NCBI GenBank assembly: GCA_902556505.1
Contig: CACDWM010000003.1
Coordinates: 1-64,000 of the forward strand
Origin: an uncultured Pelagibacteraceae bacterium
Lineage (GTDB): Bacteria; Pseudomonadota; Alphaproteobacteria; Pelagibacterales; Pelagibacteraceae
Length of the DNA: 64,000 nucleotides
Direction: 5' to 3'
Of this stretch, positions 1 to 64,000 are shown piece after piece. The position numbers and the translations under genes were made by a program. Numbering within the stretch: position 1 is the stretch's first letter; each line of letters begins with the position of its first letter. The notes beneath the pieces are model-generated. The model did no database searches and was not told the DNA's origin. It was given only the letters and a program-made list of their open reading frames with translations.

Positions 1-1
1 C

Positions 2-424
2 TTATATGGAGATTATAGCCATGTTGATAAAACAAAAATTAAAAGACTAATACTAAAGTATGAAATTACAGAACACGTTATAATAAAAAAATATACAACA
101 CAAAAGAGCAAAATTTTTGAAAATAAAGATTTATTAGTTTTGCCTTCAAAATACGAAATATTTGGACTTTCAATTATCGAAGCAATGATGTTTAAAATAC
201 CAGTAATTGCATCTAATGTGGGAGGTCCTAAAGAAATTATTAGAAATGGTAAAACAGGTTTTTTGGTTAATTATAATAATGATTTGAGAATGGCAAACAG
301 AATAAAAAAATTATCTAATAATAAAAAATTATATAATTTTATTGTAAAGAATGCTTATAGAGAGTATTTAAAAAAATATAACTCAGAAAATATGTCACAA
401 AAATATTATAATTTATTAAAATGA
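2..424 (+). CDS. GT4 glycosyltransferase, C-terminal part (5' end outside window)
   Basis: The frame is open from base 2, so the gene starts before the window and only the last 140 or so codons are seen. The visible part is the nucleotide-sugar-binding half of a GT-B fold, GT4-family glycosyltransferase: the segment PSKYEIFGLSIIEAM is the family EX7E motif (two acidic residues that contact the donor sugar nucleotide), followed by VGGPKEII and NGKTGFLV. Such enzymes add a sugar from a nucleotide donor to a lipid-linked oligosaccharide on the cytoplasmic side of the membrane. The stop overlaps the next start by four bases (ATGA), so it is co-transcribed with the CDP-sugar genes. Acceptor and donor cannot be told from sequence. 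Confidence 0.85.
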   Translation, partial: LYGDYSHVDKTKIKRLILKYEITEHVIIKKYTTQKSKIFENKDLLVLPSKYEIFGLSIIEAMMFKIPVIASNVGGPKEIIRNGKTGFLVNYNNDLRMANRIKKLSNNKKLYNFIVKNAYREYLKKYNSENMSQKYYNLLK

Positions 425-1125
425 AAGTTGTTATTCTTTGTGGTGGATTAGGTACTAGAATATCCGAAGAAACAAAGTACAAACCAAAACCAATGGTTAA
501 AATTGGTCAATACCCTATTTTAGAACACATTATAAATATTTATGTAAAAAATGGATTTAAAGAATTTATTTTAGCCTCTGGTTACAAAAGTCAAATGATA
601 AAAAATTACTTTAAAAAAAAAAAAATTAAAGGAACCAAAATTAAAACAGTATTTACAGGAAAAAATTCTCTAACAGGTGGTAGAATAAAAAAATTAAAAA
701 AATATTTTGAGAAAAATGAAAAATTTATGGTTACTTATGGAGATGGACTTTCAAATATAAATATAAAAAAACTCCTTAAATTTCATGAAAAACACAAAAA
801 AATTGCAACTATGACTGTTATTCACCCGCCTGCAAGATTTGGTGAAGCTATTTTAAATAAAAATGATTTTTTGGTAAAATTTGAGGAAAAACCTCAAGTT
901 AATCAAGGTTGGATTAATGGTGGTTTTTTTGTTTTTAACTACGAAATTTTTAATTTTATAAAGCATGAATATATAATGCTAGAAAAAGAACCTATAAAAA
1001 GTTTAGTAAAAAGAAAACAAATTAAAGTTTTTAAGCATCATGGCTTTTGGAAGTGTATGGATACTTTAAGAGATAAGATTCAATTAAACACAATGTTAAA
1101 AAAAAATAAAGCTCCTTGGTTATAA
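421..1125 (+). CDS. rfbF: glucose-1-phosphate cytidylyltransferase
   Basis: Makes CDP-glucose from CTP and glucose-1-phosphate, the first step of CDP-6-deoxysugar synthesis. The N-terminal nucleotidyltransferase signature is VVILCGGLGTRISEET (residues 3-18), followed by KPKPMV with the phosphate-contacting lysine, and the family motif TYGDGLSNI lies near residue 110. At 234 residues it is slightly shorter than the usual 255 or so. It overlaps the upstream glycosyltransferase by ATGA and the next gene by one base (TAATG), so translation is probably coupled. The gene carries a run of 13 A residues at 613-625 that encodes a lysine cluster. The next gene encodes the matching dehydratase, which supports CTP and glucose-1-phosphate as substrates. 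Confidence 0.9.
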   Translation: MKVVILCGGLGTRISEETKYKPKPMVKIGQYPILEHIINIYVKNGFKEFILASGYKSQMIKNYFKKKKIKGTKIKTVFTGKNSLTGGRIKKLKKYFEKNEKFMVTYGDGLSNINIKKLLKFHEKHKKIATMTVIHPPARFGEAILNKNDFLVKFEEKPQVNQGWINGGFFVFNYEIFNFIKHEYIMLEKEPIKSLVKRKQIKVFKHHGFWKCMDTLRDKIQLNTMLKKNKAPWL

Positions 1126-2204
1126 TGTTTAATAATTTTTATAAAAAAAAAAAAGTTTTAATTATCGGCAACACAGGATTTAAAGGATCATGGCTCTCAA
1201 TTTGGTTACTGAAACTGGGTGCTGATGTTTACGGTCTTTCTAAAAATATTCCAACAAAACCCTCATTATTTCAGGCAACAAACTTAAATAAAAAATATAA
1301 AACCTTTTATAAAGATATAAATTATATCAATGATATTTATAAAGTTGTTAATAAAGTTAGACCACAAATAATTTTTCATCTAGCAGCTCAACCATTAGTA
1401 GTTCAATCATATAAATCTCCATTTGAAACATTTATGACTAATTCTTTTGGTTTTAATAACGTAATCGAGGTAATTAGAAACTCAAGCTTTGTAAAAACGG
1501 CTATATTAGTTACAAGTGATAAAGTTTACGAAAATGTAGAAAAAAAAAATGGATACAAAGAAACAGATCGACTTGCAGGTATTGATCCTTATAGTGCATC
1601 TAAAAGTTGTGCAGAAATAATATATAAATCATATTTTAAATCATTTTTAATAAACACTAATCTAAAATCAGCGATAGGTAGGGCTGGAAATGTTATAGGT
1701 GGAGGAGACTGGGCTGATAATAGAATAATACCTGATATTGTAAGATCTAAATATAAAAAAAAAAAATTAATTATAAAAAACCCTAATTCCACAAGACCTT
1801 GGCAACATGTTTTAGAGCCAATTAGCGGTTATTTATTATTAGGGCAAATTTTAAATTCAAACAATCAAAAAGTTAATGGAGAAAGTTTCAATTTTGGTCC
1901 ACCAAGTAATCAAAATAAAAAAGTTAGAGAATTGTTAAACATTTTTAATAAAAAAATTAAATTTAAAAAACATAATGATAAAAAATTATATGAGTCAAAA
2001 TTGTTAAAATTAAACTGCAAAAAAGCGTCAAGATTTCTTTACTGGAAATCTGTTTTAAATTTTAAGACATTGTTGCAGTTTACTTCTGAATGGTATGAAA
2101 ATTTTTATATTAAAAAAAAAAATTCTTTCAATTTTACAGTAGATCAAATTAAAAAATACGAAAATATTGCAAAAAAAAAGAAATTGAAATGGGCAAAGTT
2201 TTAA
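1125..2204 (+). CDS. rfbG: CDP-glucose 4,6-dehydratase
   Basis: Short-chain dehydratase that converts CDP-glucose to CDP-4-keto-6-deoxyglucose. The Rossmann motif GNTGFKGSW appears near residue 15, and the GFKGSWL variant is typical of the RfbG group. The catalytic region has TSDKVYEN and the YSASK (YxxxK) pair, followed by GRAGNVIGGGDW and the STRPWQHV substrate loop, which are strong RfbG signatures. I chose the ATG at 1125, which overlaps the rfbF stop, over a TTG three codons upstream; the resulting 359 residues match the family. An A12 run (1143-1154) encodes the KKKK just before the Rossmann motif. It works directly on the product of the preceding gene. Confidence 0.92.
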   Translation: MFNNFYKKKKVLIIGNTGFKGSWLSIWLLKLGADVYGLSKNIPTKPSLFQATNLNKKYKTFYKDINYINDIYKVVNKVRPQIIFHLAAQPLVVQSYKSPFETFMTNSFGFNNVIEVIRNSSFVKTAILVTSDKVYENVEKKNGYKETDRLAGIDPYSASKSCAEIIYKSYFKSFLINTNLKSAIGRAGNVIGGGDWADNRIIPDIVRSKYKKKKLIIKNPNSTRPWQHVLEPISGYLLLGQILNSNNQKVNGESFNFGPPSNQNKKVRELLNIFNKKIKFKKHNDKKLYESKLLKLNCKKASRFLYWKSVLNFKTLLQFTSEWYENFYIKKKNSFNFTVDQIKKYENIAKKKKLKWAKF

Positions 2205-2563
2205 GAAAAAAAATTGATGTTATTAAATTAAATAAAAATGAGAATTTATATAAAATTACTCAAGATAAAAGATTATTAAATTCATTCAGAGAGATATATG
2301 TATCAGAAATTAAACCACGTTCTAAAAAAAAATGGAAATTATCAAATTATATAACCCAAAATATATTTATATTAAATTCTAAGATTAAAATTATATATAA
2401 AAATAAATTTATGAAAAAAAATCAAACTATAACATTGAGCAACAAAAATTCATACTTAATAACTATTCCAAAAAAGATAAGTTACCATTTTGTTAATCTT
2501 GGTAATACGAAGGGTTATATAATTAATTTTTTGAATAAAAGATACCAGCAGAAAGAAAAATAA
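2189..2563 (+). CDS. RmlC-like cupin, sugar epimerase-like
   Basis: Small protein (124 residues) with the look of a single cupin domain of the dTDP-4-dehydrorhamnose 3,5-epimerase (RmlC) type. The segment REIYVSEIKPRSKKKWK corresponds to the RmlC strand that leads to the catalytic His region, and SYHFVNLG near residue 100 fits the second cupin motif. It lies between a CDP-glucose dehydratase and a sugar reductase/epimerase, so a role in epimerising a 4-keto-6-deoxy sugar nucleotide is likely. It is much shorter than true RmlC (about 180 residues) and the canonical catalytic His/Asp dyad is not obvious, so it may be a shortened or FdtA-like isomerase. Start ATG overlaps the upstream gene by 16 bases. 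Confidence 0.6.
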   Translation: MGKVLRKKIDVIKLNKNENLYKITQDKRLLNSFREIYVSEIKPRSKKKWKLSNYITQNIFILNSKIKIIYKNKFMKKNQTITLSNKNSYLITIPKKISYHFVNLGNTKGYIINFLNKRYQQKEK

Positions 2564-3439
2564 TTGAAAAAAAAAATTTTAATTTTTGGTGGGACTGGTT
2601 ATTTGGGTCATGCAATAGCTCAAAAATTTAAACAAAAAAAATTTGATGTTATAGTGGCTTCAAGAAAATCTGTAAAATTTAAATCCAATGATTTTAAATT
2701 CAAGAAATATAATAAAAATAATTTAAGTTTATTATTACAAAATGTTGACTACATCATTTGTGCCAATGGACCATCAAGAGATAGTTTTAAAAAAAATAAG
2801 GAAAAAATTTTAAACACTTATGTTAAAGAAATGGATAACATTTTAATTAATTGTAAAAAGAGCAGAATAAATAAAATCATCTACTTATCATCAATTCATG
2901 TATTAACGAATTTTAAAAGTTTAGATGAAAATTTTAAATATTACATTGAGTCCAAAAAAAGAGTTGAAAAAAAAATAAAAAAATTATTTAAAAAAAACTA
3001 TGAAAAAATTAAAATTCTTAGATTAACAAATATATTTGGATATTTTGATAAAGATAATTATGTAGAGTCCTTTTCGTTAGTCAAAGATTTTACTTATCAA
3101 TCTAAAAAAACTAATCGAATAAGCATAGACAGCAAAATAAATTTTAAAAGAATTTTTTTTCCAATTAATTTATTTTTAAAATATTTAGTTTTTTTTGTTG
3201 AAAATAATACAAGGAAGTTAGTTTATAACATTGGGGATAAAAAATATGAACTTACCCTCTTGGAGCTAGCTAATAAGATAAAAAAAATTAAGTTAATAAA
3301 AAATAAAAAGAAAATAAAAATTTTATATTCGTTTAAAAATGATATGAAGTATGCTAAACAAAAATTTTCATTTTTCAAAACAAAAAAAATAAAGAATAAA
3401 TCCAGTTATATCAATAAACAGATTTCTAAATTAATATGA
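2564..3439 (+). CDS. NAD-dependent sugar epimerase/reductase
   Basis: Extended short-chain dehydrogenase of 291 residues. The Rossmann fingerprint GGTGYLGHA (residues 9-17) binds NAD(P), and the segment LSSIHVLTN with the later YIESK provides the serine and YxxxK catalytic pair. It starts with TTG immediately after the TAA of the cupin gene and ends in an ATGA overlap with a glycosyltransferase. Being last in the CDP-sugar module (rfbF-rfbG-cupin), it probably carries out the 4-keto reduction that yields the finished CDP-6-deoxysugar, as CDP-abequose or CDP-paratose synthases do. The exact sugar made cannot be inferred. The protein is unusually lysine-rich, particularly in the last 60 residues. 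Confidence 0.75.
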   Translation: MKKKILIFGGTGYLGHAIAQKFKQKKFDVIVASRKSVKFKSNDFKFKKYNKNNLSLLLQNVDYIICANGPSRDSFKKNKEKILNTYVKEMDNILINCKKSRINKIIYLSSIHVLTNFKSLDENFKYYIESKKRVEKKIKKLFKKNYEKIKILRLTNIFGYFDKDNYVESFSLVKDFTYQSKKTNRISIDSKINFKRIFFPINLFLKYLVFFVENNTRKLVYNIGDKKYELTLLELANKIKKIKLIKNKKKIKILYSFKNDMKYAKQKFSFFKTKKIKNKSSYINKQISKLI

Positions 3440-4314
3440 AAGAATTATTAGTATCTATAATAATGCCAAATTATAATAATGAAAAATATTTAGCTAGGTC
3501 TGTAAAATCAGTTATTGACCAAAGTTATCAGAACTGGGAATTAATTGTAATTGATAATAGATCAAGTGATAATTCTCTAAAAGTTTTACAGGGGTTTAAT
3601 GATAAAAGAATAAAAATTTTTACCACAGATAATGAGGGTATAATTGGAAAATCCAGGAATATTGGATTAAAAAACTCCAATGGAGAATGGCTTTCTTTTT
3701 TAGACTCAGATGACTGGTGGGAACCAAAAAAACTAGAGGAAATTTTTAAAATTATAAATTCAAGTGATTATTATGATGTAGTAGTCCATAATGAATACAA
3801 AATTGATGATAAAAATAACCAAAAACATATTTTAAAGTACGGTCCTTATGAAAAAAACTTCTATGAAAAACTTATTATTTTTGGAAATAGAATTTCGCTT
3901 TCTGCAGCAACAGTTAGAAAGTCTTTTTTAAAATATCATAAAATAATATTTTCTGAGAGACGAGATCATATTACTGCAGAGGATTATGATTTATGGATAA
4001 ATATTGCAAATAATGATGGAAAATTTTATTTTTGTAAAAAAATATTAGGTAATTATTTTATTCACCAAAACAATCAATCTATAATTAACAATTTACATTT
4101 TAATAATATTATTAATGTTTCCTTACATTATGCTAAATTAGAAAATAACAAAAATTATTATTCAAAAATAATTTCAAGAAAGTATTTGCTTTTAGCAATA
4201 AATAATTTTTTAAATGTAAATTCTTTGATTTTGCTTTTTAAAAGCTTAAGATTTTCTCCATTTTATATATTTCTATTTATTTCAAATAAAATTAAATGCA
4301 AATTTTATAAATGA
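3436..4314 (+). CDS. GT2 family glycosyltransferase
   Basis: GT-A fold inverting glycosyltransferase of 292 residues. The N-terminus has SIIMPNYNNEKYLARSV and ELIVIDNRSSDNS, the standard GT2 nucleotide-binding region, and FLDSDDWWEPKKLE near residue 95 contains the metal-binding DxD. A conserved AEDYDLWINIA motif (near residue 180) supplies the catalytic base region. The C-terminal 40 residues are hydrophobic and may associate with the membrane. It presumably adds one sugar to the growing lipid-linked repeat unit. It overlaps both neighbours by four bases (ATGA). Donor and acceptor are unknown. Confidence 0.88.
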   Translation: MKELLVSIIMPNYNNEKYLARSVKSVIDQSYQNWELIVIDNRSSDNSLKVLQGFNDKRIKIFTTDNEGIIGKSRNIGLKNSNGEWLSFLDSDDWWEPKKLEEIFKIINSSDYYDVVVHNEYKIDDKNNQKHILKYGPYEKNFYEKLIIFGNRISLSAATVRKSFLKYHKIIFSERRDHITAEDYDLWINIANNDGKFYFCKKILGNYFIHQNNQSIINNLHFNNIINVSLHYAKLENNKNYYSKIISRKYLLLAINNFLNVNSLILLFKSLRFSPFYIFLFISNKIKCKFYK

Positions 4315-5258
4315 AAAAAGAATACTATTTTGAAAGCGGATCGTCCGCATTGATATTTGCTTTATTGAAAGAAAAAAAAAAAACACAAGTGGTTTTTTTG
4401 CCAGAATATATTTGTAAAAGTTTAGTGGATAGACTAAATGCAATTAAAATTAAAATTAATTACTATAAAATAAAAAAAAATTTAAGCACTGATTGGGTTG
4501 ACTTAAAAAAAAAGATTAAAACATTTAAAAATAAACAAATCTACATACTATATATAAACTATTTTGGTAAAATAAATAATAGAAAAAAATTTATTAAAAT
4601 AAAATCAAACTGTCAAAATAATAACATTGTCAAACTAATTGAAGACAATTCTCATGGTCATTACTTAAGTTATAAAAATAATAAAACAAATAAAATTGAT
4701 ATTTTATTTTCATCTCCAAAAAAAATATTTCCACAGCTATACAGTGGAGGTATTCTTTATAAAAAAAGATTTTCTGATGAAACCGAATATAATGATTTAG
4801 AAAATAAAAAAATCAAAATTTTTGGTCTACTAAAATTATTGATAAAAAATTATTTTATTAGATTTAAATTTTATTTTATTTTGAGAAAATTTATAAAAAC
4901 GAATCAAGGCTTAAATACAGAAAAAATAGATCAAAAAATAAAAAAAATAGATATTTATTCATTTAAAAAATTTAAAAAGATAAATCTAAAAAAAGAACTT
5001 AAAATAAAATTAGAAAAAAGTGAGAAAATAAATAAGAAATTAAACCAATTTAAACATAAAAAATATTTTGATTTCAATGAAAATTTACCTTGGTATTATG
5101 TATGTTTTACTCAAAATTTAATAAATAAAAAAAAAATACAAAAGTTTTGCGAAACTGAAAAAATATCCTTTTTTAATTGGCCAGAACTACCAGAAAAAAA
5201 TAAAAATAAAAGGACTAAATATATTTATGATAGAATAATATGTATTCCACTCAAATGA
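4311..5258 (+). CDS. DegT/DnrJ-fold PLP-dependent aminotransferase-like protein
   Basis: A 315-residue protein that is not an easy match, but the layout is DegT/DnrJ/EryC1-like. FESGSSALIFAL (residues 7-18) corresponds to the start of the PLP fold, LIEDNSHGHYL (109-119) to the motif with the Asp that contacts the PLP ring nitrogen, and SPKKIFPQLYSGG (135-147) to the loop with the PLP-binding lysine (K137 or K138). Sugar aminotransferases of this family are about 370 residues; this one has a shortened, lysine-rich C-terminal half, so it may be diverged in function. It overlaps the following CelD-like acyltransferase gene by ATGA, which suggests that an amino group is made and then acylated. 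An A12 run lies at 4372-4383. Confidence 0.6.
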   Translation: MKKEYYFESGSSALIFALLKEKKKTQVVFLPEYICKSLVDRLNAIKIKINYYKIKKNLSTDWVDLKKKIKTFKNKQIYILYINYFGKINNRKKFIKIKSNCQNNNIVKLIEDNSHGHYLSYKNNKTNKIDILFSSPKKIFPQLYSGGILYKKRFSDETEYNDLENKKIKIFGLLKLLIKNYFIRFKFYFILRKFIKTNQGLNTEKIDQKIKKIDIYSFKKFKKINLKKELKIKLEKSEKINKKLNQFKHKKYFDFNENLPWYYVCFTQNLINKKKIQKFCETEKISFFNWPELPEKNKNKRTKYIYDRIICIPLK

Positions 5259-6376
5259 AACAATTTCAAGATTATCAATATAAAATTGTAAGAAGTTTAG
5301 ACGACGAGAGTATAAATCAATGGGTTAAATTAGAACAGGATACAGATCCAATTGTATTTCAAAGAATTTTTTTTATAAAAAATTGGTTCAAAAATTTATA
5401 TTCTGAAAAAAAAAATAAGTTATTTATAATTTTCATATATAAGTCAGATAATTTATTAAGTGTTTTACCGTTTTGTATAAATAATTTTTTTATTTTTAAA
5501 TCATTAGAATGGATTGGAGAACCGTTTAATGACATTAACTTCCCAATTTTTAAAAAAGAGATAATAAATAAATTAAATTTTAATGAGTTTTTGAGGGAAA
5601 TATTGATAGAATTTAATGACGAGATAACTTTTATACGGCTAAAGAAACAGATTAAATGTTTCAACAATATTATTAATCCCTTACATTATAGACTATCAGT
5701 TTCATCTAGTGAAAAGAGAAAAGTTCTTTATTTTAAATCTAAAAAAGAGAGTAAACTTAGTGAATTTGAAGCTTTTATAGATAATCAGAAATCCAAACTA
5801 TTTAAAAGAATAAAACAGAGAGTTAATAAATATAATTTTATATTTAAATCGCACCAAGGAAGCAATTTAAAGTATAAAAATGAAACTCTTCAATTTCTCA
5901 TAAAAAATAAATCAGAAAAAATGACTAGAACTAAAGTGTGGAATTATTTAAGTTTTCAAAAATACAAAAATTATATTAAAGATATTCTAAATTCTAAATA
6001 TGCTCATGGGTTTGAATTATATTTAAATAAAAAACTAATAGCGTGTCAAATTGGATATAAAATCAAAAATCATTACTATTATATTTTCCCTGCTTATAAT
6101 AATGACTATAAGAGTATATCACCAGGTCACCTAGGAATTTATTTTTTACTAAGAGAATTAATTAATGAGCAAAATAATATAACTTTTGATTTTACGATTG
6201 GTAATGAAACTTATAAAGATTATTGGATCAATCAAGAAGAGCATCTTTTTACAAACTATTATTATAAAAATTTTATTGGAAAATTTTTAATAAATCTAAT
6301 TATTTATTTTGATTATAATAGGAATTTTCCTATCTTAAAAAAATTAAAACAAATATATATAAAATTTAAAAAATGA
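5255..6376 (+). CDS. CelD/BioF2-like GNAT acyltransferase
   Basis: Resembles the BioF2-like/CelD (FemAB-related) GNAT acyltransferases found in polysaccharide clusters. The C-terminal half has the typical layout: a basic helix, ELYLNKKLIACQIGYK (a GNAT beta strand pair), YIFPAYNNDYKSISPGHLG (acyl-CoA-binding turn) and DFTIGNETYKDYW near the end, a hallmark of the family. I placed the start at the ATG at 5255, which overlaps the previous stop as in neighbouring pairs; an ATG at 5240 is also in frame. The likely job is N- or O-acylation of a sugar, perhaps the amino sugar made by the preceding DegT-like protein. The substrate is inference from context. Confidence 0.7.
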   Translation: MKQFQDYQYKIVRSLDDESINQWVKLEQDTDPIVFQRIFFIKNWFKNLYSEKKNKLFIIFIYKSDNLLSVLPFCINNFFIFKSLEWIGEPFNDINFPIFKKEIINKLNFNEFLREILIEFNDEITFIRLKKQIKCFNNIINPLHYRLSVSSSEKRKVLYFKSKKESKLSEFEAFIDNQKSKLFKRIKQRVNKYNFIFKSHQGSNLKYKNETLQFLIKNKSEKMTRTKVWNYLSFQKYKNYIKDILNSKYAHGFELYLNKKLIACQIGYKIKNHYYYIFPAYNNDYKSISPGHLGIYFLLRELINEQNNITFDFTIGNETYKDYWINQEEHLFTNYYYKNFIGKFLINLIIYFDYNRNFPILKKLKQIYIKFKK

Positions 6377-7473
6377 TTAAAACTTTTAAAAATATTAATT
6401 TAAATAATTTCTATTTTTTAATATTTATTATTACCAGTTTCGTTGCTGAATATAAATTTTTTACAAGTTCGTTTTTATCTTATTTATTGGTTATTTTTTA
6501 CATTTTTTTTAATATTAAAAAAATAACTTTGAATAAAAAACAATATTTATTTTTTTTAGGTTTTTCTTTTTACTTATTTATAATAATTTTTTATTCAAGT
6601 GATTTAATAATACTTTTTAAAAATGTTAAGTTTTGGTTTGGATTTACTTTAGTTTATATTTTTTTTAAGTGTTTTAAGGATAATTTTAACTATTTGTTTT
6701 TTTTTAGATTTTGCTGCTTAATAATAATAATTGAAGCAATATTGATTAATACTATTATTGATCAGGACATATTATATTTAAGACCAACAATTGCGACTTT
6801 TTTTGGATTTTATCAGAGACCTCCTTCTATATGTGGAACACCCACTATTTCAGCAGTATTTATTGTGTTATATTTTTATTTTCTTCAACTTACTCTAAAA
6901 AAAATATCCTTTATTGACCTGAGTATTTTTTTAATTGCATTGTTTTGTTTGTTTTCTATGACTGGTTTTATTTTAGCTTATTTTTTAATTATTTTATATT
7001 TTTTTAACAAAGATAATAAGAATATAACATATTGGAATTTTTTTACTTCATTTACAATTATATCAATAACAGGCTTATTAGTACTATTTTTTTTAGAAAA
7101 AATATTCTATGAAGAGCATTTTAATTTTCAAAAACTGACACTTTCTTATTTTTATTACACTGTTGTTGATCATTTTTCATCTTTATCTAAAATATTTCAA
7201 ATAAGAAATTCTTACTTAGAAGCTATAATTGGCATTCAAATTAAACAATTACATACATCTGGTGATAATGCATATTCTGTATTTTTCTTACAAAATGGAA
7301 TAATTGGTATTTTAATGTTTTTTTCATTTTTTGCATCTTCGCTAAAATTTACAAAGAATGAATTAACAAAATTTTTAATTATTTTTTTGTCATGCTTTCA
7401 TTATTACTCACTAGGTAATATTTTAGTACAGATAATAGTTGCAAAAATTTTGACTCAAAATCAAAGAGACTAA
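6373..7473 (+). CDS. polytopic membrane protein, Wzy-like polysaccharide polymerase candidate
   Basis: Strongly hydrophobic 366-residue protein with roughly ten predicted transmembrane segments and a larger periplasmic loop in the second half (about residues 240-300, including the NSYLEAIIG and SGDNAYSVFFLQNG stretches). The second of these, an extracytoplasmic loop followed by a membrane span beginning NGIIGILMFF, matches the end of O-antigen polymerase (Wzy) domains. It overlaps the acyltransferase by ATGA and is followed one base later by a glycosyltransferase. Role: polymerisation of lipid-linked repeat units in the periplasm. Wzy proteins are poorly conserved, so this rests on topology and context. 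Confidence 0.6.
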   Translation: MIKTFKNINLNNFYFLIFIITSFVAEYKFFTSSFLSYLLVIFYIFFNIKKITLNKKQYLFFLGFSFYLFIIIFYSSDLIILFKNVKFWFGFTLVYIFFKCFKDNFNYLFFFRFCCLIIIIEAILINTIIDQDILYLRPTIATFFGFYQRPPSICGTPTISAVFIVLYFYFLQLTLKKISFIDLSIFLIALFCLFSMTGFILAYFLIILYFFNKDNKNITYWNFFTSFTIISITGLLVLFFLEKIFYEEHFNFQKLTLSYFYYTVVDHFSSLSKIFQIRNSYLEAIIGIQIKQLHTSGDNAYSVFFLQNGIIGILMFFSFFASSLKFTKNELTKFLIIFLSCFHYYSLGNILVQIIVAKILTQNQRD

Positions 7474-7474
7474 A

Positions 7475-8374
7475 ATGAATGTATCAATTATTATTCCATA
7501 CAAAAATGAGGAAAAAAACATAATTTATACAGCAAAAAAAATTTTAGAGCAAAACTATAAAAAATATGAAGTAATTTTTATAAACTCAAATTCAAATGAC
7601 TCAAGTTTTAAATTATTAGATAATTTTATTTATAAAAAAAAATTAAAAAATTTTAGAAATATTTCAAAAAATACTTTGTATCCGTCAGACTCCAAAAATG
7701 AAGGCATAAAATTATCTAAGTATGAATATATCTCTTTTATGGACTGTGGTTTAAAATTTGACAAAAATTGGCTTGATAAACAAGTTAAATTTTTAAAAAA
7801 AAATAAACAAAATATAGTTTTGGGTAATTTATTCTCATCTGCTTCACAATCATTTGATAAAGCTGTAATTTCTCAAACATGGGGTTTAAATCGATTAATA
7901 AATGTTATCCCCGGAACCTTAATTAAAAAAAATTTATTAAAAAAAACTGGAAATTTTAAAGTTTTAAGAGCTGGCTATGATAGAATCTGGATATTGAATG
8001 TAAGACAAAAGTTTAAAGTATTAGATAATAAAGAAAATATATTGAAATATCGTGATAAAAGTGACTCTAATAATTTAATTAAATTGTTTAATAAAATTTA
8101 TTTATATTCATACCACTCAAGTGAAATTTTTAAAAAAAAAAAATTTATATATTTAGTTGTATTTTTGATTTTTATGTTTTCTTCTGTATATATTCATTTA
8201 ATGAATTCTATTTTAGTTTATACAATTTTGAGATTATTGTTTCCTTTTTTAAAATCAAAAAAAATTTATGACTTATGTGACTTAAGAACACTTTTATTCT
8301 TAATTCCAGTTGGTTTCATAATTGATTTTGCAAGAATATTGGCTTTTTTTAAAAAATTAGTTAAATCTATTTAA
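7475..8374 (+). CDS. GT2 family glycosyltransferase with C-terminal membrane segments
   Basis: N-terminal GT2 domain: SIIIPYKNEEKNI, then YEVIFINSNSNDSS (nucleotide binding) and SFMDCGLKFDKNWL where the metal-binding DxD would be. Here the sequence is D-C-G, so the second acidic residue is missing. AGYDRIWILNVR near residue 166 fits the acceptor/catalytic region only loosely. The last 80 residues form two or three hydrophobic spans, so the protein is probably membrane-attached. It is the last plus-strand gene before a convergent pair and its stop interlocks with that of the minus-strand neighbour in a shared TTAA. An A12 run lies at 8132-8143. Confidence 0.78.
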   Translation: MNVSIIIPYKNEEKNIIYTAKKILEQNYKKYEVIFINSNSNDSSFKLLDNFIYKKKLKNFRNISKNTLYPSDSKNEGIKLSKYEYISFMDCGLKFDKNWLDKQVKFLKKNKQNIVLGNLFSSASQSFDKAVISQTWGLNRLINVIPGTLIKKNLLKKTGNFKVLRAGYDRIWILNVRQKFKVLDNKENILKYRDKSDSNNLIKLFNKIYLYSYHSSEIFKKKKFIYLVVFLIFMFSSVYIHLMNSILVYTILRLLFPFLKSKKIYDLCDLRTLLFLIPVGFIIDFARILAFFKKLVKSI

Positions 8375-9279
8375 TTAAGATTTTTCTGGTACCAATCAAA
8401 TGTTTTTTTTATTGCATCTTCAAATTTAGTGAAATGAAATTTTTTTAATTTTAATTCTTTCATAACTTTAAGATTTGAAACATAAACCTCTTTTACCTCA
8501 CCGTCATTAAATTTTCTTTTTTTAATTTTGATATTAGGGTTAATATTATTTAATATTTTTAAATAATGATTAATAGAATTAGATTTAGGTGACGAGATAT
8601 TATATGTTCCACTTTTTGCTTTAAACAATTTAATAATTATTTTTGTTAAATCCTCAACAAATATAAAGTTTCTAACTTGTTTTCCATTACCAAAAATACT
8701 AATTACATCGTTTGATAACGCTCTTATAATGGAATTATGGATTAAGCTTTTTTTATGTATTGAGTATGGACCAAAAACATTTGAAAATCTTAAATGAATT
8801 ATTCTACACTTTAAATTTTTTGATAATATTTTTGAGTAATCTTCATTAAATTTTTTAGTTAACCCATAAATTGAAACAGGTAGTGTAGGTGATTTTTCAT
8901 TAGATATTTTCGATGTATTTCCGTAAATTGCCCCCGCAGTAGAAGCATTCATAAAAACTTTACATTTAGATGTTTTTAACGATTCAAGAATATTGGCGTA
9001 AGTAATAATATTATTTTTTACTGAGTAAATTGGTTTATTTAAAGATTCAATTACCCCAGTTTGAGATGCTAAATTTAAAATAACCTCATAGTTAATAAAT
9101 ATTTTTTTTAACTTATTTATATCTGATAAATTATTTTTTATTATTTTACATTTGATAAATTTCAAATTATTTTTAATAGTGTAATTGTCTAATATAGTAA
9201 TTTGATAATTTCTTTTTTTTAGTTCTTTGAATAAATTTGTCCCAATAAATCCTAAACCTCCGATAATTAAAATTTTCAT
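8371..9279 (-). CDS. NAD-dependent epimerase/dehydratase (UDP-glucose 4-epimerase-like)
   Basis: Extended SDR of 302 residues. GGLGFIGTNLFKEL (residues 7-20) is the NAD-binding fingerprint, MNASTAGAIYGN carries the catalytic serine/threonine region and SIYGLTKKFNE provides YxxxK. HLRFSNVFGP is the conserved Arg-Asn-Gly motif, and FGNGKQVRNFIFVEDL is the substrate-binding loop of the GalE-like group. Likely substrate: a UDP-linked sugar such as UDP-glucose, UDP-GlcNAc or a uronate. It is transcribed against its neighbours together with the Wzz-like gene (ATGA overlap), forming a two-gene minus-strand unit. Confidence 0.82.
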   Translation of the reverse strand: MKILIIGGLGFIGTNLFKELKKRNYQITILDNYTIKNNLKFIKCKIIKNNLSDINKLKKIFINYEVILNLASQTGVIESLNKPIYSVKNNIITYANILESLKTSKCKVFMNASTAGAIYGNTSKISNEKSPTLPVSIYGLTKKFNEDYSKILSKNLKCRIIHLRFSNVFGPYSIHKKSLIHNSIIRALSNDVISIFGNGKQVRNFIFVEDLTKIIIKLFKAKSGTYNISSPKSNSINHYLKILNNINPNIKIKKRKFNDGEVKEVYVSNLKVMKELKLKKFHFTKFEDAIKKTFDWYQKNLN

Positions 9280-10040
9280 TTATTGTTACTGAAATTAGAA
9301 TTTAATGTTTGTATTAGTATACCAACTAAAATAGAAAAAAATAAAGCTAATATAAAATGAAATTGATTATTATTTATAATTTTAGTTTTTTTAGATACAT
9401 ATAATCTCGTTACATTATTTTCTTTTTTTAACAATTCAATTGTCTTAGCTAATTGTTTTGATTTTAATTTATTAAAATTTTTTTGTGATGAGTATCTTTC
9501 AAGATAATTAATTAGATCTAAGATAATAATTTTATTGGCATCAATAAATATTTCTTTAACTTTATTATCTAATTCTTTAAAATCATTTCCATAAACATTT
9601 ACGTTAAATTCATGTTGCAGACCTGCTGTATTCCATTTATTTTCAAAATAACCAAAATTAGATTTTTCTTCTCCAGCAATATAAAAATTTTCATTAAACA
9701 TTGTATCAACAATCGATATGTAATGATAAAAAATAGTCAAGGGTGATAAAGCTTGCCGAGAAAAACTATCATCAGCAACACTTATTTCTCGTGAGCCTTT
9801 TTCGTCTACTAATTTTAATTCAACGTCTGAGTATAAAAAAAGTTTCGAAAAACTAATGTAGCTTATTGGAACTATTCTTATATGTTGCTCGTATTTAAAA
9901 CTGTTTATTTTGCTGGAATTAAGGAATAAAATCCCAACTAAAATTAAAAATATTATACTTGAATGCAAAAAAATTTTTTTTTTTCGATTTTTTAGAAAAG
10001 CAAAATATTCAATAAAATTTAAATTTTCGTTATTTTTCAT
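9276..10040 (-). CDS. Wzz-like chain-length determinant protein
   Basis: A 254-residue protein with one transmembrane helix near residues 23-40 and a second near 227-246, separated by a mostly polar periplasmic region with a helical lysine-rich stretch just before the second helix. This two-helix topology and the N-terminal FIEYFAFLKNRKKKIFLH fit the polysaccharide co-polymerase (Wzz) family, which controls how many repeat units the Wzy polymerase joins. It is shorter than typical Wzz (about 320-370 residues) and the usual proline-rich motif by the second helix is not evident. It has no tyrosine-kinase domain. It begins a two-gene minus-strand operon, divergent from the sulfoquinovose synthase gene. 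Confidence 0.65.
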   Translation of the reverse strand: MKNNENLNFIEYFAFLKNRKKKIFLHSSIIFLILVGILFLNSSKINSFKYEQHIRIVPISYISFSKLFLYSDVELKLVDEKGSREISVADDSFSRQALSPLTIFYHYISIVDTMFNENFYIAGEEKSNFGYFENKWNTAGLQHEFNVNVYGNDFKELDNKVKEIFIDANKIIILDLINYLERYSSQKNFNKLKSKQLAKTIELLKKENNVTRLYVSKKTKIINNNQFHFILALFFSILVGILIQTLNSNFSNNK

Positions 10041-10107
10041 AAATATATTGCTAATTTAAATCAATAATATAATCAATTATAAATTTTAATAAAATTCTTA
10101 ATTATTT
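10041..10107. promoter_or_regulatory. divergent intergenic region
   Basis: Sixty-seven A/T-rich bases separate the minus-strand wzz-like gene from the plus-strand sqdB-like gene, so promoters for both must lie here or within the genes. TATAAT-like hexamers can be read around 10065-10085, but the base composition makes them uninformative. No operator-like inverted repeat stands out. Confidence 0.35.
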
Positions 10108-11268
10108 ATGAGAACACTTATCTTAGGAGGAGACGGTTTTTGCGGATGGGCTTCAGCACTTAGACTATCAAGAAAAGGTCATGATGTTTATATCGTTGAC
10201 AATTTATCAAGAAGAAAAATAGACAGAATTTTAAAAACCAAGTCTCTAACTCCTATCAAATCTATAAACCAAAGAATATACACTTGGAATAAAATTAATA
10301 AAAAAAAGATAAAATTTTACAATATTGATATTTCAAAAGATTTTAAGGGTCTCGATTATTTAATAAAAAAAATAAAACCTGATACCATTGTACATTTTGC
10401 CGAACAAAGATCTGCACCATATAGCATGAAGAGTATTGAGAGTAGAAATTATACTATAACTAATAATCTAATAACCAATAATAACGTTCTCTATTCAATT
10501 GCGAAAAATAACAAAAAGATACATTTAATTCATCTAGGTACGATGGGAGTTTATGGTTATGACTTTAGCAAGTATTTAATTCCTGAAGGTTACTATAAAG
10601 CTAAACTATTTATTAAAAGTAATGTAATAAATACTAAAATTCTTCATCCTGCATCCCCTGGTAGTATCTATCATTTAACAAAAGCCCAAGATGAACTACT
10701 TTTTCAATTTTATCAAAATATGTATGGATTAAAAATTACTGATTTACACCAAGGTGTTGTTTGGGGCACAAATACCAATGAAACCCTTTTACATAAGGAT
10801 TTGTGTAATAGATATGATTATGATGGCGACTATGGAACCGTTTTAAATAGATTTATAATGCAGGCTGCTCTTAAATTTCCATTAACCATTCATGGTAGTG
10901 GCAATCAAGTAAGACCATTTATAAATATAAATAATACCGCAGATTGTATTTTGTTAGCGTCTGAAAATAAAAAAAGATTTAACAAGGTAAATATTTTTAA
11001 TCAACTGACAGAAACTCATAGGTTGATAAATTTAGCTAAAAAAATTAGTTCGATAAGTAATTGTAAAATTCAACATCTAAAAAATCCAAGAATTGAAAAT
11101 GAAAACAATACCTTGATTGCTAAACCAATGGGATTAATTGAACTTGGATTAAAACCTATATATTTATCTAAAGATTTTTTAATAAAAGAAATTGAATTCG
11201 TAAAAAAATATTTGAAAAGAGCTGACAAAAAAAAAATATTAGCAAAAAGTAAGTGGAAAATAAATTAA
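10108..11268 (+). CDS. sqdB: UDP-sulfoquinovose synthase
   Basis: Converts UDP-glucose plus sulfite to UDP-sulfoquinovose, using NAD. The sequence follows plant SQD1 and bacterial SqdB closely: GGDGFCGWASALRLS (residues 8-22) is the family-specific Rossmann motif, HFAEQRSAPYSMKS (near 99) is the active-site signature that sets this group apart from ordinary epimerases, HLGTMGVYG contains the catalytic Thr region, and YHLTKAQDE supplies YxxxK. DLHQGVVWG, FNQLTETH and LGLKPIYLSKD are also matched. Length 386 is normal. The neighbours are polysaccharide genes rather than the lipid transferase SqdX, so the product may feed a sulfonated glycan rather than, or in addition to, sulfolipid. Confidence 0.93.
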   Translation: MRTLILGGDGFCGWASALRLSRKGHDVYIVDNLSRRKIDRILKTKSLTPIKSINQRIYTWNKINKKKIKFYNIDISKDFKGLDYLIKKIKPDTIVHFAEQRSAPYSMKSIESRNYTITNNLITNNNVLYSIAKNNKKIHLIHLGTMGVYGYDFSKYLIPEGYYKAKLFIKSNVINTKILHPASPGSIYHLTKAQDELLFQFYQNMYGLKITDLHQGVVWGTNTNETLLHKDLCNRYDYDGDYGTVLNRFIMQAALKFPLTIHGSGNQVRPFININNTADCILLASENKKRFNKVNIFNQLTETHRLINLAKKISSISNCKIQHLKNPRIENENNTLIAKPMGLIELGLKPIYLSKDFLIKEIEFVKKYLKRADKKKILAKSKWKIN

Positions 11269-11285
11269 TTAAAATAGTTCTATAA

Positions 11286-12377
11286 ATGAACTTCTATCTA
11301 ATATCAAATTCTTATAAATCTTTTTATTTGTTTCGTAGAGAAATTATAAATGAACTTTCAAAAAAATATAATGTTATTTTAATTGCAAATGAAGATAGGT
11401 ATTTAAAATATTTTAATAAAAAGTATGAGTGCCACTATTTAAACAATTTGTTCAACAATAAGAATATATTTTATAATTTAATTTTAGTTTTTAAAATATT
11501 ATCAATTTTTATTAGAAAAAAACCTAATGTTGTTCAAACTTATACAATTCACCCAAATTTGTTATGCATTCCTATTGCAAAAATATTTTTTTCTAAAACA
11601 TCAGCAATGATAACAGGGATGGGTGCCACATCTGTTAGTAAAAATTTAATTTTAAAAAGAATAATCGATATTTTTTATAAATTTTCTTTTTTATTTTGTG
11701 ATCATATTATTTATGTAAATGAACATGATAAAAAATATTTCTATAATAATCTCAAAATAAAAGTAAAAAACACAAATATTTACGGTGCAGGGGTAAAAAA
11801 AGTTAAAAATATTGTAACTAAAGATATTTTATTTCATAAATATAGTCTAGGTTCAACTTTTAATATCGTTTTTATAGGAAGATTAATTCAAGAAAAAGGT
11901 ATTTTGGATGCGATTAAAATATTTAAATTACTTAAGATTGCAAATAAAAGATTAATTATAGTTGGAGATCTAGATGCTAGAGGTTTTTCAGTTTCAATTG
12001 ATAAAAAAATTTTTAAATACCCAGGTATAATATTTGTAGGTGAAATTCTAAATACAGATAATATTTATAAGTTTGCAGATATTTTTATATTACCATCAAT
12101 TACCGAAGGTATGCCAACATCCCTAATGGAGGCTATTATGAATGATGTAGTAACTATTTCTTATAAAATTCCTGGCGTAGATGATTTAATTAAAAATAAA
12201 ATTAATGGAATAAAATTAAAAAAATATTCTATTAACTCTGCAGTAAATGAAATTCATAAAATCCATAAATCAAAAATATATAGAAAATTTTTGATAAATA
12301 ATTCAGAAAAGTTAAAATCTAAAATAGATAGAAATATTGTCGTAAAAAAAGTTCTTAGAATATATGAGCAATTCTAA
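11286..12377 (+). CDS. GT4 family glycosyltransferase (CapM/PglA-like)
   Basis: GT-B fold retaining glycosyltransferase of 363 residues. The N-terminal domain has the FYLISNSYKSFYLFRRE opening and the MITGMGATSVS segment typical of CapM/PglA-type transferases that act on undecaprenyl-diphosphate sugars. The C-terminal domain has VFIGRLIQEKGILDAI and the EX7E motif in PSITEGMPTSLMEAIMN. It follows the sqdB-like gene by 17 bases and overlaps the next gene by 14, so the product of UDP-sulfoquinovose synthase is a plausible donor. It does not look like the sulfolipid synthase SqdX. Donor assignment is inference. Confidence 0.85.
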   Translation: MNFYLISNSYKSFYLFRREIINELSKKYNVILIANEDRYLKYFNKKYECHYLNNLFNNKNIFYNLILVFKILSIFIRKKPNVVQTYTIHPNLLCIPIAKIFFSKTSAMITGMGATSVSKNLILKRIIDIFYKFSFLFCDHIIYVNEHDKKYFYNNLKIKVKNTNIYGAGVKKVKNIVTKDILFHKYSLGSTFNIVFIGRLIQEKGILDAIKIFKLLKIANKRLIIVGDLDARGFSVSIDKKIFKYPGIIFVGEILNTDNIYKFADIFILPSITEGMPTSLMEAIMNDVVTISYKIPGVDDLIKNKINGIKLKKYSINSAVNEIHKIHKSKIYRKFLINNSEKLKSKIDRNIVVKKVLRIYEQF

Positions 12378-13617
12378 ATTTGAAGAAAATGTAAACGATA
12401 AATTATTAAATATTTATAAAATATTAATACTAATTTTTCCTATTTTAATTGTAAGTGGAAATTTTATTTCGAATGGAGTTGTAGTTTTATCTTTTCCAAT
12501 AATTTTTTATATTATTTTAACTAGAAAAAAAACAAATTTTTTTTTAAATAATGAAGTTTTATTAGTCCTTTTAGTATTTCTATATTTCTTATTGTCGTCA
12601 ATAATCTCAAAAAATATTTACTCAATTGAATATTCATCAAGATATTTAAGATTTTTTACATTTATCCTTGTTGTTTATTATTTTTTAAAACTTGACGAGA
12701 AATTTGAAAAAAAATTTCTCAAATTATTTAATTTACTTTTTTTCATTCTTTTAATAGACGGTTTTTATCAATATTTAAATGGATCAAATTTTTTAGGAAT
12801 TGAAAAAAAAGTAGATCATAGAATAAGTGGACTTTTTGGTGATGAACTTATTCTTGGAAGTTTTATTTCTAAGTATATTTTTGTTTTTTTTATCTATTAT
12901 TTTTTTTTCAAAAAAAATAATAAATTTATTTTCTTATTTTTTTTAATTTCCTTGATTGCGTTAACTTACATAAGTGGTGAAAGAGTTGCTTTTTTTTCTA
13001 TTATTGTTTTTTCGACATTAGCTTTGTTAAAATTTGCTAAATTTAAAGAATTATTTATATTTTTTTTATTTTTAGTGTCTATTTTAATTATGATTACTAT
13101 TAAAGACTCAACAACTAGAGAAAGAATGATAACTGAAACCCTTAAACAAACAAAATTCCTTAAAGAGTGGAAGAATCCCAAGAAGATATTGTTTTATTCA
13201 GATGATCATAACGCTCATTACCAAAGTGCATATTTAATGTTTAAGAAGGGGAATTATAAGCATAAGTTATTTGGTAGAGGTTTTAAGTCATTTAGAACTA
13301 ATTGTTCAAAAAAAATGTTTTGTGATACTCCTGGAGGGTGCTGCTCCACACATCCTCATAATGTATTTTTTCAAGTAATTTCTGAAACAGGTTTGATAGG
13401 TTTTGCGATTTATTTATATTTCTTTTTAAATTTGCTAAGAAATATTGTTATCACATACTTAAAAAAAATTAATAAACCAAAGTTTTTTTTAATTAATTTA
13501 TCTCTTTTTGTTAATTTACTTCCAATTGTGCCGTCTGGTAATATATTTGGAAGCTTCATGTCATTCAACTTTGCAATATTAATTAGTTATTATATTTACT
13601 TAAAACAAAATGAATAA
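12364..13617 (+). CDS. O-antigen ligase/polymerase (WaaL/Wzy_C family), copy 1
   Basis: Polytopic membrane protein of 417 residues with about ten to twelve spans. It carries the Wzy_C hallmark, a large periplasmic loop (about residues 245-330) that ends in STHPHNVFFQVISETGLIGF; the HPHN histidine and following Glu are typical of WaaL-type ligases. Earlier motifs YSSRYLRFF and SGERVAFF contain the arginines expected to contact the undecaprenyl pyrophosphate donor. It is clearly paralogous to the protein at 19334-20635 (shared GDE/NDE..LGS, GER and CSTHPHN motifs). Role: joining finished glycan to lipid A-core or another acceptor, or polymerising repeat units. Confidence 0.82.
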   Translation: MSNSKFEENVNDKLLNIYKILILIFPILIVSGNFISNGVVVLSFPIIFYIILTRKKTNFFLNNEVLLVLLVFLYFLLSSIISKNIYSIEYSSRYLRFFTFILVVYYFLKLDEKFEKKFLKLFNLLFFILLIDGFYQYLNGSNFLGIEKKVDHRISGLFGDELILGSFISKYIFVFFIYYFFFKKNNKFIFLFFLISLIALTYISGERVAFFSIIVFSTLALLKFAKFKELFIFFLFLVSILIMITIKDSTTRERMITETLKQTKFLKEWKNPKKILFYSDDHNAHYQSAYLMFKKGNYKHKLFGRGFKSFRTNCSKKMFCDTPGGCCSTHPHNVFFQVISETGLIGFAIYLYFFLNLLRNIVITYLKKINKPKFFLINLSLFVNLLPIVPSGNIFGSFMSFNFAILISYYIYLKQNE

Positions 13618-14620
13618 TTTTTTATTTATATCAACTTTATTTATTATTATTAATTTTATAATTATATATTTTTTTGAGAAAAATTATAATTTAATAAATA
13701 TCTACGACAATCCAATTGCTGAAATAAAATCTCACTCAAAAAAAATGCCAATTTATGGAGGTATTTTATTTTATATTAATTTTGTTATATTTTTCTTTTT
13801 AGATATATCTTTTTTGAAGTTGTTTTTTTTAGAATTTGACAGATTTTCAATATCATTCTTTATCTGTTTAACTTTTATATTTTTAGTTGGAATCATAGAT
13901 GATAAAAATAATTTAAACCCTTTAAATAAATCAATTTGTATAATTTTATTTTCCTCAATTTTATTATTATTAAATAATAATTTAATTGTTTCTGAATTAA
14001 AATTAGACTTAATAGATAAAATTTATTTTTACAATTTTTCTTTTTTATTTAACTTAATATGTATTTTCTTATTTGTTAATGCTTACAATATGTTAGATGG
14101 TGAAAATCTTAATATTGCTGGTTTTAATTTTTTTATTTTATTATTCTTATTTTACAAAACGTCATTTAATTTGATGTTTTTAATTTTTATTATTTCAAAT
14201 ATTTTTTTTTCAATTCAAAATTATAGAAATTTAACCTTTTTTGGTAATAATGGATCTCATTTTTTTAGTTTTTTTCTATCAATTATTTTAATTTATTGTT
14301 TTAAATATTTCGATTCAATTAATGAAGAAGATATTATACTAGTTTTAATTTTTCCTGTTGCAGAGTTGTTAAGACTTTTTTTTATGAGAATTTATAAAAA
14401 TAAAAGTCCATTCGTTGGAGACAAAAATCACTTTCATCATTTAAGTACAAAAATTTTTGGTAAATTGAGAGGAATAATTTTTTGTCAATTTTTTATTGCC
14501 TTATCTCTCTTTTTAGATTTTATATTACAATTATATTTATGGTATATTGTGACTATTTTCTTTGTATCTTATTTTGTAACAATTTATTTAATGAACATAA
14601 TTATAAAAAAACAACAATAA
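13610..14620 (+). CDS. WecA/MraY-family undecaprenyl-phosphate sugar-1-phosphate transferase
   Basis: Initiates a lipid-linked glycan by moving a sugar-1-phosphate (commonly GlcNAc- or QuiNAc-type) from a UDP donor onto undecaprenyl phosphate. The diagnostic polyprenyl-transferase motifs are all present: GIIDDKNNL (Mg-binding DD, near residue 100), NAYNMLDGEN (NxxNxxDG, near 156), and DKNHFHHL (the HxHH-type motif, near 275). About ten transmembrane spans over 336 residues. It overlaps the upstream ligase by eight bases. It is the only initiating transferase seen in the window, so the glycans built here are probably started by this enzyme. The sugar specificity is not readable from sequence. 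Confidence 0.9.
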   Translation: MNNFLFISTLFIIINFIIIYFFEKNYNLINIYDNPIAEIKSHSKKMPIYGGILFYINFVIFFFLDISFLKLFFLEFDRFSISFFICLTFIFLVGIIDDKNNLNPLNKSICIILFSSILLLLNNNLIVSELKLDLIDKIYFYNFSFLFNLICIFLFVNAYNMLDGENLNIAGFNFFILLFLFYKTSFNLMFLIFIISNIFFSIQNYRNLTFFGNNGSHFFSFFLSIILIYCFKYFDSINEEDIILVLIFPVAELLRLFFMRIYKNKSPFVGDKNHFHHLSTKIFGKLRGIIFCQFFIALSLFLDFILQLYLWYIVTIFFVSYFVTIYLMNIIIKKQQ

Positions 14621-14632
14621 AATTAAAATAAT

Positions 14633-15382
14633 TTGCAAAATAAAAATAAAAAAAAAATTGCCTCTATATTAAGTTCTGTTTTTAGTAAAAAAAATATAGG
14701 AAATAGGATATTTACTTACCATTCTATTAATTACAAAAAAAATAATCTAACTTCTAATTTATATCAATTAAATCCAAAGCTATTTTTTGATCAAATGAAT
14801 TATTTGATAAATAATAAATCAAATTTTAATAAAATATCTCAATTTGATAACTTGAAATCTAATTTTCTAATAACTTTTGATGATGGATATAAGAATCTTA
14901 AAATTAATGATATAATTAGTTTTTTAAATAAAAATAAAATTCACTGCATAATATTTGTATGTCCTGAATTTGTAAATTCTAATAATAAATACTATCTCAA
15001 TAAAAATGATTTATTAGAAATTTGTCAAAGTAAGTATATTGATATAGGATCACATTCCTATCAGCATAAAAAACTTACCGAATTGAAATATAAAGATCTA
15101 AATTTTCAATTAGATTTTAGCAAAAAATGGTTAGAGGATTTATTATCAAAGCCAGTCAAATCTATTGCTTATCCTTTTGGAGCTTTTAATGAAAGAGTAA
15201 TTAAATCTGTAGAAAGTGCTGGGTACGATTATGGCTTCACTACTAGATTTAATTTTTATGATAAAATAAATGAAAAATTTAAGATACCTAGAATAGATAT
15301 ATGGAATAATGATGATTTAAAAACCTTTAGAAGAAAAGAGGAAGGCAGATGGAATTGGATGAAATTTTTTTCAAAGTATTAA
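14633..15382 (+). CDS. polysaccharide deacetylase (NodB/CE4 family)
   Basis: Carbohydrate esterase family 4 protein that removes N-acetyl groups from amino sugars. Motif 1 LITFDDGYKNL (near residue 80) gives the catalytic Asp and metal-binding Asp; motif 2 IGSHSYQHKKL (near 140) gives the two metal-binding histidines; motif 3 AYPFGAFNERV (near 180) is also present. The start codon is TTG, 12 bases after the preceding stop. At 249 residues it is a bare catalytic domain without signal peptide, so it likely acts on a cytoplasmic or membrane-bound intermediate, for instance to trim the first sugar added by the adjacent WecA-like enzyme. Confidence 0.88.
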   Translation: MQNKNKKKIASILSSVFSKKNIGNRIFTYHSINYKKNNLTSNLYQLNPKLFFDQMNYLINNKSNFNKISQFDNLKSNFLITFDDGYKNLKINDIISFLNKNKIHCIIFVCPEFVNSNNKYYLNKNDLLEICQSKYIDIGSHSYQHKKLTELKYKDLNFQLDFSKKWLEDLLSKPVKSIAYPFGAFNERVIKSVESAGYDYGFTTRFNFYDKINEKFKIPRIDIWNNDDLKTFRRKEEGRWNWMKFFSKY

Positions 15383-15450
15383 ATTTTTTATACTAAAACA
15401 TTATTTGTTTTTTTTATCATTTTAGTCTACTAAATGTATATTTTATATTT
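15383..15450. promoter_or_regulatory. intergenic gap, probable promoter for the 15451 gene
   Basis: Sixty-eight A/T-rich bases separate two plus-strand transcription units where neighbours mostly overlap, which suggests a new promoter. TATATT/TATACT-like hexamers occur at 15391-15396 and near 15436, but no -35 partner is convincing. Confidence 0.3.
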
Positions 15451-16458
15451 ATGCATGTTTTCATCACAGGTATTGCTGGATTTTTAGGTTCACACTTAGC
15501 ACAAAGATGTTTAGAGCTTGGTCACAAGGTTTCAGGATGTGATAATTTAGTTGGCGGAAATTTAGACAATATAAATGAATTAAATGTAAAATTTTACAAA
15601 GCAAATTGTGAAAATCTTGATGAAATGACAAAAATAATGGTAGGTACTGATGTTTTATGTCATGCAGCTGCATATGCTCACGAAGGTTTATCAAACGTAT
15701 CACCAAATTTAATTTGCCAAAATAATGTAGTTGGCTCAACTTCAGTATTTACTGCAGCAATTAGAAATCATGTTAAAAGAATTGTTTTTTGTTCTTCTAT
15801 GGCCAGATATGGAAAAATTAAAGCACCTTTTGAAGAAAATAATGATCCAAAACCAGTAGACCCATATGGAGTTTCAAAACTAGCAGCAGAAAATATATTA
15901 AAAATATTATCTTCAACATATAAATTTGAATATAATATTGCCATACCACACAACATTATTGGTACAAAACAAAAATATGATGATGCCTTTAGGAATGTTG
16001 CATCAATTATGATTAATCTGATTTTGCAAGATCGTAAACCTATAATTTATGGAGATGGAAATCAAAAGCGATGTTTTTCTGATATTTATGACTGTATAAA
16101 TTGTATTGAAAAATTATTATTTGATAAAAATATTTTTTCAGAAACAGTCAATATTGGACCAGATGAGGAATTTATTACTATAAATCAACTTTTTGAAAAA
16201 ATATCCAATAAACTTCAATTTAATAAAGGACCTGAGTATCATAGTAGTAGACCTAATGAGGTTTTTGAAGCTTTGTGTTCTTCAGATAAAGCAAGAAAAT
16301 TACTTGGATATAAAACAACGAAAACTTTAGATCAATCATTAGACGACATGATTAGTTATATAAAAAAAAAAGGACCTAAAAAGTTTGAATATAATTATGA
16401 AATTGAGATCGAAAATGAGAAAGTAATACCTCAAACTTGGAAGAATAGAATCTTTTAA
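15451..16458 (+). CDS. NAD-dependent epimerase (UDP-sugar 4-epimerase-like)
   Basis: Extended SDR of 335 residues. GIAGFLGSHLAQRC (residues 7-20) is the NAD fingerprint, DVLCHAAAYAHEG fits the central motif, CSSMARYG carries the catalytic serine region and DPYGVSKLAAEN the YxxxK pair. GDGNQKRCFSDIYDC and NIGPDEEFITI are the GalE-like C-terminal substrate motifs. It starts after a 68-base gap, so it may head its own unit with the sugar nucleotidyltransferase and dehydratase that follow. Its composition is less lysine-rich and its DNA less A-rich than neighbouring island genes, closer to core genes, which hints at a different age or stronger constraint. Substrate unknown. Confidence 0.83.
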   Translation: MHVFITGIAGFLGSHLAQRCLELGHKVSGCDNLVGGNLDNINELNVKFYKANCENLDEMTKIMVGTDVLCHAAAYAHEGLSNVSPNLICQNNVVGSTSVFTAAIRNHVKRIVFCSSMARYGKIKAPFEENNDPKPVDPYGVSKLAAENILKILSSTYKFEYNIAIPHNIIGTKQKYDDAFRNVASIMINLILQDRKPIIYGDGNQKRCFSDIYDCINCIEKLLFDKNIFSETVNIGPDEEFITINQLFEKISNKLQFNKGPEYHSSRPNEVFEALCSSDKARKLLGYKTTKTLDQSLDDMISYIKKKGPKKFEYNYEIEIENEKVIPQTWKNRIF

Positions 16459-16467
16459 TTAAAAATT

Positions 16468-17166
16468 ATGTATAAAAAATTTAAGAAAGACTTAACAGTA
16501 ATTGTTTTATGTGGTGGCAAAGGAAAAAGACTTTACCCCTTAACTAAAAATATTCCAAAACCACTTATTAAAATTAAAAATAAACCTATTTTAAAATATA
16601 TTATTGATCATCTTAAGAGTTATGAAATTAAAAATTTTATAATTGCAACAGGTTATAAACACAAATTATTTACAAAATTTGTTAAAAAGCTAAATGTAAG
16701 TGATTTTAATTTTAGAATTGTTAATTCAGGGATTAATGTTGATATAATAAAGAGAATAAAAGATTGCTCAAAAAAAATTAATAAAAATATTTTAGTCTGC
16801 TATGGTGATACTTTAGTTGATTTGAATATAAATAATTTAATTTCATTTTATAATAAAAATAAAAATAAGATTGTATTTTCCTCTTACACTTTAAAATCAC
16901 AATATGGGATAATTAAAATTGGAAAAAAAGGCAAAGTTTTATCTTTTAATGAAAAACCTGATTTAGGGATGTATTTTAATATTGGATATTTTTTGTTTGA
17001 TAAAAAAAATATTATAAAAATGAAAAAATATACTAAATTTGAAAAATTTTTAGAAAGTAGATCAATACAAAAAGATTTGAGGAGTTATATTCACTACGGA
17101 AAACACATAACTATAAATACATTAAGTGAACTAAGTGATGCAAAACTAAATTTAAAAAATATCTAA
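16468..17166 (+). CDS. sugar-1-phosphate nucleotidyltransferase
   Basis: A 232-residue GT-A-like nucleotidyltransferase. The signature VIVLCGGKGKRLYPLT (residues 11-26) binds the nucleotide triphosphate, NIPKPLIKI carries the phosphate-contacting Lys, and CYGDTLVDLN near residue 112 is the metal-binding region. It resembles both rfbF-type cytidylyltransferases and RmlA/HddC-like proteins; because the next gene is like CDP-glucose 4,6-dehydratase, a CDP- or GDP-linked sugar is the likeliest product. It lies 9 bases after the epimerase and 5 before the dehydratase. It lacks an acyltransferase (left-handed beta helix) domain, so it is not GlmU-like. Confidence 0.8.
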   Translation: MYKKFKKDLTVIVLCGGKGKRLYPLTKNIPKPLIKIKNKPILKYIIDHLKSYEIKNFIIATGYKHKLFTKFVKKLNVSDFNFRIVNSGINVDIIKRIKDCSKKINKNILVCYGDTLVDLNINNLISFYNKNKNKIVFSSYTLKSQYGIIKIGKKGKVLSFNEKPDLGMYFNIGYFLFDKKNIIKMKKYTKFEKFLESRSIQKDLRSYIHYGKHITINTLSELSDAKLNLKNI

Positions 17167-17171
17167 TTAGT

Positions 17172-18182
17172 ATGAATAAAAAATTCTGGAAAAAAAAAAA
17201 AATTTTAATAACCGGAATAGATGGTTTTGTTGGATCTAATTTAGCAAAAGAATTGGTTATTCTTGAATCAAATGTAAGTGGAATTGTATTCAAAAAAAAA
17301 AAAAGGTCTCTTTTATATTTTGAAGGCATCAGTAAAAAATGTAAATTATACAAGGGAGATATATCAGATTATCATTTTTTAAAAAAAATATTTAAAAAAA
17401 ATAATTTTGATATAGTTTTTCACTTAGCTGCACAAGTTGAAGTTGGTGTTGCAAATTCTGATCCTTTTCAAACTTGGGAAAGTAATATTAAGGGGACTTA
17501 TAATTTATTAGACATAATAAATAAGAGTAAAAATGTAAAATCAATAATCGTTGCATCATCAGATAAGGCTTATGGTACGTATCCAAAGAAGTCACTACCT
17601 TATAAAGAAAATTACAAATCAGCAGCAATTTATCCTTATGATGTATCTAAAGCGTGTGCAGATATGATATCGAAAACGTATTCTTCAAAATTATTTAATT
17701 TACCAATAATTATAACAAGATTTTCTAATATTTATGGTCCTGGCCAAATACACTTTAGTGCTTTAATTCCCGACTTAATGAAATCGATTATTAAAGATAC
17801 AAAATTTGTTCCTAGAGGTAATGGTTCAGATATTAGAGATTATATTTATGTTAAAGATATAGTTGACATTTATTTGATAATTTCCTCAAAACTCTTTAAA
17901 GATCCAAAACTTAGAGGTCAAGTTTTTAATGCTGGAAATAATAAACCAAAAACAATTAAATCAATTATTAAAGAACTATATTTATATAAAAATCAAAAAG
18001 AAAAACTTAGAAAAATTTTAAATATCATGAAGAACAAAAAAACTGTTGGTGAAATTAAATATCAATATATGGATTATTCAAAACTTTATAAATATTTTAA
18101 ATGGAAGCCAAAATATAAATTTAAAAATACAATACCAATTTTATTTAAATGGTATAGCAACTTCTTTCAAAAATATAATTAA
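17172..18182 (+). CDS. NAD-dependent sugar 4,6-dehydratase (RfbG-like)
   Basis: Extended SDR of 336 residues. GIDGFVGSNLAKEL (near residue 15) is the Rossmann motif, FHLAAQVEVGVA follows, ASSDKAYGTYP matches the SDKAYG variant seen in CDP-glucose and related dehydratases, and YPYDVSKACADM supplies YxxxK. FSNIYGPGQ and GNGSDIRDYIYV complete the substrate site. It is related to the rfbG product at 1125-2204 but not a close copy. It follows a nucleotidyltransferase by 5 bases, which makes a second sugar-nucleotide module. Two A13 runs lie at 17190-17202 and 17292-17304. Its stop interlocks with that of the minus-strand neighbour in a shared TTAA. Confidence 0.82.
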   Translation: MNKKFWKKKKILITGIDGFVGSNLAKELVILESNVSGIVFKKKKRSLLYFEGISKKCKLYKGDISDYHFLKKIFKKNNFDIVFHLAAQVEVGVANSDPFQTWESNIKGTYNLLDIINKSKNVKSIIVASSDKAYGTYPKKSLPYKENYKSAAIYPYDVSKACADMISKTYSSKLFNLPIIITRFSNIYGPGQIHFSALIPDLMKSIIKDTKFVPRGNGSDIRDYIYVKDIVDIYLIISSKLFKDPKLRGQVFNAGNNKPKTIKSIIKELYLYKNQKEKLRKILNIMKNKKTVGEIKYQYMDYSKLYKYFKWKPKYKFKNTIPILFKWYSNFFQKYN

Positions 18183-19273
18183 TATTTTTGATTACTATCA
18201 AACATAATTTTGAGAAAATAAATCTGAATTCCTAAGTATCCATACCTAAAGTAAGCAGTAAAGGTATTTACATATAAACCTAGTATTATTAAAAATAAAA
18301 TAATTCCTAAACCAAACAACGTTTTTTTTTTACAATACAAAGTTAACATATTAAGAAAAATAATTTCAATACCAATTACATAAAAAATATAATTATCTGA
18401 AAAAAAAATGAATAAACCACTCAACAAAAGCACTGGCCAAATTATAGATCTTAGAACCGCTCCATATATTCCCTTTTCATTGAAATTAGGTATATTATCA
18501 TATTGTCTACCCCCCATATCAGCATTATTTCTCTGATCAATTAAATCTATAATATTAGAAAAATTTCCACTGCCATTGATTTGGGACCAATATATGAAGA
18601 AACCAAATAAAATCCCTGCTAGAAGAATTAAACTTATTCTTTTTCTTTTTTTAAAACTTTTAAAATCAATTATATTTAAAAAGTAGAAGCCAAACATTGA
18701 TCTTAAGCTTGTACCAAAGATTAAACTTATAAATACTGTGTATATGTTTGGATAAGTTATATATAAAACTAAAAATAAAAAAACGTAAATTTCTTTTAAA
18801 ATATTTACAGATAAATGCAATTTATAAGGCATAAAACAAAACACTATAAGGCAAATAATCGTCCTTAAATCAAATTTTTCATAATTTTTAAAAACATAAT
18901 TTATTATTAATAAATTTGTTATTGCATAAATTAAAAAATTAAATTTTATAATATTTCTATAAGGGCTAGAAAAAGGGTAAATATGTTTAAATTCGTGAAA
19001 TAGATTGCTTATTGAGTAAAAAAGTGTTCCTGAAAATAAATTTGAAAAAAAATTTTTTATATTATCAATTAGACTATAATCAAAACTTAGATAACTATAT
19101 GTTGTTCTTATTATATTATTAAGGTAATACTCCGAGTCAGGATGATATGTGGAGCTAATACCTAAAATTTTTCTTTCAATAAATAAAACTAACAAACATA
19201 CCAAAATTGAGCTTGTAAAAAAAAAGAGAAAAAAATATAGTTTATTACTTTTTAAATAGTTTTTTAAATTCAT
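18179..19273 (-). CDS. polytopic membrane protein of unknown function
   Basis: A 364-residue, very hydrophobic protein with about nine predicted spans. I do not recognise the family. A periplasm-sized loop of about 50 residues (roughly 40-100) with the HPDSEYYLNN stretch follows the first span, and FMPYKLHLSVNILKEIY lies in the middle. The size, topology and position inside a polysaccharide island make a polymerase (EpsG/Wzy-like) or transport role possible, but no motif proves it. It stands alone on the minus strand between two plus-strand units, its 3' end interlocked with the dehydratase gene and its 5' end divergent from the second ligase-like gene with a 60-base gap. Confidence 0.6.
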   Translation of the reverse strand: MNLKNYLKSNKLYFFLFFFTSSILVCLLVLFIERKILGISSTYHPDSEYYLNNIIRTTYSYLSFDYSLIDNIKNFFSNLFSGTLFYSISNLFHEFKHIYPFSSPYRNIIKFNFLIYAITNLLIINYVFKNYEKFDLRTIICLIVFCFMPYKLHLSVNILKEIYVFLFLVLYITYPNIYTVFISLIFGTSLRSMFGFYFLNIIDFKSFKKRKRISLILLAGILFGFFIYWSQINGSGNFSNIIDLIDQRNNADMGGRQYDNIPNFNEKGIYGAVLRSIIWPVLLLSGLFIFFSDNYIFYVIGIEIIFLNMLTLYCKKKTLFGLGIILFLIILGLYVNTFTAYFRYGYLGIQIYFLKIMFDSNQKY

Positions 19274-19333
19274 TTATTGTTATATTGTTTAGTATATAGA
19301 ACTTTTTTAAATAATTTATATTAAATAAAATTT

Positions 19334-20635
19334 GTGCAATTTAATAATCTTAAGATTTACTCACTTTCGATTTCTTTTATCCCTATTTCAATAATATTTA
19401 GTATTTTTTTAGCTGACTTGTTGGTTTCATTAACTTCAATTTTTTTTTTAATTTTTATCATAATTAATAAGAAATTTGATTTTTTAAATTGTATAGAATT
19501 TAAATTATTTTTATTTTTTTATACAATATTAATTATTAGTTCTATATTTTCAGATTACAATAATTCGATAATTACATCTTTAACTTATTTAAGGTTTGGT
19601 TTATTTTATTTATTAATAAAATATTTATTAATAAATACTGATAATTTTAAACAATATATTTCTTCAAGCCTAGTTATTAGCATATTGATTTTATTTTTAG
19701 GATTTACCTTACAATTATTAAATTTTGATTTTCTAGTTAATAATAAACCAGAATTTAGATATTCAAGTTTTTTTAATGATGAAGCAGTTTTGGGTAGTTA
19801 CTTAATTAAAATTATTCCATTAACAATTGGTTTACTTATTTATTTTAAACAACATAAATTTTTAATTTGTATTTTTCTACTAAGTATTATTATGATTTTG
19901 TTTTCTGGAGAAAGATCATCTCAATTATTATTAATTTTATTTATAACAATTTCGCTATTTTATTTACCTTATAATAAAAAAATTAAAGTCATATCTATAT
20001 TTTTAATATTGACAGTTATCTCAACAACAATCTTTATAAATGAAAAAATTAGACACAGAGTTTTAACACAGACTTTTTTTCAGATGGGAATTTTAGATAA
20101 AGAAGAAAAATATATTGAAATAGAGATTAAAAATAAAAATGAAGAAAAAGTAATTATGGCTCTTATTAAGGAGGATCATTTTATTCCTTTAAAATATTAT
20201 TTAATGTTTAATGCATCATTTAATATTTTTTTAGATAATGTTTTATTAGGCAGTGGGGTTAAAACTTTTAGAAAAAAATGTATGGAACCAGATTATTATC
20301 AAATTCAAAATTATAGCTTATTTAAGGATAAACCTTATAATTTTTATGAAGGATATACAGGTATAGATTCTTGCTCCACCCATCCTCATAATTATTATAT
20401 TCAAATTCTCACAGAAACAGGAATAATAGCATTTTTGATAATTCTATTTTTGTTTATTTATTCAACTTACAAAATATTTGTTTCAAGAAAATTACATAAC
20501 AAATTTTTTGCTATAGGTACGTTTTTAAATTTATTTCCAATTGTATTTACTGGATCATTTTACAATAATTTTATAAGCATATTAATTTTTTTAACATTGT
20601 CTTTTTTATTAAATGAGCAAAATGAAAAAATGTAA
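19334..20635 (+). CDS. O-antigen ligase/polymerase (WaaL/Wzy_C family), copy 2
   Basis: Membrane protein of 433 residues with about ten to twelve spans, paralogous to the one at 12364-13617. It shares the FFNDEAVLGSYL and FSGERSSQLL arginine motifs, the periplasmic KTFRKKC motif and CSTHPHNYYIQILTETGIIAF near residue 350. The large periplasmic loop (about 235-350) is longer than in copy 1. The start is GTG at 19334, with no ATG close by. Role: glycan ligation or polymerisation in the periplasm. Having two such proteins suggests either one ligase and one polymerase, or two glycans. It overlaps the methyltransferase gene by 23 bases. Confidence 0.82.
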   Translation: MQFNNLKIYSLSISFIPISIIFSIFLADLLVSLTSIFFLIFIIINKKFDFLNCIEFKLFLFFYTILIISSIFSDYNNSIITSLTYLRFGLFYLLIKYLLINTDNFKQYISSSLVISILILFLGFTLQLLNFDFLVNNKPEFRYSSFFNDEAVLGSYLIKIIPLTIGLLIYFKQHKFLICIFLLSIIMILFSGERSSQLLLILFITISLFYLPYNKKIKVISIFLILTVISTTIFINEKIRHRVLTQTFFQMGILDKEEKYIEIEIKNKNEEKVIMALIKEDHFIPLKYYLMFNASFNIFLDNVLLGSGVKTFRKKCMEPDYYQIQNYSLFKDKPYNFYEGYTGIDSCSTHPHNYYIQILTETGIIAFLIILFLFIYSTYKIFVSRKLHNKFFAIGTFLNLFPIVFTGSFYNNFISILIFLTLSFLLNEQNEKM

Positions 20636-21464
20636 ATTTTGTAATTCTAATTTAGAAAAAAAAATTAATACTTTTAATTTTAAATTACTTAAATCTAATG
20701 GTATTTTTTATCATTGTTTAAAATGTAAAATTTTTATTAATTTTAAAATTAGTAAAGAAAAAATTTATACCAAAAATATTAAAAATCTAAATGTATCAAA
20801 TAAGAATTTTTTATATTATTTAAAATCAATTTTTTTTCTTATTTTTTATTTAAGGATAAAACCATTTTTTCCATTTAATAAAAATATCATTCTAGATTTT
20901 GGCTCAGGTTCTGGGGAACTCACAAATTTACTTGGTTTTTTTAATAATAAGACTTTTGCAACAGATTTTGAATTTAATAGATATAATTACTCTAAAAAAA
21001 TAAAATTTATAAAATCAAAAAACTTATTTAATAAAAACAATAATAACAAATTTGATATGATAATAATGAGACATGTATTAGAACATATTTTGGATTTTGA
21101 GAGATTAATTAATAAGCTAAAAAAACTTTTAAAAAAAAAATCAGGAACAATTGTTATAGAAGTGCCTAATTACGATAGCATTTGGAATAAAATTTTAAGA
21201 GGAAATTGGCCTGGTTATTTTTATCCTTATCATCATTATGTTTTTTCAGAAAAATTTTTAAAAAAACAATTGATTAAGAATGGTCTTAAGTTAATTAAAA
21301 TAAATAAAGCCGAACCTCCAATTTTTGGAGCATTCTTTTATTCAATAGGTCTTAGCAGAAATTTAAGCAGATTGTTATCTGTAATATGTTATCCAATTCA
21401 AATTTTAGTGTCAAAAATTACATTCAAATCTGAGGCTTTAATATTATTTGTTAAAAATGACTAA
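20613..21464 (+). CDS. class I SAM-dependent methyltransferase with N-terminal zinc-ribbon-like knuckles
   Basis: A 283-residue protein. The N-terminus has two Cys pairs (CKFCNS and CLKCKIF, about residues 7-40) that look like a zinc ribbon. The Rossmann methyltransferase core follows: ILDFGSGSGELTNLL (motif I, near 91), then MIIMRHVLEHILDFERL (motif IV) and TIVIEVPNYDS (post-motif). The combination is common in sugar C- or O-methyltransferases of polysaccharide and tailoring clusters. GYFYPYHHYVFSEKFLKKQL is typical of Methyltransf_23-type proteins. It may methylate a sugar of the lipid-linked unit; the substrate is unknown. The start overlaps the ligase gene. Confidence 0.82.
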   Translation: MSKMKKCKFCNSNLEKKINTFNFKLLKSNGIFYHCLKCKIFINFKISKEKIYTKNIKNLNVSNKNFLYYLKSIFFLIFYLRIKPFFPFNKNIILDFGSGSGELTNLLGFFNNKTFATDFEFNRYNYSKKIKFIKSKNLFNKNNNNKFDMIIMRHVLEHILDFERLINKLKKLLKKKSGTIVIEVPNYDSIWNKILRGNWPGYFYPYHHYVFSEKFLKKQLIKNGLKLIKINKAEPPIFGAFFYSIGLSRNLSRLLSVICYPIQILVSKITFKSEALILFVKND

Positions 21465-22257
21465 CTATTTAAGTTATTTTTTATATTTTTTTGGAAATTT
21501 ACTTATCGTAATTTATGTTCCTGATATTGAAGCTCAGATATTTTTATCTGTATATTCTTTAAGTAGTTTATTAATAGGTCCTTTATCTTTTATTTTTTTT
21601 TCTAAATATATTCAGAAAAGTACTCAAATAAAAATTTTAATAATATTAATAAACTTTTCTTTATTAATTTTTGATGAGAGTAATAAATATTTTTATTTTA
21701 TATATACACTAAACTTATTTTTTTGTGATCTCTTCTCCTCACAAATGAAAAACCAGAAATTGAATTTTTTATTCAAATTAACTCTTTTTCTTTCAACTTT
21801 TCCAATAATTTTTAATATTTTTTCTTTTGATTTTTTAATTTTACTTAGAATTTTTTTGTGTTCTTCTTTGTTAATATATCTATTAATTACAAGTGAAGAA
21901 TATTTAAATTTAGATATAAAATATCCCTATATTTATCAATTAATTACTAATTTAAATTATTTTGGAACACTCTTTTTGTTGACTTTACTTTTAGAGGGCC
22001 AAACTTTAAAAGTTGCTTATATTATCCTTCAAATAGGTTTATCTATTATCTTAAAGCTTTATGATTTAAAAATTCGAAAAATAATGGATAGCAATATATT
22101 TGAAAAAATTTTTAAAGTATCAATTATATTTATTTTCTTTATCCCAATATCTTTTATGTTTTTTAATTTGCCAAAATCAGTAATAATTTTATATTATACT
22201 AGTTTTATAATACTTATTTTTGTTAAATATAAATTTTTAAAATATGAGCAAAACTAA
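21457..22257 (+). CDS. polytopic membrane protein of unknown function
   Basis: A 266-residue hydrophobic protein with about eight predicted spans and few charged residues. I see no motif that assigns it. The start was set at the ATG at 21457, which overlaps the methyltransferase stop by eight bases; a TTG three codons upstream is in frame. It sits between a methyltransferase and a glycosyltransferase (14-base overlap with the next gene), so it belongs to the polysaccharide operon. The repeated paired-helix pattern could suit a transporter or half-size flippase; equally it could be an accessory membrane protein. Confidence 0.6.
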   Translation: MTNYLSYFLYFFGNLLIVIYVPDIEAQIFLSVYSLSSLLIGPLSFIFFSKYIQKSTQIKILIILINFSLLIFDESNKYFYFIYTLNLFFCDLFSSQMKNQKLNFLFKLTLFLSTFPIIFNIFSFDFLILLRIFLCSSLLIYLLITSEEYLNLDIKYPYIYQLITNLNYFGTLFLLTLLLEGQTLKVAYIILQIGLSIILKLYDLKIRKIMDSNIFEKIFKVSIIFIFFIPISFMFFNLPKSVIILYYTSFIILIFVKYKFLKYEQN

Positions 22258-23305
22258 GATAGGCATAGTTGGTATACGGGGGTTGCCTGCAAATTATGGG
22301 GCATTTGATCAGTTTGTAAGTCAATTTGTAAAATATTCAAATAAAAATAAAAAAAATTTATTTTTTTTTATTTCTGCCGAGCCTAATAAAAATAAAATTC
22401 AAATAGAAAATGTACACCAATTTTATTTTTTTAGGGGAAAAAATTTTTTTATCTTATTAAACTATTTAGTGTCTATTATTTATTTTTATCTAAGGGGTGT
22501 TAGGATATTTTTGTTTTTTGGATATGGAGCAGTCATTTTTTTCCCAATTTTAAAATTATTAAATTGTAAAATAATTTGTAATGTTGACGGAATTGAATGG
22601 AGAAGAAATGTTTCAAAATTTAAAAAAAAATATTTTAAATTTTGTGAAAAGCTTGTTGCAAAAATCAATGTTAATTTAATATTTGATTCTTTGGTGATTA
22701 AAAAATATTACAAAATTAGACATCGGGTCGATGGAAATTTACTTTACTATCCATCTGACTTTACAAATAAAAAAAAAGTTGGTGATAAGATTAAGAAAAA
22801 TGAAATTAAAAAAGCAATTATTGTTATGCGTTTTTTACCAGAAAATAATATTAGTATGATTATAGACACATTCCTTGAATTAAAAAAAAACCATAATATT
22901 AATGATAAGCTTTTTATAATAGGTAGAGAAAACTCGTATTTTAATCAAAATATAGAACCTAAAATTAAAAATAAATCAAATATAGTTTTTCTTGGTCCAA
23001 TCTATGACAGGAATAAATTGATGGAGATTTGGAATTCAGCAGACTATTATATTCATGGTCATAGTGTTGGCGGAACAAATCCAACTCTTATAGAGGCATT
23101 GAGTATAGGTCTTCCAATACTCGCATTTAATGTAATGTTTAATAAAAAAATTATAGGAAAAGAAGGTAAATATTTTTCAAGTAAAAAAGATCTAATTGAT
23201 TTAATAAAAAAAAAAGAATTTGTCGACTTTAAACCACATGTAGACCTTGAGAAATTTAGTGAGAGATTTGTTAATGAAGGCTATTTAAGTCTGATAAAAA
23301 CATAA
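22244..23305 (+). CDS. GT4 glycosyltransferase with DUF1972 N-terminal domain
   Basis: The N-terminus IGIVGIRGLPANYGAFDQF (residues 6-24) matches the DUF1972 domain of rhamnosyltransferase-like GT4 enzymes, whose consensus is G-x-RG-(I/L)-P-A-x-YGGFE. The segment CNVDGIEWRRNVSKF is also typical of that group. The C-terminal GT4 domain has IVMRFLPENN and the donor-binding region HGHSVGGTNPTLIEALS with the two acidic positions relaxed (GG instead of E at the first). Length 353. It is the last island gene before the 5S rRNA. It likely transfers a deoxyhexose such as rhamnose, a substrate guess based only on the family. Confidence 0.85.
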   Translation: MSKTKIGIVGIRGLPANYGAFDQFVSQFVKYSNKNKKNLFFFISAEPNKNKIQIENVHQFYFFRGKNFFILLNYLVSIIYFYLRGVRIFLFFGYGAVIFFPILKLLNCKIICNVDGIEWRRNVSKFKKKYFKFCEKLVAKINVNLIFDSLVIKKYYKIRHRVDGNLLYYPSDFTNKKKVGDKIKKNEIKKAIIVMRFLPENNISMIIDTFLELKKNHNINDKLFIIGRENSYFNQNIEPKIKNKSNIVFLGPIYDRNKLMEIWNSADYYIHGHSVGGTNPTLIEALSIGLPILAFNVMFNKKIIGKEGKYFSSKKDLIDLIKKKEFVDFKPHVDLEKFSERFVNEGYLSLIKT

Positions 23306-23326
23306 TAAAATTAGTATTTATTTATG

Positions 23327-23354
23327 TTTACAAAATAAAATTCTATTATATAAG
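23327..23354 (+). promoter_or_regulatory. candidate sigma-70-type promoter for 5S rRNA
   Basis: TTTACA at 23327-23332 and TATAAG at 23349-23354 are spaced by 16 bases, with the 5S gene beginning 5 bases after the second hexamer. A dedicated promoter is expected because no 16S or 23S gene precedes the 5S here. In DNA this A/T-rich such hexamers arise easily, so confidence is modest. Confidence 0.4.
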
Positions 23355-23359
23355 GATTT

Positions 23360-23475
23360 GCCTGGTGATTATTGCGAAAGGGTTATACCCGATCCCATTC
23401 CGAACTCGGAAGTCAAGCCTTTCTGCGCCGATGGTACTTTGTCTTAAGACATGGAAGAGTAGGTCATTGCCAGGC
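23360..23475 (+). rRNA. rrf: 5S ribosomal RNA
   Basis: A 116-base gene whose ends GCCTGG (23360-23365) and CCAGGC (23470-23475) pair as helix I. The internal segment CCCATTCCGAACTCGGAAG (near 23395) is the near-universal 5S helix III/loop C signature. It is much richer in G+C than the surrounding DNA. There is no tRNA, 23S or 16S nearby: the upstream neighbour is a glycosyltransferase and rpmJ begins only 11 bases downstream. A 5S gene split from 16S-23S by a hypervariable island is the known SAR11 arrangement. Confidence 0.96.
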
Positions 23476-23486
23476 TTAAAATTGCT

Positions 23487-23612
23487 ATGAAAATTAAAAG
23501 TTCTTTAAAATCTATTAAAAAAAGAGATCTTAATTCTAAATTAGTAAGAAGAAGAGGTCGTGTCTACGTAATTAATAAAACAAATCCAAAGTTTAAAGCT
23601 AGGCAGAAGTAA
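23487..23612 (+). CDS. rpmJ: 50S ribosomal protein L36
   Basis: A 41-codon gene. The product begins [14 protein letters not shown] and continues [22 protein letters not shown], which matches the alphaproteobacterial L36 form. The cysteines and histidine of zinc-binding L36 are absent, so this is the zinc-independent version. It starts just 11 bases after the 3' end of the 5S rRNA with no terminator between, so it is probably cut from a common transcript. A protein-coding operon with the cytochrome oxidase subunit IV-like gene and pntAA may follow. Confidence 0.93.
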
Positions 23613-23617
23613 TTTTT

Positions 23618-23728
23618 ATGGATAACGAAAACCATAAAAATACTTGGAATAATTTTACTAAATTTGTTCTGTGGGGAACTGTCGCTGTTATATGTGTTTT
23701 GGTATTAATGGCAATATTCTTATTGTAG
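23618..23728 (+). CDS. small membrane protein, aa3-type cytochrome c oxidase subunit IV-like
   Basis: A 36-codon gene (MDNENHKNTWNNFTKF, then a single hydrophobic span to the end). A short polar head with a conserved HxxTWxxFxK pattern before one transmembrane helix is the signature of bacterial aa3-type cytochrome c oxidase subunit IV (COX4_pro_2 family), and in many alphaproteobacteria such a gene lies just upstream of pntA, as here. It starts 5 bases after rpmJ and ends 9 before pntAA. The role in the oxidase is structural and not essential in species where it was studied. Confidence 0.7.
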   Translation: MDNENHKNTWNNFTKFVLWGTVAVICVLVLMAIFLL

Positions 23729-23737
23729 AATTCGTGA

Positions 23738-24826
23738 ATGAGAATCGGTTCTATCTTAGAAAATCAAAAAATTGAAAAAAGAGTAGCGATTACACCTGAA
23801 ATTGTGAAAAAATATACTTCTCTCGGGTTAGAAGTATGTTTGGTTGAAAATTATGCTTCGCATCTTGGAATTAAAGACAATTCTTATAAAGAAATGGGTG
23901 TTAAATTTTTAAATGACGAAAAAGAAATATTAAACTCTTCAGAAATAATTGTTCAGCTTGGTATGTTATCTGAAGATAAAACTTCATCTATTAAAGAAAA
24001 CCAGACTATAATTGGAGTTTTAAACCCCTATACCAATAAAGAAAAATTAGAAATTCTAGCTAAAAAAAAAATAAATCTTTTTTCGTTAGAATTGCTTCCA
24101 AGAATTACCAGAGCACAATCTATGGATATATTATCTTCCCAAGCAAATCTTGCTGGTTATAAAGCAGTTATCGAGTCTTTTGCTAACTTTGAAAAAGCTA
24201 TACCGATGATGATGACGGCAGCAGGAACAGTTCCAGCTGCAAAAGTTTTAGTTGTTGGTGCGGGTGTTGCTGGATTACAAGCAATTGCCACTGCCAAGAG
24301 AATGGGTGCAATAGTTTTTGCTACAGACGTGAGAATGGCATCAAAAGAACAAGTTGAAAGTTTAGGTGGTAAATTTTTAACTGTAGAGGGTTCAGAAAAT
24401 TTAGAAACTGAGGGAGGTTATGCAAAAGAGGCGTCTGAAGAATTTAAACAAAAACAAGAAGATCTTTTGTCTGAAACTTTAAAAAAAATTGATATAGTAA
24501 TTTGTACAGCCTTGATACCTGGTAAAAAGGCTCCATTGATAATAAAAGATAGCATGATTCAAAATATGCAATCAGGATCAATAATTTATGATCTAGCAGC
24601 AATTCAAGGAGGAAATACTGCGTTTACAGAAGCGGATAAAGTTATTGAAAAAAATGGAATTAAAATAATGGGTGAGAGCAATATTTTAAATAAATTACCT
24701 GTTTCCGCTTCAAACTTGTATGCTAAAAATGTCTTTAATTTTGTTGATAATTTAATCAGCAAAGAGAGTAAAAAAATAAATATTAATTTAGAAGATGAAA
24801 TTATACAAAAAACATTAATAAAATAA
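23738..24826 (+). CDS. pntA: NAD(P) transhydrogenase subunit alpha part 1
   Basis: NAD-binding domain I of the proton-translocating transhydrogenase, which passes hydride from NADH to NADP+ driven by the proton gradient. The N-terminus MRIGSILENQ and KRVAITPEIVKKY match AlaDh/PNT families, and VVGAGVAGLQAIATAKRMGA (residue 172 on) is the Rossmann motif. The mobile loop and GGNTAFTEADK are present. At 362 residues it is the split form, with the membrane part of alpha encoded separately by the next gene, as in alphaproteobacteria. The enzyme is a main source of NADPH where the oxidative pentose phosphate route is weak. Confidence 0.96.
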   Translation: MRIGSILENQKIEKRVAITPEIVKKYTSLGLEVCLVENYASHLGIKDNSYKEMGVKFLNDEKEILNSSEIIVQLGMLSEDKTSSIKENQTIIGVLNPYTNKEKLEILAKKKINLFSLELLPRITRAQSMDILSSQANLAGYKAVIESFANFEKAIPMMMTAAGTVPAAKVLVVGAGVAGLQAIATAKRMGAIVFATDVRMASKEQVESLGGKFLTVEGSENLETEGGYAKEASEEFKQKQEDLLSETLKKIDIVICTALIPGKKAPLIIKDSMIQNMQSGSIIYDLAAIQGGNTAFTEADKVIEKNGIKIMGESNILNKLPVSASNLYAKNVFNFVDNLISKESKKININLEDEIIQKTLIK

Positions 24827-24829
24827 TTT

Positions 24830-25141
24830 ATGGAAATAGATCCCTTAATATTTAGATTAAGTATATTTATCCTTTCAATATTTGTGGGATATTATGTAGT
24901 ATGGAGTGTTACACCATCTTTACATACACCATTAATGTCAGTTACTAACGCAATTTCCTCAGTAATTATAGTAGGAGCTATTATTGCGGGTTTGTCTGGA
25001 AATTCTGACAGTATATTTAATACTTCAAGTATATTTGGATTTTTAGCTATAGCTTTAGCTGCAATTAATATTTTTGGAGGTTTTCTCGTAACTCAAAGAA
25101 TGTTGGCAATGTACAAAAAAAAGAAAAAGGATAAAAAATAA
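24830..25141 (+). CDS. pntAB: NAD(P) transhydrogenase subunit alpha part 2
   Basis: A 103-residue membrane component of the transhydrogenase (domain II, alpha side) with three to four transmembrane helices. The motif VWSVTPSLHTPLMSVTNAIS (residues 24-43) is diagnostic, with the serine/threonine/asparagine residues that line the proton path. The C-terminal GFLVTQRMLAMYKKKKKD is the usual cytosolic tail. It lies 3 bases downstream of the alpha-1 gene and overlaps pntB by one base, so the three subunits are translated together. Confidence 0.96.
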   Translation: MEIDPLIFRLSIFILSIFVGYYVVWSVTPSLHTPLMSVTNAISSVIIVGAIIAGLSGNSDSIFNTSSIFGFLAIALAAINIFGGFLVTQRMLAMYKKKKKDKK

Positions 25142-26538
25142 TGATATCTGCAAATTTGTCTGCAATTTTTTATTTAGTTTCAGGTGTTTTGTTTATCCTT
25201 GCTCTAAGAGGCTTGTCTTCGCCTGAAACATCTAGACAAGGTAATTTGTTTGGTATTTTAGGAATGATTATTGCAATAACAGTAACATTTTTATCAACAG
25301 GTAATTTTTCTACAGGATTTATTTTTGTAATTATATTTATTTTAGCAGGTGGATCAATTGGTGCATTTATAGCTTATCGGATTCCAATGACAGCTATGCC
25401 AGAATTAGTAGCTGGTTTTCATAGTCTCGTTGGACTTGCTGCTGTGTTTGTAGCAATTTCTGCATTTTTAAATCCTGAGGCTTTTAATTTAGGTACACCA
25501 GGAAATATAAAACTTGGTAGTTTGATTGAAATGTCTATTGGTGCTGCTGTTGGAGCCATAACATTCTCAGGTTCAGTAATTGCGTTTTTGAAATTACAGG
25601 GAATAATGTCTGGATCTCCAATTACATTCAAAGGGCAACATCCTTTAAATGCAATTATATTAATATCAATTGTTGTTTTAATTTATTTATTGTGTTCGAC
25701 GCAGTCGTCTAATTTATTTTGGATACTATTAGCTGTTTCGTTTTTAATTGGTTTTCTTTTAATTATACCAATTGGTGGAGCAGATATGCCTGTAGTCATT
25801 TCTATGCTGAATTCATATTCTGGTTGGGCTGCAGCAGGTATTGGATTTACTTTAGAAAATACAGCATTAATTATAACAGGTGCACTTGTTGGATCATCAG
25901 GTGCAATCTTATCTTATATTATGTGCAAAGGAATGAATCGTTCTTTCTTTAATGTTATTCTAGGTGGATTTGGAGCAACAGAAGATACCTCGAGCAGTTC
26001 CACTAAAGAACAAAGACCTGTTAAAAGTGGTAATGCAGATGATGCAGCTTTTTTAATGAAAAATGCTTCGTCAGTAATAATTGTACCTGGATATGGAATG
26101 GCAGTAGCTCAAGCTCAACATGCGTTAAGAGAAATGGTAGATACACTGAAGAAAAACGATATTAAAGTGTCTTATGCTATTCATCCTGTTGCGGGTAGAA
26201 TGCCGGGACATATGAATGTGTTATTAGCAGAAGCAAACGTGCCTTATGATGAAGTATTTGAATTAGAGGAAATTAATAATGATTTTGCTAATGCAGATGT
26301 TGCTTTTGTTATTGGTGCAAATGATGTTACCAATCCAGTTGCAAAAACAGATCCACAAAGTCCAATTTTTGGAATGCCAGTTTTAGATGTAGAAAAATGC
26401 AAGTCAGTATTGTTTGTAAAAAGAAGCTTATCACCTGGATATGCAGGAATAGATAATGATTTGTTCTATAAAGAAAATACTTTGATGTTGTTTGCAGATG
26501 CAAAAAAAATGACAGAGGATATTACAAAGAATTTGTAG
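25141..26538 (+). CDS. pntB: NAD(P) transhydrogenase subunit beta
   Basis: Supplies the rest of membrane domain II and the NADP-binding domain III of the transhydrogenase. The first 280 residues contain about nine spans with conserved membrane motifs (IPMTAMPELVAGFHSLVGL, including the proton-path histidine). The C-terminal domain has VPGYGMAVAQAQHALREM (NADP-binding dinucleotide fold), HPVAGRMPGHMNVLLAEA, and GANDVTNPVAKTDPQSPI, all classic for this subunit. Length 465 is normal. It ends 5 bases before the transaldolase gene, so NADPH generation and the non-oxidative pentose route may be co-expressed. Confidence 0.97.
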   Translation: MISANLSAIFYLVSGVLFILALRGLSSPETSRQGNLFGILGMIIAITVTFLSTGNFSTGFIFVIIFILAGGSIGAFIAYRIPMTAMPELVAGFHSLVGLAAVFVAISAFLNPEAFNLGTPGNIKLGSLIEMSIGAAVGAITFSGSVIAFLKLQGIMSGSPITFKGQHPLNAIILISIVVLIYLLCSTQSSNLFWILLAVSFLIGFLLIIPIGGADMPVVISMLNSYSGWAAAGIGFTLENTALIITGALVGSSGAILSYIMCKGMNRSFFNVILGGFGATEDTSSSSTKEQRPVKSGNADDAAFLMKNASSVIIVPGYGMAVAQAQHALREMVDTLKKNDIKVSYAIHPVAGRMPGHMNVLLAEANVPYDEVFELEEINNDFANADVAFVIGANDVTNPVAKTDPQSPIFGMPVLDVEKCKSVLFVKRSLSPGYAGIDNDLFYKENTLMLFADAKKMTEDITKNL

Positions 26539-26543
26539 ATTAT

Positions 26544-27242
26544 ATGAATACAAAGATCTTTTGTGACATTGCAGACATATCCTTAATAAAAAAGTTTAAT
26601 AATAAACCAATTGTTAAAGGATTTACTACCAATCCAAGTTTAATGAGAAAAGCGGGTGCAAAAGATTATGAATCTTATTCTAGACAAATACTTAAAGTTT
26701 GTAAAAACAAACCTATTTCGTTCGAAGTATTTGCTGACGATCAAGATTCAATGATTGATCAAGGAAGAAAAATAAATAGTTGGGGTAAAAATGTGTATGT
26801 AAAAGTTCCAGTGGTTAATTCAAAAAATAAATTTTCAAGAAATGTGATAAAAGAGCTAAATAGTAAAAATATTAAGTTGAATATAACAGCAGTATACACA
26901 GCCAAGCAAACTGAAAAGATACTTAGGTTAATTAATAAAAAAACAAAAGTAATAATTTCAATTTTTGCTGGAAGAGCAGGAGATGCTGGCAAGGATCCAA
27001 TTCCAGAATTTACTAAAAGTATAAAATTAGCAAAGAAATTTAAAAATGTAGAAATTTTATGGGCAAGTGTTAGAGAACCTTATAATTTTCTACAAGCTAG
27101 ACAATTGGGCTGTCATATAATTACTATTCCTCCAGCTCAAATTGAAAAGATAGAAAAATTTGGAAAATCATTCAATGAGTTAACTATTGAAACAGTTAAG
27201 GCTTTTCTTGTTGATAGCAAGAAGTCTAATTTTAAAATTTAA
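26544..27242 (+). CDS. tal: transaldolase (short, fructose-6-phosphate aldolase-like family)
   Basis: A 232-residue class I aldolase of the transaldolase family that moves a dihydroxyacetone unit between sugar phosphates. FCDIADISLIKKF (residues 6-18), VKGFTTNPSLMRKAG (24-38), FEVFADD (70 region) and VYVKVPVV (with Schiff-base Lys 87) are the family motifs; IKLNITAVYTAKQ and ISIFAGRAGDAG carry further active-site residues. It is the short type (about 215-235 residues) and cannot be told apart from fructose-6-phosphate aldolase with certainty, but with transketolase encoded in the same region a pentose phosphate role is more likely. It follows pntB by 5 bases. Confidence 0.85.
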   Translation: MNTKIFCDIADISLIKKFNNKPIVKGFTTNPSLMRKAGAKDYESYSRQILKVCKNKPISFEVFADDQDSMIDQGRKINSWGKNVYVKVPVVNSKNKFSRNVIKELNSKNIKLNITAVYTAKQTEKILRLINKKTKVIISIFAGRAGDAGKDPIPEFTKSIKLAKKFKNVEILWASVREPYNFLQARQLGCHIITIPPAQIEKIEKFGKSFNELTIETVKAFLVDSKKSNFKI

Positions 27243-27248
27243 CTAAAT

Positions 27249-27325
<77 letters not shown>

Positions 27326-27332
27326 ATATTTC

Positions 27333-27539
27333 TTAAATTCTATTTTTGAGTTTATTTAACTTCTTAACTCTTTTTATATTTTCTTGAAGAATTCTCTTTT
27401 TTTTTTCTGATGGTTTTTCATAAGTATTTTTAAGTTTAATTACTTTAAAGAAACCATCTCTTTGAAGTTTTCTTTTTAAAACTCTCAAAGCTTGTTCAAC
27501 ATTATTATCTTTAACTTCTATTTTAATAACTACCTCCAA
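27333..27539 (-). CDS. rpsU: 30S ribosomal protein S21
   Basis: A 68-residue basic protein of the small ribosomal subunit. VKDNNVEQALRVLKRKLQRD (residues 9-28) and EKPSEKKKR (about 41-49) are the standard S21 motifs. It helps the 30S subunit to initiate on mRNA. It lies 7 bases from the initiator tRNA gene on the same strand and upstream of it in transcription, so the two may share a transcript. The next upstream gene (trcR) is 51 bases away. Confidence 0.95.
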   Translation of the reverse strand: MEVVIKIEVKDNNVEQALRVLKRKLQRDGFFKVIKLKNTYEKPSEKKKRILQENIKRVKKLNKLKNRI

Positions 27540-27590
27540 AAAAGTGGTTAACTATCACTTTTATAAATTTATGTCTATTAATTTTATTCA

Positions 27591-28172
27591 TTATAAAGAT
27601 GCTTGATTAGCCTTGTTTTGTTTTTCCTTTTCTTTTTTTTCTCTCTTTATTCTTCTTTCAGCTTTTTCAATAGCCTCAACTAAATCTTTTTGAGTGAATA
27701 AATTTAAAGCAACCGGATCTTTTGGATTTAAATTATTATAGTTCCAATAACTTTTATTTCTAATTGATGTCACTGAATTTTTAGTAATGCCAACCAACTT
27801 GGCTATTTGAGAGTCCTTCAATATATTGTGTTGTTTAATTAACCATAAAGCAGAGTCAGGTTTATCTTGCCTTTTTGATAATGGAATATATTTTTTTATT
27901 TTTCTTTCATTATTTGAAATTTCAATATCACTACTTTTAATATTTAATGGTCTATTTTCATCTTTTGATGATAGTTCAATTTCCTCTCTTGAAAGTTGAC
28001 CAGATATAATAGGATTATATGCTTTAATACCCTTTGCCACTTCACCATCTGCAATTCCTTGTATTTCAACTTCATGTAATTTACAAAAATCTGCAATTTG
28101 TTTAAAAGTTAGTGTGGTGTTTTCTACCAACCATACGGCAGTTGCCATTGGCATTAAAGGTGCGTTTGACAT
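27591..28172 (-). CDS. trcR: cell cycle transcriptional regulator TrcR (DUF1013)
   Basis: A 193-residue alphaproteobacteria-specific regulator. The opening APLMPMATAVWLVENTTLTF and FCKLHEVEIQGIADGEVAKG (first 50 residues), and RQDKPDSALWLIKQHNILKD with a following helix-turn-helix-like KLVGITKNSVTSIRN, match the DUF1013 family, whose Caulobacter member TrcR was reported as a sigma-70-associated cell-cycle regulator. The C-terminal 30 residues are a charged KE-rich helix. It begins one base from the end of rpmE, so the two are co-transcribed. The DNA-binding role in SAR11 is inferred from homology. Confidence 0.88.
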   Translation of the reverse strand: MSNAPLMPMATAVWLVENTTLTFKQIADFCKLHEVEIQGIADGEVAKGIKAYNPIISGQLSREEIELSSKDENRPLNIKSSDIEISNNERKIKKYIPLSKRQDKPDSALWLIKQHNILKDSQIAKLVGITKNSVTSIRNKSYWNYNNLNPKDPVALNLFTQKDLVEAIEKAERRIKREKKEKEKQNKANQASL

Positions 28173-28403
28173 TTAGCTATTTTTTTCTGATTTAAAATTT
28201 TGAAATTTTTTATTAAATTTACTTATTCTGCCTTTATCCATTAATTTTTGCTTTCCACCAGTCCAGGCAGCATGAGATTTTGGATCTATCTCTAATTTTA
28301 ATATGTCTCCCTCAGAACCCCAAGTTGATTTAGTTTCAAATTGAGTGCCATCAGTCATTTCAACCTTAATTGTATGGTAGTTTGGATGAATGTCTTTTTT
28401 CAT
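28173..28403 (-). CDS. rpmE: 50S ribosomal protein L31
   Basis: A 76-residue ribosomal protein. [19 protein letters not shown] (residues 2-20), then [22 protein letters not shown] and [10 protein letters not shown] are the L31 motifs in the alphaproteobacterial form. The Cys residues that bind zinc in the canonical L31 are missing, so it is zinc-independent like the L36 encoded at 23487. It directly precedes trcR in the same operon. Confidence 0.95.
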
Positions 28404-28438
28404 ATCGTGACTTATAGCAAAAGAAATTTAGAACACAA

Positions 28439-29179
28439 TTAAAAGTTCTTTAAATTTTCAAGCATTTTATCATTAATTGCCCCACTTGATGCTCGAATAT
28501 CTATATTATTCTGATCGAATTTATCTAAATTGTTAACTATCCCACCTGCCTCCTCTACTAACAAGGCTCCTGCTGCCACATCCCAAATATTAATTTTATT
28601 ATGAAAAAAACCATCCAATCTACCAGAAGCCACATAAGCCAAATCTAAAGCTGCACATCCGCTGTACCTCATATTTAAATTGCTGAATTTAACTCCTTCA
28701 TGATTACTTGAAAACAAACATTCATTTATTAAATTTTTGTTTGATACTCGTAATCTTTGATTATTTAGATACGCACCTTTGTTTTTTTCTGCGTAAAACA
28801 TTTCATCTTTAATAGGATCATAAATTAAACCACTAGTTATCTCTTTTTTGGATTCAAGTGCTACACAGATTGCAAAATGAGGAATACCGTGCAGAAAATT
28901 TATTGTACCATCTATTGGGTCGATAATCCAAATATTATCTTTATCTTTGTTTTCAATTGAACCAACTTCTTCTGACAAAAAAGAATAATTTTTTTTGTTT
29001 TTAGAAAGCTCTTCAATTAAAATCTTTTCTACATGTTTGTCAGTTTTTGTAACAAAATCTCTTGGTCCTTTTTTAGATATCTGTAGTTTTTCAACTTCTC
29101 CAAAATCTCTTATCGCTGACTTTGACGCTTTTTCAACTGCTTTGATCATAATATTTAAATTTGAAGATATAGAAATCAT
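28439..29179 (-). CDS. suhB: inositol monophosphatase family protein
   Basis: Mg-dependent phosphatase of the SuhB/IMPase group, which hydrolyses myo-inositol-1-phosphate and similar substrates; SuhB also assists rRNA antitermination in enterobacteria. Motifs: DFVTKTDKHVEK, FLSEEVG with the metal-binding Glu, WIIDPIDGTINFLHGIPHF (metal-binding Asp residues), and NIWDVAAGALLVEEAGG near the C-terminus. I set the start at the ATG at 29179, which lies just past the efp stop; an upstream ATG at 29218 would overlap efp by 38 bases. The natural substrate cannot be read from sequence. Confidence 0.9.
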   Translation of the reverse strand: MISISSNLNIMIKAVEKASKSAIRDFGEVEKLQISKKGPRDFVTKTDKHVEKILIEELSKNKKNYSFLSEEVGSIENKDKDNIWIIDPIDGTINFLHGIPHFAICVALESKKEITSGLIYDPIKDEMFYAEKNKGAYLNNQRLRVSNKNLINECLFSSNHEGVKFSNLNMRYSGCAALDLAYVASGRLDGFFHNKINIWDVAAGALLVEEAGGIVNNLDKFDQNNIDIRASSGAINDKMLENLKNF

Positions 29180-29180
29180 T

Positions 29181-29741
29181 TTAGATTTTTTTAATGTACT
29201 CCAAATTTCTAGTATCAACTACAATTTCATCACCTGCTTCAATAAACGGAGGAACTTGAATACTTAAACCATTATCAAGAGTTGCTGGTTTATAAGATGA
29301 TGACACAGTTTGTCCTTTAAGGGCCGCGTCAGTAGTTTCAATTTTACACTGTACTTGGTTAGGTAATTCAATTGATAGTGGGTTTTCATTATAAAAACTT
29401 ACAGAAACTTGTAGGTTTTCAATTAAAAATTTACCCTTATCACCTACAGTTTCTTTTTTTATTTCTATTTGTTCAAATGTTTTTGGATCCATAAAAAAAT
29501 AATTAGTTTCATCACTATAAAGATAATTGAAAGTTGTTTCCTCCAATGATGCTTTTTCTACTGTTTCACTTGATCTAAATCTTTCATTTAACTTTGTATT
29601 CTTATTTAAGCTTTTCATTTCAACTTGAGCAAACGCCCCACCTTTTCCTGGTTTTACATGTTGGGTTTTCAAAACCTGCCATAAGTCATTTTTATACTCT
29701 AAAAGCATTCCAACTCTTATTTCTCCAGCATTAATTTTCAT
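29181..29741 (-). CDS. efp: elongation factor P
   Basis: Relieves ribosome stalling at polyproline stretches. The 186-residue length and three beta-barrel domains are standard: KINAGEIRVGMLLEYKNDLW at the start, VKPGKGGAFAQVEMKSL with the tip lysine K33 that is modified in many bacteria, and GLSIQVPPFIEAGDEIVVDT at the C-terminus. The KPGKGGA tip is of the lysine type; no modification gene (epmA/epmB) is in the window. It overlaps thiE by four bases and is followed at one base by the inositol monophosphatase gene. Confidence 0.97.
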   Translation of the reverse strand: MKINAGEIRVGMLLEYKNDLWQVLKTQHVKPGKGGAFAQVEMKSLNKNTKLNERFRSSETVEKASLEETTFNYLYSDETNYFFMDPKTFEQIEIKKETVGDKGKFLIENLQVSVSFYNENPLSIELPNQVQCKIETTDAALKGQTVSSSYKPATLDNGLSIQVPPFIEAGDEIVVDTRNLEYIKKI

Positions 29742-30358
29742 TTTAATCTTTCTATAGCTTGTAACGGTTTATATTTTTTATTTTTCCAAATGTAGCCTGA
29801 AATAGCTAAAAAATTGGCATTATTCAATAATAGATTTTTATAATTAACTGAATTAATTCCACCAATAGCAACTGTTGGAGTTTTTGTAAATTTTTTAACT
29901 TTATTTAAAATTTTTATAGACGCTACATGCTTAGTTTTTTTAGTTTTAGATTGATTAAAAGCTCCAAATGCAATGTAATCAGCTTTAGCCTTAATTGCTT
30001 TTTTTGCTAAATAAATAGAATTATGACAGGTAATTCCTATAATTTTTTTACCAAGTATTTTTTTTGCTATCTCAATATTGGTATCTTTTTGACCTAAATG
30101 ACAACCATCTGCATTTAATTTTAAAGCAAGTAAAGGGTCATCATTAATTATAAATTTAACTTTATTTTTTTTACAAATATTTTTAATTTTTTTTCCAATT
30201 ATCATTTTCTTATTCTGAGAGTAACTTTTAAGTCTGAGCTGAAAAAAACTTACTTTTCCAGTTTTTAAAACTAACTTTAGATTGTTATAGAAAGAATTTT
30301 GTATTTTGTTAGGAGAAATAAGATAAATAAATTTTTTTTTACTTATTCTCAAGTTCAC
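29738..30358 (-). CDS. thiE: thiamine-phosphate synthase
   Basis: Joins hydroxymethylpyrimidine diphosphate (HMP-PP) and thiazole phosphate to form thiamine phosphate. The TIM-barrel motifs are FFQLRLKSY (near residue 38), KFIINDDPLLALKLNADGCHLGQ (about 68-90, with phosphate- and Mg-binding Asp) and VAIGGINSVNY near 165. The start is GTG at 30358, overlapping fba by 20 bases. Length 206 is usual. Its partner thiD lies at 49275-50087 in this window. SAR11 cells studied to date lack thiC, so these enzymes serve to use imported HMP precursor. Confidence 0.88.
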   Translation of the reverse strand: MNLRISKKKFIYLISPNKIQNSFYNNLKLVLKTGKVSFFQLRLKSYSQNKKMIIGKKIKNICKKNKVKFIINDDPLLALKLNADGCHLGQKDTNIEIAKKILGKKIIGITCHNSIYLAKKAIKAKADYIAFGAFNQSKTKKTKHVASIKILNKVKKFTKTPTVAIGGINSVNYKNLLLNNANFLAISGYIWKNKKYKPLQAIERLK

Positions 30359-31349
30359 TAGACCATTTTCCTTGAGCAGCCAAGGTGCACATTTTAGCTC
30401 TGTGATTAAAAGTAGTTTGAGTTGCCTCTACATTTTTAATATCATGAGACCAAACTTTTAAAGCACTTTGTTGAAGAGCTCTTCCATATGAATAAGTCAT
30501 TATAAAATTTGTATTATTATTTTTATTAATTATATTTAAATTTTCTGTAGCCTCAATTTCAGATTGCCCCCCTGATAAAAAAGCTATTCCAGGAACTTCA
30601 TCTGGGACTGAATTTTTAAGACAATCTAGGGTTTTTACAGAAACCTCTTTATTTGAAATTTTGTCTTTTGATTGGTTTCCTGCCAATATCATGTTTGGTT
30701 TTAAAATAACTCCTGAAAGATCAACTTTATGTATAATTAATTCCTCAAAACATTTTTTAATTACTTCTGATGTTTTGCTTAAGCAAACTTCAGCAGAGTG
30801 GTTTCCATCCATCAATACCTCAGGTTCTACTATTGGAACCATCCCATTTTCTTGAACTAGTGCAGAGTACCTAGCAAGTGCATGAGCATTGCTTCTAATT
30901 GCCAGTTTACTTGGATATTTTTCACTAATAGAATAGACACCCCTCCATTTTGTAAATCTTGCTCCAAGATCATAATATTTTTTTAATCTATCTCTAAGGC
31001 CATCTAATCCTTCTGTAATTTTTTCTTTAGGGGAATTTGCTAAATCTTTTGCACCTGTATCAACTTTAATTCCGGGAACTGCACCTGAACTAGATATTAA
31101 ATCAGGTATTGATATTCCTGCGCTCGAAATTTGATTTATAGTTTCGTCGTAAAGAATTACACCACCTATGCAATCCTTCATCGCATCTGACGAAAAAAGA
31201 ATTTCTCTGAAAGAAAGTCTATTTTCTGGAGTTGATTTGACATTTACTGCCTCAAGTCTTTTTGTCATAGTTCCATTGCTTTCATCAGCAGCAAGTATAC
31301 CTTTGCCGTTGGAAATTATTTTAAGTGCAATTTTGTTTAATTCAGACAT
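30339..31349 (-). CDS. fba: class I fructose-bisphosphate aldolase
   Basis: Cleaves or forms fructose-1,6-bisphosphate using a Schiff-base lysine. The sequence is of the eukaryote-like class I type: GKGILAADESNGTMTKRLE (residues 15-33), FTKWRGVYSI, PIVEPEVLMDG, VILKPNMILAGN (Schiff-base Lys) and FLSGGQSE are all recognisable. Length 336, slightly shorter than animal enzymes. It overlaps pgk by 13 bases and thiE by 20. With gap and pgk alongside, it forms the lower gluconeogenic/glycolytic block. Confidence 0.95.
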   Translation of the reverse strand: MSELNKIALKIISNGKGILAADESNGTMTKRLEAVNVKSTPENRLSFREILFSSDAMKDCIGGVILYDETINQISSAGISIPDLISSSGAVPGIKVDTGAKDLANSPKEKITEGLDGLRDRLKKYYDLGARFTKWRGVYSISEKYPSKLAIRSNAHALARYSALVQENGMVPIVEPEVLMDGNHSAEVCLSKTSEVIKKCFEELIIHKVDLSGVILKPNMILAGNQSKDKISNKEVSVKTLDCLKNSVPDEVPGIAFLSGGQSEIEATENLNIINKNNNTNFIMTYSYGRALQQSALKVWSHDIKNVEATQTTFNHRAKMCTLAAQGKWSSELENK

Positions 31350-32527
31350 TTGTTTAATGCGGTTATACCAGGAAGGTTTTTACCTTCAAGATATTCTAAA
31401 AAAGCTCCACCTGCAGTTGAAACAAAATTAAAATCATTAACAGCCTTTAAATTATTTAATAAAGAAACTGTGTCCCCACCACCAGCTACTGAAAAAATTT
31501 TGTTTGCTTTTTTATTTTCAATTATTTTTTTTGCTATCTTAATACTTCCTAAAGCAAAATTTGGATTTTCAAAATATCCCGCGGGTCCATTCCAAAGTAT
31601 AGTTTTACTATTATCAATAACCTTTGCTATTTTTTCTATAGTTTTTGGTCCAATATCTAATATCATTTCATCAGACAATATTTCGTTCAATTTCTTCTTT
31701 TGAGGAGAGCCATTTAAATCTTTAGATACCATCACATCCTCTGGATAGATTATTTTACATTTTTCTTTTTTTGAATGAGAGATAATTTCTTCAACTATTT
31801 TATAGCTATTTTTTTCTATAATAGATTTTCCAACGCTATTTCCAAAATATTCTATAAAATTATTAGCCATACCTCCAACAATTATAATATTATCAAATTT
31901 AGGAATTAAATTTTTTATAACATTTATTTTAGTTGAAATTTTAGACCCCCCAATAATACAAGTAATTGGTTTGGTAATTTCAGAAGTCATTTTATTAAGA
32001 GCATTCACCTCTAAGTCTAGCTGCAACCCAGAAAACGAGGGTAAGAATTTTGGAATTTCATTTATTGAGGCATGAGCTCTGTGCGAACAAGAGAAAGCAT
32101 CATTGACATATATATCTCCTAGATTCGATAGCAGTTCAGCAAACTTATTGTCATTTTTCTCTTCCTCAGAATAAAATCTAATATTTTCTAATATAAAAAT
32201 ATCTTCATCATATCCACTTAAGAAATTTTTATTTTTTATTTCTTTAATATTTTCACTAATAAGTTTTACTTTTTTTCTTAATTTATTTTGCAATTCTTCA
32301 CAAATTGGTTTTAGGGAGAGCTCTTTAACAATTTTCCCTTTCGGTCTTCCAACATGAGATAAAATTATAATTTTAGCATTTTCTTTAATCAAAAAATTTA
32401 ATGTAGGAAGAATTTTATCGATTCTTGTTGTGTCTGTTATTTTGTCTCTTTCCAATGGAACATTTAAATCTAGTCTTAATAATATTTTTTTATTTTTTAG
32501 ATTTTTTTCGTTTATTATACTTCTCAT
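31337..32527 (-). CDS. pgk: phosphoglycerate kinase
   Basis: Interconverts 1,3-bisphosphoglycerate and 3-phosphoglycerate with ADP/ATP. LLRLDLNVPLERDKITDTTRI (residues 16-36 region) is the N-terminal substrate motif, ILSHVGRPKG contains the basic patch, DAFSCSHRAHAS (near 155), and C-terminal GGGDTVSLLNN is the nucleotide-binding glycine loop. Length 396 is normal. It begins one base after the gap stop region (shared boundary at 32527) and overlaps fba at its 3' end, so the gap-pgk-fba set is translationally linked. Confidence 0.97.
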   Translation of the reverse strand: MRSIINEKNLKNKKILLRLDLNVPLERDKITDTTRIDKILPTLNFLIKENAKIIILSHVGRPKGKIVKELSLKPICEELQNKLRKKVKLISENIKEIKNKNFLSGYDEDIFILENIRFYSEEEKNDNKFAELLSNLGDIYVNDAFSCSHRAHASINEIPKFLPSFSGLQLDLEVNALNKMTSEITKPITCIIGGSKISTKINVIKNLIPKFDNIIIVGGMANNFIEYFGNSVGKSIIEKNSYKIVEEIISHSKKEKCKIIYPEDVMVSKDLNGSPQKKKLNEILSDEMILDIGPKTIEKIAKVIDNSKTILWNGPAGYFENPNFALGSIKIAKKIIENKKANKIFSVAGGGDTVSLLNNLKAVNDFNFVSTAGGAFLEYLEGKNLPGITALNKCLN

Positions 32528-33534
32528 TAAGAGATTTTATGCAAAGTTTCAGCAATATCACACATCCTATTAGAAAAGCCCCATTCATTATCATACCAGG
32601 CTGATATTTTACCCATATTACTTCCAACTACATTTGTTAAAGAAGCATCTACTATTGCAGAGGCAGATTGATGATTAAAATCTATAGATACTAATTTTTC
32701 ATTAGTAATTTCTAAGATATTTTTTAATTTATTTTTTGACGCTTTTTCGAATGCATTATTTATTTTTTTTATACTAATATCTTTCTTTGTACAAAAAACC
32801 AATTCAACAAGAGAAACATTAGGAGTAGGTACTCTCATAGCAACACCTTCTAGTTTCCCTTTGAGGTTTGGTATTATTTCTCCAATTGCTTTCGAAGCTC
32901 CTGTTGAGGTTGGAACTATTGATTGACTTGCAGATCTCGCTCTTCTTGGATCTTTGTGAGAGTTATCTAAAATTCTCTGATCGCTAGTAAATGCATGAAT
33001 TGTAGTCATAAAACCTTTTTCAATTTCAAAATTTTGATCAAGAACACTAGTTACTGGTGCTAGACAGTTGGTAGTACATGACGCTGCAGATATTATTTTA
33101 TCCTTTTTAGTAATCATATTTTCATTAACACCAAATACTATTGTTTTATCAGCATTTTTACATGGAGCAGAAACGATCACTTTTTTTGCACCATTTTCAA
33201 TATGAGTAATAAGTTTTTCTTTTGAATTAAATTTTCCAGTACACTCAAAAACATAATCAACATTATGTTTTTTCCAATTAATGTCTTCAATTTTTGTTTC
33301 TTGAGAAAATGTAATTTTGTTTTTGTTAATTATCAAATGATTTGTATCAAAATCTAAATCAGCATTTAATTTTCCATGTATAGAATCGTATTTGATTAAT
33401 TTAGATGTAGTTTCTGAATTCGACCTATTGTTTATATGATTAATTTTTAAATTTTTATTTTTACTTTCGACAATTGATCTAACAACCATACGACCAATCC
33501 GCCCCATTCCATTAATTCCAATTTTAATAGTCAT
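32527..33534 (-). CDS. gap: glyceraldehyde-3-phosphate dehydrogenase
   Basis: Oxidises glyceraldehyde-3-phosphate with phosphate and NAD(P). IGINGMGRIGRMVVRS (residues 5-20) is the dinucleotide fold, SAASCTTNCLAPV (149-161) holds the catalytic Cys 153, and TGASKAIGEIIPNLKGKL and WYDNEWGFSNRM are standard. At the end of strand beta-2 the usual Asp-Leu that favours NAD is Asn36-Arg37 (HINNRSN, 33-39), which would remove the clash with the NADP 2'-phosphate and add a positive charge, hinting at NADP use. It lies one base downstream of the tkt gene. Confidence 0.96.
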   Translation of the reverse strand: MTIKIGINGMGRIGRMVVRSIVESKNKNLKINHINNRSNSETTSKLIKYDSIHGKLNADLDFDTNHLIINKNKITFSQETKIEDINWKKHNVDYVFECTGKFNSKEKLITHIENGAKKVIVSAPCKNADKTIVFGVNENMITKKDKIISAASCTTNCLAPVTSVLDQNFEIEKGFMTTIHAFTSDQRILDNSHKDPRRARSASQSIVPTSTGASKAIGEIIPNLKGKLEGVAMRVPTPNVSLVELVFCTKKDISIKKINNAFEKASKNKLKNILEITNEKLVSIDFNHQSASAIVDASLTNVVGSNMGKISAWYDNEWGFSNRMCDIAETLHKIS

Positions 33535-33535
33535 T

Positions 33536-35494
33536 TTATTTTTTTATTAATTTTTTAGTGATATTTTTAATGTTTGTACTCTCTAGTCCAAAATATTGAT
33601 AAATATCTTTGTAGGGCGCACTTTTGCCAAATTCATCAATTCCAAAAGGAATTCCGTTATCACCTATATATTTTTTCCAACAATCACTTGATCCAGCTTC
33701 AATCGATATTTTAAATTTAGTTTCTTTTAAAATTTTATTTTTATAAGTTTTTGATTGTAACTCGAAAAGATCCATACAAGGCATTGATATCACTTTGGAA
33801 TATATTTTATCTTTGGCCAATTTATGGCTAACCTCAATTGCTAGATTAACTTCAGATCCACTTGCTAATATTGTTAGATTAATTTTTTTATTTGTTCTTA
33901 AAACCTCGTAAGCGCCATATGAGCATAAGTTTTTGTTTGAGTATGTTTTCCTTACTGGATTTAGATTTTGTCTTGTCAAAGATAGCACACTAGGTGTTTT
34001 TGAGCTTTTTAATGCGTGCTCCCAACATTCGATAGTTTCAATTCTGTCTGCAGGCCTAAATACATTTAAGTTAGGTATAGCACGTAAGCCTGAAAGCTGT
34101 TCTATAGGTTGATGAGTAGGGCCATCTTCTCCAAGACCAATAGAATCATGAGTCATTATATATATGACTCTTTTTTTCATTAATGCAGATAATCTAATCG
34201 AAGGTTTGCAATAATCAGAAAATATCAAAAAAGTTCCTCCATAAGGAATTAGATTGCTGTGAAGTGCAATACCATTCATGACCCCACTCATTGCATGTTC
34301 TCTCACTCCGTAGTGAATGTAGTCACCAGTAAAATCTCCAGGTTTAATTATTTTATGATTTTTAGTTTTTGTATTATTTGATCCCGCTAAATCAGCAGAG
34401 CCACCAATTAAATTATTTTTTTCTTTTGTTAATGCACTCAATGTCATTTCTGAACATTTTCTAGTGGCTAAACTTTTTAGCTCCTTTATTGCATTTTCTT
34501 TTTCTTTCTTAAGTGCTGTGGTAAACTTATTTTTTAAAACTTGATTAAATTTTATTTTTTTTCTTTTTAATATTTTGTTCCATTTTTTTTCTAAAATTTC
34601 ACCTCTTTGGCCAATTTTTCTCCAATCTTTTAAAATTTTATTTGGGATATCAAAAGGTTTACTTTTCCAATTTAAGACTTTTCTTACAAGCTTGATTTCA
34701 TCTACTCCCAATGGACTTCCATGGGATGATGCTTTTCCTGATTTATTTGGTGAACCATATCCAATCTTTGTTTTACAAGAAATCACAGTAGGTTTTTTAG
34801 CTTTTTGAACTTTTTTTAGTGCTTTAAAAATTTCTTTTTCATTATGACCGTTGATAGAAATATAATCCCAACCATATCCTTCAAATCTTTTTTTAAAATT
34901 ATCTGAAACTGCGAGATTTGTTGGACCATCAATTGAAATTGAATTGTTATCAAATAGCATAACTAAATTTTTAAGCTTTAAATGTCCCGCTAAACTCATC
35001 GCTTCATGACTTATTCCTTCCATTAAGCATCCATCTCCAGCTAAAACATAAGTTTTGTGATTAATTAAATCTTTACCTAATTTATTTTTTAAAATTTCTT
35101 CAGCTATTGCAAAACCAACTGCATTAGATATACCTTGTCCAAGAGGACCTGTTGTAGTTTCAATACCTGTTTTCGGATGATATTCAGGATGTCCAGCACA
35201 AATAGAATTAAGCTGCCTAAATTTTTTAATATTATTAATTGATATACTTTTATATCCAGTTAAGTAAAGCAAAGAATATAAAAGCATAGAACCATGACCA
35301 GCAGACAAAACAAATCTATCTCTATTTAACCAATCTGGATTCTTTGGATTGAACCTTAAAAAATATTTGAATAATACCGTTGCAACATCTGCCATACCCA
35401 TTGGCATTCCTGGGTGACCTGAATTTGCTTTTTGAACAGCATCAATTGATAAAAATCTGATGCAATTAGCTAAATCATTGTGTAGTTTGCTCAA
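33536..35494 (-). CDS. tkt: transketolase
   Basis: Thiamine-diphosphate enzyme that transfers two-carbon units between sugar phosphates. Length 652. SGHPGMPMGMADVATVLF (near residue 26), the TPP motif GDGCLMEGISHEAMSLAGH (about 150-168) ending in LFDNNSISIDG, FIFSDY with REHAMSGVMNG (active-site Glu), and THDSIGLGEDGPTHQP are all matched. It heads the minus-strand series tkt-gap-pgk-fba-thiE-efp-suhB; spacing is very tight throughout. Together with transaldolase at 26544 it makes the non-oxidative pentose phosphate pathway. Confidence 0.97.
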   Translation of the reverse strand: MSKLHNDLANCIRFLSIDAVQKANSGHPGMPMGMADVATVLFKYFLRFNPKNPDWLNRDRFVLSAGHGSMLLYSLLYLTGYKSISINNIKKFRQLNSICAGHPEYHPKTGIETTTGPLGQGISNAVGFAIAEEILKNKLGKDLINHKTYVLAGDGCLMEGISHEAMSLAGHLKLKNLVMLFDNNSISIDGPTNLAVSDNFKKRFEGYGWDYISINGHNEKEIFKALKKVQKAKKPTVISCKTKIGYGSPNKSGKASSHGSPLGVDEIKLVRKVLNWKSKPFDIPNKILKDWRKIGQRGEILEKKWNKILKRKKIKFNQVLKNKFTTALKKEKENAIKELKSLATRKCSEMTLSALTKEKNNLIGGSADLAGSNNTKTKNHKIIKPGDFTGDYIHYGVREHAMSGVMNGIALHSNLIPYGGTFLIFSDYCKPSIRLSALMKKRVIYIMTHDSIGLGEDGPTHQPIEQLSGLRAIPNLNVFRPADRIETIECWEHALKSSKTPSVLSLTRQNLNPVRKTYSNKNLCSYGAYEVLRTNKKINLTILASGSEVNLAIEVSHKLAKDKIYSKVISMPCMDLFELQSKTYKNKILKETKFKISIEAGSSDCWKKYIGDNGIPFGIDEFGKSAPYKDIYQYFGLESTNIKNITKKLIKK

Positions 35495-35547
35495 AATTAT
35501 CCTGACTAGACTAAGAAGAATCTATTTAATAATATAAACATATATAT
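35495..35547. promoter_or_regulatory. divergent intergenic region tkt/DUF4164
   Basis: Only 53 bases separate divergent transcription units (the minus-strand central-carbon block and the plus-strand zapA block), so both promoters should be here. TATTTAATAAT around 35523-35533 could serve as a -10 in either orientation. No clear operator seen. Confidence 0.35.
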
Positions 35548-35871
35548 ATGAATTCTATAAACGAAAAAGAAAAAAAATTAAATATTGCATTAGAGGAATT
35601 AAAAAATTTAGATCTAACAAATCCTGAATTACAAAAAAATATCGAAAATTTAAGCACAAAACAAAATCAATTAGAAATTGAAAAAACACAGATTGAAGAA
35701 AAATATAAAACGTTACTTGAGGAACATGAAAATCTATCAAAAAAACTTGAGGATTTAAAAAACAAAGAAAAGTTGGAAGAAAGAAAACAAATTGAATTTT
35801 CTGAAAAAATTGACGAACTTAATCAAGAAACTGACATACTATTGGATGAAATAGATAAATGGCAAATGTAA
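35548..35871 (+). CDS. coiled-coil protein, DUF4164-like
   Basis: A 107-residue, almost entirely heptad-patterned coiled coil rich in Glu, Lys and Leu, without membrane segments. In alphaproteobacteria a short coiled-coil protein of the DUF4164 family regularly precedes zapA, and that position is kept here, with a 13-base overlap. The function is unknown; the context suggests a helper of ZapA or of Z-ring assembly. Coiled-coil composition alone would not allow a confident family assignment. Confidence 0.7.
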   Translation: MNSINEKEKKLNIALEELKNLDLTNPELQKNIENLSTKQNQLEIEKTQIEEKYKTLLEEHENLSKKLEDLKNKEKLEERKQIEFSEKIDELNQETDILLDEIDKWQM

Positions 35872-36305
35872 GTATAAAATTTAATAATAAAGAGTTTTTG
35901 CTCGCTTGTGAAGATGGACAAGAGGAGCACTTAGAAGAATTGTTAATTCAGATTAACAAAAAGTTTAATAATTTAAAAAATGATTTGGGAAATCTAGGTG
36001 AAAATAAATTATTATTAATTACAGCTGTAAAAATAATGGATGAATATTACGAAACTAAGAAAAAAGTAGATCAAAAAAAAGAAGAATTAAATGATCTATC
36101 AAAAAAATTTAAAGAACTTAAATCTCTAATTTACGATTATAGGGACACAAAAGAATTTGAAATTGAAAAGCTAAATCTAGATCATGAAAATTTAAAACAA
36201 GAAATTGACGATAATCAAAAAAAATACGAAAATTTAATTGATGAAGCTGCTGATCAAATATCAAATTTTGTAAAAAAAGCAAAATTAGAAAACATTTCAA
36301 AGTAG
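35859..36305 (+). CDS. zapA: cell division protein ZapA
   Basis: Promotes bundling of FtsZ filaments at mid-cell. The N-terminal globular part has VSIKFNNKEFLLACEDGQEEHLEELL (ZapA signature, residues 4-29), followed by NKLLLITAVKIMDEYYETKKK leading into the long C-terminal coiled coil that mediates tetramers. At 148 residues it is longer than enteric ZapA (109), with an extended coiled coil as often found in alphaproteobacteria. It precedes the 5-formyl-THF cyclo-ligase gene by 4 bases. Confidence 0.87.
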   Translation: MANVSIKFNNKEFLLACEDGQEEHLEELLIQINKKFNNLKNDLGNLGENKLLLITAVKIMDEYYETKKKVDQKKEELNDLSKKFKELKSLIYDYRDTKEFEIEKLNLDHENLKQEIDDNQKKYENLIDEAADQISNFVKKAKLENISK

Positions 36306-36309
36306 GTCT

Positions 36310-36855
36310 GTGAGTAAATCTAAGCTGAGAAGTAAAATTTTAAATCTTAGACAAAAAAATTCGATTAAAAAACTTAGTCTCAATCCTGACAGAATTTATC
36401 GATTTTTAAAAAAAAATAAAATTAATTTCAAAAATGTAGGAGGGTATTACCCTTGTAATCATGAAATTGATGATTTGAATATGCTTTATTTTTTAAGAAA
36501 CAAAAAGGTAAATGTTTCATTACCAATAATTAGAGAAAATAACCAAATGGATTTTTTTAAATGGACAAATAAAGATCCTTTAAAAATTAATAAGTATGGA
36601 ATTGCTGAGCCAACTTTAGGAAAGAAAATTTACCCAGATATAATATTTGTTCCTTTAGTAGCTTATGACGATGATTTGAATAGATTAGGCTATGGTGGAG
36701 GATTTTATGATCGTTATTTAGAAAAAGTATCTAAAATTAAAAAAGTATTTAAAATTGGATTAGGATTTTCATACCAAGAGGTAAAAAAAATACCTATCAG
36801 CAAGTATGATAAGAAACTTGATTTAATAATAAACGAGAAAAAAATTATACAATGA
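36310..36855 (+). CDS. 5-formyltetrahydrofolate cyclo-ligase
   Basis: ATP-dependent conversion of 5-formyl-THF to 5,10-methenyl-THF, which recycles an inhibitory folate. NVGGYYPCNHEIDD (near residue 41), VSLPIIRENNQMDFFKW, and LNRLGYGGGFYDRYL (ATP-binding glycine loop near 123-137) are the family motifs. Length 181. The start is GTG at 36310. The usual alphaproteobacterial order zapA-6S RNA-cyclo-ligase is here reduced to a 4-base gap, so no 6S RNA gene fits between. It overlaps the next gene by ATGA. Confidence 0.92.
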   Translation: MSKSKLRSKILNLRQKNSIKKLSLNPDRIYRFLKKNKINFKNVGGYYPCNHEIDDLNMLYFLRNKKVNVSLPIIRENNQMDFFKWTNKDPLKINKYGIAEPTLGKKIYPDIIFVPLVAYDDDLNRLGYGGGFYDRYLEKVSKIKKVFKIGLGFSYQEVKKIPISKYDKKLDLIINEKKIIQ

Positions 36856-37655
36856 GAATTTTATTTTTAGGAGATGTTGTTGGAATCTCAGGATGTTCTA
36901 AATTAACCAGTAATTTATTAAATGAAATTGATAAAAACAAAATCGATTTTGTAATAGTAAACGGTGAAAATGCAGCAGTTCAAGGTGTAGGGCTAACTAA
37001 AGAAATATGTAAGGATTTTTTTAATTGTGGAGTTGATGTTATCACAACCGGCAATCATGTTTGGGATCAAAAAGAAATTATGGAATTTATTGATAAAGAA
37101 GAAAGATTATTAAGACCTAAAAATTTATTTGAACCTGCACCAGGAAAAGGTTTTCAGATTTATAAAACAGAGAATGATATAAAAATTGGAGTTCTTAATT
37201 TGATGGGCAACGTTTTTATGAAAAAGTGTGAAGATGTTTTTGAAGCTTCTCAAAAATTTTTAAAAGAAAATGAAATGAAAAAGGATTTTGATTTACTTGT
37301 AGTTGATTTCCATGGTGAAATTACTAGTGAAAAAAATGCTATAGGACATCTATTTGATGGAAAGGCAACTCTCGTGGTTGGAACCCATACTCATATTCCA
37401 ACAAATGATGCCAGAATACTTAATAATGGCACTGGATATCAAACCGATGCAGGTATGTGTGGGGATTATGATTCAGTGATTGGAATGAATAAAGAAAATT
37501 CCTTGAATAGATTTTTAAAAAAGAATTCAGTGAAACACTTTCCCGCTACTGGAGATGCTACTTTGTGTGGTGTTATAGTAGATTGTGATATAAAAACAGG
37601 TTTAGCAATAGACATCAAAAGCTATGTATATGGAGATCAACTAAAAAATATTTAA
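36852..37655 (+). CDS. YmdB-like metallophosphoesterase
   Basis: Member of the TIGR00282/YmdB family of binuclear-metal phosphoesterases (Bacillus YmdB acts on cyclic nucleotides). Metal ligands are in place: LFLGDVVG (residues 4-11), VNGENAAVQGVGL (about 37-49), TTGNHVWDQ, VVDFHGE and VVGTHTHIPTND. Length 267 matches the family. It overlaps the cyclo-ligase by four bases and precedes yebC by 5. The natural substrate in this organism is unknown. Confidence 0.9.
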   Translation: MRILFLGDVVGISGCSKLTSNLLNEIDKNKIDFVIVNGENAAVQGVGLTKEICKDFFNCGVDVITTGNHVWDQKEIMEFIDKEERLLRPKNLFEPAPGKGFQIYKTENDIKIGVLNLMGNVFMKKCEDVFEASQKFLKENEMKKDFDLLVVDFHGEITSEKNAIGHLFDGKATLVVGTHTHIPTNDARILNNGTGYQTDAGMCGDYDSVIGMNKENSLNRFLKKNSVKHFPATGDATLCGVIVDCDIKTGLAIDIKSYVYGDQLKNI

Positions 37656-37660
37656 AGATC

Positions 37661-38386
37661 ATGGCAGGACATTCACATTGGGCAGGAATAAAACATAAAA
37701 AAGGTAAGGCTGATAAGCAAAGATCAAAGATATTTTCAAAATTATCTAAAGAGATTACTGTTGCGGCAAAACTTGGTGACAAAGATCCAGCGATGAACCC
37801 CAGATTAAGATCTGCAGTACAGGCAGCTAGATCTGCAAATATGCCTAAAGATAATATTGAAAGAGCAATAGATAAATCTTCTGCAGCTACAGGAGCAAAT
37901 TTTGAAAATTTAAGATATGAGGGTTTTGGACCAGAAAAGATTGCTGTTATAGTTGAAACTTTAACAGACAATAAAAATAGGACTGCATCAAATATTAGAA
38001 CTATTTTTCAAAAAAGTGGTGGGAGCTTAGGAACTCAAGGTTCAGCATCTCATAATTTTCAACAATTAGGTATAATTAAAATTGATAAAAAAGAGATATC
38101 CGATGAAAAAATTTTAGATTTAGCGATTGAGTCGGGAGCTGATGAATGTTTGTCGTATGATGATTATCATGAGGTACAGTGTCAAATGAGCGAAATATAT
38201 AACGTAAAAAAAAATCTTGAGAAAATTATTTTGAATTTTATTTCTACAGAAATTGAATGGCTCCCGTTAAATAGTGTTGAAGTAAATAAAGATAATAAAG
38301 ATAGTATTTTAGATTTTTTAGAAACTCTTGAGGAAGATGACGATGTTCAGAACGTTTATTCTAACGTTAATTTAGGTGGTACTTAA
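37661..38386 (+). CDS. yebC: YebC/PmpR family protein
   Basis: The YebC family was long annotated as transcriptional regulators; recent work in other bacteria ties some members to relief of ribosome stalling. AGHSHWAGIKHKKGKADKQR (residues 2-21) is the near-invariant start, MNPRLRSAVQAARSANMPKDN and GFGPEKIAVIVETLTDNKNR complete the signature. Length 241. It overlaps by one base the ruvC-like gene, keeping the common yebC-ruvC linkage. Confidence 0.95.
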   Translation: MAGHSHWAGIKHKKGKADKQRSKIFSKLSKEITVAAKLGDKDPAMNPRLRSAVQAARSANMPKDNIERAIDKSSAATGANFENLRYEGFGPEKIAVIVETLTDNKNRTASNIRTIFQKSGGSLGTQGSASHNFQQLGIIKIDKKEISDEKILDLAIESGADECLSYDDYHEVQCQMSEIYNVKKNLEKIILNFISTEIEWLPLNSVEVNKDNKDSILDFLETLEEDDDVQNVYSNVNLGGT

Positions 38387-38880
38387 TGATGATTATTGGA
38401 ATTGATCCAGGTATCTCAGGTTCAATCTGTTTTTTTCAGGACGGTATAATAAAGGACGTAATTGAAATGCCAACCATGACAGATGGCAAGAAGAATAAGC
38501 GACAAGTAAATGGTGCTCAAATATTTAATGAAATTAGTGAAAGGATAAACAAATTTGATAAAAAAAATATAAAGGTTGTAATTGAACAAGTTTCTGCAAT
38601 GCCTGGCCAAGGCGTTACTAGTATGTTTAATTTTGGTCAATCTTTTGGTATTTTAAAGGGTATATGTAGTGCAATGTATCTACCTGTTTATTATGTTAGA
38701 CCTGCTAAGTGGAAAAAATATTTTAATCTTATTAATTCAGAAAAAGATGCGAGTAGAACAAGAGCTATTGAAATTTTTCCATATTTTTCATCACAATTGT
38801 CAAAAAAGAAAGATAATAACAAGGCAGATGCTATTCTAATTGCCAGTTTTTTCTACGAAACTTATCAAAAAGAAGAATAA
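38386..38880 (+). CDS. ruvC: RuvC-like Holliday junction resolvase, phage-type
   Basis: RNase H-fold endonuclease of 164 residues. Acidic catalytic residues are visible: IGIDPGISGSICF (Asp7), VVIEQVSAMPGQGVTSMFNFG (Glu67) and NKADAILIASFF (Asp148). The MPGQGVTSMFNFGQSFG stretch is more like RuvC-type nucleases of phages than the E. coli enzyme. It follows yebC by a one-base overlap, the usual ruvC slot, but ruvA and ruvB, which normally follow, are not here; tolQ comes next. It may resolve recombination junctions with RuvAB encoded elsewhere, or work without them. Confidence 0.83.
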   Translation: MMIIGIDPGISGSICFFQDGIIKDVIEMPTMTDGKKNKRQVNGAQIFNEISERINKFDKKNIKVVIEQVSAMPGQGVTSMFNFGQSFGILKGICSAMYLPVYYVRPAKWKKYFNLINSEKDASRTRAIEIFPYFSSQLSKKKDNNKADAILIASFFYETYQKEE

Positions 38881-38903
38881 TCAATTTAAATTAATAGACA
38901 AAA

Positions 38904-38927
38904 TCATGACACATTTAAGTGTGATGA
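38904..38927. promoter_or_regulatory. inverted repeat upstream of tolQ
   Basis: TCATGACAC (38904-38912) and GTGTGATGA (38919-38927) form an inverted repeat with one mismatch around a 6-base ATTTAA centre, ending 6 bases before the tolQ ATG. It could be an operator or an mRNA hairpin near the ribosome binding site of the tol operon. Confidence 0.4.
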
Positions 38928-38933
38928 GTAAGC

Positions 38934-39608
38934 ATGGAAGCAGATATAGCGGCAAAAGCAGTTGAATTAGGAACAAATACTGATTTTTCATTATTTAATT
39001 TATTTTTTAGAGCTGACATAATTGTTAAGTCTGTAATGATTATATTAATATTGTGCTCAATATATTCTTGGGCTGTAATTATTGAAAAGTTTCGTTTATT
39101 TAAAAAAATAACTAAATCCTCAGAAGAATTTGAAGAAAAGTTTTGGAATTCTAAATCTGCTGAAACTTTTTACAATAGTTTACCTAGTAAACTTGAAGAT
39201 CCAATGTCACTTGTGTTTCAAGATGCGATGGAAGGATTACTTAAAAAAAAATCAAGAACTAACATTAGTGAAAGAATGAGTGCATCTCTAGAGTCAGGAA
39301 TTGAAAAACAAATGACAAAAATTGAAAAAGGTTTTACTTTTTTAGCAACAGTAGGATCAACAGCACCATTTATTGGATTGTTTGGAACTGTTTGGGGAAT
39401 TATGAATTCTTTTCAATCTATAGCTATTTCAAGAAACACAAGTCTAGCGATTGTTGCGCCTGGAATAGCCGAAGCTTTATTTGCAACTGCACTTGGTCTA
39501 TTGGCTGCAATACCAGCAGTAGTGGCATACAATAAATTCAATAATGATGCTAAAAAATATTCAGAAAAATTAGAAAATTTTTCAAAAAGATTTTTAACAA
39601 TTATTTAG
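38934..39608 (+). CDS. tolQ: Tol-Pal system proton channel subunit TolQ
   Basis: MotA/TolQ/ExbB-family inner-membrane protein that, with TolR, uses the proton gradient to energise the Tol-Pal system during cell division. Three spans: near residues 30-50, 138-160 and 175-200. TVGSTAPFIGLFGTVWGIMNSF (about 140-161) and APGIAEALFATALGLLAAIPAVVAYN are the conserved proton-channel helices. Length 224. It starts the tolQRAB-pal-cpoB operon and abuts tolR with no gap. Confidence 0.96.
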   Translation: MEADIAAKAVELGTNTDFSLFNLFFRADIIVKSVMIILILCSIYSWAVIIEKFRLFKKITKSSEEFEEKFWNSKSAETFYNSLPSKLEDPMSLVFQDAMEGLLKKKSRTNISERMSASLESGIEKQMTKIEKGFTFLATVGSTAPFIGLFGTVWGIMNSFQSIAISRNTSLAIVAPGIAEALFATALGLLAAIPAVVAYNKFNNDAKKYSEKLENFSKRFLTII

Positions 39609-40025
39609 ATGGCATTTAAATTAAATCGTTCTTCTAAAGAACCAATGAGTGAAATAAATGTTACCCCTTTCGTAGATGTAATGCTTGTATTGTTAATAAT
39701 ATTTATGGTTACAGCGCCATTGTTAACTGTTGGCGTTCAAGTTGATTTACCAGAAAGTTCAGCAGACTCTTTGCCAGAGGAGGCAGAACCTCTAACACTT
39801 TCAATCAATGCAAAAGGTGAAATTTTTATTCAAGAAGCAAAAGTTGAATATGATAATATTATTGCAAAGGTTTTAGCGGTTTCAAAAAATAGAACTGATA
39901 CCAGAATTTATGTTAGAGGCGATAAAACTATAAATTATGGAAGAGTTTTAGAAATAATGGGATTACTATCAGGATCTGGTTTTACTAAAGTAGCATTGAT
40001 TTCAGAACCGTATAAACAAAGGTAA
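39609..40025 (+). CDS. tolR: Tol-Pal system protein TolR
   Basis: ExbD/TolR-family protein of 138 residues with one transmembrane helix (about residues 20-42). The motif MSEINVTPFVDVMLVLLIIFMV contains the proton-accepting Asp (in FVDVML) that faces the TolQ channel. The C-terminal periplasmic domain (from LPESSADSLP on) binds peptidoglycan in other bacteria. Directly downstream of tolQ and 5 bases before tolA. Confidence 0.96.
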   Translation: MAFKLNRSSKEPMSEINVTPFVDVMLVLLIIFMVTAPLLTVGVQVDLPESSADSLPEEAEPLTLSINAKGEIFIQEAKVEYDNIIAKVLAVSKNRTDTRIYVRGDKTINYGRVLEIMGLLSGSGFTKVALISEPYKQR

Positions 40026-40030
40026 TTAAA

Positions 40031-40894
40031 GTGAATAGAAGTTTAATTATTTCTTCTGTTTTACATGCTTTGTTAATTTTCATTACAGCTATGAGCTTAC
40101 CTTTTTTGGCAAAGAAACCACTTGATATTCCACCAATCGTATCGGTTGAGTTAATTCAAATAGCAGAAAAAACTAATATTCCATTTGCACCTAAAGCTAA
40201 AAAGATAATTGAAAAAGTTAAAGAGAAAGAAAAAAAACTTGTTTCAGAACAAGCTCCACCAAAAAAAGTAAAAAAAACGAAAACAAAAACTGTTCTGGCT
40301 CCTGATCAAAATAATAAAAAAATAGAGAATGAAACACCTGAGGCAATTCCACTTCCAGATAAAACTTTAAAAAAGGTTGAAACAAAAGAGGAAAAAAAAC
40401 AAAATCCTGAAAAAGTAGATGATGAAGTTAAACAAGTATCAGAATTTGAAAAAAAAGATTTGTTTGATCCAAATAATATTGCTGCTTTAATTGATAAATC
40501 AAAAGAAGAGAGTGCAGAAGTTTTAAAAACAAATGATGACATTACTCAAGATCAAGAAAGAAATGTAGAAAACACAGGTCTTACACTTAGCGAAGAGGAT
40601 GCTCTTAAGGCCCAAATATTTGGGTGCTGGAGTATTCCATTGGGATTACCATACAATGAAAATTTATTGGTAAGAATAAAGTTAAAATTAAAACCTGATG
40701 GAACAGTATCAAAAACAGAAATTTTGGACCATGCAAGAATGAATAAACCAGGCCAAGGATTTTACAAGGTTTTAGCAGAAAGTGCTTTGAGAGCTGTCAA
40801 GTTATGCCAACCATTAAGAGTTCCAACAACTGGATATGAAAGATGGAAAGAATTACAATTAAATTTTGATGCAAGAGAGATGCTAGAAGGGTAG
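40031..40894 (+). CDS. tolA: Tol-Pal system protein TolA
   Basis: Links the TolQR motor to TolB/Pal at the outer membrane. The product has an N-terminal membrane anchor (about residues 5-26), a long Lys/Glu/Pro-rich central region of low complexity (about 50-185), and a C-terminal globular domain beginning IFGCWSIPLGLPYNENLLV with RAVKLCQPLRVP, whose two Cys may pair as in other TolA domain III. The start is GTG at 40031. Length 287, with order and spacing within the tol operon supporting the call. Confidence 0.9.
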   Translation: MNRSLIISSVLHALLIFITAMSLPFLAKKPLDIPPIVSVELIQIAEKTNIPFAPKAKKIIEKVKEKEKKLVSEQAPPKKVKKTKTKTVLAPDQNNKKIENETPEAIPLPDKTLKKVETKEEKKQNPEKVDDEVKQVSEFEKKDLFDPNNIAALIDKSKEESAEVLKTNDDITQDQERNVENTGLTLSEEDALKAQIFGCWSIPLGLPYNENLLVRIKLKLKPDGTVSKTEILDHARMNKPGQGFYKVLAESALRAVKLCQPLRVPTTGYERWKELQLNFDAREMLEG

Positions 40895-40903
40895 TATATT
40901 TAA

Positions 40904-42244
40904 ATGACAAAAAAAATTTTAATATTATTATTTATATTAATACCTATCAAAGCAAATGCTTTAATTGAAGTTGATATAACTAGGGGAAATTTAAATCCAC
41001 TTCCATTAGCAGTTTCTCCTCTATCAATTGATGAAGAATCTAGAAAAGGTTTTGAAAAAATACTTAAAAAGGAAAATATTGGCTCCGAGATATCAAATAT
41101 CGTTGAGAATAATTTGAGAACCTCGGGATTATTTAATCCTCTAGACAAAAAGGCTTTTTTACAAGCTCCTGATATTGCAAATTTAAAACCAAGATTTGAA
41201 GATTGGAATTTAATTAAAGCTCAAGCACTTATTACTGGCAAAGTAAATTATGTTGACGATAAATTAAGAGTTGAGTTTCGATTATGGGACGTTTTAGCTG
41301 CTAAAGAAATGATGGCTTTAGCTTTTACCACAGTCCCTAATAATTGGAGGAGAGTAGGGCATATTATTTCTGATAAAGTTTACGAAAGGCTGACAGGAGA
41401 AAAAGGTTATTTTGATACAAGAATAATTTATGTTTCAGAAGAAGGACCAAAAACACAAAGAATAAAAAAATTAGCAATCATGGATCAAGACGGAGCTAAT
41501 AATAAATTTTTGACATTAGGGAATGAGTTAGTTTTAACACCTCGATTTAATCCAGCAAGCCAAATGGTAACTTATTTGTCTTACTTTAAAAATATGCCAA
41601 GGGTTTATTTATTAGATATAGAAACTGGAACACAAGAAGTGGTTGGGGATTTTCCTGGAATGACATTTGCACCACGCTTTTCACCTGATGGTAAAAAAAT
41701 AATTATGAGTTTTGCTAAAGATGGAAAGTCAGATATTTACACTATGGATTTAGAAAACAGAATTGTTGAAAAAATTACTAATCATCCATCAATTGATACT
41801 TCACCATCTTACTCTCCTGATGGTAAATATATTACATTTAATTCTGATAGAAGTGGTTATCAGCAAATTTATGTAATGAAGAATGATGGAAGTGATGTAA
41901 AAAGAATTTCTTTTGGTAACGGTTTGTATGGAACACCTGTATGGTCTCCTAGAGGAGATTTAATTGCATTTACAAAATTACATAAAGGTAAATTTTATAT
42001 AGGTGTTATGAGGACTGATGGTAGTGGTGAAAGATTGTTGACTGAAAATTATTATCAAGAGGCGCCATCTTGGTCTCCAAATGGAAGGGTATTAATATTT
42101 TATAGAGAGACAAAAACTAACTCCAAAGGAGAAGGTTTTTCTGCAAAATTGTGGTCTATAGATTTAACTGGTTATAATGAACGGCAAATAAAGACACCAA
42201 CAGATGCTTCAGACCCATCATGGTCATCTTTATTAAGTAATTAA
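40904..42244 (+). CDS. tolB: Tol-Pal system periplasmic protein TolB
   Basis: Periplasmic beta-propeller protein that binds Pal. A signal peptide (residues 1-19, cleaved after KANA) is followed by the N-terminal alpha/beta domain (INI... to about 170), then repeated WD40-like PD40 blades: [37 protein letters not shown] in part, [13 protein letters not shown] and [12 protein letters not shown]. Length 446 is normal. Ninety-odd bases separate it from the pal start. Confidence 0.96.
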
Positions 42245-42341
42245 AGATTAATTTTTGTTAATTTCTTGATTTTTAGACTTGAAACCTCTATTTAGTTGTG
42301 AAAAAGTTAAGAAATTGAAATTAGCAGCAAGGAGCAATTTA

Positions 42342-42833
42342 ATGAGATTAAACAAAATTTTGAAAAACACACTTTTAGTATTAACAGCTTGCTTAGTGCT
42401 ATCTGCATGTGCAACTAAAAAAGAAGTGGCAACAGACATTCAAGGTCAAATGCAAGGTGATGTTTACACAGGAACAGACACAGTTGAATATTTAGCTGAT
42501 GGAGTTCCAGACAGAGTTTTCTTTGCAACAAATGAGTCGATATTAACAACTGCATCAAGAGAAACTTTAAGAGCTCAAGCAGCTTGGTTAAGAAAGAATC
42601 CAAGCATAAATGTAGTTCTTGAAGGTCATGCTGACGAAAGAGGAACAAGAGAATATAACTTGGCTCTTGGTGAAAGAAGAGCAAATGCAGCTAAAGATTA
42701 TTTAATGACTTATGGAATATCTTCTGACAGAATTACAGTATTAAGTTATGGAAAAGAGAGACCAGTTGACTCTGGTTCAAACCCATTAGCTTGGTCAAAA
42801 AACAGAAGATCAGTAACTGTTAAAGCAAATTAA
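42342..42833 (+). CDS. pal: peptidoglycan-associated lipoprotein
   Basis: Outer-membrane lipoprotein that binds peptidoglycan and TolB. The lipobox LSAC (residues 20-23) gives lipidated Cys23. The OmpA-like C-terminal domain has VFFATNESILT, LEGHADERGTREYNLALGERRA and RITVLSYGKERPV, with the diaminopimelate-binding Asp and Arg. I chose the ATG at 42342 because it lies 7 bases after AAGGAG (42329-42334) and gives a proper lipoprotein signal; the frame stays open to a TTG at 42279. Length 163. Confidence 0.95.
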   Translation: MRLNKILKNTLLVLTACLVLSACATKKEVATDIQGQMQGDVYTGTDTVEYLADGVPDRVFFATNESILTTASRETLRAQAAWLRKNPSINVVLEGHADERGTREYNLALGERRANAAKDYLMTYGISSDRITVLSYGKERPVDSGSNPLAWSKNRRSVTVKAN

Positions 42834-42846
42834 TTATTTAAAATTT

Positions 42847-42886
42847 AAGACCCTAAAACCTTTATTGGATTTAGGGTCTTTTTTTT
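42847..42886 (+). terminator. rho-independent terminator after pal
   Basis: An 11-base perfect inverted repeat, AAGACCCTAAA (42847-42857) and TTTAGGGTCTT (42870-42880), with a 12-base loop, followed by an uninterrupted T run to 42886. It is placed 13 bases after the pal stop and is the clearest intrinsic terminator in the window, between pal and cpoB. Confidence 0.9.
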
Positions 42887-42916
42887 GCCATTTTTATAAT
42901 CATAAATCTAATTTAA

Positions 42917-43924
42917 ATGATGCTCATATTTAAATTAGTAATTTTAAAATTATTTTTAATCTTAAATTTGGTTTTTATTAATATTTCTTTTGCAGATAAC
43001 CATAATATTTATGAAACATTAGAAATAATAAAAAATGATCTAAAAACTCTTGAAAGAGCAGTTTACTCTGGATCTATAGAAGTGAAAGCTAACACCAATG
43101 ATAGTTCAGTTTCAGATTTGGACCAAAATTCAGAAGATGTTTTAACTAGACATCTATTAAAATTATCTGAGGTTGAGGATCAGTTTAGAGAGCTCACTAA
43201 TAAATTTGAAGAAATAAATTTTAAGTTGGATAAATTATCTACCCGCGTTTCAAAAATACAAGCAGATAACCAAATAAGATTCCAAGATATAGAGACCAAC
43301 ATTAGCTCTGGAAATATAAGTAGCGTAGAAAATCAATTAAGCTCAAAACCAAAAACAGATGAGCAAAAAGTTTTACCTGGAAGTTCGCAACCTCAAGATT
43401 TAGGAACAATTTCATATAAGGATACAGAAACAAAAGAAACTTCACAACAAATTCAATCTGTTGATACAACAGCTTCAATTGTGACAGAAAATTTTCAGTC
43501 TGAAGAAAAAATACTTCCTCAAGACTTAAATGCAGAAAAGCAATATGAATTTGCAACCAGTTTTTTAAAAGTTGGGGACTACAGTACAGCTGAAAGAGCT
43601 TTTAGAGAATTTGTTCTATCTAACCCTGATCATGAGTTAGCTGGTAGCGCACAATATTGGTACGCAGAAACATTCAGAATTAGACAATTATATACTGATG
43701 CAGCATCTGCCTATTTAGAGGGTTACCAAAAATATCCTAAAGGAAAAAAAGCTCCAATTAATCTATTAAAACTTGGAGTATCAATGGTTCAAATTGGTGA
43801 AAAAGACCAAGGATGTAAAATGATAAATGGTGTAGAATTACAATATCCTAATGCAAATCAGTCTGTAATACAAAAAGCAAAATATGAGTCCAAAAAATTT
43901 GAATGTATCAAACAAGACTCATAG
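42917..43924 (+). CDS. cpoB: Tol-Pal system protein YbgF/CpoB
   Basis: Periplasmic partner of TolA that coordinates outer-membrane constriction with peptidoglycan synthesis. A signal peptide covers residues 1-26 (ending SFA). A coiled coil follows (roughly 30-125), then a low-complexity Ser/Thr/Gln linker, and a C-terminal TPR domain beginning QYEFATSFLKVGDYSTAERAF with further repeats to the end. Length 335. It ends with a 41-base overlap with tilS. The preceding terminator suggests that it has its own promoter or is reached by readthrough. Confidence 0.9.
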   Translation: MMLIFKLVILKLFLILNLVFINISFADNHNIYETLEIIKNDLKTLERAVYSGSIEVKANTNDSSVSDLDQNSEDVLTRHLLKLSEVEDQFRELTNKFEEINFKLDKLSTRVSKIQADNQIRFQDIETNISSGNISSVENQLSSKPKTDEQKVLPGSSQPQDLGTISYKDTETKETSQQIQSVDTTASIVTENFQSEEKILPQDLNAEKQYEFATSFLKVGDYSTAERAFREFVLSNPDHELAGSAQYWYAETFRIRQLYTDAASAYLEGYQKYPKGKKAPINLLKLGVSMVQIGEKDQGCKMINGVELQYPNANQSVIQKAKYESKKFECIKQDS

Positions 43925-44912
43925 ATTTTTACTAAATCAATTAAAAGATAAACAAACTTCTAAAATTTATAAAAAATTTGAAAAAAATCTTGATTTAAAA
44001 GAGGATTTTATAGTTGCAGTTTCTGGTGGACCAGACAGTCTAGCTTTATGTTTTTTATCAAAAATTTATTCGATTAAAAAACATATAAAAGTAAAATATT
44101 TTCACGTCGATCATAAACTTAGAAATAATTCAACAAAAGAAGCAAAATTTGTAAAATTACTTCTAAAAAAATTGTCTACTAATCTTGAGATTTTAACCTG
44201 GATTGGAAAAAAACCAAAAAGTAACATTCAATCAATTGCAAGAGACAAAAGATATGCACTTATGATCAACAAAGCAAAAAAATTAAAAATAAAAAATATT
44301 TTATTAGGTCATCATAAGGATGATTTAATAGAGAATTTTTTTATTAGAATTTTGAGAGGTAGCGGTTTAAATGGCATGGTGTCATTTGATAAAAAAACTA
44401 ATCTACAAAATATTAATTTGATTAGACCTTTGTTAAAATTTTCTAAACAAAATTTAGAATATATTACAAAAAAAGTTTTTAAAAATAATGTTGAAGACCC
44501 CTCGAATAAAAATGATGAATTTAAAAGAGTAAAAATTAGAAATTTTATAAAGTACTTGGAACTAGAGGGATTGGATAATGATAAATTTAATTTAACAATT
44601 AAAAATTTAAGATTTGCTAACGAGTCAATTAAATACTTTGTAGAAAAAAATTTAAAAGATAATTCAACAATTTCAAATATTAATAAGCTTGTTATTTTAA
44701 ATAAAAATTTTTTTCTTCAGCCAGAAGAAGTGGTTTTTAGATCTCTCACACAAGTGCTAAAAAGTGTTGGTAAAAAATATTACCCAGTAAGAGGAAAAAA
44801 AATTGATAAATTAATTTATCAAATTAAAAATGATAGCTCTTTTAAGGCCACTTTAGGAAACTGTGTGATAAAGAAGATAAATAACTCAGTTATAGTATCA
44901 AAAGAGCGTTAA
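43884..44912 (+). CDS. tilS: tRNA(Ile)-lysidine synthase
   Basis: Converts C34 of the CAU-anticodon tRNA-Ile2 to lysidine, so that it reads AUA, a codon expected to be frequent in such A/T-rich DNA. The PP-loop SGGPDS (residues 47-52) binds ATP; YFHVDHKLRNNS, LLGHHKDDLIENF and RPLLKFSKQNLEY are the N-type synthase motifs. At 342 residues it lacks most of the C-terminal domain of the E. coli protein. The ATG at 43884 overlaps cpoB by 41 bases; a later non-ATG start is possible because the N-terminus before the PP-loop is longer than needed. Confidence 0.9.
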   Translation: MSPKNLNVSNKTHRFLLNQLKDKQTSKIYKKFEKNLDLKEDFIVAVSGGPDSLALCFLSKIYSIKKHIKVKYFHVDHKLRNNSTKEAKFVKLLLKKLSTNLEILTWIGKKPKSNIQSIARDKRYALMINKAKKLKIKNILLGHHKDDLIENFFIRILRGSGLNGMVSFDKKTNLQNINLIRPLLKFSKQNLEYITKKVFKNNVEDPSNKNDEFKRVKIRNFIKYLELEGLDNDKFNLTIKNLRFANESIKYFVEKNLKDNSTISNINKLVILNKNFFLQPEEVVFRSLTQVLKSVGKKYYPVRGKKIDKLIYQIKNDSSFKATLGNCVIKKINNSVIVSKER

Positions 44913-44975
44913 AGTTGATTAAATAACTGATATTTTGTCACTTGTTAATTTAATAATAATTCTTATTTTAAACCT

Positions 44976-46883
44976 ATGAATTTAAAAAATCTTGCAATGT
45001 GGGGAATAATAGTTTTCTTAACTATAGGTCTTTATAACATGTTTAAAAATCCACAGTCTAATGTTAGGGGTGGAAATCAGATAATATTTTCAGATTTTTT
45101 AAATTCAGTTGAGGACGGTGAAGTTCTAAAAGTTGAGATTCAGGGAAATAACATTAAAGGCACTTATTCGAATGGAAATTCTTTTTCAACTTATGCTCCT
45201 AACGATCCAAATCTTATAGAAAAATTATCAGAGAAAGGTGTGAGTATTTCAGCAGCACCTTTAGATGAAAAAATGCCCTCATTGTTTGGTGTGCTCTTAT
45301 CATGGTTTCCAATGTTATTACTGATTGCAGTATGGATTTTCTTTATGAGACAAATGCAAGGTGGCAAAGGTGGAGCGATGGGATTTGGAAAATCAAAAGC
45401 TAAAATGATGAATGAATTAAAAGGAAAGGTTACTTTTAATGATGTTGCTGGTGTAGAGGAAGCTAAAGAAGAAGTAGAAGAAATGGTAGAATTCTTAAAA
45501 GATCCAAAAAAATTTAGTAGGTTGGGTGGTAAAATTCCAAGAGGAGCTTTACTTGTTGGTCCTCCAGGAACTGGTAAAACTTTATTAGCAAGGGCAATTG
45601 CGGGTGAAGCAGGTGTTCCGTTTTTTACTATTTCAGGTTCTGATTTTGTTGAGATGTTCGTTGGAGTAGGAGCGTCTAGAGTAAGAGACATGTTTGAACA
45701 AGGTAAAAAAAATTCTCCATGTATTATTTTTATAGATGAGATAGATGCCGTTGGAAGAAGCAGAGGCGCAGGTCTAGGAGGTGGAAATGATGAGAGAGAA
45801 CAAACCTTAAACCAGTTATTAGTTGAAATGGATGGTTTTGATACAAATGAAGGTGTCATAATTATAGCTGCAACAAACAGACCAGATGTGCTCGATCCAG
45901 CTTTATTAAGACCAGGAAGGTTTGATAGACAGGTAGTGGTTTCAAACCCAGATATTATTGGAAGAGAAAAAATTTTAAAAGTTCATGTAAAAAAAATAAA
46001 AATGGCGCCAGATGTTAATTTAAGAACAATTGCAAGAGGCACGCCAGGATTTTCAGGAGCCGATCTTGCAAATATAGTTAATGAAGCAGCTTTGTTAGCG
46101 GCGAGAAAAAATAAGAGGATAGTCACATTACTAGAATTTGAAGAAGCAAAAGATAAAGTTATGATGGGTGCTGAGAGACGTTCAATGGTCATGACAGAAG
46201 ATGAGAAAAAACTAACTGCATACCATGAAGGTGGACATGCTCTAGTGTCTTTTAATATGCCAAGTTATGATCCTATTCATAAAGCTACTATTATACCAAG
46301 AGGAAGAGCTCTTGGAATGGTAATGAACTTACCTGAAAGAGACAAACACGGTTACTCAATAAAATATCTTAAAGCGAGACTAGCTGTTTGTTTTGGAGGA
46401 AGAGTGGCTGAAGAATTAATTTTTGGAAAAGATAATATATCTACAGGAGCAGGTGGAGGTAATGGTTCTGATATTAACCAGGCCACACAGTTAGCAAGAG
46501 CAATGGTGACAAAATATGGCATGAGTGAAGAAATGGGTCCAGTTGAATATGGGGAAAACCAAGAAGAAGTGTTTTTAGGAAGATCAGTTACTCAAACTCA
46601 ATCGGTATCAGAGGAAGTTGCTCAGAAAATTGATAAAGAAATAAGAAAGCTTGTAGATGAAGGATATAATAAAGCTAAGGAAATTTTAACAGAAAAAATA
46701 GATGACTTGCATAAAATCGCTAAAGCTCTAATAACATATGAAACATTAACTGGTGAAGAAATAGAGAATATAATTAATAAAAATTTATATCCTAAAGATA
46801 AAATTTTAGATAATCCAGAATCAAAAGATGATCAAGATTCAGCTTTGGGCGCGATGGGTTTGAAACCAAAAATTGTTCATTAA
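44976..46883 (+). CDS. ftsH: ATP-dependent zinc metalloprotease FtsH
   Basis: Membrane-anchored AAA+ protease that degrades misfolded membrane proteins and regulators. Two transmembrane helices (about 5-20 and 104-124) flank a periplasmic domain; the AAA domain has Walker A GPPGTGKT (195-202), Walker B IIFIDEID (250-257) and [11 protein letters not shown]; the zinc site is HEGGH (417-421). Length 635. In E. coli FtsH degrades RpoH, which is encoded in this same window at 51376-52269. A 63-base gap precedes it and probably holds a promoter. Confidence 0.98.
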
Positions 46884-46889
46884 TAAATA

Positions 46890-47942
46890 ATGCCAAGATG
46901 TTACACAAGAGCGTGTAATTTCTACTTCGGTAAACAATCAAAAATTTTAGTAAAGAAAAAAAAATCTATCCCTTTACATCAGATTAAAGAAATATCTTTT
47001 GACCATGTTGAGATAATTACAAGAAAAAAAATTAGAAAAATTTCAATAAATAAAATTAGAAATTTACCAAAAAAACTAAAAACAAAAATAAATTCAGATT
47101 TAAAAAAAATAAGGTCGAAAAAATCAAATTTTTCAAATTTAAATTTTAAAAAAATTCCAAACATTTTAGGAGTATTAAATCTTACACCTGACAGTTTTTC
47201 GGATGGAGGAAAATTTAACAAAAAAAATAAAGGCGTCAGTCATGCTATCAATTTATATAAAACTGGTGCTTCGTTAGTAGATGTTGGTGGAGAGTCTACA
47301 AGACCAGGATCAAAGGAAGTAAATAAAAATCGAGAATGGTATAGAATTAATAAGACATTAAAATTAATTGTAAAAAAAATACCAATATCTTTAGACACAA
47401 GAAAATCTGCAATTATGGAAAGTGGTATTAAAATGGGGGTTAAACTTATTAATGATGTTTCGGGATTAAGTTATGATCCTAAAACAATAAACATTTTAAA
47501 AAAGTATAAAATTCCATTTGTAATACAGCATTCAGTTGGGACACCAGAAAATATGCAAAAGAATCCAATATATAAAAATGAATTATTAGATATATATGAT
47601 TATTTTGAAGATAAAATTAAGTTAATAAGGTCTAAAGGTATTAAACATAATAATATAATTTTAGATCCTGGAATTGGATTTGGAAAAAATTTGAAACATA
47701 ATATGAATCTTATAAGAGGTGTTTCTATTTTTCATTCATTAGGTTTTCCTATACTAGTAGGGAATTCAAGAAAAAGATTTATTAAAGATATATCAAAAAA
47801 AAATGATAGCGAAACAAGGATCGGTGGAACTATGGCTTCTTCAATTTATTTAATGATGCAAGGAATTCAGATTTTAAGAATTCATGATGTTAATGAAGTT
47901 CTGCAAGGTATTAAAGTTTTTAATCAGATAATCAAAAATTAA
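46890..47942 (+). CDS. folP: dihydropteroate synthase
   Basis: Condenses p-aminobenzoate with dihydropterin diphosphate in folate synthesis. The catalytic domain starts near residue 90: LGVLNLTPDSFSDGG, then DVGGESTRPGS, ISLDTRKS, LINDVSGL, LDPGIGFGK and NSRKRFI. An N-terminal extension of about 85 basic residues (beginning MPRCYTRACNFYFG) precedes it; similar extensions occur in alphaproteobacterial FolP. The usual Met in the I-x-M-H motif is replaced (VIQHSVGTP). It follows ftsH by 6 bases, ends one base into glmM. Confidence 0.92.
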   Translation: MPRCYTRACNFYFGKQSKILVKKKKSIPLHQIKEISFDHVEIITRKKIRKISINKIRNLPKKLKTKINSDLKKIRSKKSNFSNLNFKKIPNILGVLNLTPDSFSDGGKFNKKNKGVSHAINLYKTGASLVDVGGESTRPGSKEVNKNREWYRINKTLKLIVKKIPISLDTRKSAIMESGIKMGVKLINDVSGLSYDPKTINILKKYKIPFVIQHSVGTPENMQKNPIYKNELLDIYDYFEDKIKLIRSKGIKHNNIILDPGIGFGKNLKHNMNLIRGVSIFHSLGFPILVGNSRKRFIKDISKKNDSETRIGGTMASSIYLMMQGIQILRIHDVNEVLQGIKVFNQIIKN

Positions 47943-49273
47943 TGGCAAAAAAATATTTTGGAACAGATGGAATAAGAGGTGCAGTTAATAGCAAATATAT
48001 AAATGGAGATATGTTCTTTAAATTTGGACTTGCTAGTGGCACATACTTTAAATCTCAAAAAAAAAGAAAACAAACAGCAATAATTGCAAAAGATACGAGA
48101 TTGTCTGGATATACGCTTGAACCAGCTCTTGTCTCAGGTTTGGCTTCAGCTGGTATGCATGTTTATACCCTAGGACCCTTACCAACTAATGCGTTGGCTA
48201 TGTTAACAAAAGAGATGAAGGCAAATATGGGTATAATGATTACCGCTTCTCATAATCCACATTTTGACAATGGTTTAAAATTGTTTGGTCCTGATGGAAT
48301 GAAATTATCAGATAAAATAGAAAAAAAAATTGAAAGTCTCATTGATAAGAAAATTTCAAAAAATCTCTCGCATCCTGAAAAATTAGGAAGAGTTAAAAGA
48401 TTAGAAACAGGCACCAAAAATTATATCAAAATATTAAAAAAAAATTTCACAAAAGAGTTCAATTTAAGAGGACTAAGAATAGTAATCGACTGTGCAAACG
48501 GCGCTGGTTATAAGGCAGGTCCTGAATTATTGAAATCATTAGGAGCTAAAGTGATAGCAATAGGTGTTAAACCAAATGGTTTAAATATTAATAAAAAATG
48601 TGGATCAACTTTTCCAAGAAACATTAGATCTGCTGTAAAAAAATACAAAGCACATATCGGAATATCTTTAGATGGAGATGCTGATAGAATTATAATGTGC
48701 GATGAAAAAAGCAATATAATAGATGGAGATCAAATTATAGCTGCTTTAGCAACAAGATGGAAAAATAAAAAAATGTTAAAAGGGGGAGTTGTTGGAACAT
48801 TAATGTCAAATTATGGTTTAGAAAATTTTTTTAAATCTAAAGGAATAAAATTTTTGAGGGCAAATGTTGGAGATAGATATGTTAAAGAAAAAATGCAAAA
48901 ATATAATTTTAATTTAGGTGGTGAACAATCGGGACATATTATTTTAGGTAAATTTGCAACTACAGGAGATGGTTTGTTAGTAGCTTTAGAGGCTCTCTTT
49001 GCTTTAAGAAAAGGAAAAAAGGCAAGTGAATTTTTTGAACAATTTAAGAAAACACCTCAACTTTTAGAAAATATCGAGGTAAGAGATAAAAATATTATTA
49101 ATAAACCAGAGATAAAAAAAATTATAAAAAATGCGGATAAATTAATCAAAGGTAATGGAAGAATTTTAGTAAGAAAATCAGGTACGGAGTCTAAAATTAG
49201 AGTAATGGGAGAAAGTGAAAACAAGGCTCTTCTATATAAATGTGTGAACATGATTAAGAAAAAAATTAAATAA
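47942..49273 (+). CDS. glmM: phosphoglucosamine mutase
   Basis: Converts glucosamine-6-phosphate to glucosamine-1-phosphate on the way to UDP-GlcNAc for peptidoglycan and lipopolysaccharide. KYFGTDGIRGAVN at the start, MITASHNPHFDNG with the phosphoserine S103, SLDGDADRI (metal-binding loop), GGEQSGHII and RKSGTESKIRVMGE (phosphate-binding loop) are all present. Length 443. The ftsH-folP-glmM order is typical of proteobacteria. It supplies precursor also needed by the glycan island at the left end of the window. Confidence 0.97.
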   Translation: MAKKYFGTDGIRGAVNSKYINGDMFFKFGLASGTYFKSQKKRKQTAIIAKDTRLSGYTLEPALVSGLASAGMHVYTLGPLPTNALAMLTKEMKANMGIMITASHNPHFDNGLKLFGPDGMKLSDKIEKKIESLIDKKISKNLSHPEKLGRVKRLETGTKNYIKILKKNFTKEFNLRGLRIVIDCANGAGYKAGPELLKSLGAKVIAIGVKPNGLNINKKCGSTFPRNIRSAVKKYKAHIGISLDGDADRIIMCDEKSNIIDGDQIIAALATRWKNKKMLKGGVVGTLMSNYGLENFFKSKGIKFLRANVGDRYVKEKMQKYNFNLGGEQSGHIILGKFATTGDGLLVALEALFALRKGKKASEFFEQFKKTPQLLENIEVRDKNIINKPEIKKIIKNADKLIKGNGRILVRKSGTESKIRVMGESENKALLYKCVNMIKKKIK

Positions 49274-49274
49274 A

Positions 49275-50087
49275 TTGAAACCAAAGTCCAAAATTTTAAT
49301 TATTGCAGGATCTGATTCATCTGGTGGAGCAGGTATTCAAGCTGATATAAAAACTGTTACTTCTCTAGGTTCTTATGCAATGACAACAATAACAGCAGTT
49401 ACTTCTCAAAATACCACAGGTGTAAAATCAATTGTTGGAATTAATCCAAAAGAAATTTTTAATCAAATTATTTATAGTTGCAAAGATATAAGACCTGATG
49501 CAATAAAAATTGGTATGCTACATTCTTCAGAGGTTATTAGAATGGTACTGAAAGCTCTGGATGTAATTAAAGTTAAAAAAATCGTATTAGATCCAGTTAT
49601 GGTTGCTAAAGGAGGGGCTAAACTTATAGATACTAAAGCTATTCAATTATTAAAATTAAAATTAATAAAAAAAGTATCACTTATTACCCCTAATATCCCA
49701 GAGGCAGAAATTTTGACTAAAACAACAATTATAACAAAAGAGGATATGATTTTTGCCGCTAATAAACTTATAGGATTAGGAGCCAAAAATGTACTTATAA
49801 AAGGTGGTCATTTAAAACATAAAAATGTAATAGATATTTTAATAAACAAAAAAGACATAAAGATCTTCAAAAGCGAGCGTCACAAAACAAAGAATACCCA
49901 TGGTACAGGTTGCACATTATCTAGCTCAGTTACAACTTTTTTATCATGTGGAAAAACAGTAAAGAAATCTTGTGAGCTAGGAATTAAGTATGTAAATTCT
50001 GCAATTAAATCAAACCCGAAATATGGAAAAGGTAATGGCCCAATTAACCATCTCACTTCCTTAAAATTAAAAAGAAAATTTAAATAA
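49275..50087 (+). CDS. thiD: hydroxymethylpyrimidine/phosphomethylpyrimidine kinase
   Basis: Phosphorylates HMP and HMP-phosphate to HMP diphosphate for thiamine synthesis. Ribokinase-fold motifs: [21 protein letters not shown] (near residue 7), [38 protein letters not shown], and [11 protein letters not shown], with the anion hole and catalytic Asp/Cys region. The start is TTG at 49275, one base after glmM. Its product feeds thiE (29738-30358). Length 270 matches the family. Confidence 0.93.
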
Positions 50088-51379
50088 TGAAAAATATAGT
50101 CGTTGTTGGATCTCAATGGGGTGACGAAGGTAAAGGAAAAATTGTTGATTGGTTATCTGAACAGGCTGATGTAGTAATAAGATTCCAAGGAGGCCACAAT
50201 GCTGGTCATACTTTAGTGATTGATGGTGTTACTTATAAATTGAGATTATTGCCATCTGGAATAGTTAGAAAAGGAAAAATATCAATTATTGGCAACGGAG
50301 TTGTCGTAGATCCATGGGCTTTATTAGAGGAAATAGAAGAAATAAAATCCAAAGGTGTAGAAGTAAATGTAACTAATTTTATTATTTCAGAGTCCGCAAA
50401 TTTAATTTTGCCTTTTCATAGAGAAATGGATGAGATTAGAGAGGATGCAGCAGGAAAAAGAAAAATAGGAACTACAAGACGTGGAATTGGACCAGCATAT
50501 GAAGATAAAGTTGGAAGAAGATCTATAAGAGTTATGGATCTAAGATCTGAAAAAAATTTAGATCAAAGACTCGATTCTGTACTAGTTCATCATAATGCAA
50601 TTAGAAAAGGCCTAGGAAAAAAAATTTTTGAAAAAGATCAGCTTAAATCTGATTTGCTTAAAATAGCACCCAAAATATTAGAATTTTCTCAGCCAGTTTG
50701 GCTTAAGATTGATCAATTTAAAAAACAAAAAAAGAGAATTTTATTCGAAGGAGCCCAAGGTATTTTACTTGATGTAGATCATGGAACTTATCCTTTTGTA
50801 ACTTCATCTAATACTGTTGCCTCAAGCGCAGCTACAGGAACTGGATGTGGCCCTAATTCGATTAATTATGTTCTTGGAATTACAAAAGCCTATACAACAA
50901 GAGTTGGGGAAGGTCCTTTTCCTACAGAGTTAACAGATGATGTTGGTGAACTTTTAGGAACACGTGGAAAAGAATTTGGAACTGTTACAAGTAGAAAAAG
51001 AAGATGTGGATGGTTTGATGGTGTTTTGGTAAGGCAAACAATTAAAGTTTCAGGGATTGATGGTATCGCTTTAACGAAATTAGATGTACTCGATGAATTA
51101 GATGAAATTAAAATGTGCGTTGCTTATGAGCTTGATGGTAAAAGATTAGATTATTTACCTGCTGCTGTAGAAGATCAAATAAAAATTAAACCAATTTATG
51201 AAACTTTTCCAGGTTGGAAGGTTTCTACAAATGGAGTTAAAAATCTGGACTCATTACCTGAAAATGCAAAAAAATATATTTTTGCTGTTGAAGATTTTAT
51301 TGGGGCAAAAGTATCAAGTATCTCAACTAGTCCAGAAAGAGATGATACTATTTTAATTGAAAACCCTTTTGAAGTTTAG
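50087..51379 (+). CDS. purA: adenylosuccinate synthetase
   Basis: Catalyses the GTP-dependent joining of IMP and aspartate on the way to [23 protein letters not shown] (residues 5-24) is the GTP-binding signature with catalytic Asp, [12 protein letters not shown] carries the catalytic His, then [19 protein letters not shown] and [20 protein letters not shown]. Length 430. It overlaps thiD by one base. The TAG stop interlocks with the TAA of the convergent rpoH gene (51376-51379), leaving no room for a terminator between them. Confidence 0.98.
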
Positions 51380-52269
51380 TTTGAGGGTAAAAGATTTTTT
51401 GATTTAGCTAATAGAAGCATGTGCTTTTGGAGTTTTTCAAATGCTTTATTTTCTATTTGTCTAACTCTTTCTCTGCTAATTTTATATTTTTTACTTAAAT
51501 CTTCTAGTGTAGTTGGGTCATCATTTAGTCTTCTTGCGTATAAAATTTCTCTTTCTCTATCGTTAAGAACTTTAATAGAGTCTTTTAATAAATCTTTTCT
51601 TTGTTCCATTTCCTCGTGGTGAGCAAATTTTAAGTCATGATCAAGCTCTTTATCAACCAGCCAGTCTTGCCATTCATCGCCATCTTCCCCAACTTGAGCG
51701 TTTAGCGAGAACTCCTTTCCAGAAAGTCTTCTATTCATTGAAACGACTTCTTCTTTACTTACATCTAGCTTATTAGCTATGTGATCAACGTGTTCATCTC
51801 TTAAGTCACCTTCAGTTTCTGGAGAAATTTGATTTTTAATTTTCTTTAGATTAAAAAATAATTTTTTTTGAGCAGTAGTAGTTCCAATTTTGACAAGACT
51901 CCAAGATCTTAAAATATATTCTTGAATAGAAGCTTTAATCCACCACATTGCATAAGTTGCCAATCTAAAACCTTTTTCTGGTTCAAATTTCTTAACAGCT
52001 TGCATAAGACCTACATTTCCCTCAGAAATCATTTCATTAATAGGCAAACCATAACCTTTGTAACCCATAGCAATCTTTGCAACTAATCTTAAGTGACTAG
52101 TTACTAATTTTTCTGCTGCTTTAATATTACCAGTCGTTTTCCAGTTCTTTGCTAGCATATATTCTTCTTCAGCAGCTAACATCGGAAATTTTTTAATCTG
52201 CTCTAAATATGCAGATAGTCCACCTTCATTAGAAAGGGTTGGCAGATTGTTACTTATTGTTGTGCTCAT
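51376..52269 (-). CDS. rpoH: RNA polymerase sigma-32 factor
   Basis: Heat-shock sigma factor of 297 residues. Region 2 has [35 protein letters not shown] in its usual place (about 58-93) and [22 protein letters not shown]; the RpoH box around [12 protein letters not shown] (135-146), which sets RpoH apart from RpoD, is present. Region 4 has [20 protein letters not shown]. The gene is convergent with purA and preceded by a 41-base gap after rluD, which may hold its promoter. In many bacteria it controls ftsH and chaperones. Confidence 0.95.
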
Positions 52270-52310
52270 AGCAATGTTTATTTAATTAATTATACCTAAT
52301 TTTCAATAAT

Positions 52311-53291
52311 TTATTCTTCAGTGTTTCTAAGCATTTTTAGAATATTATTTAGATCTTGTGGCAAAAGTGAGGAAAAAATCATCTCTTTATTAGTACGTGG
52401 ATGTATAAATCCTAAAGTTTTTGCATGCAGGAATTGTCTATTTAATTTAGTAATTGAACTTTGTATATCTAAATCAATATTTTTTAATTTTTTATATTTT
52501 TTTTTATATTTATCGTCTCCAACTAGACTATTACCTTTAAAGTTCATATGAACTCTTATCTGATGTGTTCTTCCTGTTTCTAATTTACATTCAACTAAAC
52601 TAAAAGTTGGTGTTTTTTGATTTTCAAAAATTTCAAGTGTTTTATAATTGGTTATAGCTTTCTTACCTTTAGAACTGCTAACTTCCATAAGTTGTCTGTT
52701 TTTTGAACTACGAGTTATAAATGTTTCAATCCTTCCTGAGGAGGGTCTTAATTTTCCCCATATTAAAAGTTGATACTCTCTTATAATTGTATGATCACTA
52801 AACTGTTTTGATAAATTTTCATGAGTTTCATTGTTTTTTGCAATTACAACTAAACCTGATGTATTTTTATCAATTCTATGAACAATACCAGGTCTTAACT
52901 CGTCACCTATATTTGATAAAGAGTCCTTATCATAATGCATCAATGCATTCACAATTGTTTTATCATAATTTCCAGCACCTGGATGCATGATTATTCCGGC
53001 AGGTTTATTAATTACTAATAGATCATTATCTTCGTATATTATTTCTAATTTAAATTCATAAGGTTTAAGGGATGCTATTTCTGGCTCTGGAATCTTAAGA
53101 TTTATAGTGTCACCAATTGAGACTTTTTTTGAGGGACTTTTAATTATTTCTTTATTAAGTGTTAATTTTTCTTTTAAAATTAAATTTTTAATTCTAGTTC
53201 TACTAATTAATTCCTCTCTTTTGTTAATTAAAACATCAACCCTTAAATTCTTCTCATCCTCTTTTACTATAAAATTAATGTTTTTTTCCAT
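52311..53291 (-). CDS. rluD: ribosomal large subunit pseudouridine synthase D-like
   Basis: RluA-family enzyme with an N-terminal S4-like RNA-binding domain (RVDVLINKREELISRTRIKNLI, residues 17-38 or so) and a catalytic domain with PGIVHRIDKNTSGLVVIAK, where the Asp of HRIDKNTSG is the nucleophile. NKPAGIIMHPG and the GRTHQIRVHM motif are also typical. E. coli RluD makes pseudouridines in helix 69 of 23S rRNA. Length 326. Its 5' end faces the tRNA-Arg gene with 23 bases between, so it probably has its own promoter there. Confidence 0.92.
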   Translation of the reverse strand: MEKNINFIVKEDEKNLRVDVLINKREELISRTRIKNLILKEKLTLNKEIIKSPSKKVSIGDTINLKIPEPEIASLKPYEFKLEIIYEDNDLLVINKPAGIIMHPGAGNYDKTIVNALMHYDKDSLSNIGDELRPGIVHRIDKNTSGLVVIAKNNETHENLSKQFSDHTIIREYQLLIWGKLRPSSGRIETFITRSSKNRQLMEVSSSKGKKAITNYKTLEIFENQKTPTFSLVECKLETGRTHQIRVHMNFKGNSLVGDDKYKKKYKKLKNIDLDIQSSITKLNRQFLHAKTLGFIHPRTNKEMIFSSLLPQDLNNILKMLRNTEE

Positions 53292-53314
53292 AAAATATAA
53301 TATTAATACTATAT

Positions 53315-53391
53315 GCGCTTGTAGCTCAACTGGATAGAGCGCCTGACTTCGGATCAGGAGGTTCTGGGTTCGACTCCTAGCAGGCGCACCA
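53315..53391 (+). tRNA. tRNA-Arg (UCG)
   Basis: A 77-base tRNA with encoded CCA. The acceptor stem is GCGCTTG/CAGGCGC, the anticodon arm CCTGA-CTTCGGA-TCAGG has anticodon TCG, and the T-loop TTCGACTC is standard. It reads CGA and related arginine codons. It sits between the divergent rluD and the convergent ABC permease, with 2 bases to the permease stop. Confidence 0.94.
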
Positions 53392-53393
53392 GT

Positions 53394-54185
53394 TTATTCA
53401 CCTATATTTATTAAAGTTCCTTTGTCCCTTGCTTTGTCAAAAGAGTAATAAAATACCAATATTGATAAAATTAAATAAAACCCGTTCAGATAGATTGCAT
53501 TAATAATATTTTCATAATTTACCATTCCATTGACCAAGATATTTCTGGTCTCCTCAAAAATATAAACCAAAGGCAGTGCGAAAGCGATTGATTGGAAGAT
53601 TTCGGGTAGTGTTTCAACTGGATAGTAAATACAGCCAAAAGGTGCTAATAAAAACATGGTAGACCATGCAATATTCTCAAAAGATGGTCCAAATCTTAAC
53701 AATCCTGCTGAAACAAATAGACCAAGTGTTATTCCGAATAAATACAGACTCAAGAAAAGAAATGCTAAAGGAAGACCAAGTTTTAGCAATGATATACCAA
53801 ACAATGGAGAAGTTAATAGTATAGCTGGGATTAAACCAATTAATGCTCTTATTAAAGCAGTAAAAACTAGAGAGACAATTATTTCACTAATTTTCATCGG
53901 TGCAATAAATAAGTTTGTAAAATTTCTGCTCCAAATTTCCTCCAAAAATAACATATTAAAGCCAATACTGGTTCTAAATAAAAAATCATAAAGAATTGCA
54001 CATGAAAGAATAACTCCTACTGCACCACTGTAATAAGAACTATGAGCTGCAAAAAAATTAGAAATAAATCCCCAAAGAGTAATTTGAATTGAAGGCCAAT
54101 AAATTAAATCTAATATTCTTGGAAATGATCTAGTTATTAAATAAAAGTGTCTTAAAAAAAGACCATAAATTCTAATTAAGTTCAT
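53394..54185 (-). CDS. ABC-2 type transporter permease
   Basis: Integral membrane protein of 263 residues with six predicted spans, the layout of ABC-2 exporters. FLEEIWSRNFTNLFIAPMKISEI (about 81-103) is the conserved coupling region and GCIYYPVETLPEIFQSIAFALPL (about 185-207) the family's C-terminal motif. It is encoded two bases after its ATPase partner. Substrate unknown; such pairs export lipids, polysaccharides or drugs. Its N-terminal RIYGLFLRHFYLITRSFPRI is a cytosolic amphipathic start. Confidence 0.88.
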   Translation of the reverse strand: MNLIRIYGLFLRHFYLITRSFPRILDLIYWPSIQITLWGFISNFFAAHSSYYSGAVGVILSCAILYDFLFRTSIGFNMLFLEEIWSRNFTNLFIAPMKISEIIVSLVFTALIRALIGLIPAILLTSPLFGISLLKLGLPLAFLFLSLYLFGITLGLFVSAGLLRFGPSFENIAWSTMFLLAPFGCIYYPVETLPEIFQSIAFALPLVYIFEETRNILVNGMVNYENIINAIYLNGFYLILSILVFYYSFDKARDKGTLINIGE

Positions 54186-54187
54186 TT

Positions 54188-54910
54188 TTATTTTCTTGCA
54201 ATTTCTAAAAATACTTCCTCTAAGTTTCTTCTTCCATATTTTGTTATTAACTCTTCAGGAGTTCCTCTATCCACTATTAAACCATCTTTCATCATTAAAA
54301 CAGAACTACATAATCTTTTTACTTCTTCCATATTATGGGAGGCAAGCAAAACTGATATTTTTTTTTCCTTTTTGTAATCTTCTAAAAACGATCTTACAAA
54401 ATCACCAGTTTCAGGGTCTAGTGAAGCAGTGGGTTCATCCAACAAAAGTACCGTTGGATCATTTATTAGAGCTTTAGCAAGACTTACCCTGTTTTTTTGT
54501 CCAGAAGAAAGTTCTCCAGTAATTTTGTTTAAAAGGTCTTTTAATCTAAGTTTATTTGCAAGGTGATCTATTCGGTCATTTAAATTTTGAATATTATATA
54601 ATTTTCCATAAACAATTAAATTTTGTTTAACTTTAAGTTTTTTAGGTAACTCAATATATGGTGAAATAAAATTCATTTTATGGAGAAGCGAGATTTTATT
54701 CTTTTCAATATTCTTTCCATTGATTAAAACCTCACCACTACTTGGTTTTAATAATCCTAAAATCATGCCAATAGTTGTAGTTTTTCCACATCCATTAGGT
54801 CCCAATAAACCAACCATTTCATTTTCATTAATTTTAAAATTTATATTAGCCACTGCTTCTTTATCTTTATATTTTTTTGATAGATTGATTACTTCAATAG
54901 AATTTGTCAT
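54188..54910 (-). CDS. ABC transporter ATP-binding protein
   Basis: ATPase of 240 residues that pairs with the adjacent ABC-2 permease. Walker A GPNGCGKT (37-44), the signature LSSGQ (134-138), and Walker B LLLDEP (155-160) with the D-loop SLD are intact, as is the switch His (ASHNMEEV). VGLLGPNGCGKTTTIGMILG and the absence of a fused membrane domain fit CcmA/NodI-like exporters. Translation starts one base upstream of the end of the threonylcarbamoyl-AMP synthase gene, so the three are likely co-transcribed. Confidence 0.94.
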   Translation of the reverse strand: MTNSIEVINLSKKYKDKEAVANINFKINENEMVGLLGPNGCGKTTTIGMILGLLKPSSGEVLINGKNIEKNKISLLHKMNFISPYIELPKKLKVKQNLIVYGKLYNIQNLNDRIDHLANKLRLKDLLNKITGELSSGQKNRVSLAKALINDPTVLLLDEPTASLDPETGDFVRSFLEDYKKEKKISVLLASHNMEEVKRLCSSVLMMKDGLIVDRGTPEELITKYGRRNLEEVFLEIARK

Positions 54911-55842
54911 TAATATTTAGAGGCTCTCCTTAATCTATCGTTAATGGTTTTGCCAAGACCTTTGTTTGGTATCGTTTCAACTGCAATCATTTTAAAACCA
55001 TCGTTTTTAATTTTTCTTAAAGTTGAATATAAATTCTTTGCAGCTTCATCTATATTATTCACTTTGGATAAATAATAATAGTTTTTTAATTTTGATTTTC
55101 TTTTTTTTATTAATAAATAAGCCTCATCTTTTTTTGGTTTTTTAACATTTACTCTTAAAGGTATCCCGGGTGAGTAATGTAACGGAAATAGACCAGGTGA
55201 TAATTTTTTTTTTGAATTTGTATTAATTAATAATTTTTTTTTTAAGACATTTTCGATTTTTTTAGTATCAAGGCCACCATATCTTAAAAGTGAGGGCTTT
55301 GCTAAAAGATTTAGTATTGTGGACTCAACTCCAATTTTACTTTTTCCTCCATTTAAAATATATTTTATTTTTGAACCAAATTCTTCTTTTACATCAGATG
55401 GTTTAACCGAACTTAATCTTGAGGATATATTTGCACTAGGTGCTGCTATCGGATAATCTAAATTTTTTAATAAATTTCTTAACAATTTATGTTTAGGAAA
55501 ACGTACGGCAATACTTTTTTTATTATTAGTGACAAATTTTGATATTTTTGAGTTTTTTTTTAATTTCAAAACATAAGTTATTGGACCTGGAGAAAATTTT
55601 TTGTAAAGTTTTACTAAATTATCGTCTATATCACAGTCTTCTTTGAGTCTTTGAATATCGTAATAATGGACAATAAGAGGATTGTTTAATGGTCTTTTTT
55701 TAAGACTAAATATTTTCTTAACTGCACTATTCGAGTAAGCGTTTGCAGCCAATCCATAAACAGTTTCTGTTGGTACCGCAACACAATGATTATTATCTAA
55801 ATATTTTTTTGCTTTTTTGATATTTGATTGAATAGATTTCAT
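54910..55842 (-). CDS. tsaC: threonylcarbamoyl-AMP synthase
   Basis: Sua5/YwlC/YrdC family enzyme that makes threonylcarbamoyl-adenylate for the t6A modification of ANN-decoding tRNAs. AVPTETVYGLAANAYS (near residue 18), KKRPLNNPLIVHY, IAVRFPKHKLL and PIAAPSANISSRLSS are the YrdC-domain motifs; SPGLFPLHYSP and the C-terminal region form the extra Sua5 domain, so it is the long (Sua5) type with 310 residues. It is divergent from xseB with only 20 bases between starts. Confidence 0.92.
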   Translation of the reverse strand: MKSIQSNIKKAKKYLDNNHCVAVPTETVYGLAANAYSNSAVKKIFSLKKRPLNNPLIVHYYDIQRLKEDCDIDDNLVKLYKKFSPGPITYVLKLKKNSKISKFVTNNKKSIAVRFPKHKLLRNLLKNLDYPIAAPSANISSRLSSVKPSDVKEEFGSKIKYILNGGKSKIGVESTILNLLAKPSLLRYGGLDTKKIENVLKKKLLINTNSKKKLSPGLFPLHYSPGIPLRVNVKKPKKDEAYLLIKKRKSKLKNYYYLSKVNNIDEAAKNLYSTLRKIKNDGFKMIAVETIPNKGLGKTINDRLRRASKY

Positions 55843-55862
55843 GTATTAATAATTATTATTAT

Positions 55863-56111
55863 ATGAAAGATAAAATATTACCACTTGATTATGATCAGTA
55901 TTCAGTTGAGGAGCTTACAGAAAAAGCTAATAAGATTATAGATTCTTTAGAGAAGGAAAATGATTTAAACAATTCAGTTGACAGTTATCAAGAACTTCTA
56001 AAATTAAATAATTTTATTGAAAAGAAATTTCATAAAAATTTTAAATCTATTGGAGAAGAGACAAATAAAAAGATTAAAGAGATAACTAAAAAAAATGAAA
56101 AAACAGCTTAA
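55863..56111 (+). CDS. xseB: exodeoxyribonuclease VII small subunit
   Basis: An 82-residue, helical protein. YSVEELTEKANKIIDSLEKEN (residues 13-33) and LNNSVDSYQELLKLNNFIEKKF match XseB, although the usual glycines and leucines are partly replaced, so the match is weaker than normal. The order xseB-ispA-dxs is classic and confirms the call. It overlaps ispA by 17 bases. The large subunit xseA is not in the window. Confidence 0.82.
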   Translation: MKDKILPLDYDQYSVEELTEKANKIIDSLEKENDLNNSVDSYQELLKLNNFIEKKFHKNFKSIGEETNKKIKEITKKNEKTA

Positions 56112-56967
56112 TAAAATAGCTAAGGATACAAATATATTCCTTAAAAAATATATTAATTCACAGAAATATTCTCAGCTAATGTCACCCATGAAGTATGGTT
56201 TGTTTCCAGGTGGAAAAAAAATAAGATCTAAAATTTTGATTGATTTAGGGTCATTATTTTCAATAGATTATAAAACATTGATAATAGTTGGGTCAGCCGT
56301 TGAATGTATTCATGCTTATTCTCTAATTCATGATGATCTACCCTGCATGGATGATGATGATATAAGAAGAGGAAAACCTTCAGCTCACATTAAATTTGGT
56401 GAGTCTACAGCAGTTCTAGCAGGAAATTCATTACTGACTTTAGCTTTTGAAATTTTATCAAGTCCTAAATTGAAATTAAATGAAAAGATAAAGATCAACT
56501 TAATCAAAAAATTATCAGAATGTTCAGGACATTTAGGAATAGCTGGTGGGCAGTATTTAGATTTAAGTTATGAGAGAAAGAAAATATCAAGGAATAAAAT
56601 ATTAGAAATGGAAATAAAAAAGACTGGAATGTTATTTAGTTTTTGTTGTGCAGCTCCAGCAATAATTAAGAAAAAAACAATCCAAGAAATTAAATTTTTT
56701 GAAAATATTGGATCAAAAATTGGTCTATTATTTCAAATAGCTGATGATTTAATTGATCTGAAAAGTAACTCTAAGGAAGCTGGAAAAAAAACAGGAAAAG
56801 ATCAAAAAAAGGGCAAGGCAACACTTATAAATTTAATAGGCTATGATGACTCACTTAAGTATTGTGATATGATAATAAAAGATATTAATAAGAATTTAAG
56901 AAAATATGGATCAAGATCTGAAAAAATAAATGAAACATTAGGCTATATTTTGAATAGAAAAAAATGA
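56095..56967 (+). CDS. ispA: polyprenyl diphosphate synthase (geranyl/farnesyl type)
   Basis: Builds short-chain isoprenoid diphosphates from IPP and DMAPP. First Asp-rich motif [18 protein letters not shown] (about residue 79) with DDxxxxD spacing, and second motif [11 protein letters not shown] (about 216) bind Mg-diphosphate. [15 protein letters not shown] at the N-terminus and [10 protein letters not shown] are typical. Length 290 fits IspA. It lies between xseB and dxs (ATGA overlap with dxs), so isoprenoid precursor and chain extension genes form one operon. Confidence 0.93.
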
Positions 56968-58880
56968 AAAAAAATTACCAATTTTTAAATAATATCAATT
57001 TTCCATCTGATTTAAGAAAAGTTTCTGAAGATAATTTACAAAAGGTAGCAGATGAGGTGAGGGAGGAAATGATAAGTGCTGTTTCAGAAACAGGAGGTCA
57101 CCTTGGTGCTGGTTTGGGAGTGGTTGAATTGACAGTTGCACTTCATTATGTTTTTGATACCCCAAATGATAAATTAATATGGGATGTTGGCCATCAATCT
57201 TACCCACATAAAATTTTAACTGGAAGAAAAGATAAAATTAGGACTTTACGACAGGGCGATGGTTTATCAGGTTTTACAAAAAGATCTGAAAGTGAGTATG
57301 ACCCATTTGGAGCAGCACATAGTTCAACATCTATTTCATCCGCATTGGGAATTGCAGAGGCAAATAAATTAGAAAATAAGTCTTCCAATGTAATAGCTGT
57401 AATAGGTGATGGAGCAATTAGCGCAGGTATGGCTTATGAAGCCATGAATAATGCTGGGGCATCTAAAACAAAAATAATTGTTATTTTAAATGATAACGAC
57501 ATGTCAATTGCAAAACCAGTTGGAGCAATGAGAACTTACTTGGCAAAATTATTTACTGGTAAAATATATTTTAGTCTTAGAGAAACCTTAAAGTTAATTA
57601 CATCTGCATTTTCAAAAAGATTTAGTGCTAAAGCAGGAAAAGCAGAGGATTTTTTCCGTTCAGCAGTCACTGGAGGTACATTGTTTAGTTCTTTGGGTTT
57701 TTATTATGCAGGTCCTATAGATGGTCATGATTTATCAAGCCTAGTTCCAATTTTAAAAAACGCAAAAGAATCAAGACACGAGGGTCCTATAATGATTCAT
57801 ATCAAAACTCAAAAAGGAAAAGGTTATTCTTATGCAGAAAAAGCAAACGATCATTATCATGGAGTTTCAAAATTTAATGTTGAGACCGGAGAACAATTAA
57901 AGAGTAAATCAAACCTTCCAGCTTATACAAAAGTATTTGCAAACACGTTAGTTAAACATGCCAAAAAAGATAGCAAAATAGTAGGAATAACAGCAGCGAT
58001 GCCAGGAGGGACTGGTATGGATATTTTTGGCAAAGAGTTTCCAAATAGAATGTTTGATGTAGGAATAGCAGAACAACATGCTGTAACTTTTGCAGCCGGT
58101 CTCGCAACCGAGGGATACAAACCATATGCTGCAATTTATTCTACATTTTTACAGAGAGCATATGATCAAGTTGTCCACGATGTTGCCATTCAAAGTTTAC
58201 CAGTCAGATTTGCAATAGATAGAGCAGGATTAGTTGGTGCTGATGGATCAACACATGCTGGTTCATTTGACATAACTTACTTATCAACTTTGCCTAACTT
58301 TGTAGTAATGGCAGCAAGTGATGAAGCTGAACTTGTTAAAATGATTAATACTTCAGTAGATATAAATGACAGACCTTCTGCAATTAGATATCCAAGAGGA
58401 ACAGGAGTAGGTGTTGACCTCCCATCAATAGACGAAAAAATTGAAATTGGTAAAGGAAGAGTTGTTCAAAAAGGGACACAAGTTTGTATTTTAAACCTCG
58501 GTACTCGACTTGAGGAGTGCAAGTTAGCTCTAGAGGAATTAAAAGCAAAAGGAGTTTCAACAACTTTGGTAGACGCCAGATTTGCTAAGCCTTTAGACGA
58601 AGAACTTATACTAAAATGTGCTAAGGAGCATGAGCTTATGATAACTATTGAAGAGGGATCAATAGGTGGTTTCGGTTCTCATGTTAAAAATTTATTAGCT
58701 GAAAGAGGAGTATTTGATAAAGGTTTAAAATTTAGATCAATGACTTTACCAGATAAATTTATTGAACAAAATGATCCAAAAAAAATGTACGATAAAGCTG
58801 GATTAAACAGTTCTCAAATTTCTAAGAAAATTGCTGATATTTTATTTCAAAAGGAAACAATAAGAGTTGTGAAAAATTAA
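56964..58880 (+). CDS. dxs: 1-deoxy-D-xylulose-5-phosphate synthase
   Basis: First enzyme of the MEP isoprenoid pathway; joins pyruvate and glyceraldehyde-3-phosphate with thiamine diphosphate. [37 protein letters not shown], the TPP motif [18 protein letters not shown] ending NDNDMSIA, and the C-terminal [17 protein letters not shown] and DARFAKPLD are all recognised. Length 638. It depends on thiamine diphosphate, for which thiD and thiE are in this window. Convergent with aroC with only 6 bases between stops. Confidence 0.97.
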
Positions 58881-58886
58881 TTTAAG

Positions 58887-59969
58887 TTAACTACATTGGG
58901 CTTTATTCATTAAGTAGTGGTCAAGTAAAACACAGTTCATCATAGCTTCACCAATTGGTACAGCTCTAATTCCTACACAAGGATCGTGTCTACCTTTAAC
59001 AGATATTGAAGTATTTTTCCCAAATTTATTAATAGTTTTTCTACTAGTTAAAATGGACGATGTTGGTTTGACAGCAAAAGATGCAATAATTTCTTGGCCT
59101 GTAGAAATTCCACCAAGAATTCCGCCCGCTTTATTTGAATTGAATTTTAATTTATTTCCTTTTGAAGAAATTTCATCTGAATTTTGTTCTCCACTTAATT
59201 GTGCTGAGTTCATTCCTGCTCCAATATTTACACCTTTAACTGCATTAATACTCATTAGACCTGAAGCTATGTCAGTATCCAATTTTGAATAAATTGGAGC
59301 ACCTAAACCAACTGGGATACCTCTTGCTCTTATTTCAATCACTGCTCCACATGAGGATCCTGATTTTCTTACACCAAGCAAATATTTTTCCCATAATTTA
59401 ATCATTGATTTATCTGGACAAAAAAATGGATTTTTTGAAATTACTTTATCGTTCCATTGATTTGTATCACATCCTAGAATTCCTAGCTGAGTTACTGCAC
59501 CAATTACTTTAAATCTTTTACCTAATTTTTTTTGAAGTACAATTTTTGCTATTGCACCGGCCGCAACTCTTGCTGCAGTTTCTCTAGCAGAAGATCTGCC
59601 ACCACCTCTATAGTCTCTAATTCCATATTTTTTAAAATAAGTAAAATCTGCGTGACCTGGTCTAAACTTATCTTTAATATTACTATAATCTTTGGATCTC
59701 ATATCTTTGTTGTAGATTATTAGAGAAATAGGTGTTCCTGTGGTTTTACCCTCAAATACTCCTGACAATATTTGAACTTTGTCATCCTCTTTTCTCTGAG
59801 TTGTAAATTTAGATTGTCCTGGTTTTCTTTTTTCTAATTCTATTTGAATATCTTGCTCTTTAAGATTTATGTTTGGAGGACAACCATCAACAATACAACC
59901 AATTGCAGGTCCATGAGATTCTCCCCAAGTTGTGAAACGAAATAGCTTTCCAAAAGTATTAAATGACAT
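58887..59969 (-). CDS. aroC: chorismate synthase
   Basis: Final step of the shikimate pathway: trans-elimination of phosphate from EPSP to give chorismate, needing reduced [25 protein letters not shown] (about 10-31, the His of GESHG is catalytic), [36 protein letters not shown] and [17 protein letters not shown] are family signatures. Length 360. The start is an ATG 33 bases from the divergent pdxH start. Confidence 0.97.
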
Positions 59970-60002
59970 TATTTATATTATATAGATTATTTTGTTTAAA
60001 TT

Positions 60003-60629
60003 ATGAATCAAAAAAACTCTTTAGGTCTTAATAGTTGCTTTCTTGATATAGATGATCCAATTCATTTATTTCATGAATGGATGGAGGAAGCAAAGAAAAC
60101 TGAGCCAAATGATCCAAACGCTGTTGCTTTGGCCACATCAGATAAAAACAACATTCCTTCAGTTAGAATGGTTTTACTTAAAGATTTCAACAAAGATGGA
60201 TTTGTATTTTATACAAATTTAAATAGTCAAAAGGGAAATGAATTAAAAGAAAATCCGTATGCTGCGATGTGTTTCCATTGGAAAAGTCTCCTAAGACAAA
60301 TAAGAATTAATGGAAAGGTTTCATTAGTTTCTGATCAGGTTGCAGATGAATACTATTCATCTAGAGCATATGAAAGTCAGATAGGAGCATGGGCTTCTAA
60401 GCAAAGTGAAGAATTAAATTCGCGAGAACAATTGCTAAAATCTATACAAGATTACAAAAAAAAATATAGCAACAAAACAGATGTACCAAGACCAACTCAC
60501 TGGTCTGGATGGATTTTATCTCCAGATAGTATTGAATTTTGGCTAGATGGTGAGAACAGAATACACGAGAGATTAAAATATAATAAAGATAACTCCGGGA
60601 ACTGGAAAAAGTCTTTATTAAGTCCTTAA
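60003..60629 (+). CDS. pdxH: pyridoxamine 5'-phosphate oxidase
   Basis: FMN oxidase that makes pyridoxal phosphate from pyridoxine- or pyridoxamine phosphate. DPIHLFHEWMEEA, NAVALATSDKNNIPSVRMVLLK and GFVFYTNLNSQKGNELKENPYAAM (the FMN-binding split barrel), then RINGKVSLVSD, RPTHWSGWILSPDSIEFW and the C-terminal RIHERLKY are classic. Length 208. Its stop TAA interlocks with that of the convergent polyprenyl synthase gene in a shared TTAA (60626-60629). Confidence 0.96.
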   Translation: MNQKNSLGLNSCFLDIDDPIHLFHEWMEEAKKTEPNDPNAVALATSDKNNIPSVRMVLLKDFNKDGFVFYTNLNSQKGNELKENPYAAMCFHWKSLLRQIRINGKVSLVSDQVADEYYSSRAYESQIGAWASKQSEELNSREQLLKSIQDYKKKYSNKTDVPRPTHWSGWILSPDSIEFWLDGENRIHERLKYNKDNSGNWKKSLLSP

Positions 60630-61639
60630 AAATTTCTTGATAAACTAAATGATGTTAATCTTTTAAGAATATTTTTTTCTTCAGAATCTTTAAATACACT
60701 AAGAGAATTTGAAGCTAAATTTATATAGTGCTGTGCTTTTTGATAGCATTCCTGAATTATTTTATACTTATTTATAAGAGCAATAATTTTATTAAAGTCA
60801 TCTTTAGTTCTTAATTCTTTTTCAAATATATTTGATAAAATTTTCTTTTCATCATTTCCTAATTTTTGAAAAAGTAAAATTATTGGCAAGGTAATTTTTC
60901 CTTCAAAAAAATCTTGACCAATTTTTTTACCAAATAGTTTGAGCTCAGCATTATAGTCTAGTGTGTCGTCTGCAATTTGAAAAGTTAATCCCAAGTTTCT
61001 TCCATAAAATTCTAAAGCATCTTTTTCTTTATTTTCTGCATCAGATAAAATTGCACCAACTTTAGTTGCTGCTGCAAATAACTCAGCAGTTTTAGCTGAG
61101 ATTATTTTTAAATATGTTTCTTCCAGCATATCAACTTCACCTTTGTGTTGAAGTTGTAGAACTTCTCCTTGAGCAATTTTAGATGAAGTGGAAGATAATA
61201 ATTTTAAAACTTCAAGGTTTCCGTCTTCTACCATCATTTCAAAACATCTACTCAATAGATAATCTCCTATTAAAACTGACGAATGATTATCCCAAACTTT
61301 GTTTAAAGTTTCTTTACCTCTTCTAACAGTGCCTTCATCAATTACATCATCATGCATCAAAGTTGCGCTGTGAATTAATTCAACACACGCAGCTAAATTT
61401 ATATCTCTAGAGCCTTTAGAGTAACCACATAATTTTGCACTACCCAATGTTAGTAAAGCTCTCAGTCTTTTTCCTCCAGTTTCTATGTGATAATCTGTCA
61501 TTTTTTGAACCAGCTGTACGTCACTAGATAATTTTGATTTTATTTTTTCTTCGGTTAAAACTAGTTTTTCTTCAACAGAGTCTTTAAGCTGAAAATATGA
61601 ATCATTTATCTGATTTTTAAGCTGTACAACTGTTCCCAT
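60626..61639 (-). CDS. ispB: long-chain polyprenyl diphosphate synthase
   Basis: Makes the long side chain for ubiquinone from FPP and IPP. ETGGKRLRALLTLGSAKLCGY near residue 53, the first Asp-rich motif LMHDDVIDEGTVRRGKETL (about 93-111) and the second FQIADDTLDYNA (about 218-229) are intact. Length 337 matches octaprenyl/decaprenyl synthases; chain length is set by residues before the first Asp motif and cannot be given with confidence. It supplies chains built from IspA/Dxs products encoded nearby. It is divergent from the S49 peptidase gene. Confidence 0.9.
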   Translation of the reverse strand: MGTVVQLKNQINDSYFQLKDSVEEKLVLTEEKIKSKLSSDVQLVQKMTDYHIETGGKRLRALLTLGSAKLCGYSKGSRDINLAACVELIHSATLMHDDVIDEGTVRRGKETLNKVWDNHSSVLIGDYLLSRCFEMMVEDGNLEVLKLLSSTSSKIAQGEVLQLQHKGEVDMLEETYLKIISAKTAELFAAATKVGAILSDAENKEKDALEFYGRNLGLTFQIADDTLDYNAELKLFGKKIGQDFFEGKITLPIILLFQKLGNDEKKILSNIFEKELRTKDDFNKIIALINKYKIIQECYQKAQHYINLASNSLSVFKDSEEKNILKRLTSFSLSRNF

Positions 61640-61753
61640 AACATTTTTAAATTAGTATAATTTGTTTATATATATTACTTATCAATTGACGCACCAGTTT
61701 CTTCAATTATAAGTAGTCTTTATATTCAATAAATAATTCTATAAGACGTACCT
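61640..61753. promoter_or_regulatory. divergent intergenic region ispB/S49 peptidase
   Basis: The longest gene-free stretch in the window (114 bases). It should hold promoters for both directions; TATATATT at 61668-61675 and TTTATATTC near 61720 are -10-like, but uninformative in this composition. An 11-base match to the tRNA-Arg 3' end (61690-61700) is considered chance. No structure or riboswitch seen. Confidence 0.35.
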
Positions 61754-62560
61754 ATGTTCTCTTTTTTTAAAAAGAAAAAAATTGTTACTCACTTAAAATT
61801 AAGTGGGGTTATTGGTAATGCAGGAAAATTTAAACAAGGTATTGATTTTGCAGGTCAAGAAGAACTAATTAAAAAGGCTTTTTCTCTGAAAAAAGCGGCA
61901 TGTGTTGCTATATCAATCAATTCTCCAGGAGGATCACCAGTTCAATCTCATTTAATCTACAGTTTAATTAGACAACAAGCAAAAAAACACAAAAAAAAAG
62001 TTATTGTATTCGCTGAAGACGTAGCAGCTTCTGGAGGTTATTTGATTTCTTGTGCTGGGGACGAAATTTATGCAAATTCAAGTTCAATAATTGGGTCTAT
62101 CGGAGTGATATATTCTTCTTTTGGATTTACAGAATTGATAAAAAAAATTGGGGTTGAAAGAAGAGTTCATACTGCTGGCAAAAACAAAAGCACACTTGAT
62201 CCATTTTTAGAGGAAAAAAACGAGGATATTGAAAGATTAAAAAATATTCAATTGGATCTTCATAAAGACTTTATAGATGTTGTTGAAAAAAGCAGAGGAT
62301 CAAAATTAAACAAATCTGATGTAGAACTTTTTTCAGGCGAGTTTTGGTCAGGTAGTAAAGCAAAAAATTTAGGATTAATTGACGGAATAGGTAACGCACA
62401 TGAAATATTAAAGGATAAATTTGGTGAAGATGTAATAATTAAAAAATTTGAAAAATCAAAAGGATGGTTGAGTCAAAAACTTTCTTCATCCAGCAATCAA
62501 GTAGATCAAATAGCAAGTATTTTAGATGAAAGATCAATTTGGCAAAGATATGGTTTCTAA
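61754..62560 (+). CDS. sppA: S49 family serine peptidase (SppA/SohB-like)
   Basis: Serine-lysine peptidase that degrades cleaved signal peptides and membrane protein remnants. [20 protein letters not shown] (about 51-70), the nucleophile loop [20 protein letters not shown] (Ser in AASGGY), IIGSIGVI and the Lys-bearing [11 protein letters not shown] (about 139-149) are the S49 motifs. At 268 residues it is a single-domain, SohB-sized enzyme. No signal or membrane helix is evident at the N-terminus ([15 protein letters not shown]), so it may be cytoplasmic. Overlaps glyQ by 11 bases. Confidence 0.93.
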
Positions 62561-63431
62561 AGCAAAAAAAGAAAAAAAAAAAATTCAAACATTCCAAGAT
62601 ACAATTTTAAATCTTCAGAAATTTTGGAGTAAAAAAGGATGCATTATTTTGCAACCTTATGATATAGAGGTTGGTGCAGGAACTTTTCATCCAGCTACTA
62701 CCCTAAGATCACTAGGAACTAAACCATGGAAAGCAGCTTACGTACAACCATCAAGAAGACCCACTGATGGAAGATATGGAGATAATCCAAACAGGTTGCA
62801 ACACTATTATCAATTTCAAGTTTTAATCAAACCTTCCCCTGAAAATATAAAAAAACTTTATTTAAATAGTTTATCTACTATAGGAATAGATCATAATGAT
62901 CATGATATAAGGTTTGTTGAAGATGATTGGGAAAGTCCAACATTAGGTGCTGCAGGATTGGGATGGGAAGTATGGTGTGATGGAATGGAAATTACTCAAT
63001 TCACCTATTTTCAACAAATGGCTGGATTTGATTGTAAACCTGTATCAGTTGAAATCACTTATGGCTTAGAAAGAATTTGTATGTTCACTCAAAAAGAAAA
63101 AAATGTTTATGATTTATTGTGGAATGATGAAGGTGTAAAATATCATGAAGTATTTCACCAAGCTGAAAAAGAATTTTCAGCGTATAATTTTGAACACGCG
63201 AATGTAGAAACACTTTTGAAAATGTTTGAAATGCATGAGTCAGAGGCAAAAGATTTGGTAGAAAAAAAAATTTCTTTACCAGCATATGATCAATGTTTAA
63301 AAGCCAGTCATGTATTTAATATTTTAGATGCAAGAGGTGCAATCAGTGTTGCACAAAGAGCAGGTTATATCGCAAGAATAAGAGATATTACAAAATCTGC
63401 AGCAGGCGTTTGGTTAGATAGTCAAAAATAA
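62550..63431 (+). CDS. glyQ: glycyl-tRNA synthetase alpha subunit
   Basis: Catalytic subunit of the bacterial alpha2beta2 Gly[63 protein letters not shown] and [21 protein letters not shown] are near-universal GlyQ motifs. I chose the ATG at 62550; another in-frame ATG at 62526 would lengthen it by eight residues within sppA. An A12 run lies at 62572-62583, in the fourth to tenth codons. Length 293. The stop overlaps the glyS start by one base. Confidence 0.97.
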
Positions 63432-64000
63432 TGTCAGAGTTTTTTTTAGAATTATTTAGTGAAGAAATACCTTCAAATCTTCAACAAAATTTAAGGGAAG
63501 ATTTACTTAAAAGTTTTAATGATTTTTTTTTAGAAAAATCAATTTTATTTAAAAAAAGCTCATCATACTCAACACCAAACAGACTAGTTGTATTGTTTGA
63601 AGGTGTTCAAAAAAATGTTGTAGTAAAATCCGAGGAGATTAAAGGTCCAAATATCAAGTCACCAGAGGTAGCACTAGAGGGGTTTGTTAGGTCAAATAAA
63701 ATTGTAAAAAAGGATCTCTACCAAAAGAAAACCGACAAAGGAGAATTTTATTTTTTCAGGACAAAATCAAAAAAATTACACACAAATGAATTGCTAGAGG
63801 AATTTATCCCAATATTGTTAAGTAAAATTCAATGGAAAAAATCAATGTATTGGGGAACTTTTGACCTAAATTGGGGGAGACCGTTGAAATCAATTCTAGC
63901 TGTATTTGATAAAAAAAAATTAAATTTTAATTTCCATCACCTAACATCTTCTAACTTAACTTTTATTGATAAAGAATTTGAGGAAAATAAAAAGTCCTTT
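63431..64000 (+). CDS. glyS: glycyl-tRNA synthetase beta subunit, N-terminal part (cut by window end)
   Basis: The first 190 codons of gly[21 protein letters not shown] at the start is the standard beginning (family: LLEIGTEELP) and YSTPNRLVVLFEGV, KGPNIKSPEVALEGFVRS and MYWGTFDLNWGRPLKSILA follow as in other GlyS proteins. The beta subunit binds tRNA-Gly and is needed for aminoacylation. It starts on the last base of the glyQ stop (TAATG) and runs off the window, so most of the protein is not seen. Confidence 0.95.
   Translation, partial: MSEFFLELFSEEIPSNLQQNLREDLLKSFNDFFLEKSILFKKSSSYSTPNRLVVLFEGVQKNVVVKSEEIKGPNIKSPEVALEGFVRSNKIVKKDLYQKKTDKGEFYFFRTKSKKLHTNELLEEFIPILLSKIQWKKSMYWGTFDLNWGRPLKSILAVFDKKKLNFNFHHLTSSNLTFIDKEFEENKKSF

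Follow-up and report, generated by a model that had tools for sequence, protein, structure and literature searches.

A predicted UDP-sulfoquinovose synthase within a putative surface glycan island of an uncultured Pelagibacteraceae bacterium

The gene located at positions 10108 to 11268 (forward strand) of the 64,000-nucleotide stretch analyzed here (the window) is predicted, from its sequence and a structural model, to encode a full-length, active UDP-sulfoquinovose (UDP-SQ) synthase of the SqdB type. We consider it somewhat probable that this enzyme serves the assembly of a surface glycan, with sulfite being plausibly derived from taurine via Xsc, which suggests that the coat of the bacterium may carry sulfoquinovose (SQ).

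The predicted synthase and its subfamily

The open reading frame (ORF) at 10108 to 11268 is intact, begins with ATG, and specifies a product of 386 amino acids which contains both the GGDGFCGWA and the FAEQRSAPYSM motifs, in agreement with the original prediction of an SqdB-like protein. Arabidopsis SQD1 was found to match residues 2 to 384 (phmmer; E value of 5.9e-88), while the NCBIfam model NF041015 matches with 332.5 bits (E value of 3.1e-99), below its equivalog cutoff of 575 bits. This cutoff is not decisive for the synthase, because it excludes the whole subfamily tested: all 10 chosen members score between 328.0 and 354.5 bits, including a Prochlorococcus protein which adjoins SqdX (333.0) and two proteins of the sqdBDC type (337.9 and 328.0). 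Two control genomes were also matched by the model, one of them likewise below the cutoff. A different enzymatic identity on the basis of the score was rejected, as the 10 relatives fall in the same range.

In Agl3, the UDP-SQ synthase of S-layer N-glycosylation in Sulfolobus acidocaldarius, replacement of H95, R101, M145, Y182, or K186 by alanine is reported to abolish activity (PMC4388408, in the part available). Equivalents of all five residues are present in the window synthase (H96, R101, M146, Y188, and K192), and T145 is likewise kept; the Agl3 positions were placed only through SQD1 numbering and the short sequence contexts in the primer table of PMC4388408. The [ST]MG...YxxxK signature ascribed to the SQD1/SqdB/Agl3 group in the accessible part of PMC8987622 is present as GTMG and YHLTK. 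Agl3, which also serves a surface glycan, differs in that this glycan is an archaeal N-glycan and in possessing E147, where 103 of 103 members of the window subfamily carry valine. Among 135 near-invariant columns (those in which 97% or more of 103 other subfamily members agree), 120 are kept in the window synthase and 15 are changed. The protein resides on a long branch (2.5) and is skewed in composition, features which could hide a functional change.

A structure prediction, proposed as a check alongside the original prediction, is consistent with these assignments. The AF2 model (pLDDT of 89.1, built from 32 alignment rows) has SQD1 as its best PDB match in Foldseek (query TM of 0.94, rmsd of 2.0), every other match among the 50 listed having a query TM of 0.69 or less, and the predicted fold is that of SQD1 rather than that of a generic SDR epimerase. 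Predicted fold, catalytic residues, and length are, thus, common to the window protein and the SqdB/SQD1 enzymes of sulfolipid synthesis (Arabidopsis SQD1, Rhodobacter sphaeroides sqdBDC, and cyanobacterial sqdB-sqdX), and the window subfamily includes members which adjoin SqdX-type and SqdD/SqdC-type genes. The window locus differs from those systems in its neighboring glycosyltransferase, in the absence of a detectable SqdD, and in the position of the synthase gene at the head of a surface glycan run.

The glycan island and the proposed pathway

The synthase gene is followed, on the same strand and after 17 bp, by a gene encoding a GT4-family glycosyltransferase (11286 to 12377; PF00534, 82.2 bits), which represents a candidate for sulfoquinovosyl transfer. 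This gene overlaps by 14 bp with that of a Wzy_C ligase/polymerase-type membrane protein (12364 to 13617, forward; PF04932, 33.0 bits, barely above the cutoff of 31.7), which in turn overlaps by 8 bp with that of a WecA-like polyprenyl-phosphate sugar phosphotransferase (13610 to 14620, forward; PF00953, 41.4 bits, cutoff of 27), and a polysaccharide deacetylase family protein is encoded next (14633 to 15382, forward; PF01522, 76.2 bits). The gaps along this run, of 17, -14, -8, and 12 bp, constitute operon-like spacing. The forward strand then harbors genes for an NDP-sugar epimerase/dehydratase (15451 to 16458; PF01370, 149.9 bits), a sugar nucleotidyltransferase (16468 to 17166; PF00483, 93.6 bits), an NDP-sugar dehydratase (17172 to 18182; PF16363, 179 bits), a second Wzy_C ligase/polymerase-type protein (19334 to 20635; PF04932, 61.7 bits), and a GT4/DUF1972 glycosyltransferase (22244 to 23305; PF00534, 48.1 bits; PF09314, 46.8 bits), the last being the final ORF ahead of a transhydrogenase-type (AlaDh/PNT) flank gene at the right edge of the island (23738 to 24826, forward; PF01262, 200.8 bits). 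On the other side of the synthase gene are a divergent membrane protein gene (9276 to 10040, reverse), an NDP-sugar epimerase gene which overlaps it by 4 bp (8371 to 9279, reverse; PF01370, 140.5 bits), and two GT2 glycosyltransferase genes (7475 to 8374 and 3436 to 4314, both forward; PF00535, 77.1 and 117.3 bits, respectively).

One run, therefore, holds a polyprenyl-phosphate sugar transferase, glycosyltransferases, and a Wzy_C protein, with PF00953, PF00534, PF00535, and PF04932 all scoring above their cutoffs. The ligase-type and WecA-like genes named in the original prediction were in this way recovered, but the Wzz-like label, given to the product of 9276 to 10040 from reading alone, was not, since no family match to this protein was obtained in Pfam or NCBIfam. 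It is one of six among the 24 island ORFs scanned for which no family match was found (2189, 4311, 6373, 9276, 18179, and 21448), and neither a Wzx flippase nor a Wzz regulator was recognized by Pfam among these 24, in an island which runs off the contig end. As window base 1 is also contig base 1 and the island reaches this left end, part of it may be missing. The flank gene borders other cargo in relatives, which marks the island as variable, and in five same-genus relatives compared (of 10 with the flank gene) the synthase is absent beside it.

The adjacent GT4 was originally described as distinct from SqdX, a description which stands: its product shares 24% identity with a Prochlorococcus protein that we take to be SqdX. 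Its top NCBIfam match is TuaC (63.9 bits), all matches being far below cutoff, and an order-level search of 296 other genomes detected no counterpart at an E value of 1e-30 or below.

If the synthase follows the mechanism proposed for Agl3, it would perform the NAD-dependent oxidation of UDP-glucose at C4, after which 5,6-dehydration, sulfite addition to C6, and hydride return would yield UDP-SQ. This nucleotide sugar would then represent a building block of a lipid carrier-linked surface glycan, initiated by the WecA-like phosphotransferase and extended by the glycosyltransferases of the island, with the adjacent GT4 as the first candidate for SQ transfer, and the glycan would be handed on by the Wzy_C-type proteins. 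In this scheme, we infer the activity of the enzyme, the donor of the GT4, the source of sulfite, and the presence of SQ in a surface polymer. An origin of the sulfite from taurine via Xsc, which is encoded in the genome (961.6 bits, cutoff of 676.4), is plausible because no sulfate-reducing CysH was found in the genome (73.6% complete). Matches to PF01507 were rejected as CysH, as they correspond to frames of 519 to 524 amino acids, which is not the length of CysH and which we presume, from their length, to be GuaA.

The lipid route and other alternatives

The main rival explanation is that the synthase feeds the synthesis of the sulfolipid SQDG, its position in the island being accidental and UDP-SQ being transferred to diacylglycerol by an Agt-type GT4 or by an unrecognized transferase. 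Operon position does not exclude such a use, because UDP-SQ diffuses, and the known functions of the subfamily are in SQDG synthesis. The search for sqdX and sqdD suggested with the original prediction gave a divided answer for the assembled part of the genome. No SqdD (GT8 type) was detected in any of the three synthase-bearing assemblies (the window genome, G311, and G335), while two positive-control genomes were matched in the same search. An SqdX relative is present, but at another locus: the nearest is an Agt-type GT4 of 335 amino acids with 33% identity to the SqdX query over 315 residues, the gene of which is directly behind a PlcP-like gene and is followed by genes for a histidine kinase and a PstS-like protein. 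We take this gene order to be the Agt arrangement, the PlcP and PstS-like labels being assigned from reading of the sequence; the best NCBIfam match of the PlcP-like product is UDP-2,3-diacylglucosamine diphosphatase (47 bits, cutoff of 134). Given this setting, the match was rejected as SqdX.

The characterized Pelagibacter Agt has a broad donor range, including an acidic one, as it uses UDP-Glc, UDP-Gal, and UDP-GlcA with diacylglycerol, UDP-SQ not being among the donors named in the available part of PMC8231724. The SAR11 Agt/GTcp glycolipid pathway (plcP-agt) is present in the same genome and also yields phosphorus-free envelope glycoconjugates, but it differs from the proposed pathway in its acceptor and donors and resides at a separate locus. 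Of eight SAR11 genomes lacking this synthase type, six also gave Agt-type matches, as did both SqdD-bearing genomes, so the presence of Agt does not indicate that of SQDG. A canonical Pho box was absent from the window at up to three mismatches, as was a variant of the plcP/pstS type (0.86 expected by chance), of which three occur in the plcP/pstS region from which the pattern was itself drawn. This contrast argues weakly against the SQDG route, and nothing was found in support of the phosphorus-saving link drawn in the original prediction.

Comparison across the subfamily showed that an SqdX-type gene adjoins the synthase in 10 of 105 loci and SqdD/SqdC-type genes in 5, labels which we assign from gene order. 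The latter arrangement resembles the sqdBDC operon of R. sphaeroides (PMC11346425, as far as available). Of the 76 related loci flanked on either side by 3.5 kb or more, 63 lacked an SqdX, SqdD, or SqdC neighbor (90 of 105 when short loci are counted), and a missing sqdX was, therefore, rejected as proof of a glycan role. The sulfonated surface polysaccharide originally proposed accordingly loses this argument, while retaining the appropriate synthase subfamily within a surface glycan run, the lack of a detectable SqdD, and an SqdX relative only of the Agt type. Because 66 of 105 synthase loci lack any probed neighbor, whether lipid or sugar, position is a poor guide to the role of the synthase, which favors the SQDG explanation to some degree. 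Two Rhodobacterales plasmids offer parallel cases for the glycan role, in which the same synthase is located near PAPS reductase and glycosyltransferase genes.

Better support for the glycan role than that afforded by a missing sqdX is provided by the other copies within the Pelagibacterales. Assignment of the window genome to this order (SAR11) is indicated by its size, its low G+C content, and its PlcP/Agt/PhoR/PstS-like cassette. A synthase of this type was detected in 3 of 397 genomes sampled at order level, and both copies other than that of the window are situated among sugar genes. The G311 copy, which clusters with phage copies and has glutamine in place of the essential His95, is a weak parallel. 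As close matches to the window glycosyltransferase genes were absent from the stretches around these two copies, no transferase partner is conserved. A family-level search returned eight further SqdB-like genes, which were rejected as equivalents since they belong to two other types; a NeuB gene was present in the fetched stretch at all 10 loci of other types (these 8 and 2 from the order-level search), and all five type B proteins carry proline at the R101 position. With all three order-level copies in sugar loci and the window synthase tightly coupled to glycan genes, an SQDG role is considered unlikely, though it deserves more weight than the explanations below.

A second, rather improbable explanation is that the enzyme forms something other than UDP-SQ, such as UDP-6-deoxy-5,6-ene-glucose or an adduct of another C6 nucleophile, for an unusual, sulfur-free sugar. 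Agl3 is reported to yield the 5,6-ene without sulfite (PMC4388408, in the part available), in parts of the wider family key residues are altered and NeuB genes lie alongside, and the window synthase has a long branch; however, retention of the five essential residues and T145, and an NF041015 score close to those of the Prochlorococcus protein which adjoins SqdX and of the sqdBDC-type proteins, argue against it. A third explanation, that the island is exchanged rapidly and carries the gene along in decay or without expression, might be suggested by the rarity of the gene in the order and its 15 changed near-invariant columns, but is highly improbable for an open frame in a small genome which retains its catalytic residues and heads a compact run.

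Phage copies and implications of a possible sulfonated coat

Genes of the same synthase type are also present on phage contigs, where, as in the window, they lie among sugar genes, together with methyltransferases; the stretches around these copies gave no more than two weak SqdX-profile matches and none for SqdD. The window gene lies apart from the large viral clade, so that descent from a phage gene is unsupported; its branch is long, however, and 21 of 126 rows in its wider clade are viral, which leaves such an origin some probability. Among 50,697 records of named phages, no synthase match was obtained at an E value of 1e-5 or below. A putative UDP-SQ synthase has been described in a Mu-like virus (PMC7785012), and pelagimyophages possess glycosyltransferase-rich host recognition regions (PMC7029224), in both cases according to the accessible part of the source.

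According to the portion of PMC12890257 available, SQ serves phototrophs and at least one other bacterium as a lipid head group and is a component of archaeal N-glycans. No bacterial surface polymer with SQ was found in the literature searched, in keeping with the original statement that SQ is unusual in such polymers. We tentatively put forward, as a possibility that falls short of being probable, that SQ is a swappable block of marine bacterial surface glycans, that streamlined bacteria without sulfate assimilation incorporate taurine-derived sulfite into a sulfonated coat, and that the synthase moves between host islands and phage glycosyltransferase cassettes, thereby altering the receptor met by other phages.

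If the glycan role holds, environmental surveys should not take sqdB alone to indicate SQDG, and a bacterial SQ surface polymer would represent a further oceanic source of this organosulfur compound. It would also allow organisms without a detected CysH to make use of taurine-released sulfite, and it would constitute a charged, phosphorus-free receptor trait, the synthase for which is encoded by phages as well.

Family assignment and catalytic residues

The gene at positions 10108-11268 on the forward strand encodes a full-length UDP-sulfoquinovose (UDP-SQ) synthase relative of 386 amino acids with an ATG start, as judged by phmmer against Arabidopsis SQD1, which is matched by residues 2 to 384 (E 5.9e-88), and by the profile NF041015 (E 3.1e-99; 332.5 bits, cut-off 575). 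Structure prediction, as the original prediction had advised, bore out this assignment: the top three PDB matches of the AlphaFold2 model (mean pLDDT 89.1, pTM 0.90, alignment of 32 rows) were SQD1 entries (query TM 0.94, rmsd 2.0), against a query TM of at most 0.69 for the remaining 47 PDB rows among the matches listed. In Agl3, the archaeal synthase of N-glycans, alanine replacement of H95, R101, M145, Y182, or K186 is described as inactivating, while the E147 mutant is described as retaining 12.4% activity (PMC4388408, in the sections available). Residue numbers were transferred through SQD1, whereby the five essential positions correspond to H96, R101, M146, Y188, and K192 of the window protein, all of which are present. 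The position of Agl3 E147 is instead occupied by valine, as it is in 103 of 103 other subfamily members, and the change thus belongs to the subfamily; the window protein also retains 120 of the 135 columns that are at least 97% conserved among those members.

The ten subfamily members tested against NF041015 scored 328.0 to 354.5 bits, including the synthase next to a Prochlorococcus SqdX (333.0) and two from sqdB-SqdD-SqdC loci (337.9 and 328.0), and the cut-off therefore separates subfamilies and carries no verdict on function. The neighbor labels SqdX, SqdD, and SqdC are our assumption, based on gene order; for the Prochlorococcus transferase taken as SqdX, the top NCBIfam match is a model for another lipid glycosyltransferase (148.8 bits, cut-off 480). 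UDP-SQ synthase activity is predicted for the window protein with considerable confidence.

A maximum-likelihood tree built from 126 rows placed the window protein with 106 others (L101, an odd row, and 105 of the same type; SH-aLRT 99), separate from SQD1 and from the other SAR11 types; a long end branch (2.5) and skewed composition make its nearest kin uncertain. One clade was made up of five sqdBDC-type rows (support 100), and a second of five Rhodobacterales rows (98), among them two plasmid copies (Pelagovum and strain M382) near PAPS reductase and glycosyltransferase genes. The subfamily thus seems to comprise, within the Rhodobacterales, one lipid line and one sugar-locus line.

The surrounding glycan island

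The synthase gene, sqdB, leads a run encoding a GT4 (11286-12377), a Wzy_C protein, a WecA-like phosphotransferase, and a deacetylase, with gaps of 17, -14, -8, and 12 bp. The island (421-23305), located beside a transhydrogenase-type gene, also holds GT2, GT4, epimerase, nucleotidyltransferase, and second Wzy_C genes; the G+C fraction of its ORFs ranges from 0.167 to 0.281, sqdB (0.270) being the second highest among 24. Six of the 24 ORFs scanned have no Pfam family, namely, five ORFs of which several appear membrane-like by reading (2189-2563, 4311-5258, 6373-7473, 18179-19273, and 21448-22257) and the gene called Wzz-like by reading. No Wzx was recognized by Pfam among these 24 ORFs, and the island extends past the contig end.

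The transhydrogenase-type gene (PF01262) forming the right flank is present in 11 of 15 same-genus genomes, including that of the window. The 18.7 to 19.1 kb preceding it were compared in five of the ten other carriers: sqdB was absent from all five stretches, which matched the island proteins at only 24 to 39% identity, such that the cargo differs at the same flank. By reading of ORFs, the corresponding stretch is rich in sugar genes in three of these relatives (G152, G078, and G902). The order-level search, which covered 296 other genomes, gave no match to the GT4 at 11286-12377 at E≤1e-30. Judged from these comparisons, the region is a variable glycan island, with sqdB and its GT4 as part of the variable cargo.

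Lipid or glycan use of the product

A genome contig scan returned at least 590 relatives of the window protein. The best 80 (48 to 54% identity to it, compared with 43% for SQD1), together with five loci on plasmids and 20 stretches taken from genomes sampled at class and order level, made up a survey of 105 loci, from which L101 (a plasmid row, approximately 40% identical, with an odd long branch) and L170 and L171 (another type) were excluded; neighbors were assigned by profile, and the counts cover near relatives rather than the whole family. SqdX was located within 3.5 kb of the synthase in 10 loci and SqdD/SqdC in 5; another 21 counts came from further sugar genes, of which a small range was probed. 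None of the probed neighbors occurred in 66 loci, although the probe set was small and some of these are sugar islands on inspection (e.g., L168). A PAPS reductase (CysH) gene lay within 4 kb in 6 of the 105 loci (L037, L044, L054, L085, L099, and L100; three also among the 21 with sugar genes), as if sulfite supply travels with the synthase; the L099 copy exceeds the PRK02090 cut-off. Some of the 105 stretches are short; 76 have 3.5 kb or more on each side, and 13 of these have an SqdX, SqdD, or SqdC neighbor. The lack of a neighboring sqdX, which had been offered as support for a glycan, therefore carries little weight alone.

A less probable alternative is that the synthase serves the sulfolipid SQDG via an Agt-type GT4. 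An initial search of nine SAR11 genomes, run with no positive control, gave no SqdD, and another, in which both positive-control genomes gave matches, found none in the window's genome, G311, or G335. For SqdX, the top match among the contigs of the window's genome is a GT4 of 335 aa that shares 30% identity with Prochlorococcus SqdX across 312 columns; a PlcP-like gene immediately precedes it, and genes for a histidine kinase and a PstS-like protein follow farther along. A characterized Pelagibacter enzyme of the Agt kind is reported to use UDP-Glc, UDP-Gal, and UDP-GlcA and to refuse UDP-xylose, -rhamnose, -mannose, and -fructose; in the sections available, UDP-SQ is not named among its donors (PMC8231724), which leaves room for the lipid route. 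Agt-like SqdX matches occurred in 17 of 21 synthase-bearing genomes searched, including both with SqdD, and in 6 of 8 SAR11 genomes that lack this type of synthase, and are thus no indicator of SQDG. In the PlcP/Agt-like cassette at L127:3249-7023, a direct repeat of CTGTAAC type is matched three times, once before plcP and twice, with overlap, before pstS; it is possibly the local Pho box.

Copies in the order and in phages

At family level, NF041015 was matched at E≤1e-20 in 9 of 297 genomes, all but the window's representing two other types. At order level, the window protein was matched at E≤1e-40 in 9 of 397 genomes, three of which (the window's, G311, and G335) hold the same synthase type. 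In G311, which belongs to a different family within the order, the synthase gene (L168:9380-10525) lies in an array of genes on a single strand. The array includes a sugar transferase of Bac_transf type (PF02397), a GT4 (PF00534), a CapD-type protein (PF02719, scoring 372 bits), a Wzy_C protein (70.5 bits, with 30% identity to its counterpart in the window), a nucleotidyltransferase, a UDP-glucose dehydrogenase type, and a GT2 (PF00535, 33.6 bits) that overlaps the synthase by 4 bp; the other direct neighbor and two more membrane-type genes have no Pfam match. This synthase has Gln at the position of the essential Agl3 H95, which counts against its activity. On the 5.6-kb contig of G335 (L169), the synthase overlaps a GT2 fusion (PF00535, 77.5 bits; AglJ-like, 99 bits, cut-off 325) by 4 bp and an epimerase-type gene by 10 bp.

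The two further SqdB-like types (L111-L118, L170, and L171; synthase-like genes also as L009-L014, L016, and L017) are accompanied by a NeuB gene within the stretch at 10 of 10 loci, and one NeuC tested scores above its cut-off. Type-B proteins carry Pro at the essential Arg101 position (5 of 5), suggesting that they probably make a product other than UDP-SQ, and they may perhaps act in nonulosonic acid synthesis.

Synthase relatives are also encoded by 88 uncultured viral contigs (scan with alignment A5), of which 80 (L221-L300) were kept; none was found in named phage records. All five Agl3-essential residues are present in 52 of the 80 copies, while 15 of the other 28 have Pro at R101. Viral flanks (at most 6 kb per side, often shorter) yielded no SqdD at E≤1e-5 and only two SqdX-profile matches (45 and 24 bits). 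By reading, neighboring ORFs on six contigs resemble glycosyltransferases, methyltransferases, and sugar epimerases. Ten neighbors in two contigs gave GT2, epimerase, FkbM methyltransferase, and one odd CRAL_TRIO_N match above cut-off, with GT25 and GT8 slightly below and four of the ten having no family match. On one contig, genes of phage families (PhoH, exonuclease, and DNA-binding) occur close to the synthase gene. The G311 copy belongs to a 44-row clade in which 43 rows are viral (support 0.985), and two of these share 65.7% identity with it, so that exchange of the synthase between phages and host glycan islands appears likely in this case. An earlier report describes a putative UDP-SQ synthase in a Mu-like virus (PMC7785012, in the part available), and a phage-borne synthase is thus not new as such.

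As for sulfite, CysH was not found in the nine genomes searched, the PF01507 matches (7 of 9) lying in 519- to 524-aa frames which we take to be GuaA. Xsc, of the taurine-to-sulfite route, exceeds its cut-off (676.4) in six of the nine, including the window's genome (961.6 bits), with TauE-like and YeiH-like genes nearby by reading; taurine is a plausible source of sulfite for the synthase.

Among the matches listed from the literature searched, which mostly lay outside subscription journals and is no proof of absence, there was no bacterial surface polysaccharide with sulfoquinovose; sulfolipids and N-glycans of archaea are the places given for this sugar in a 2026 review (PMC12890257, in the part available). 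The synthase is ordinary as an enzyme and unusual in its genomic setting. The sulfoquinovose-bearing surface glycan originally proposed gains from the repetition of such settings across loci, and not from a single missing sqdX; glycan use is the best of the readings considered, and we judge it moderately probable that UDP-SQ synthase activity and use of its product in a surface glycan hold jointly. The synthase would then make UDP-SQ for the glycan assembled by the island.
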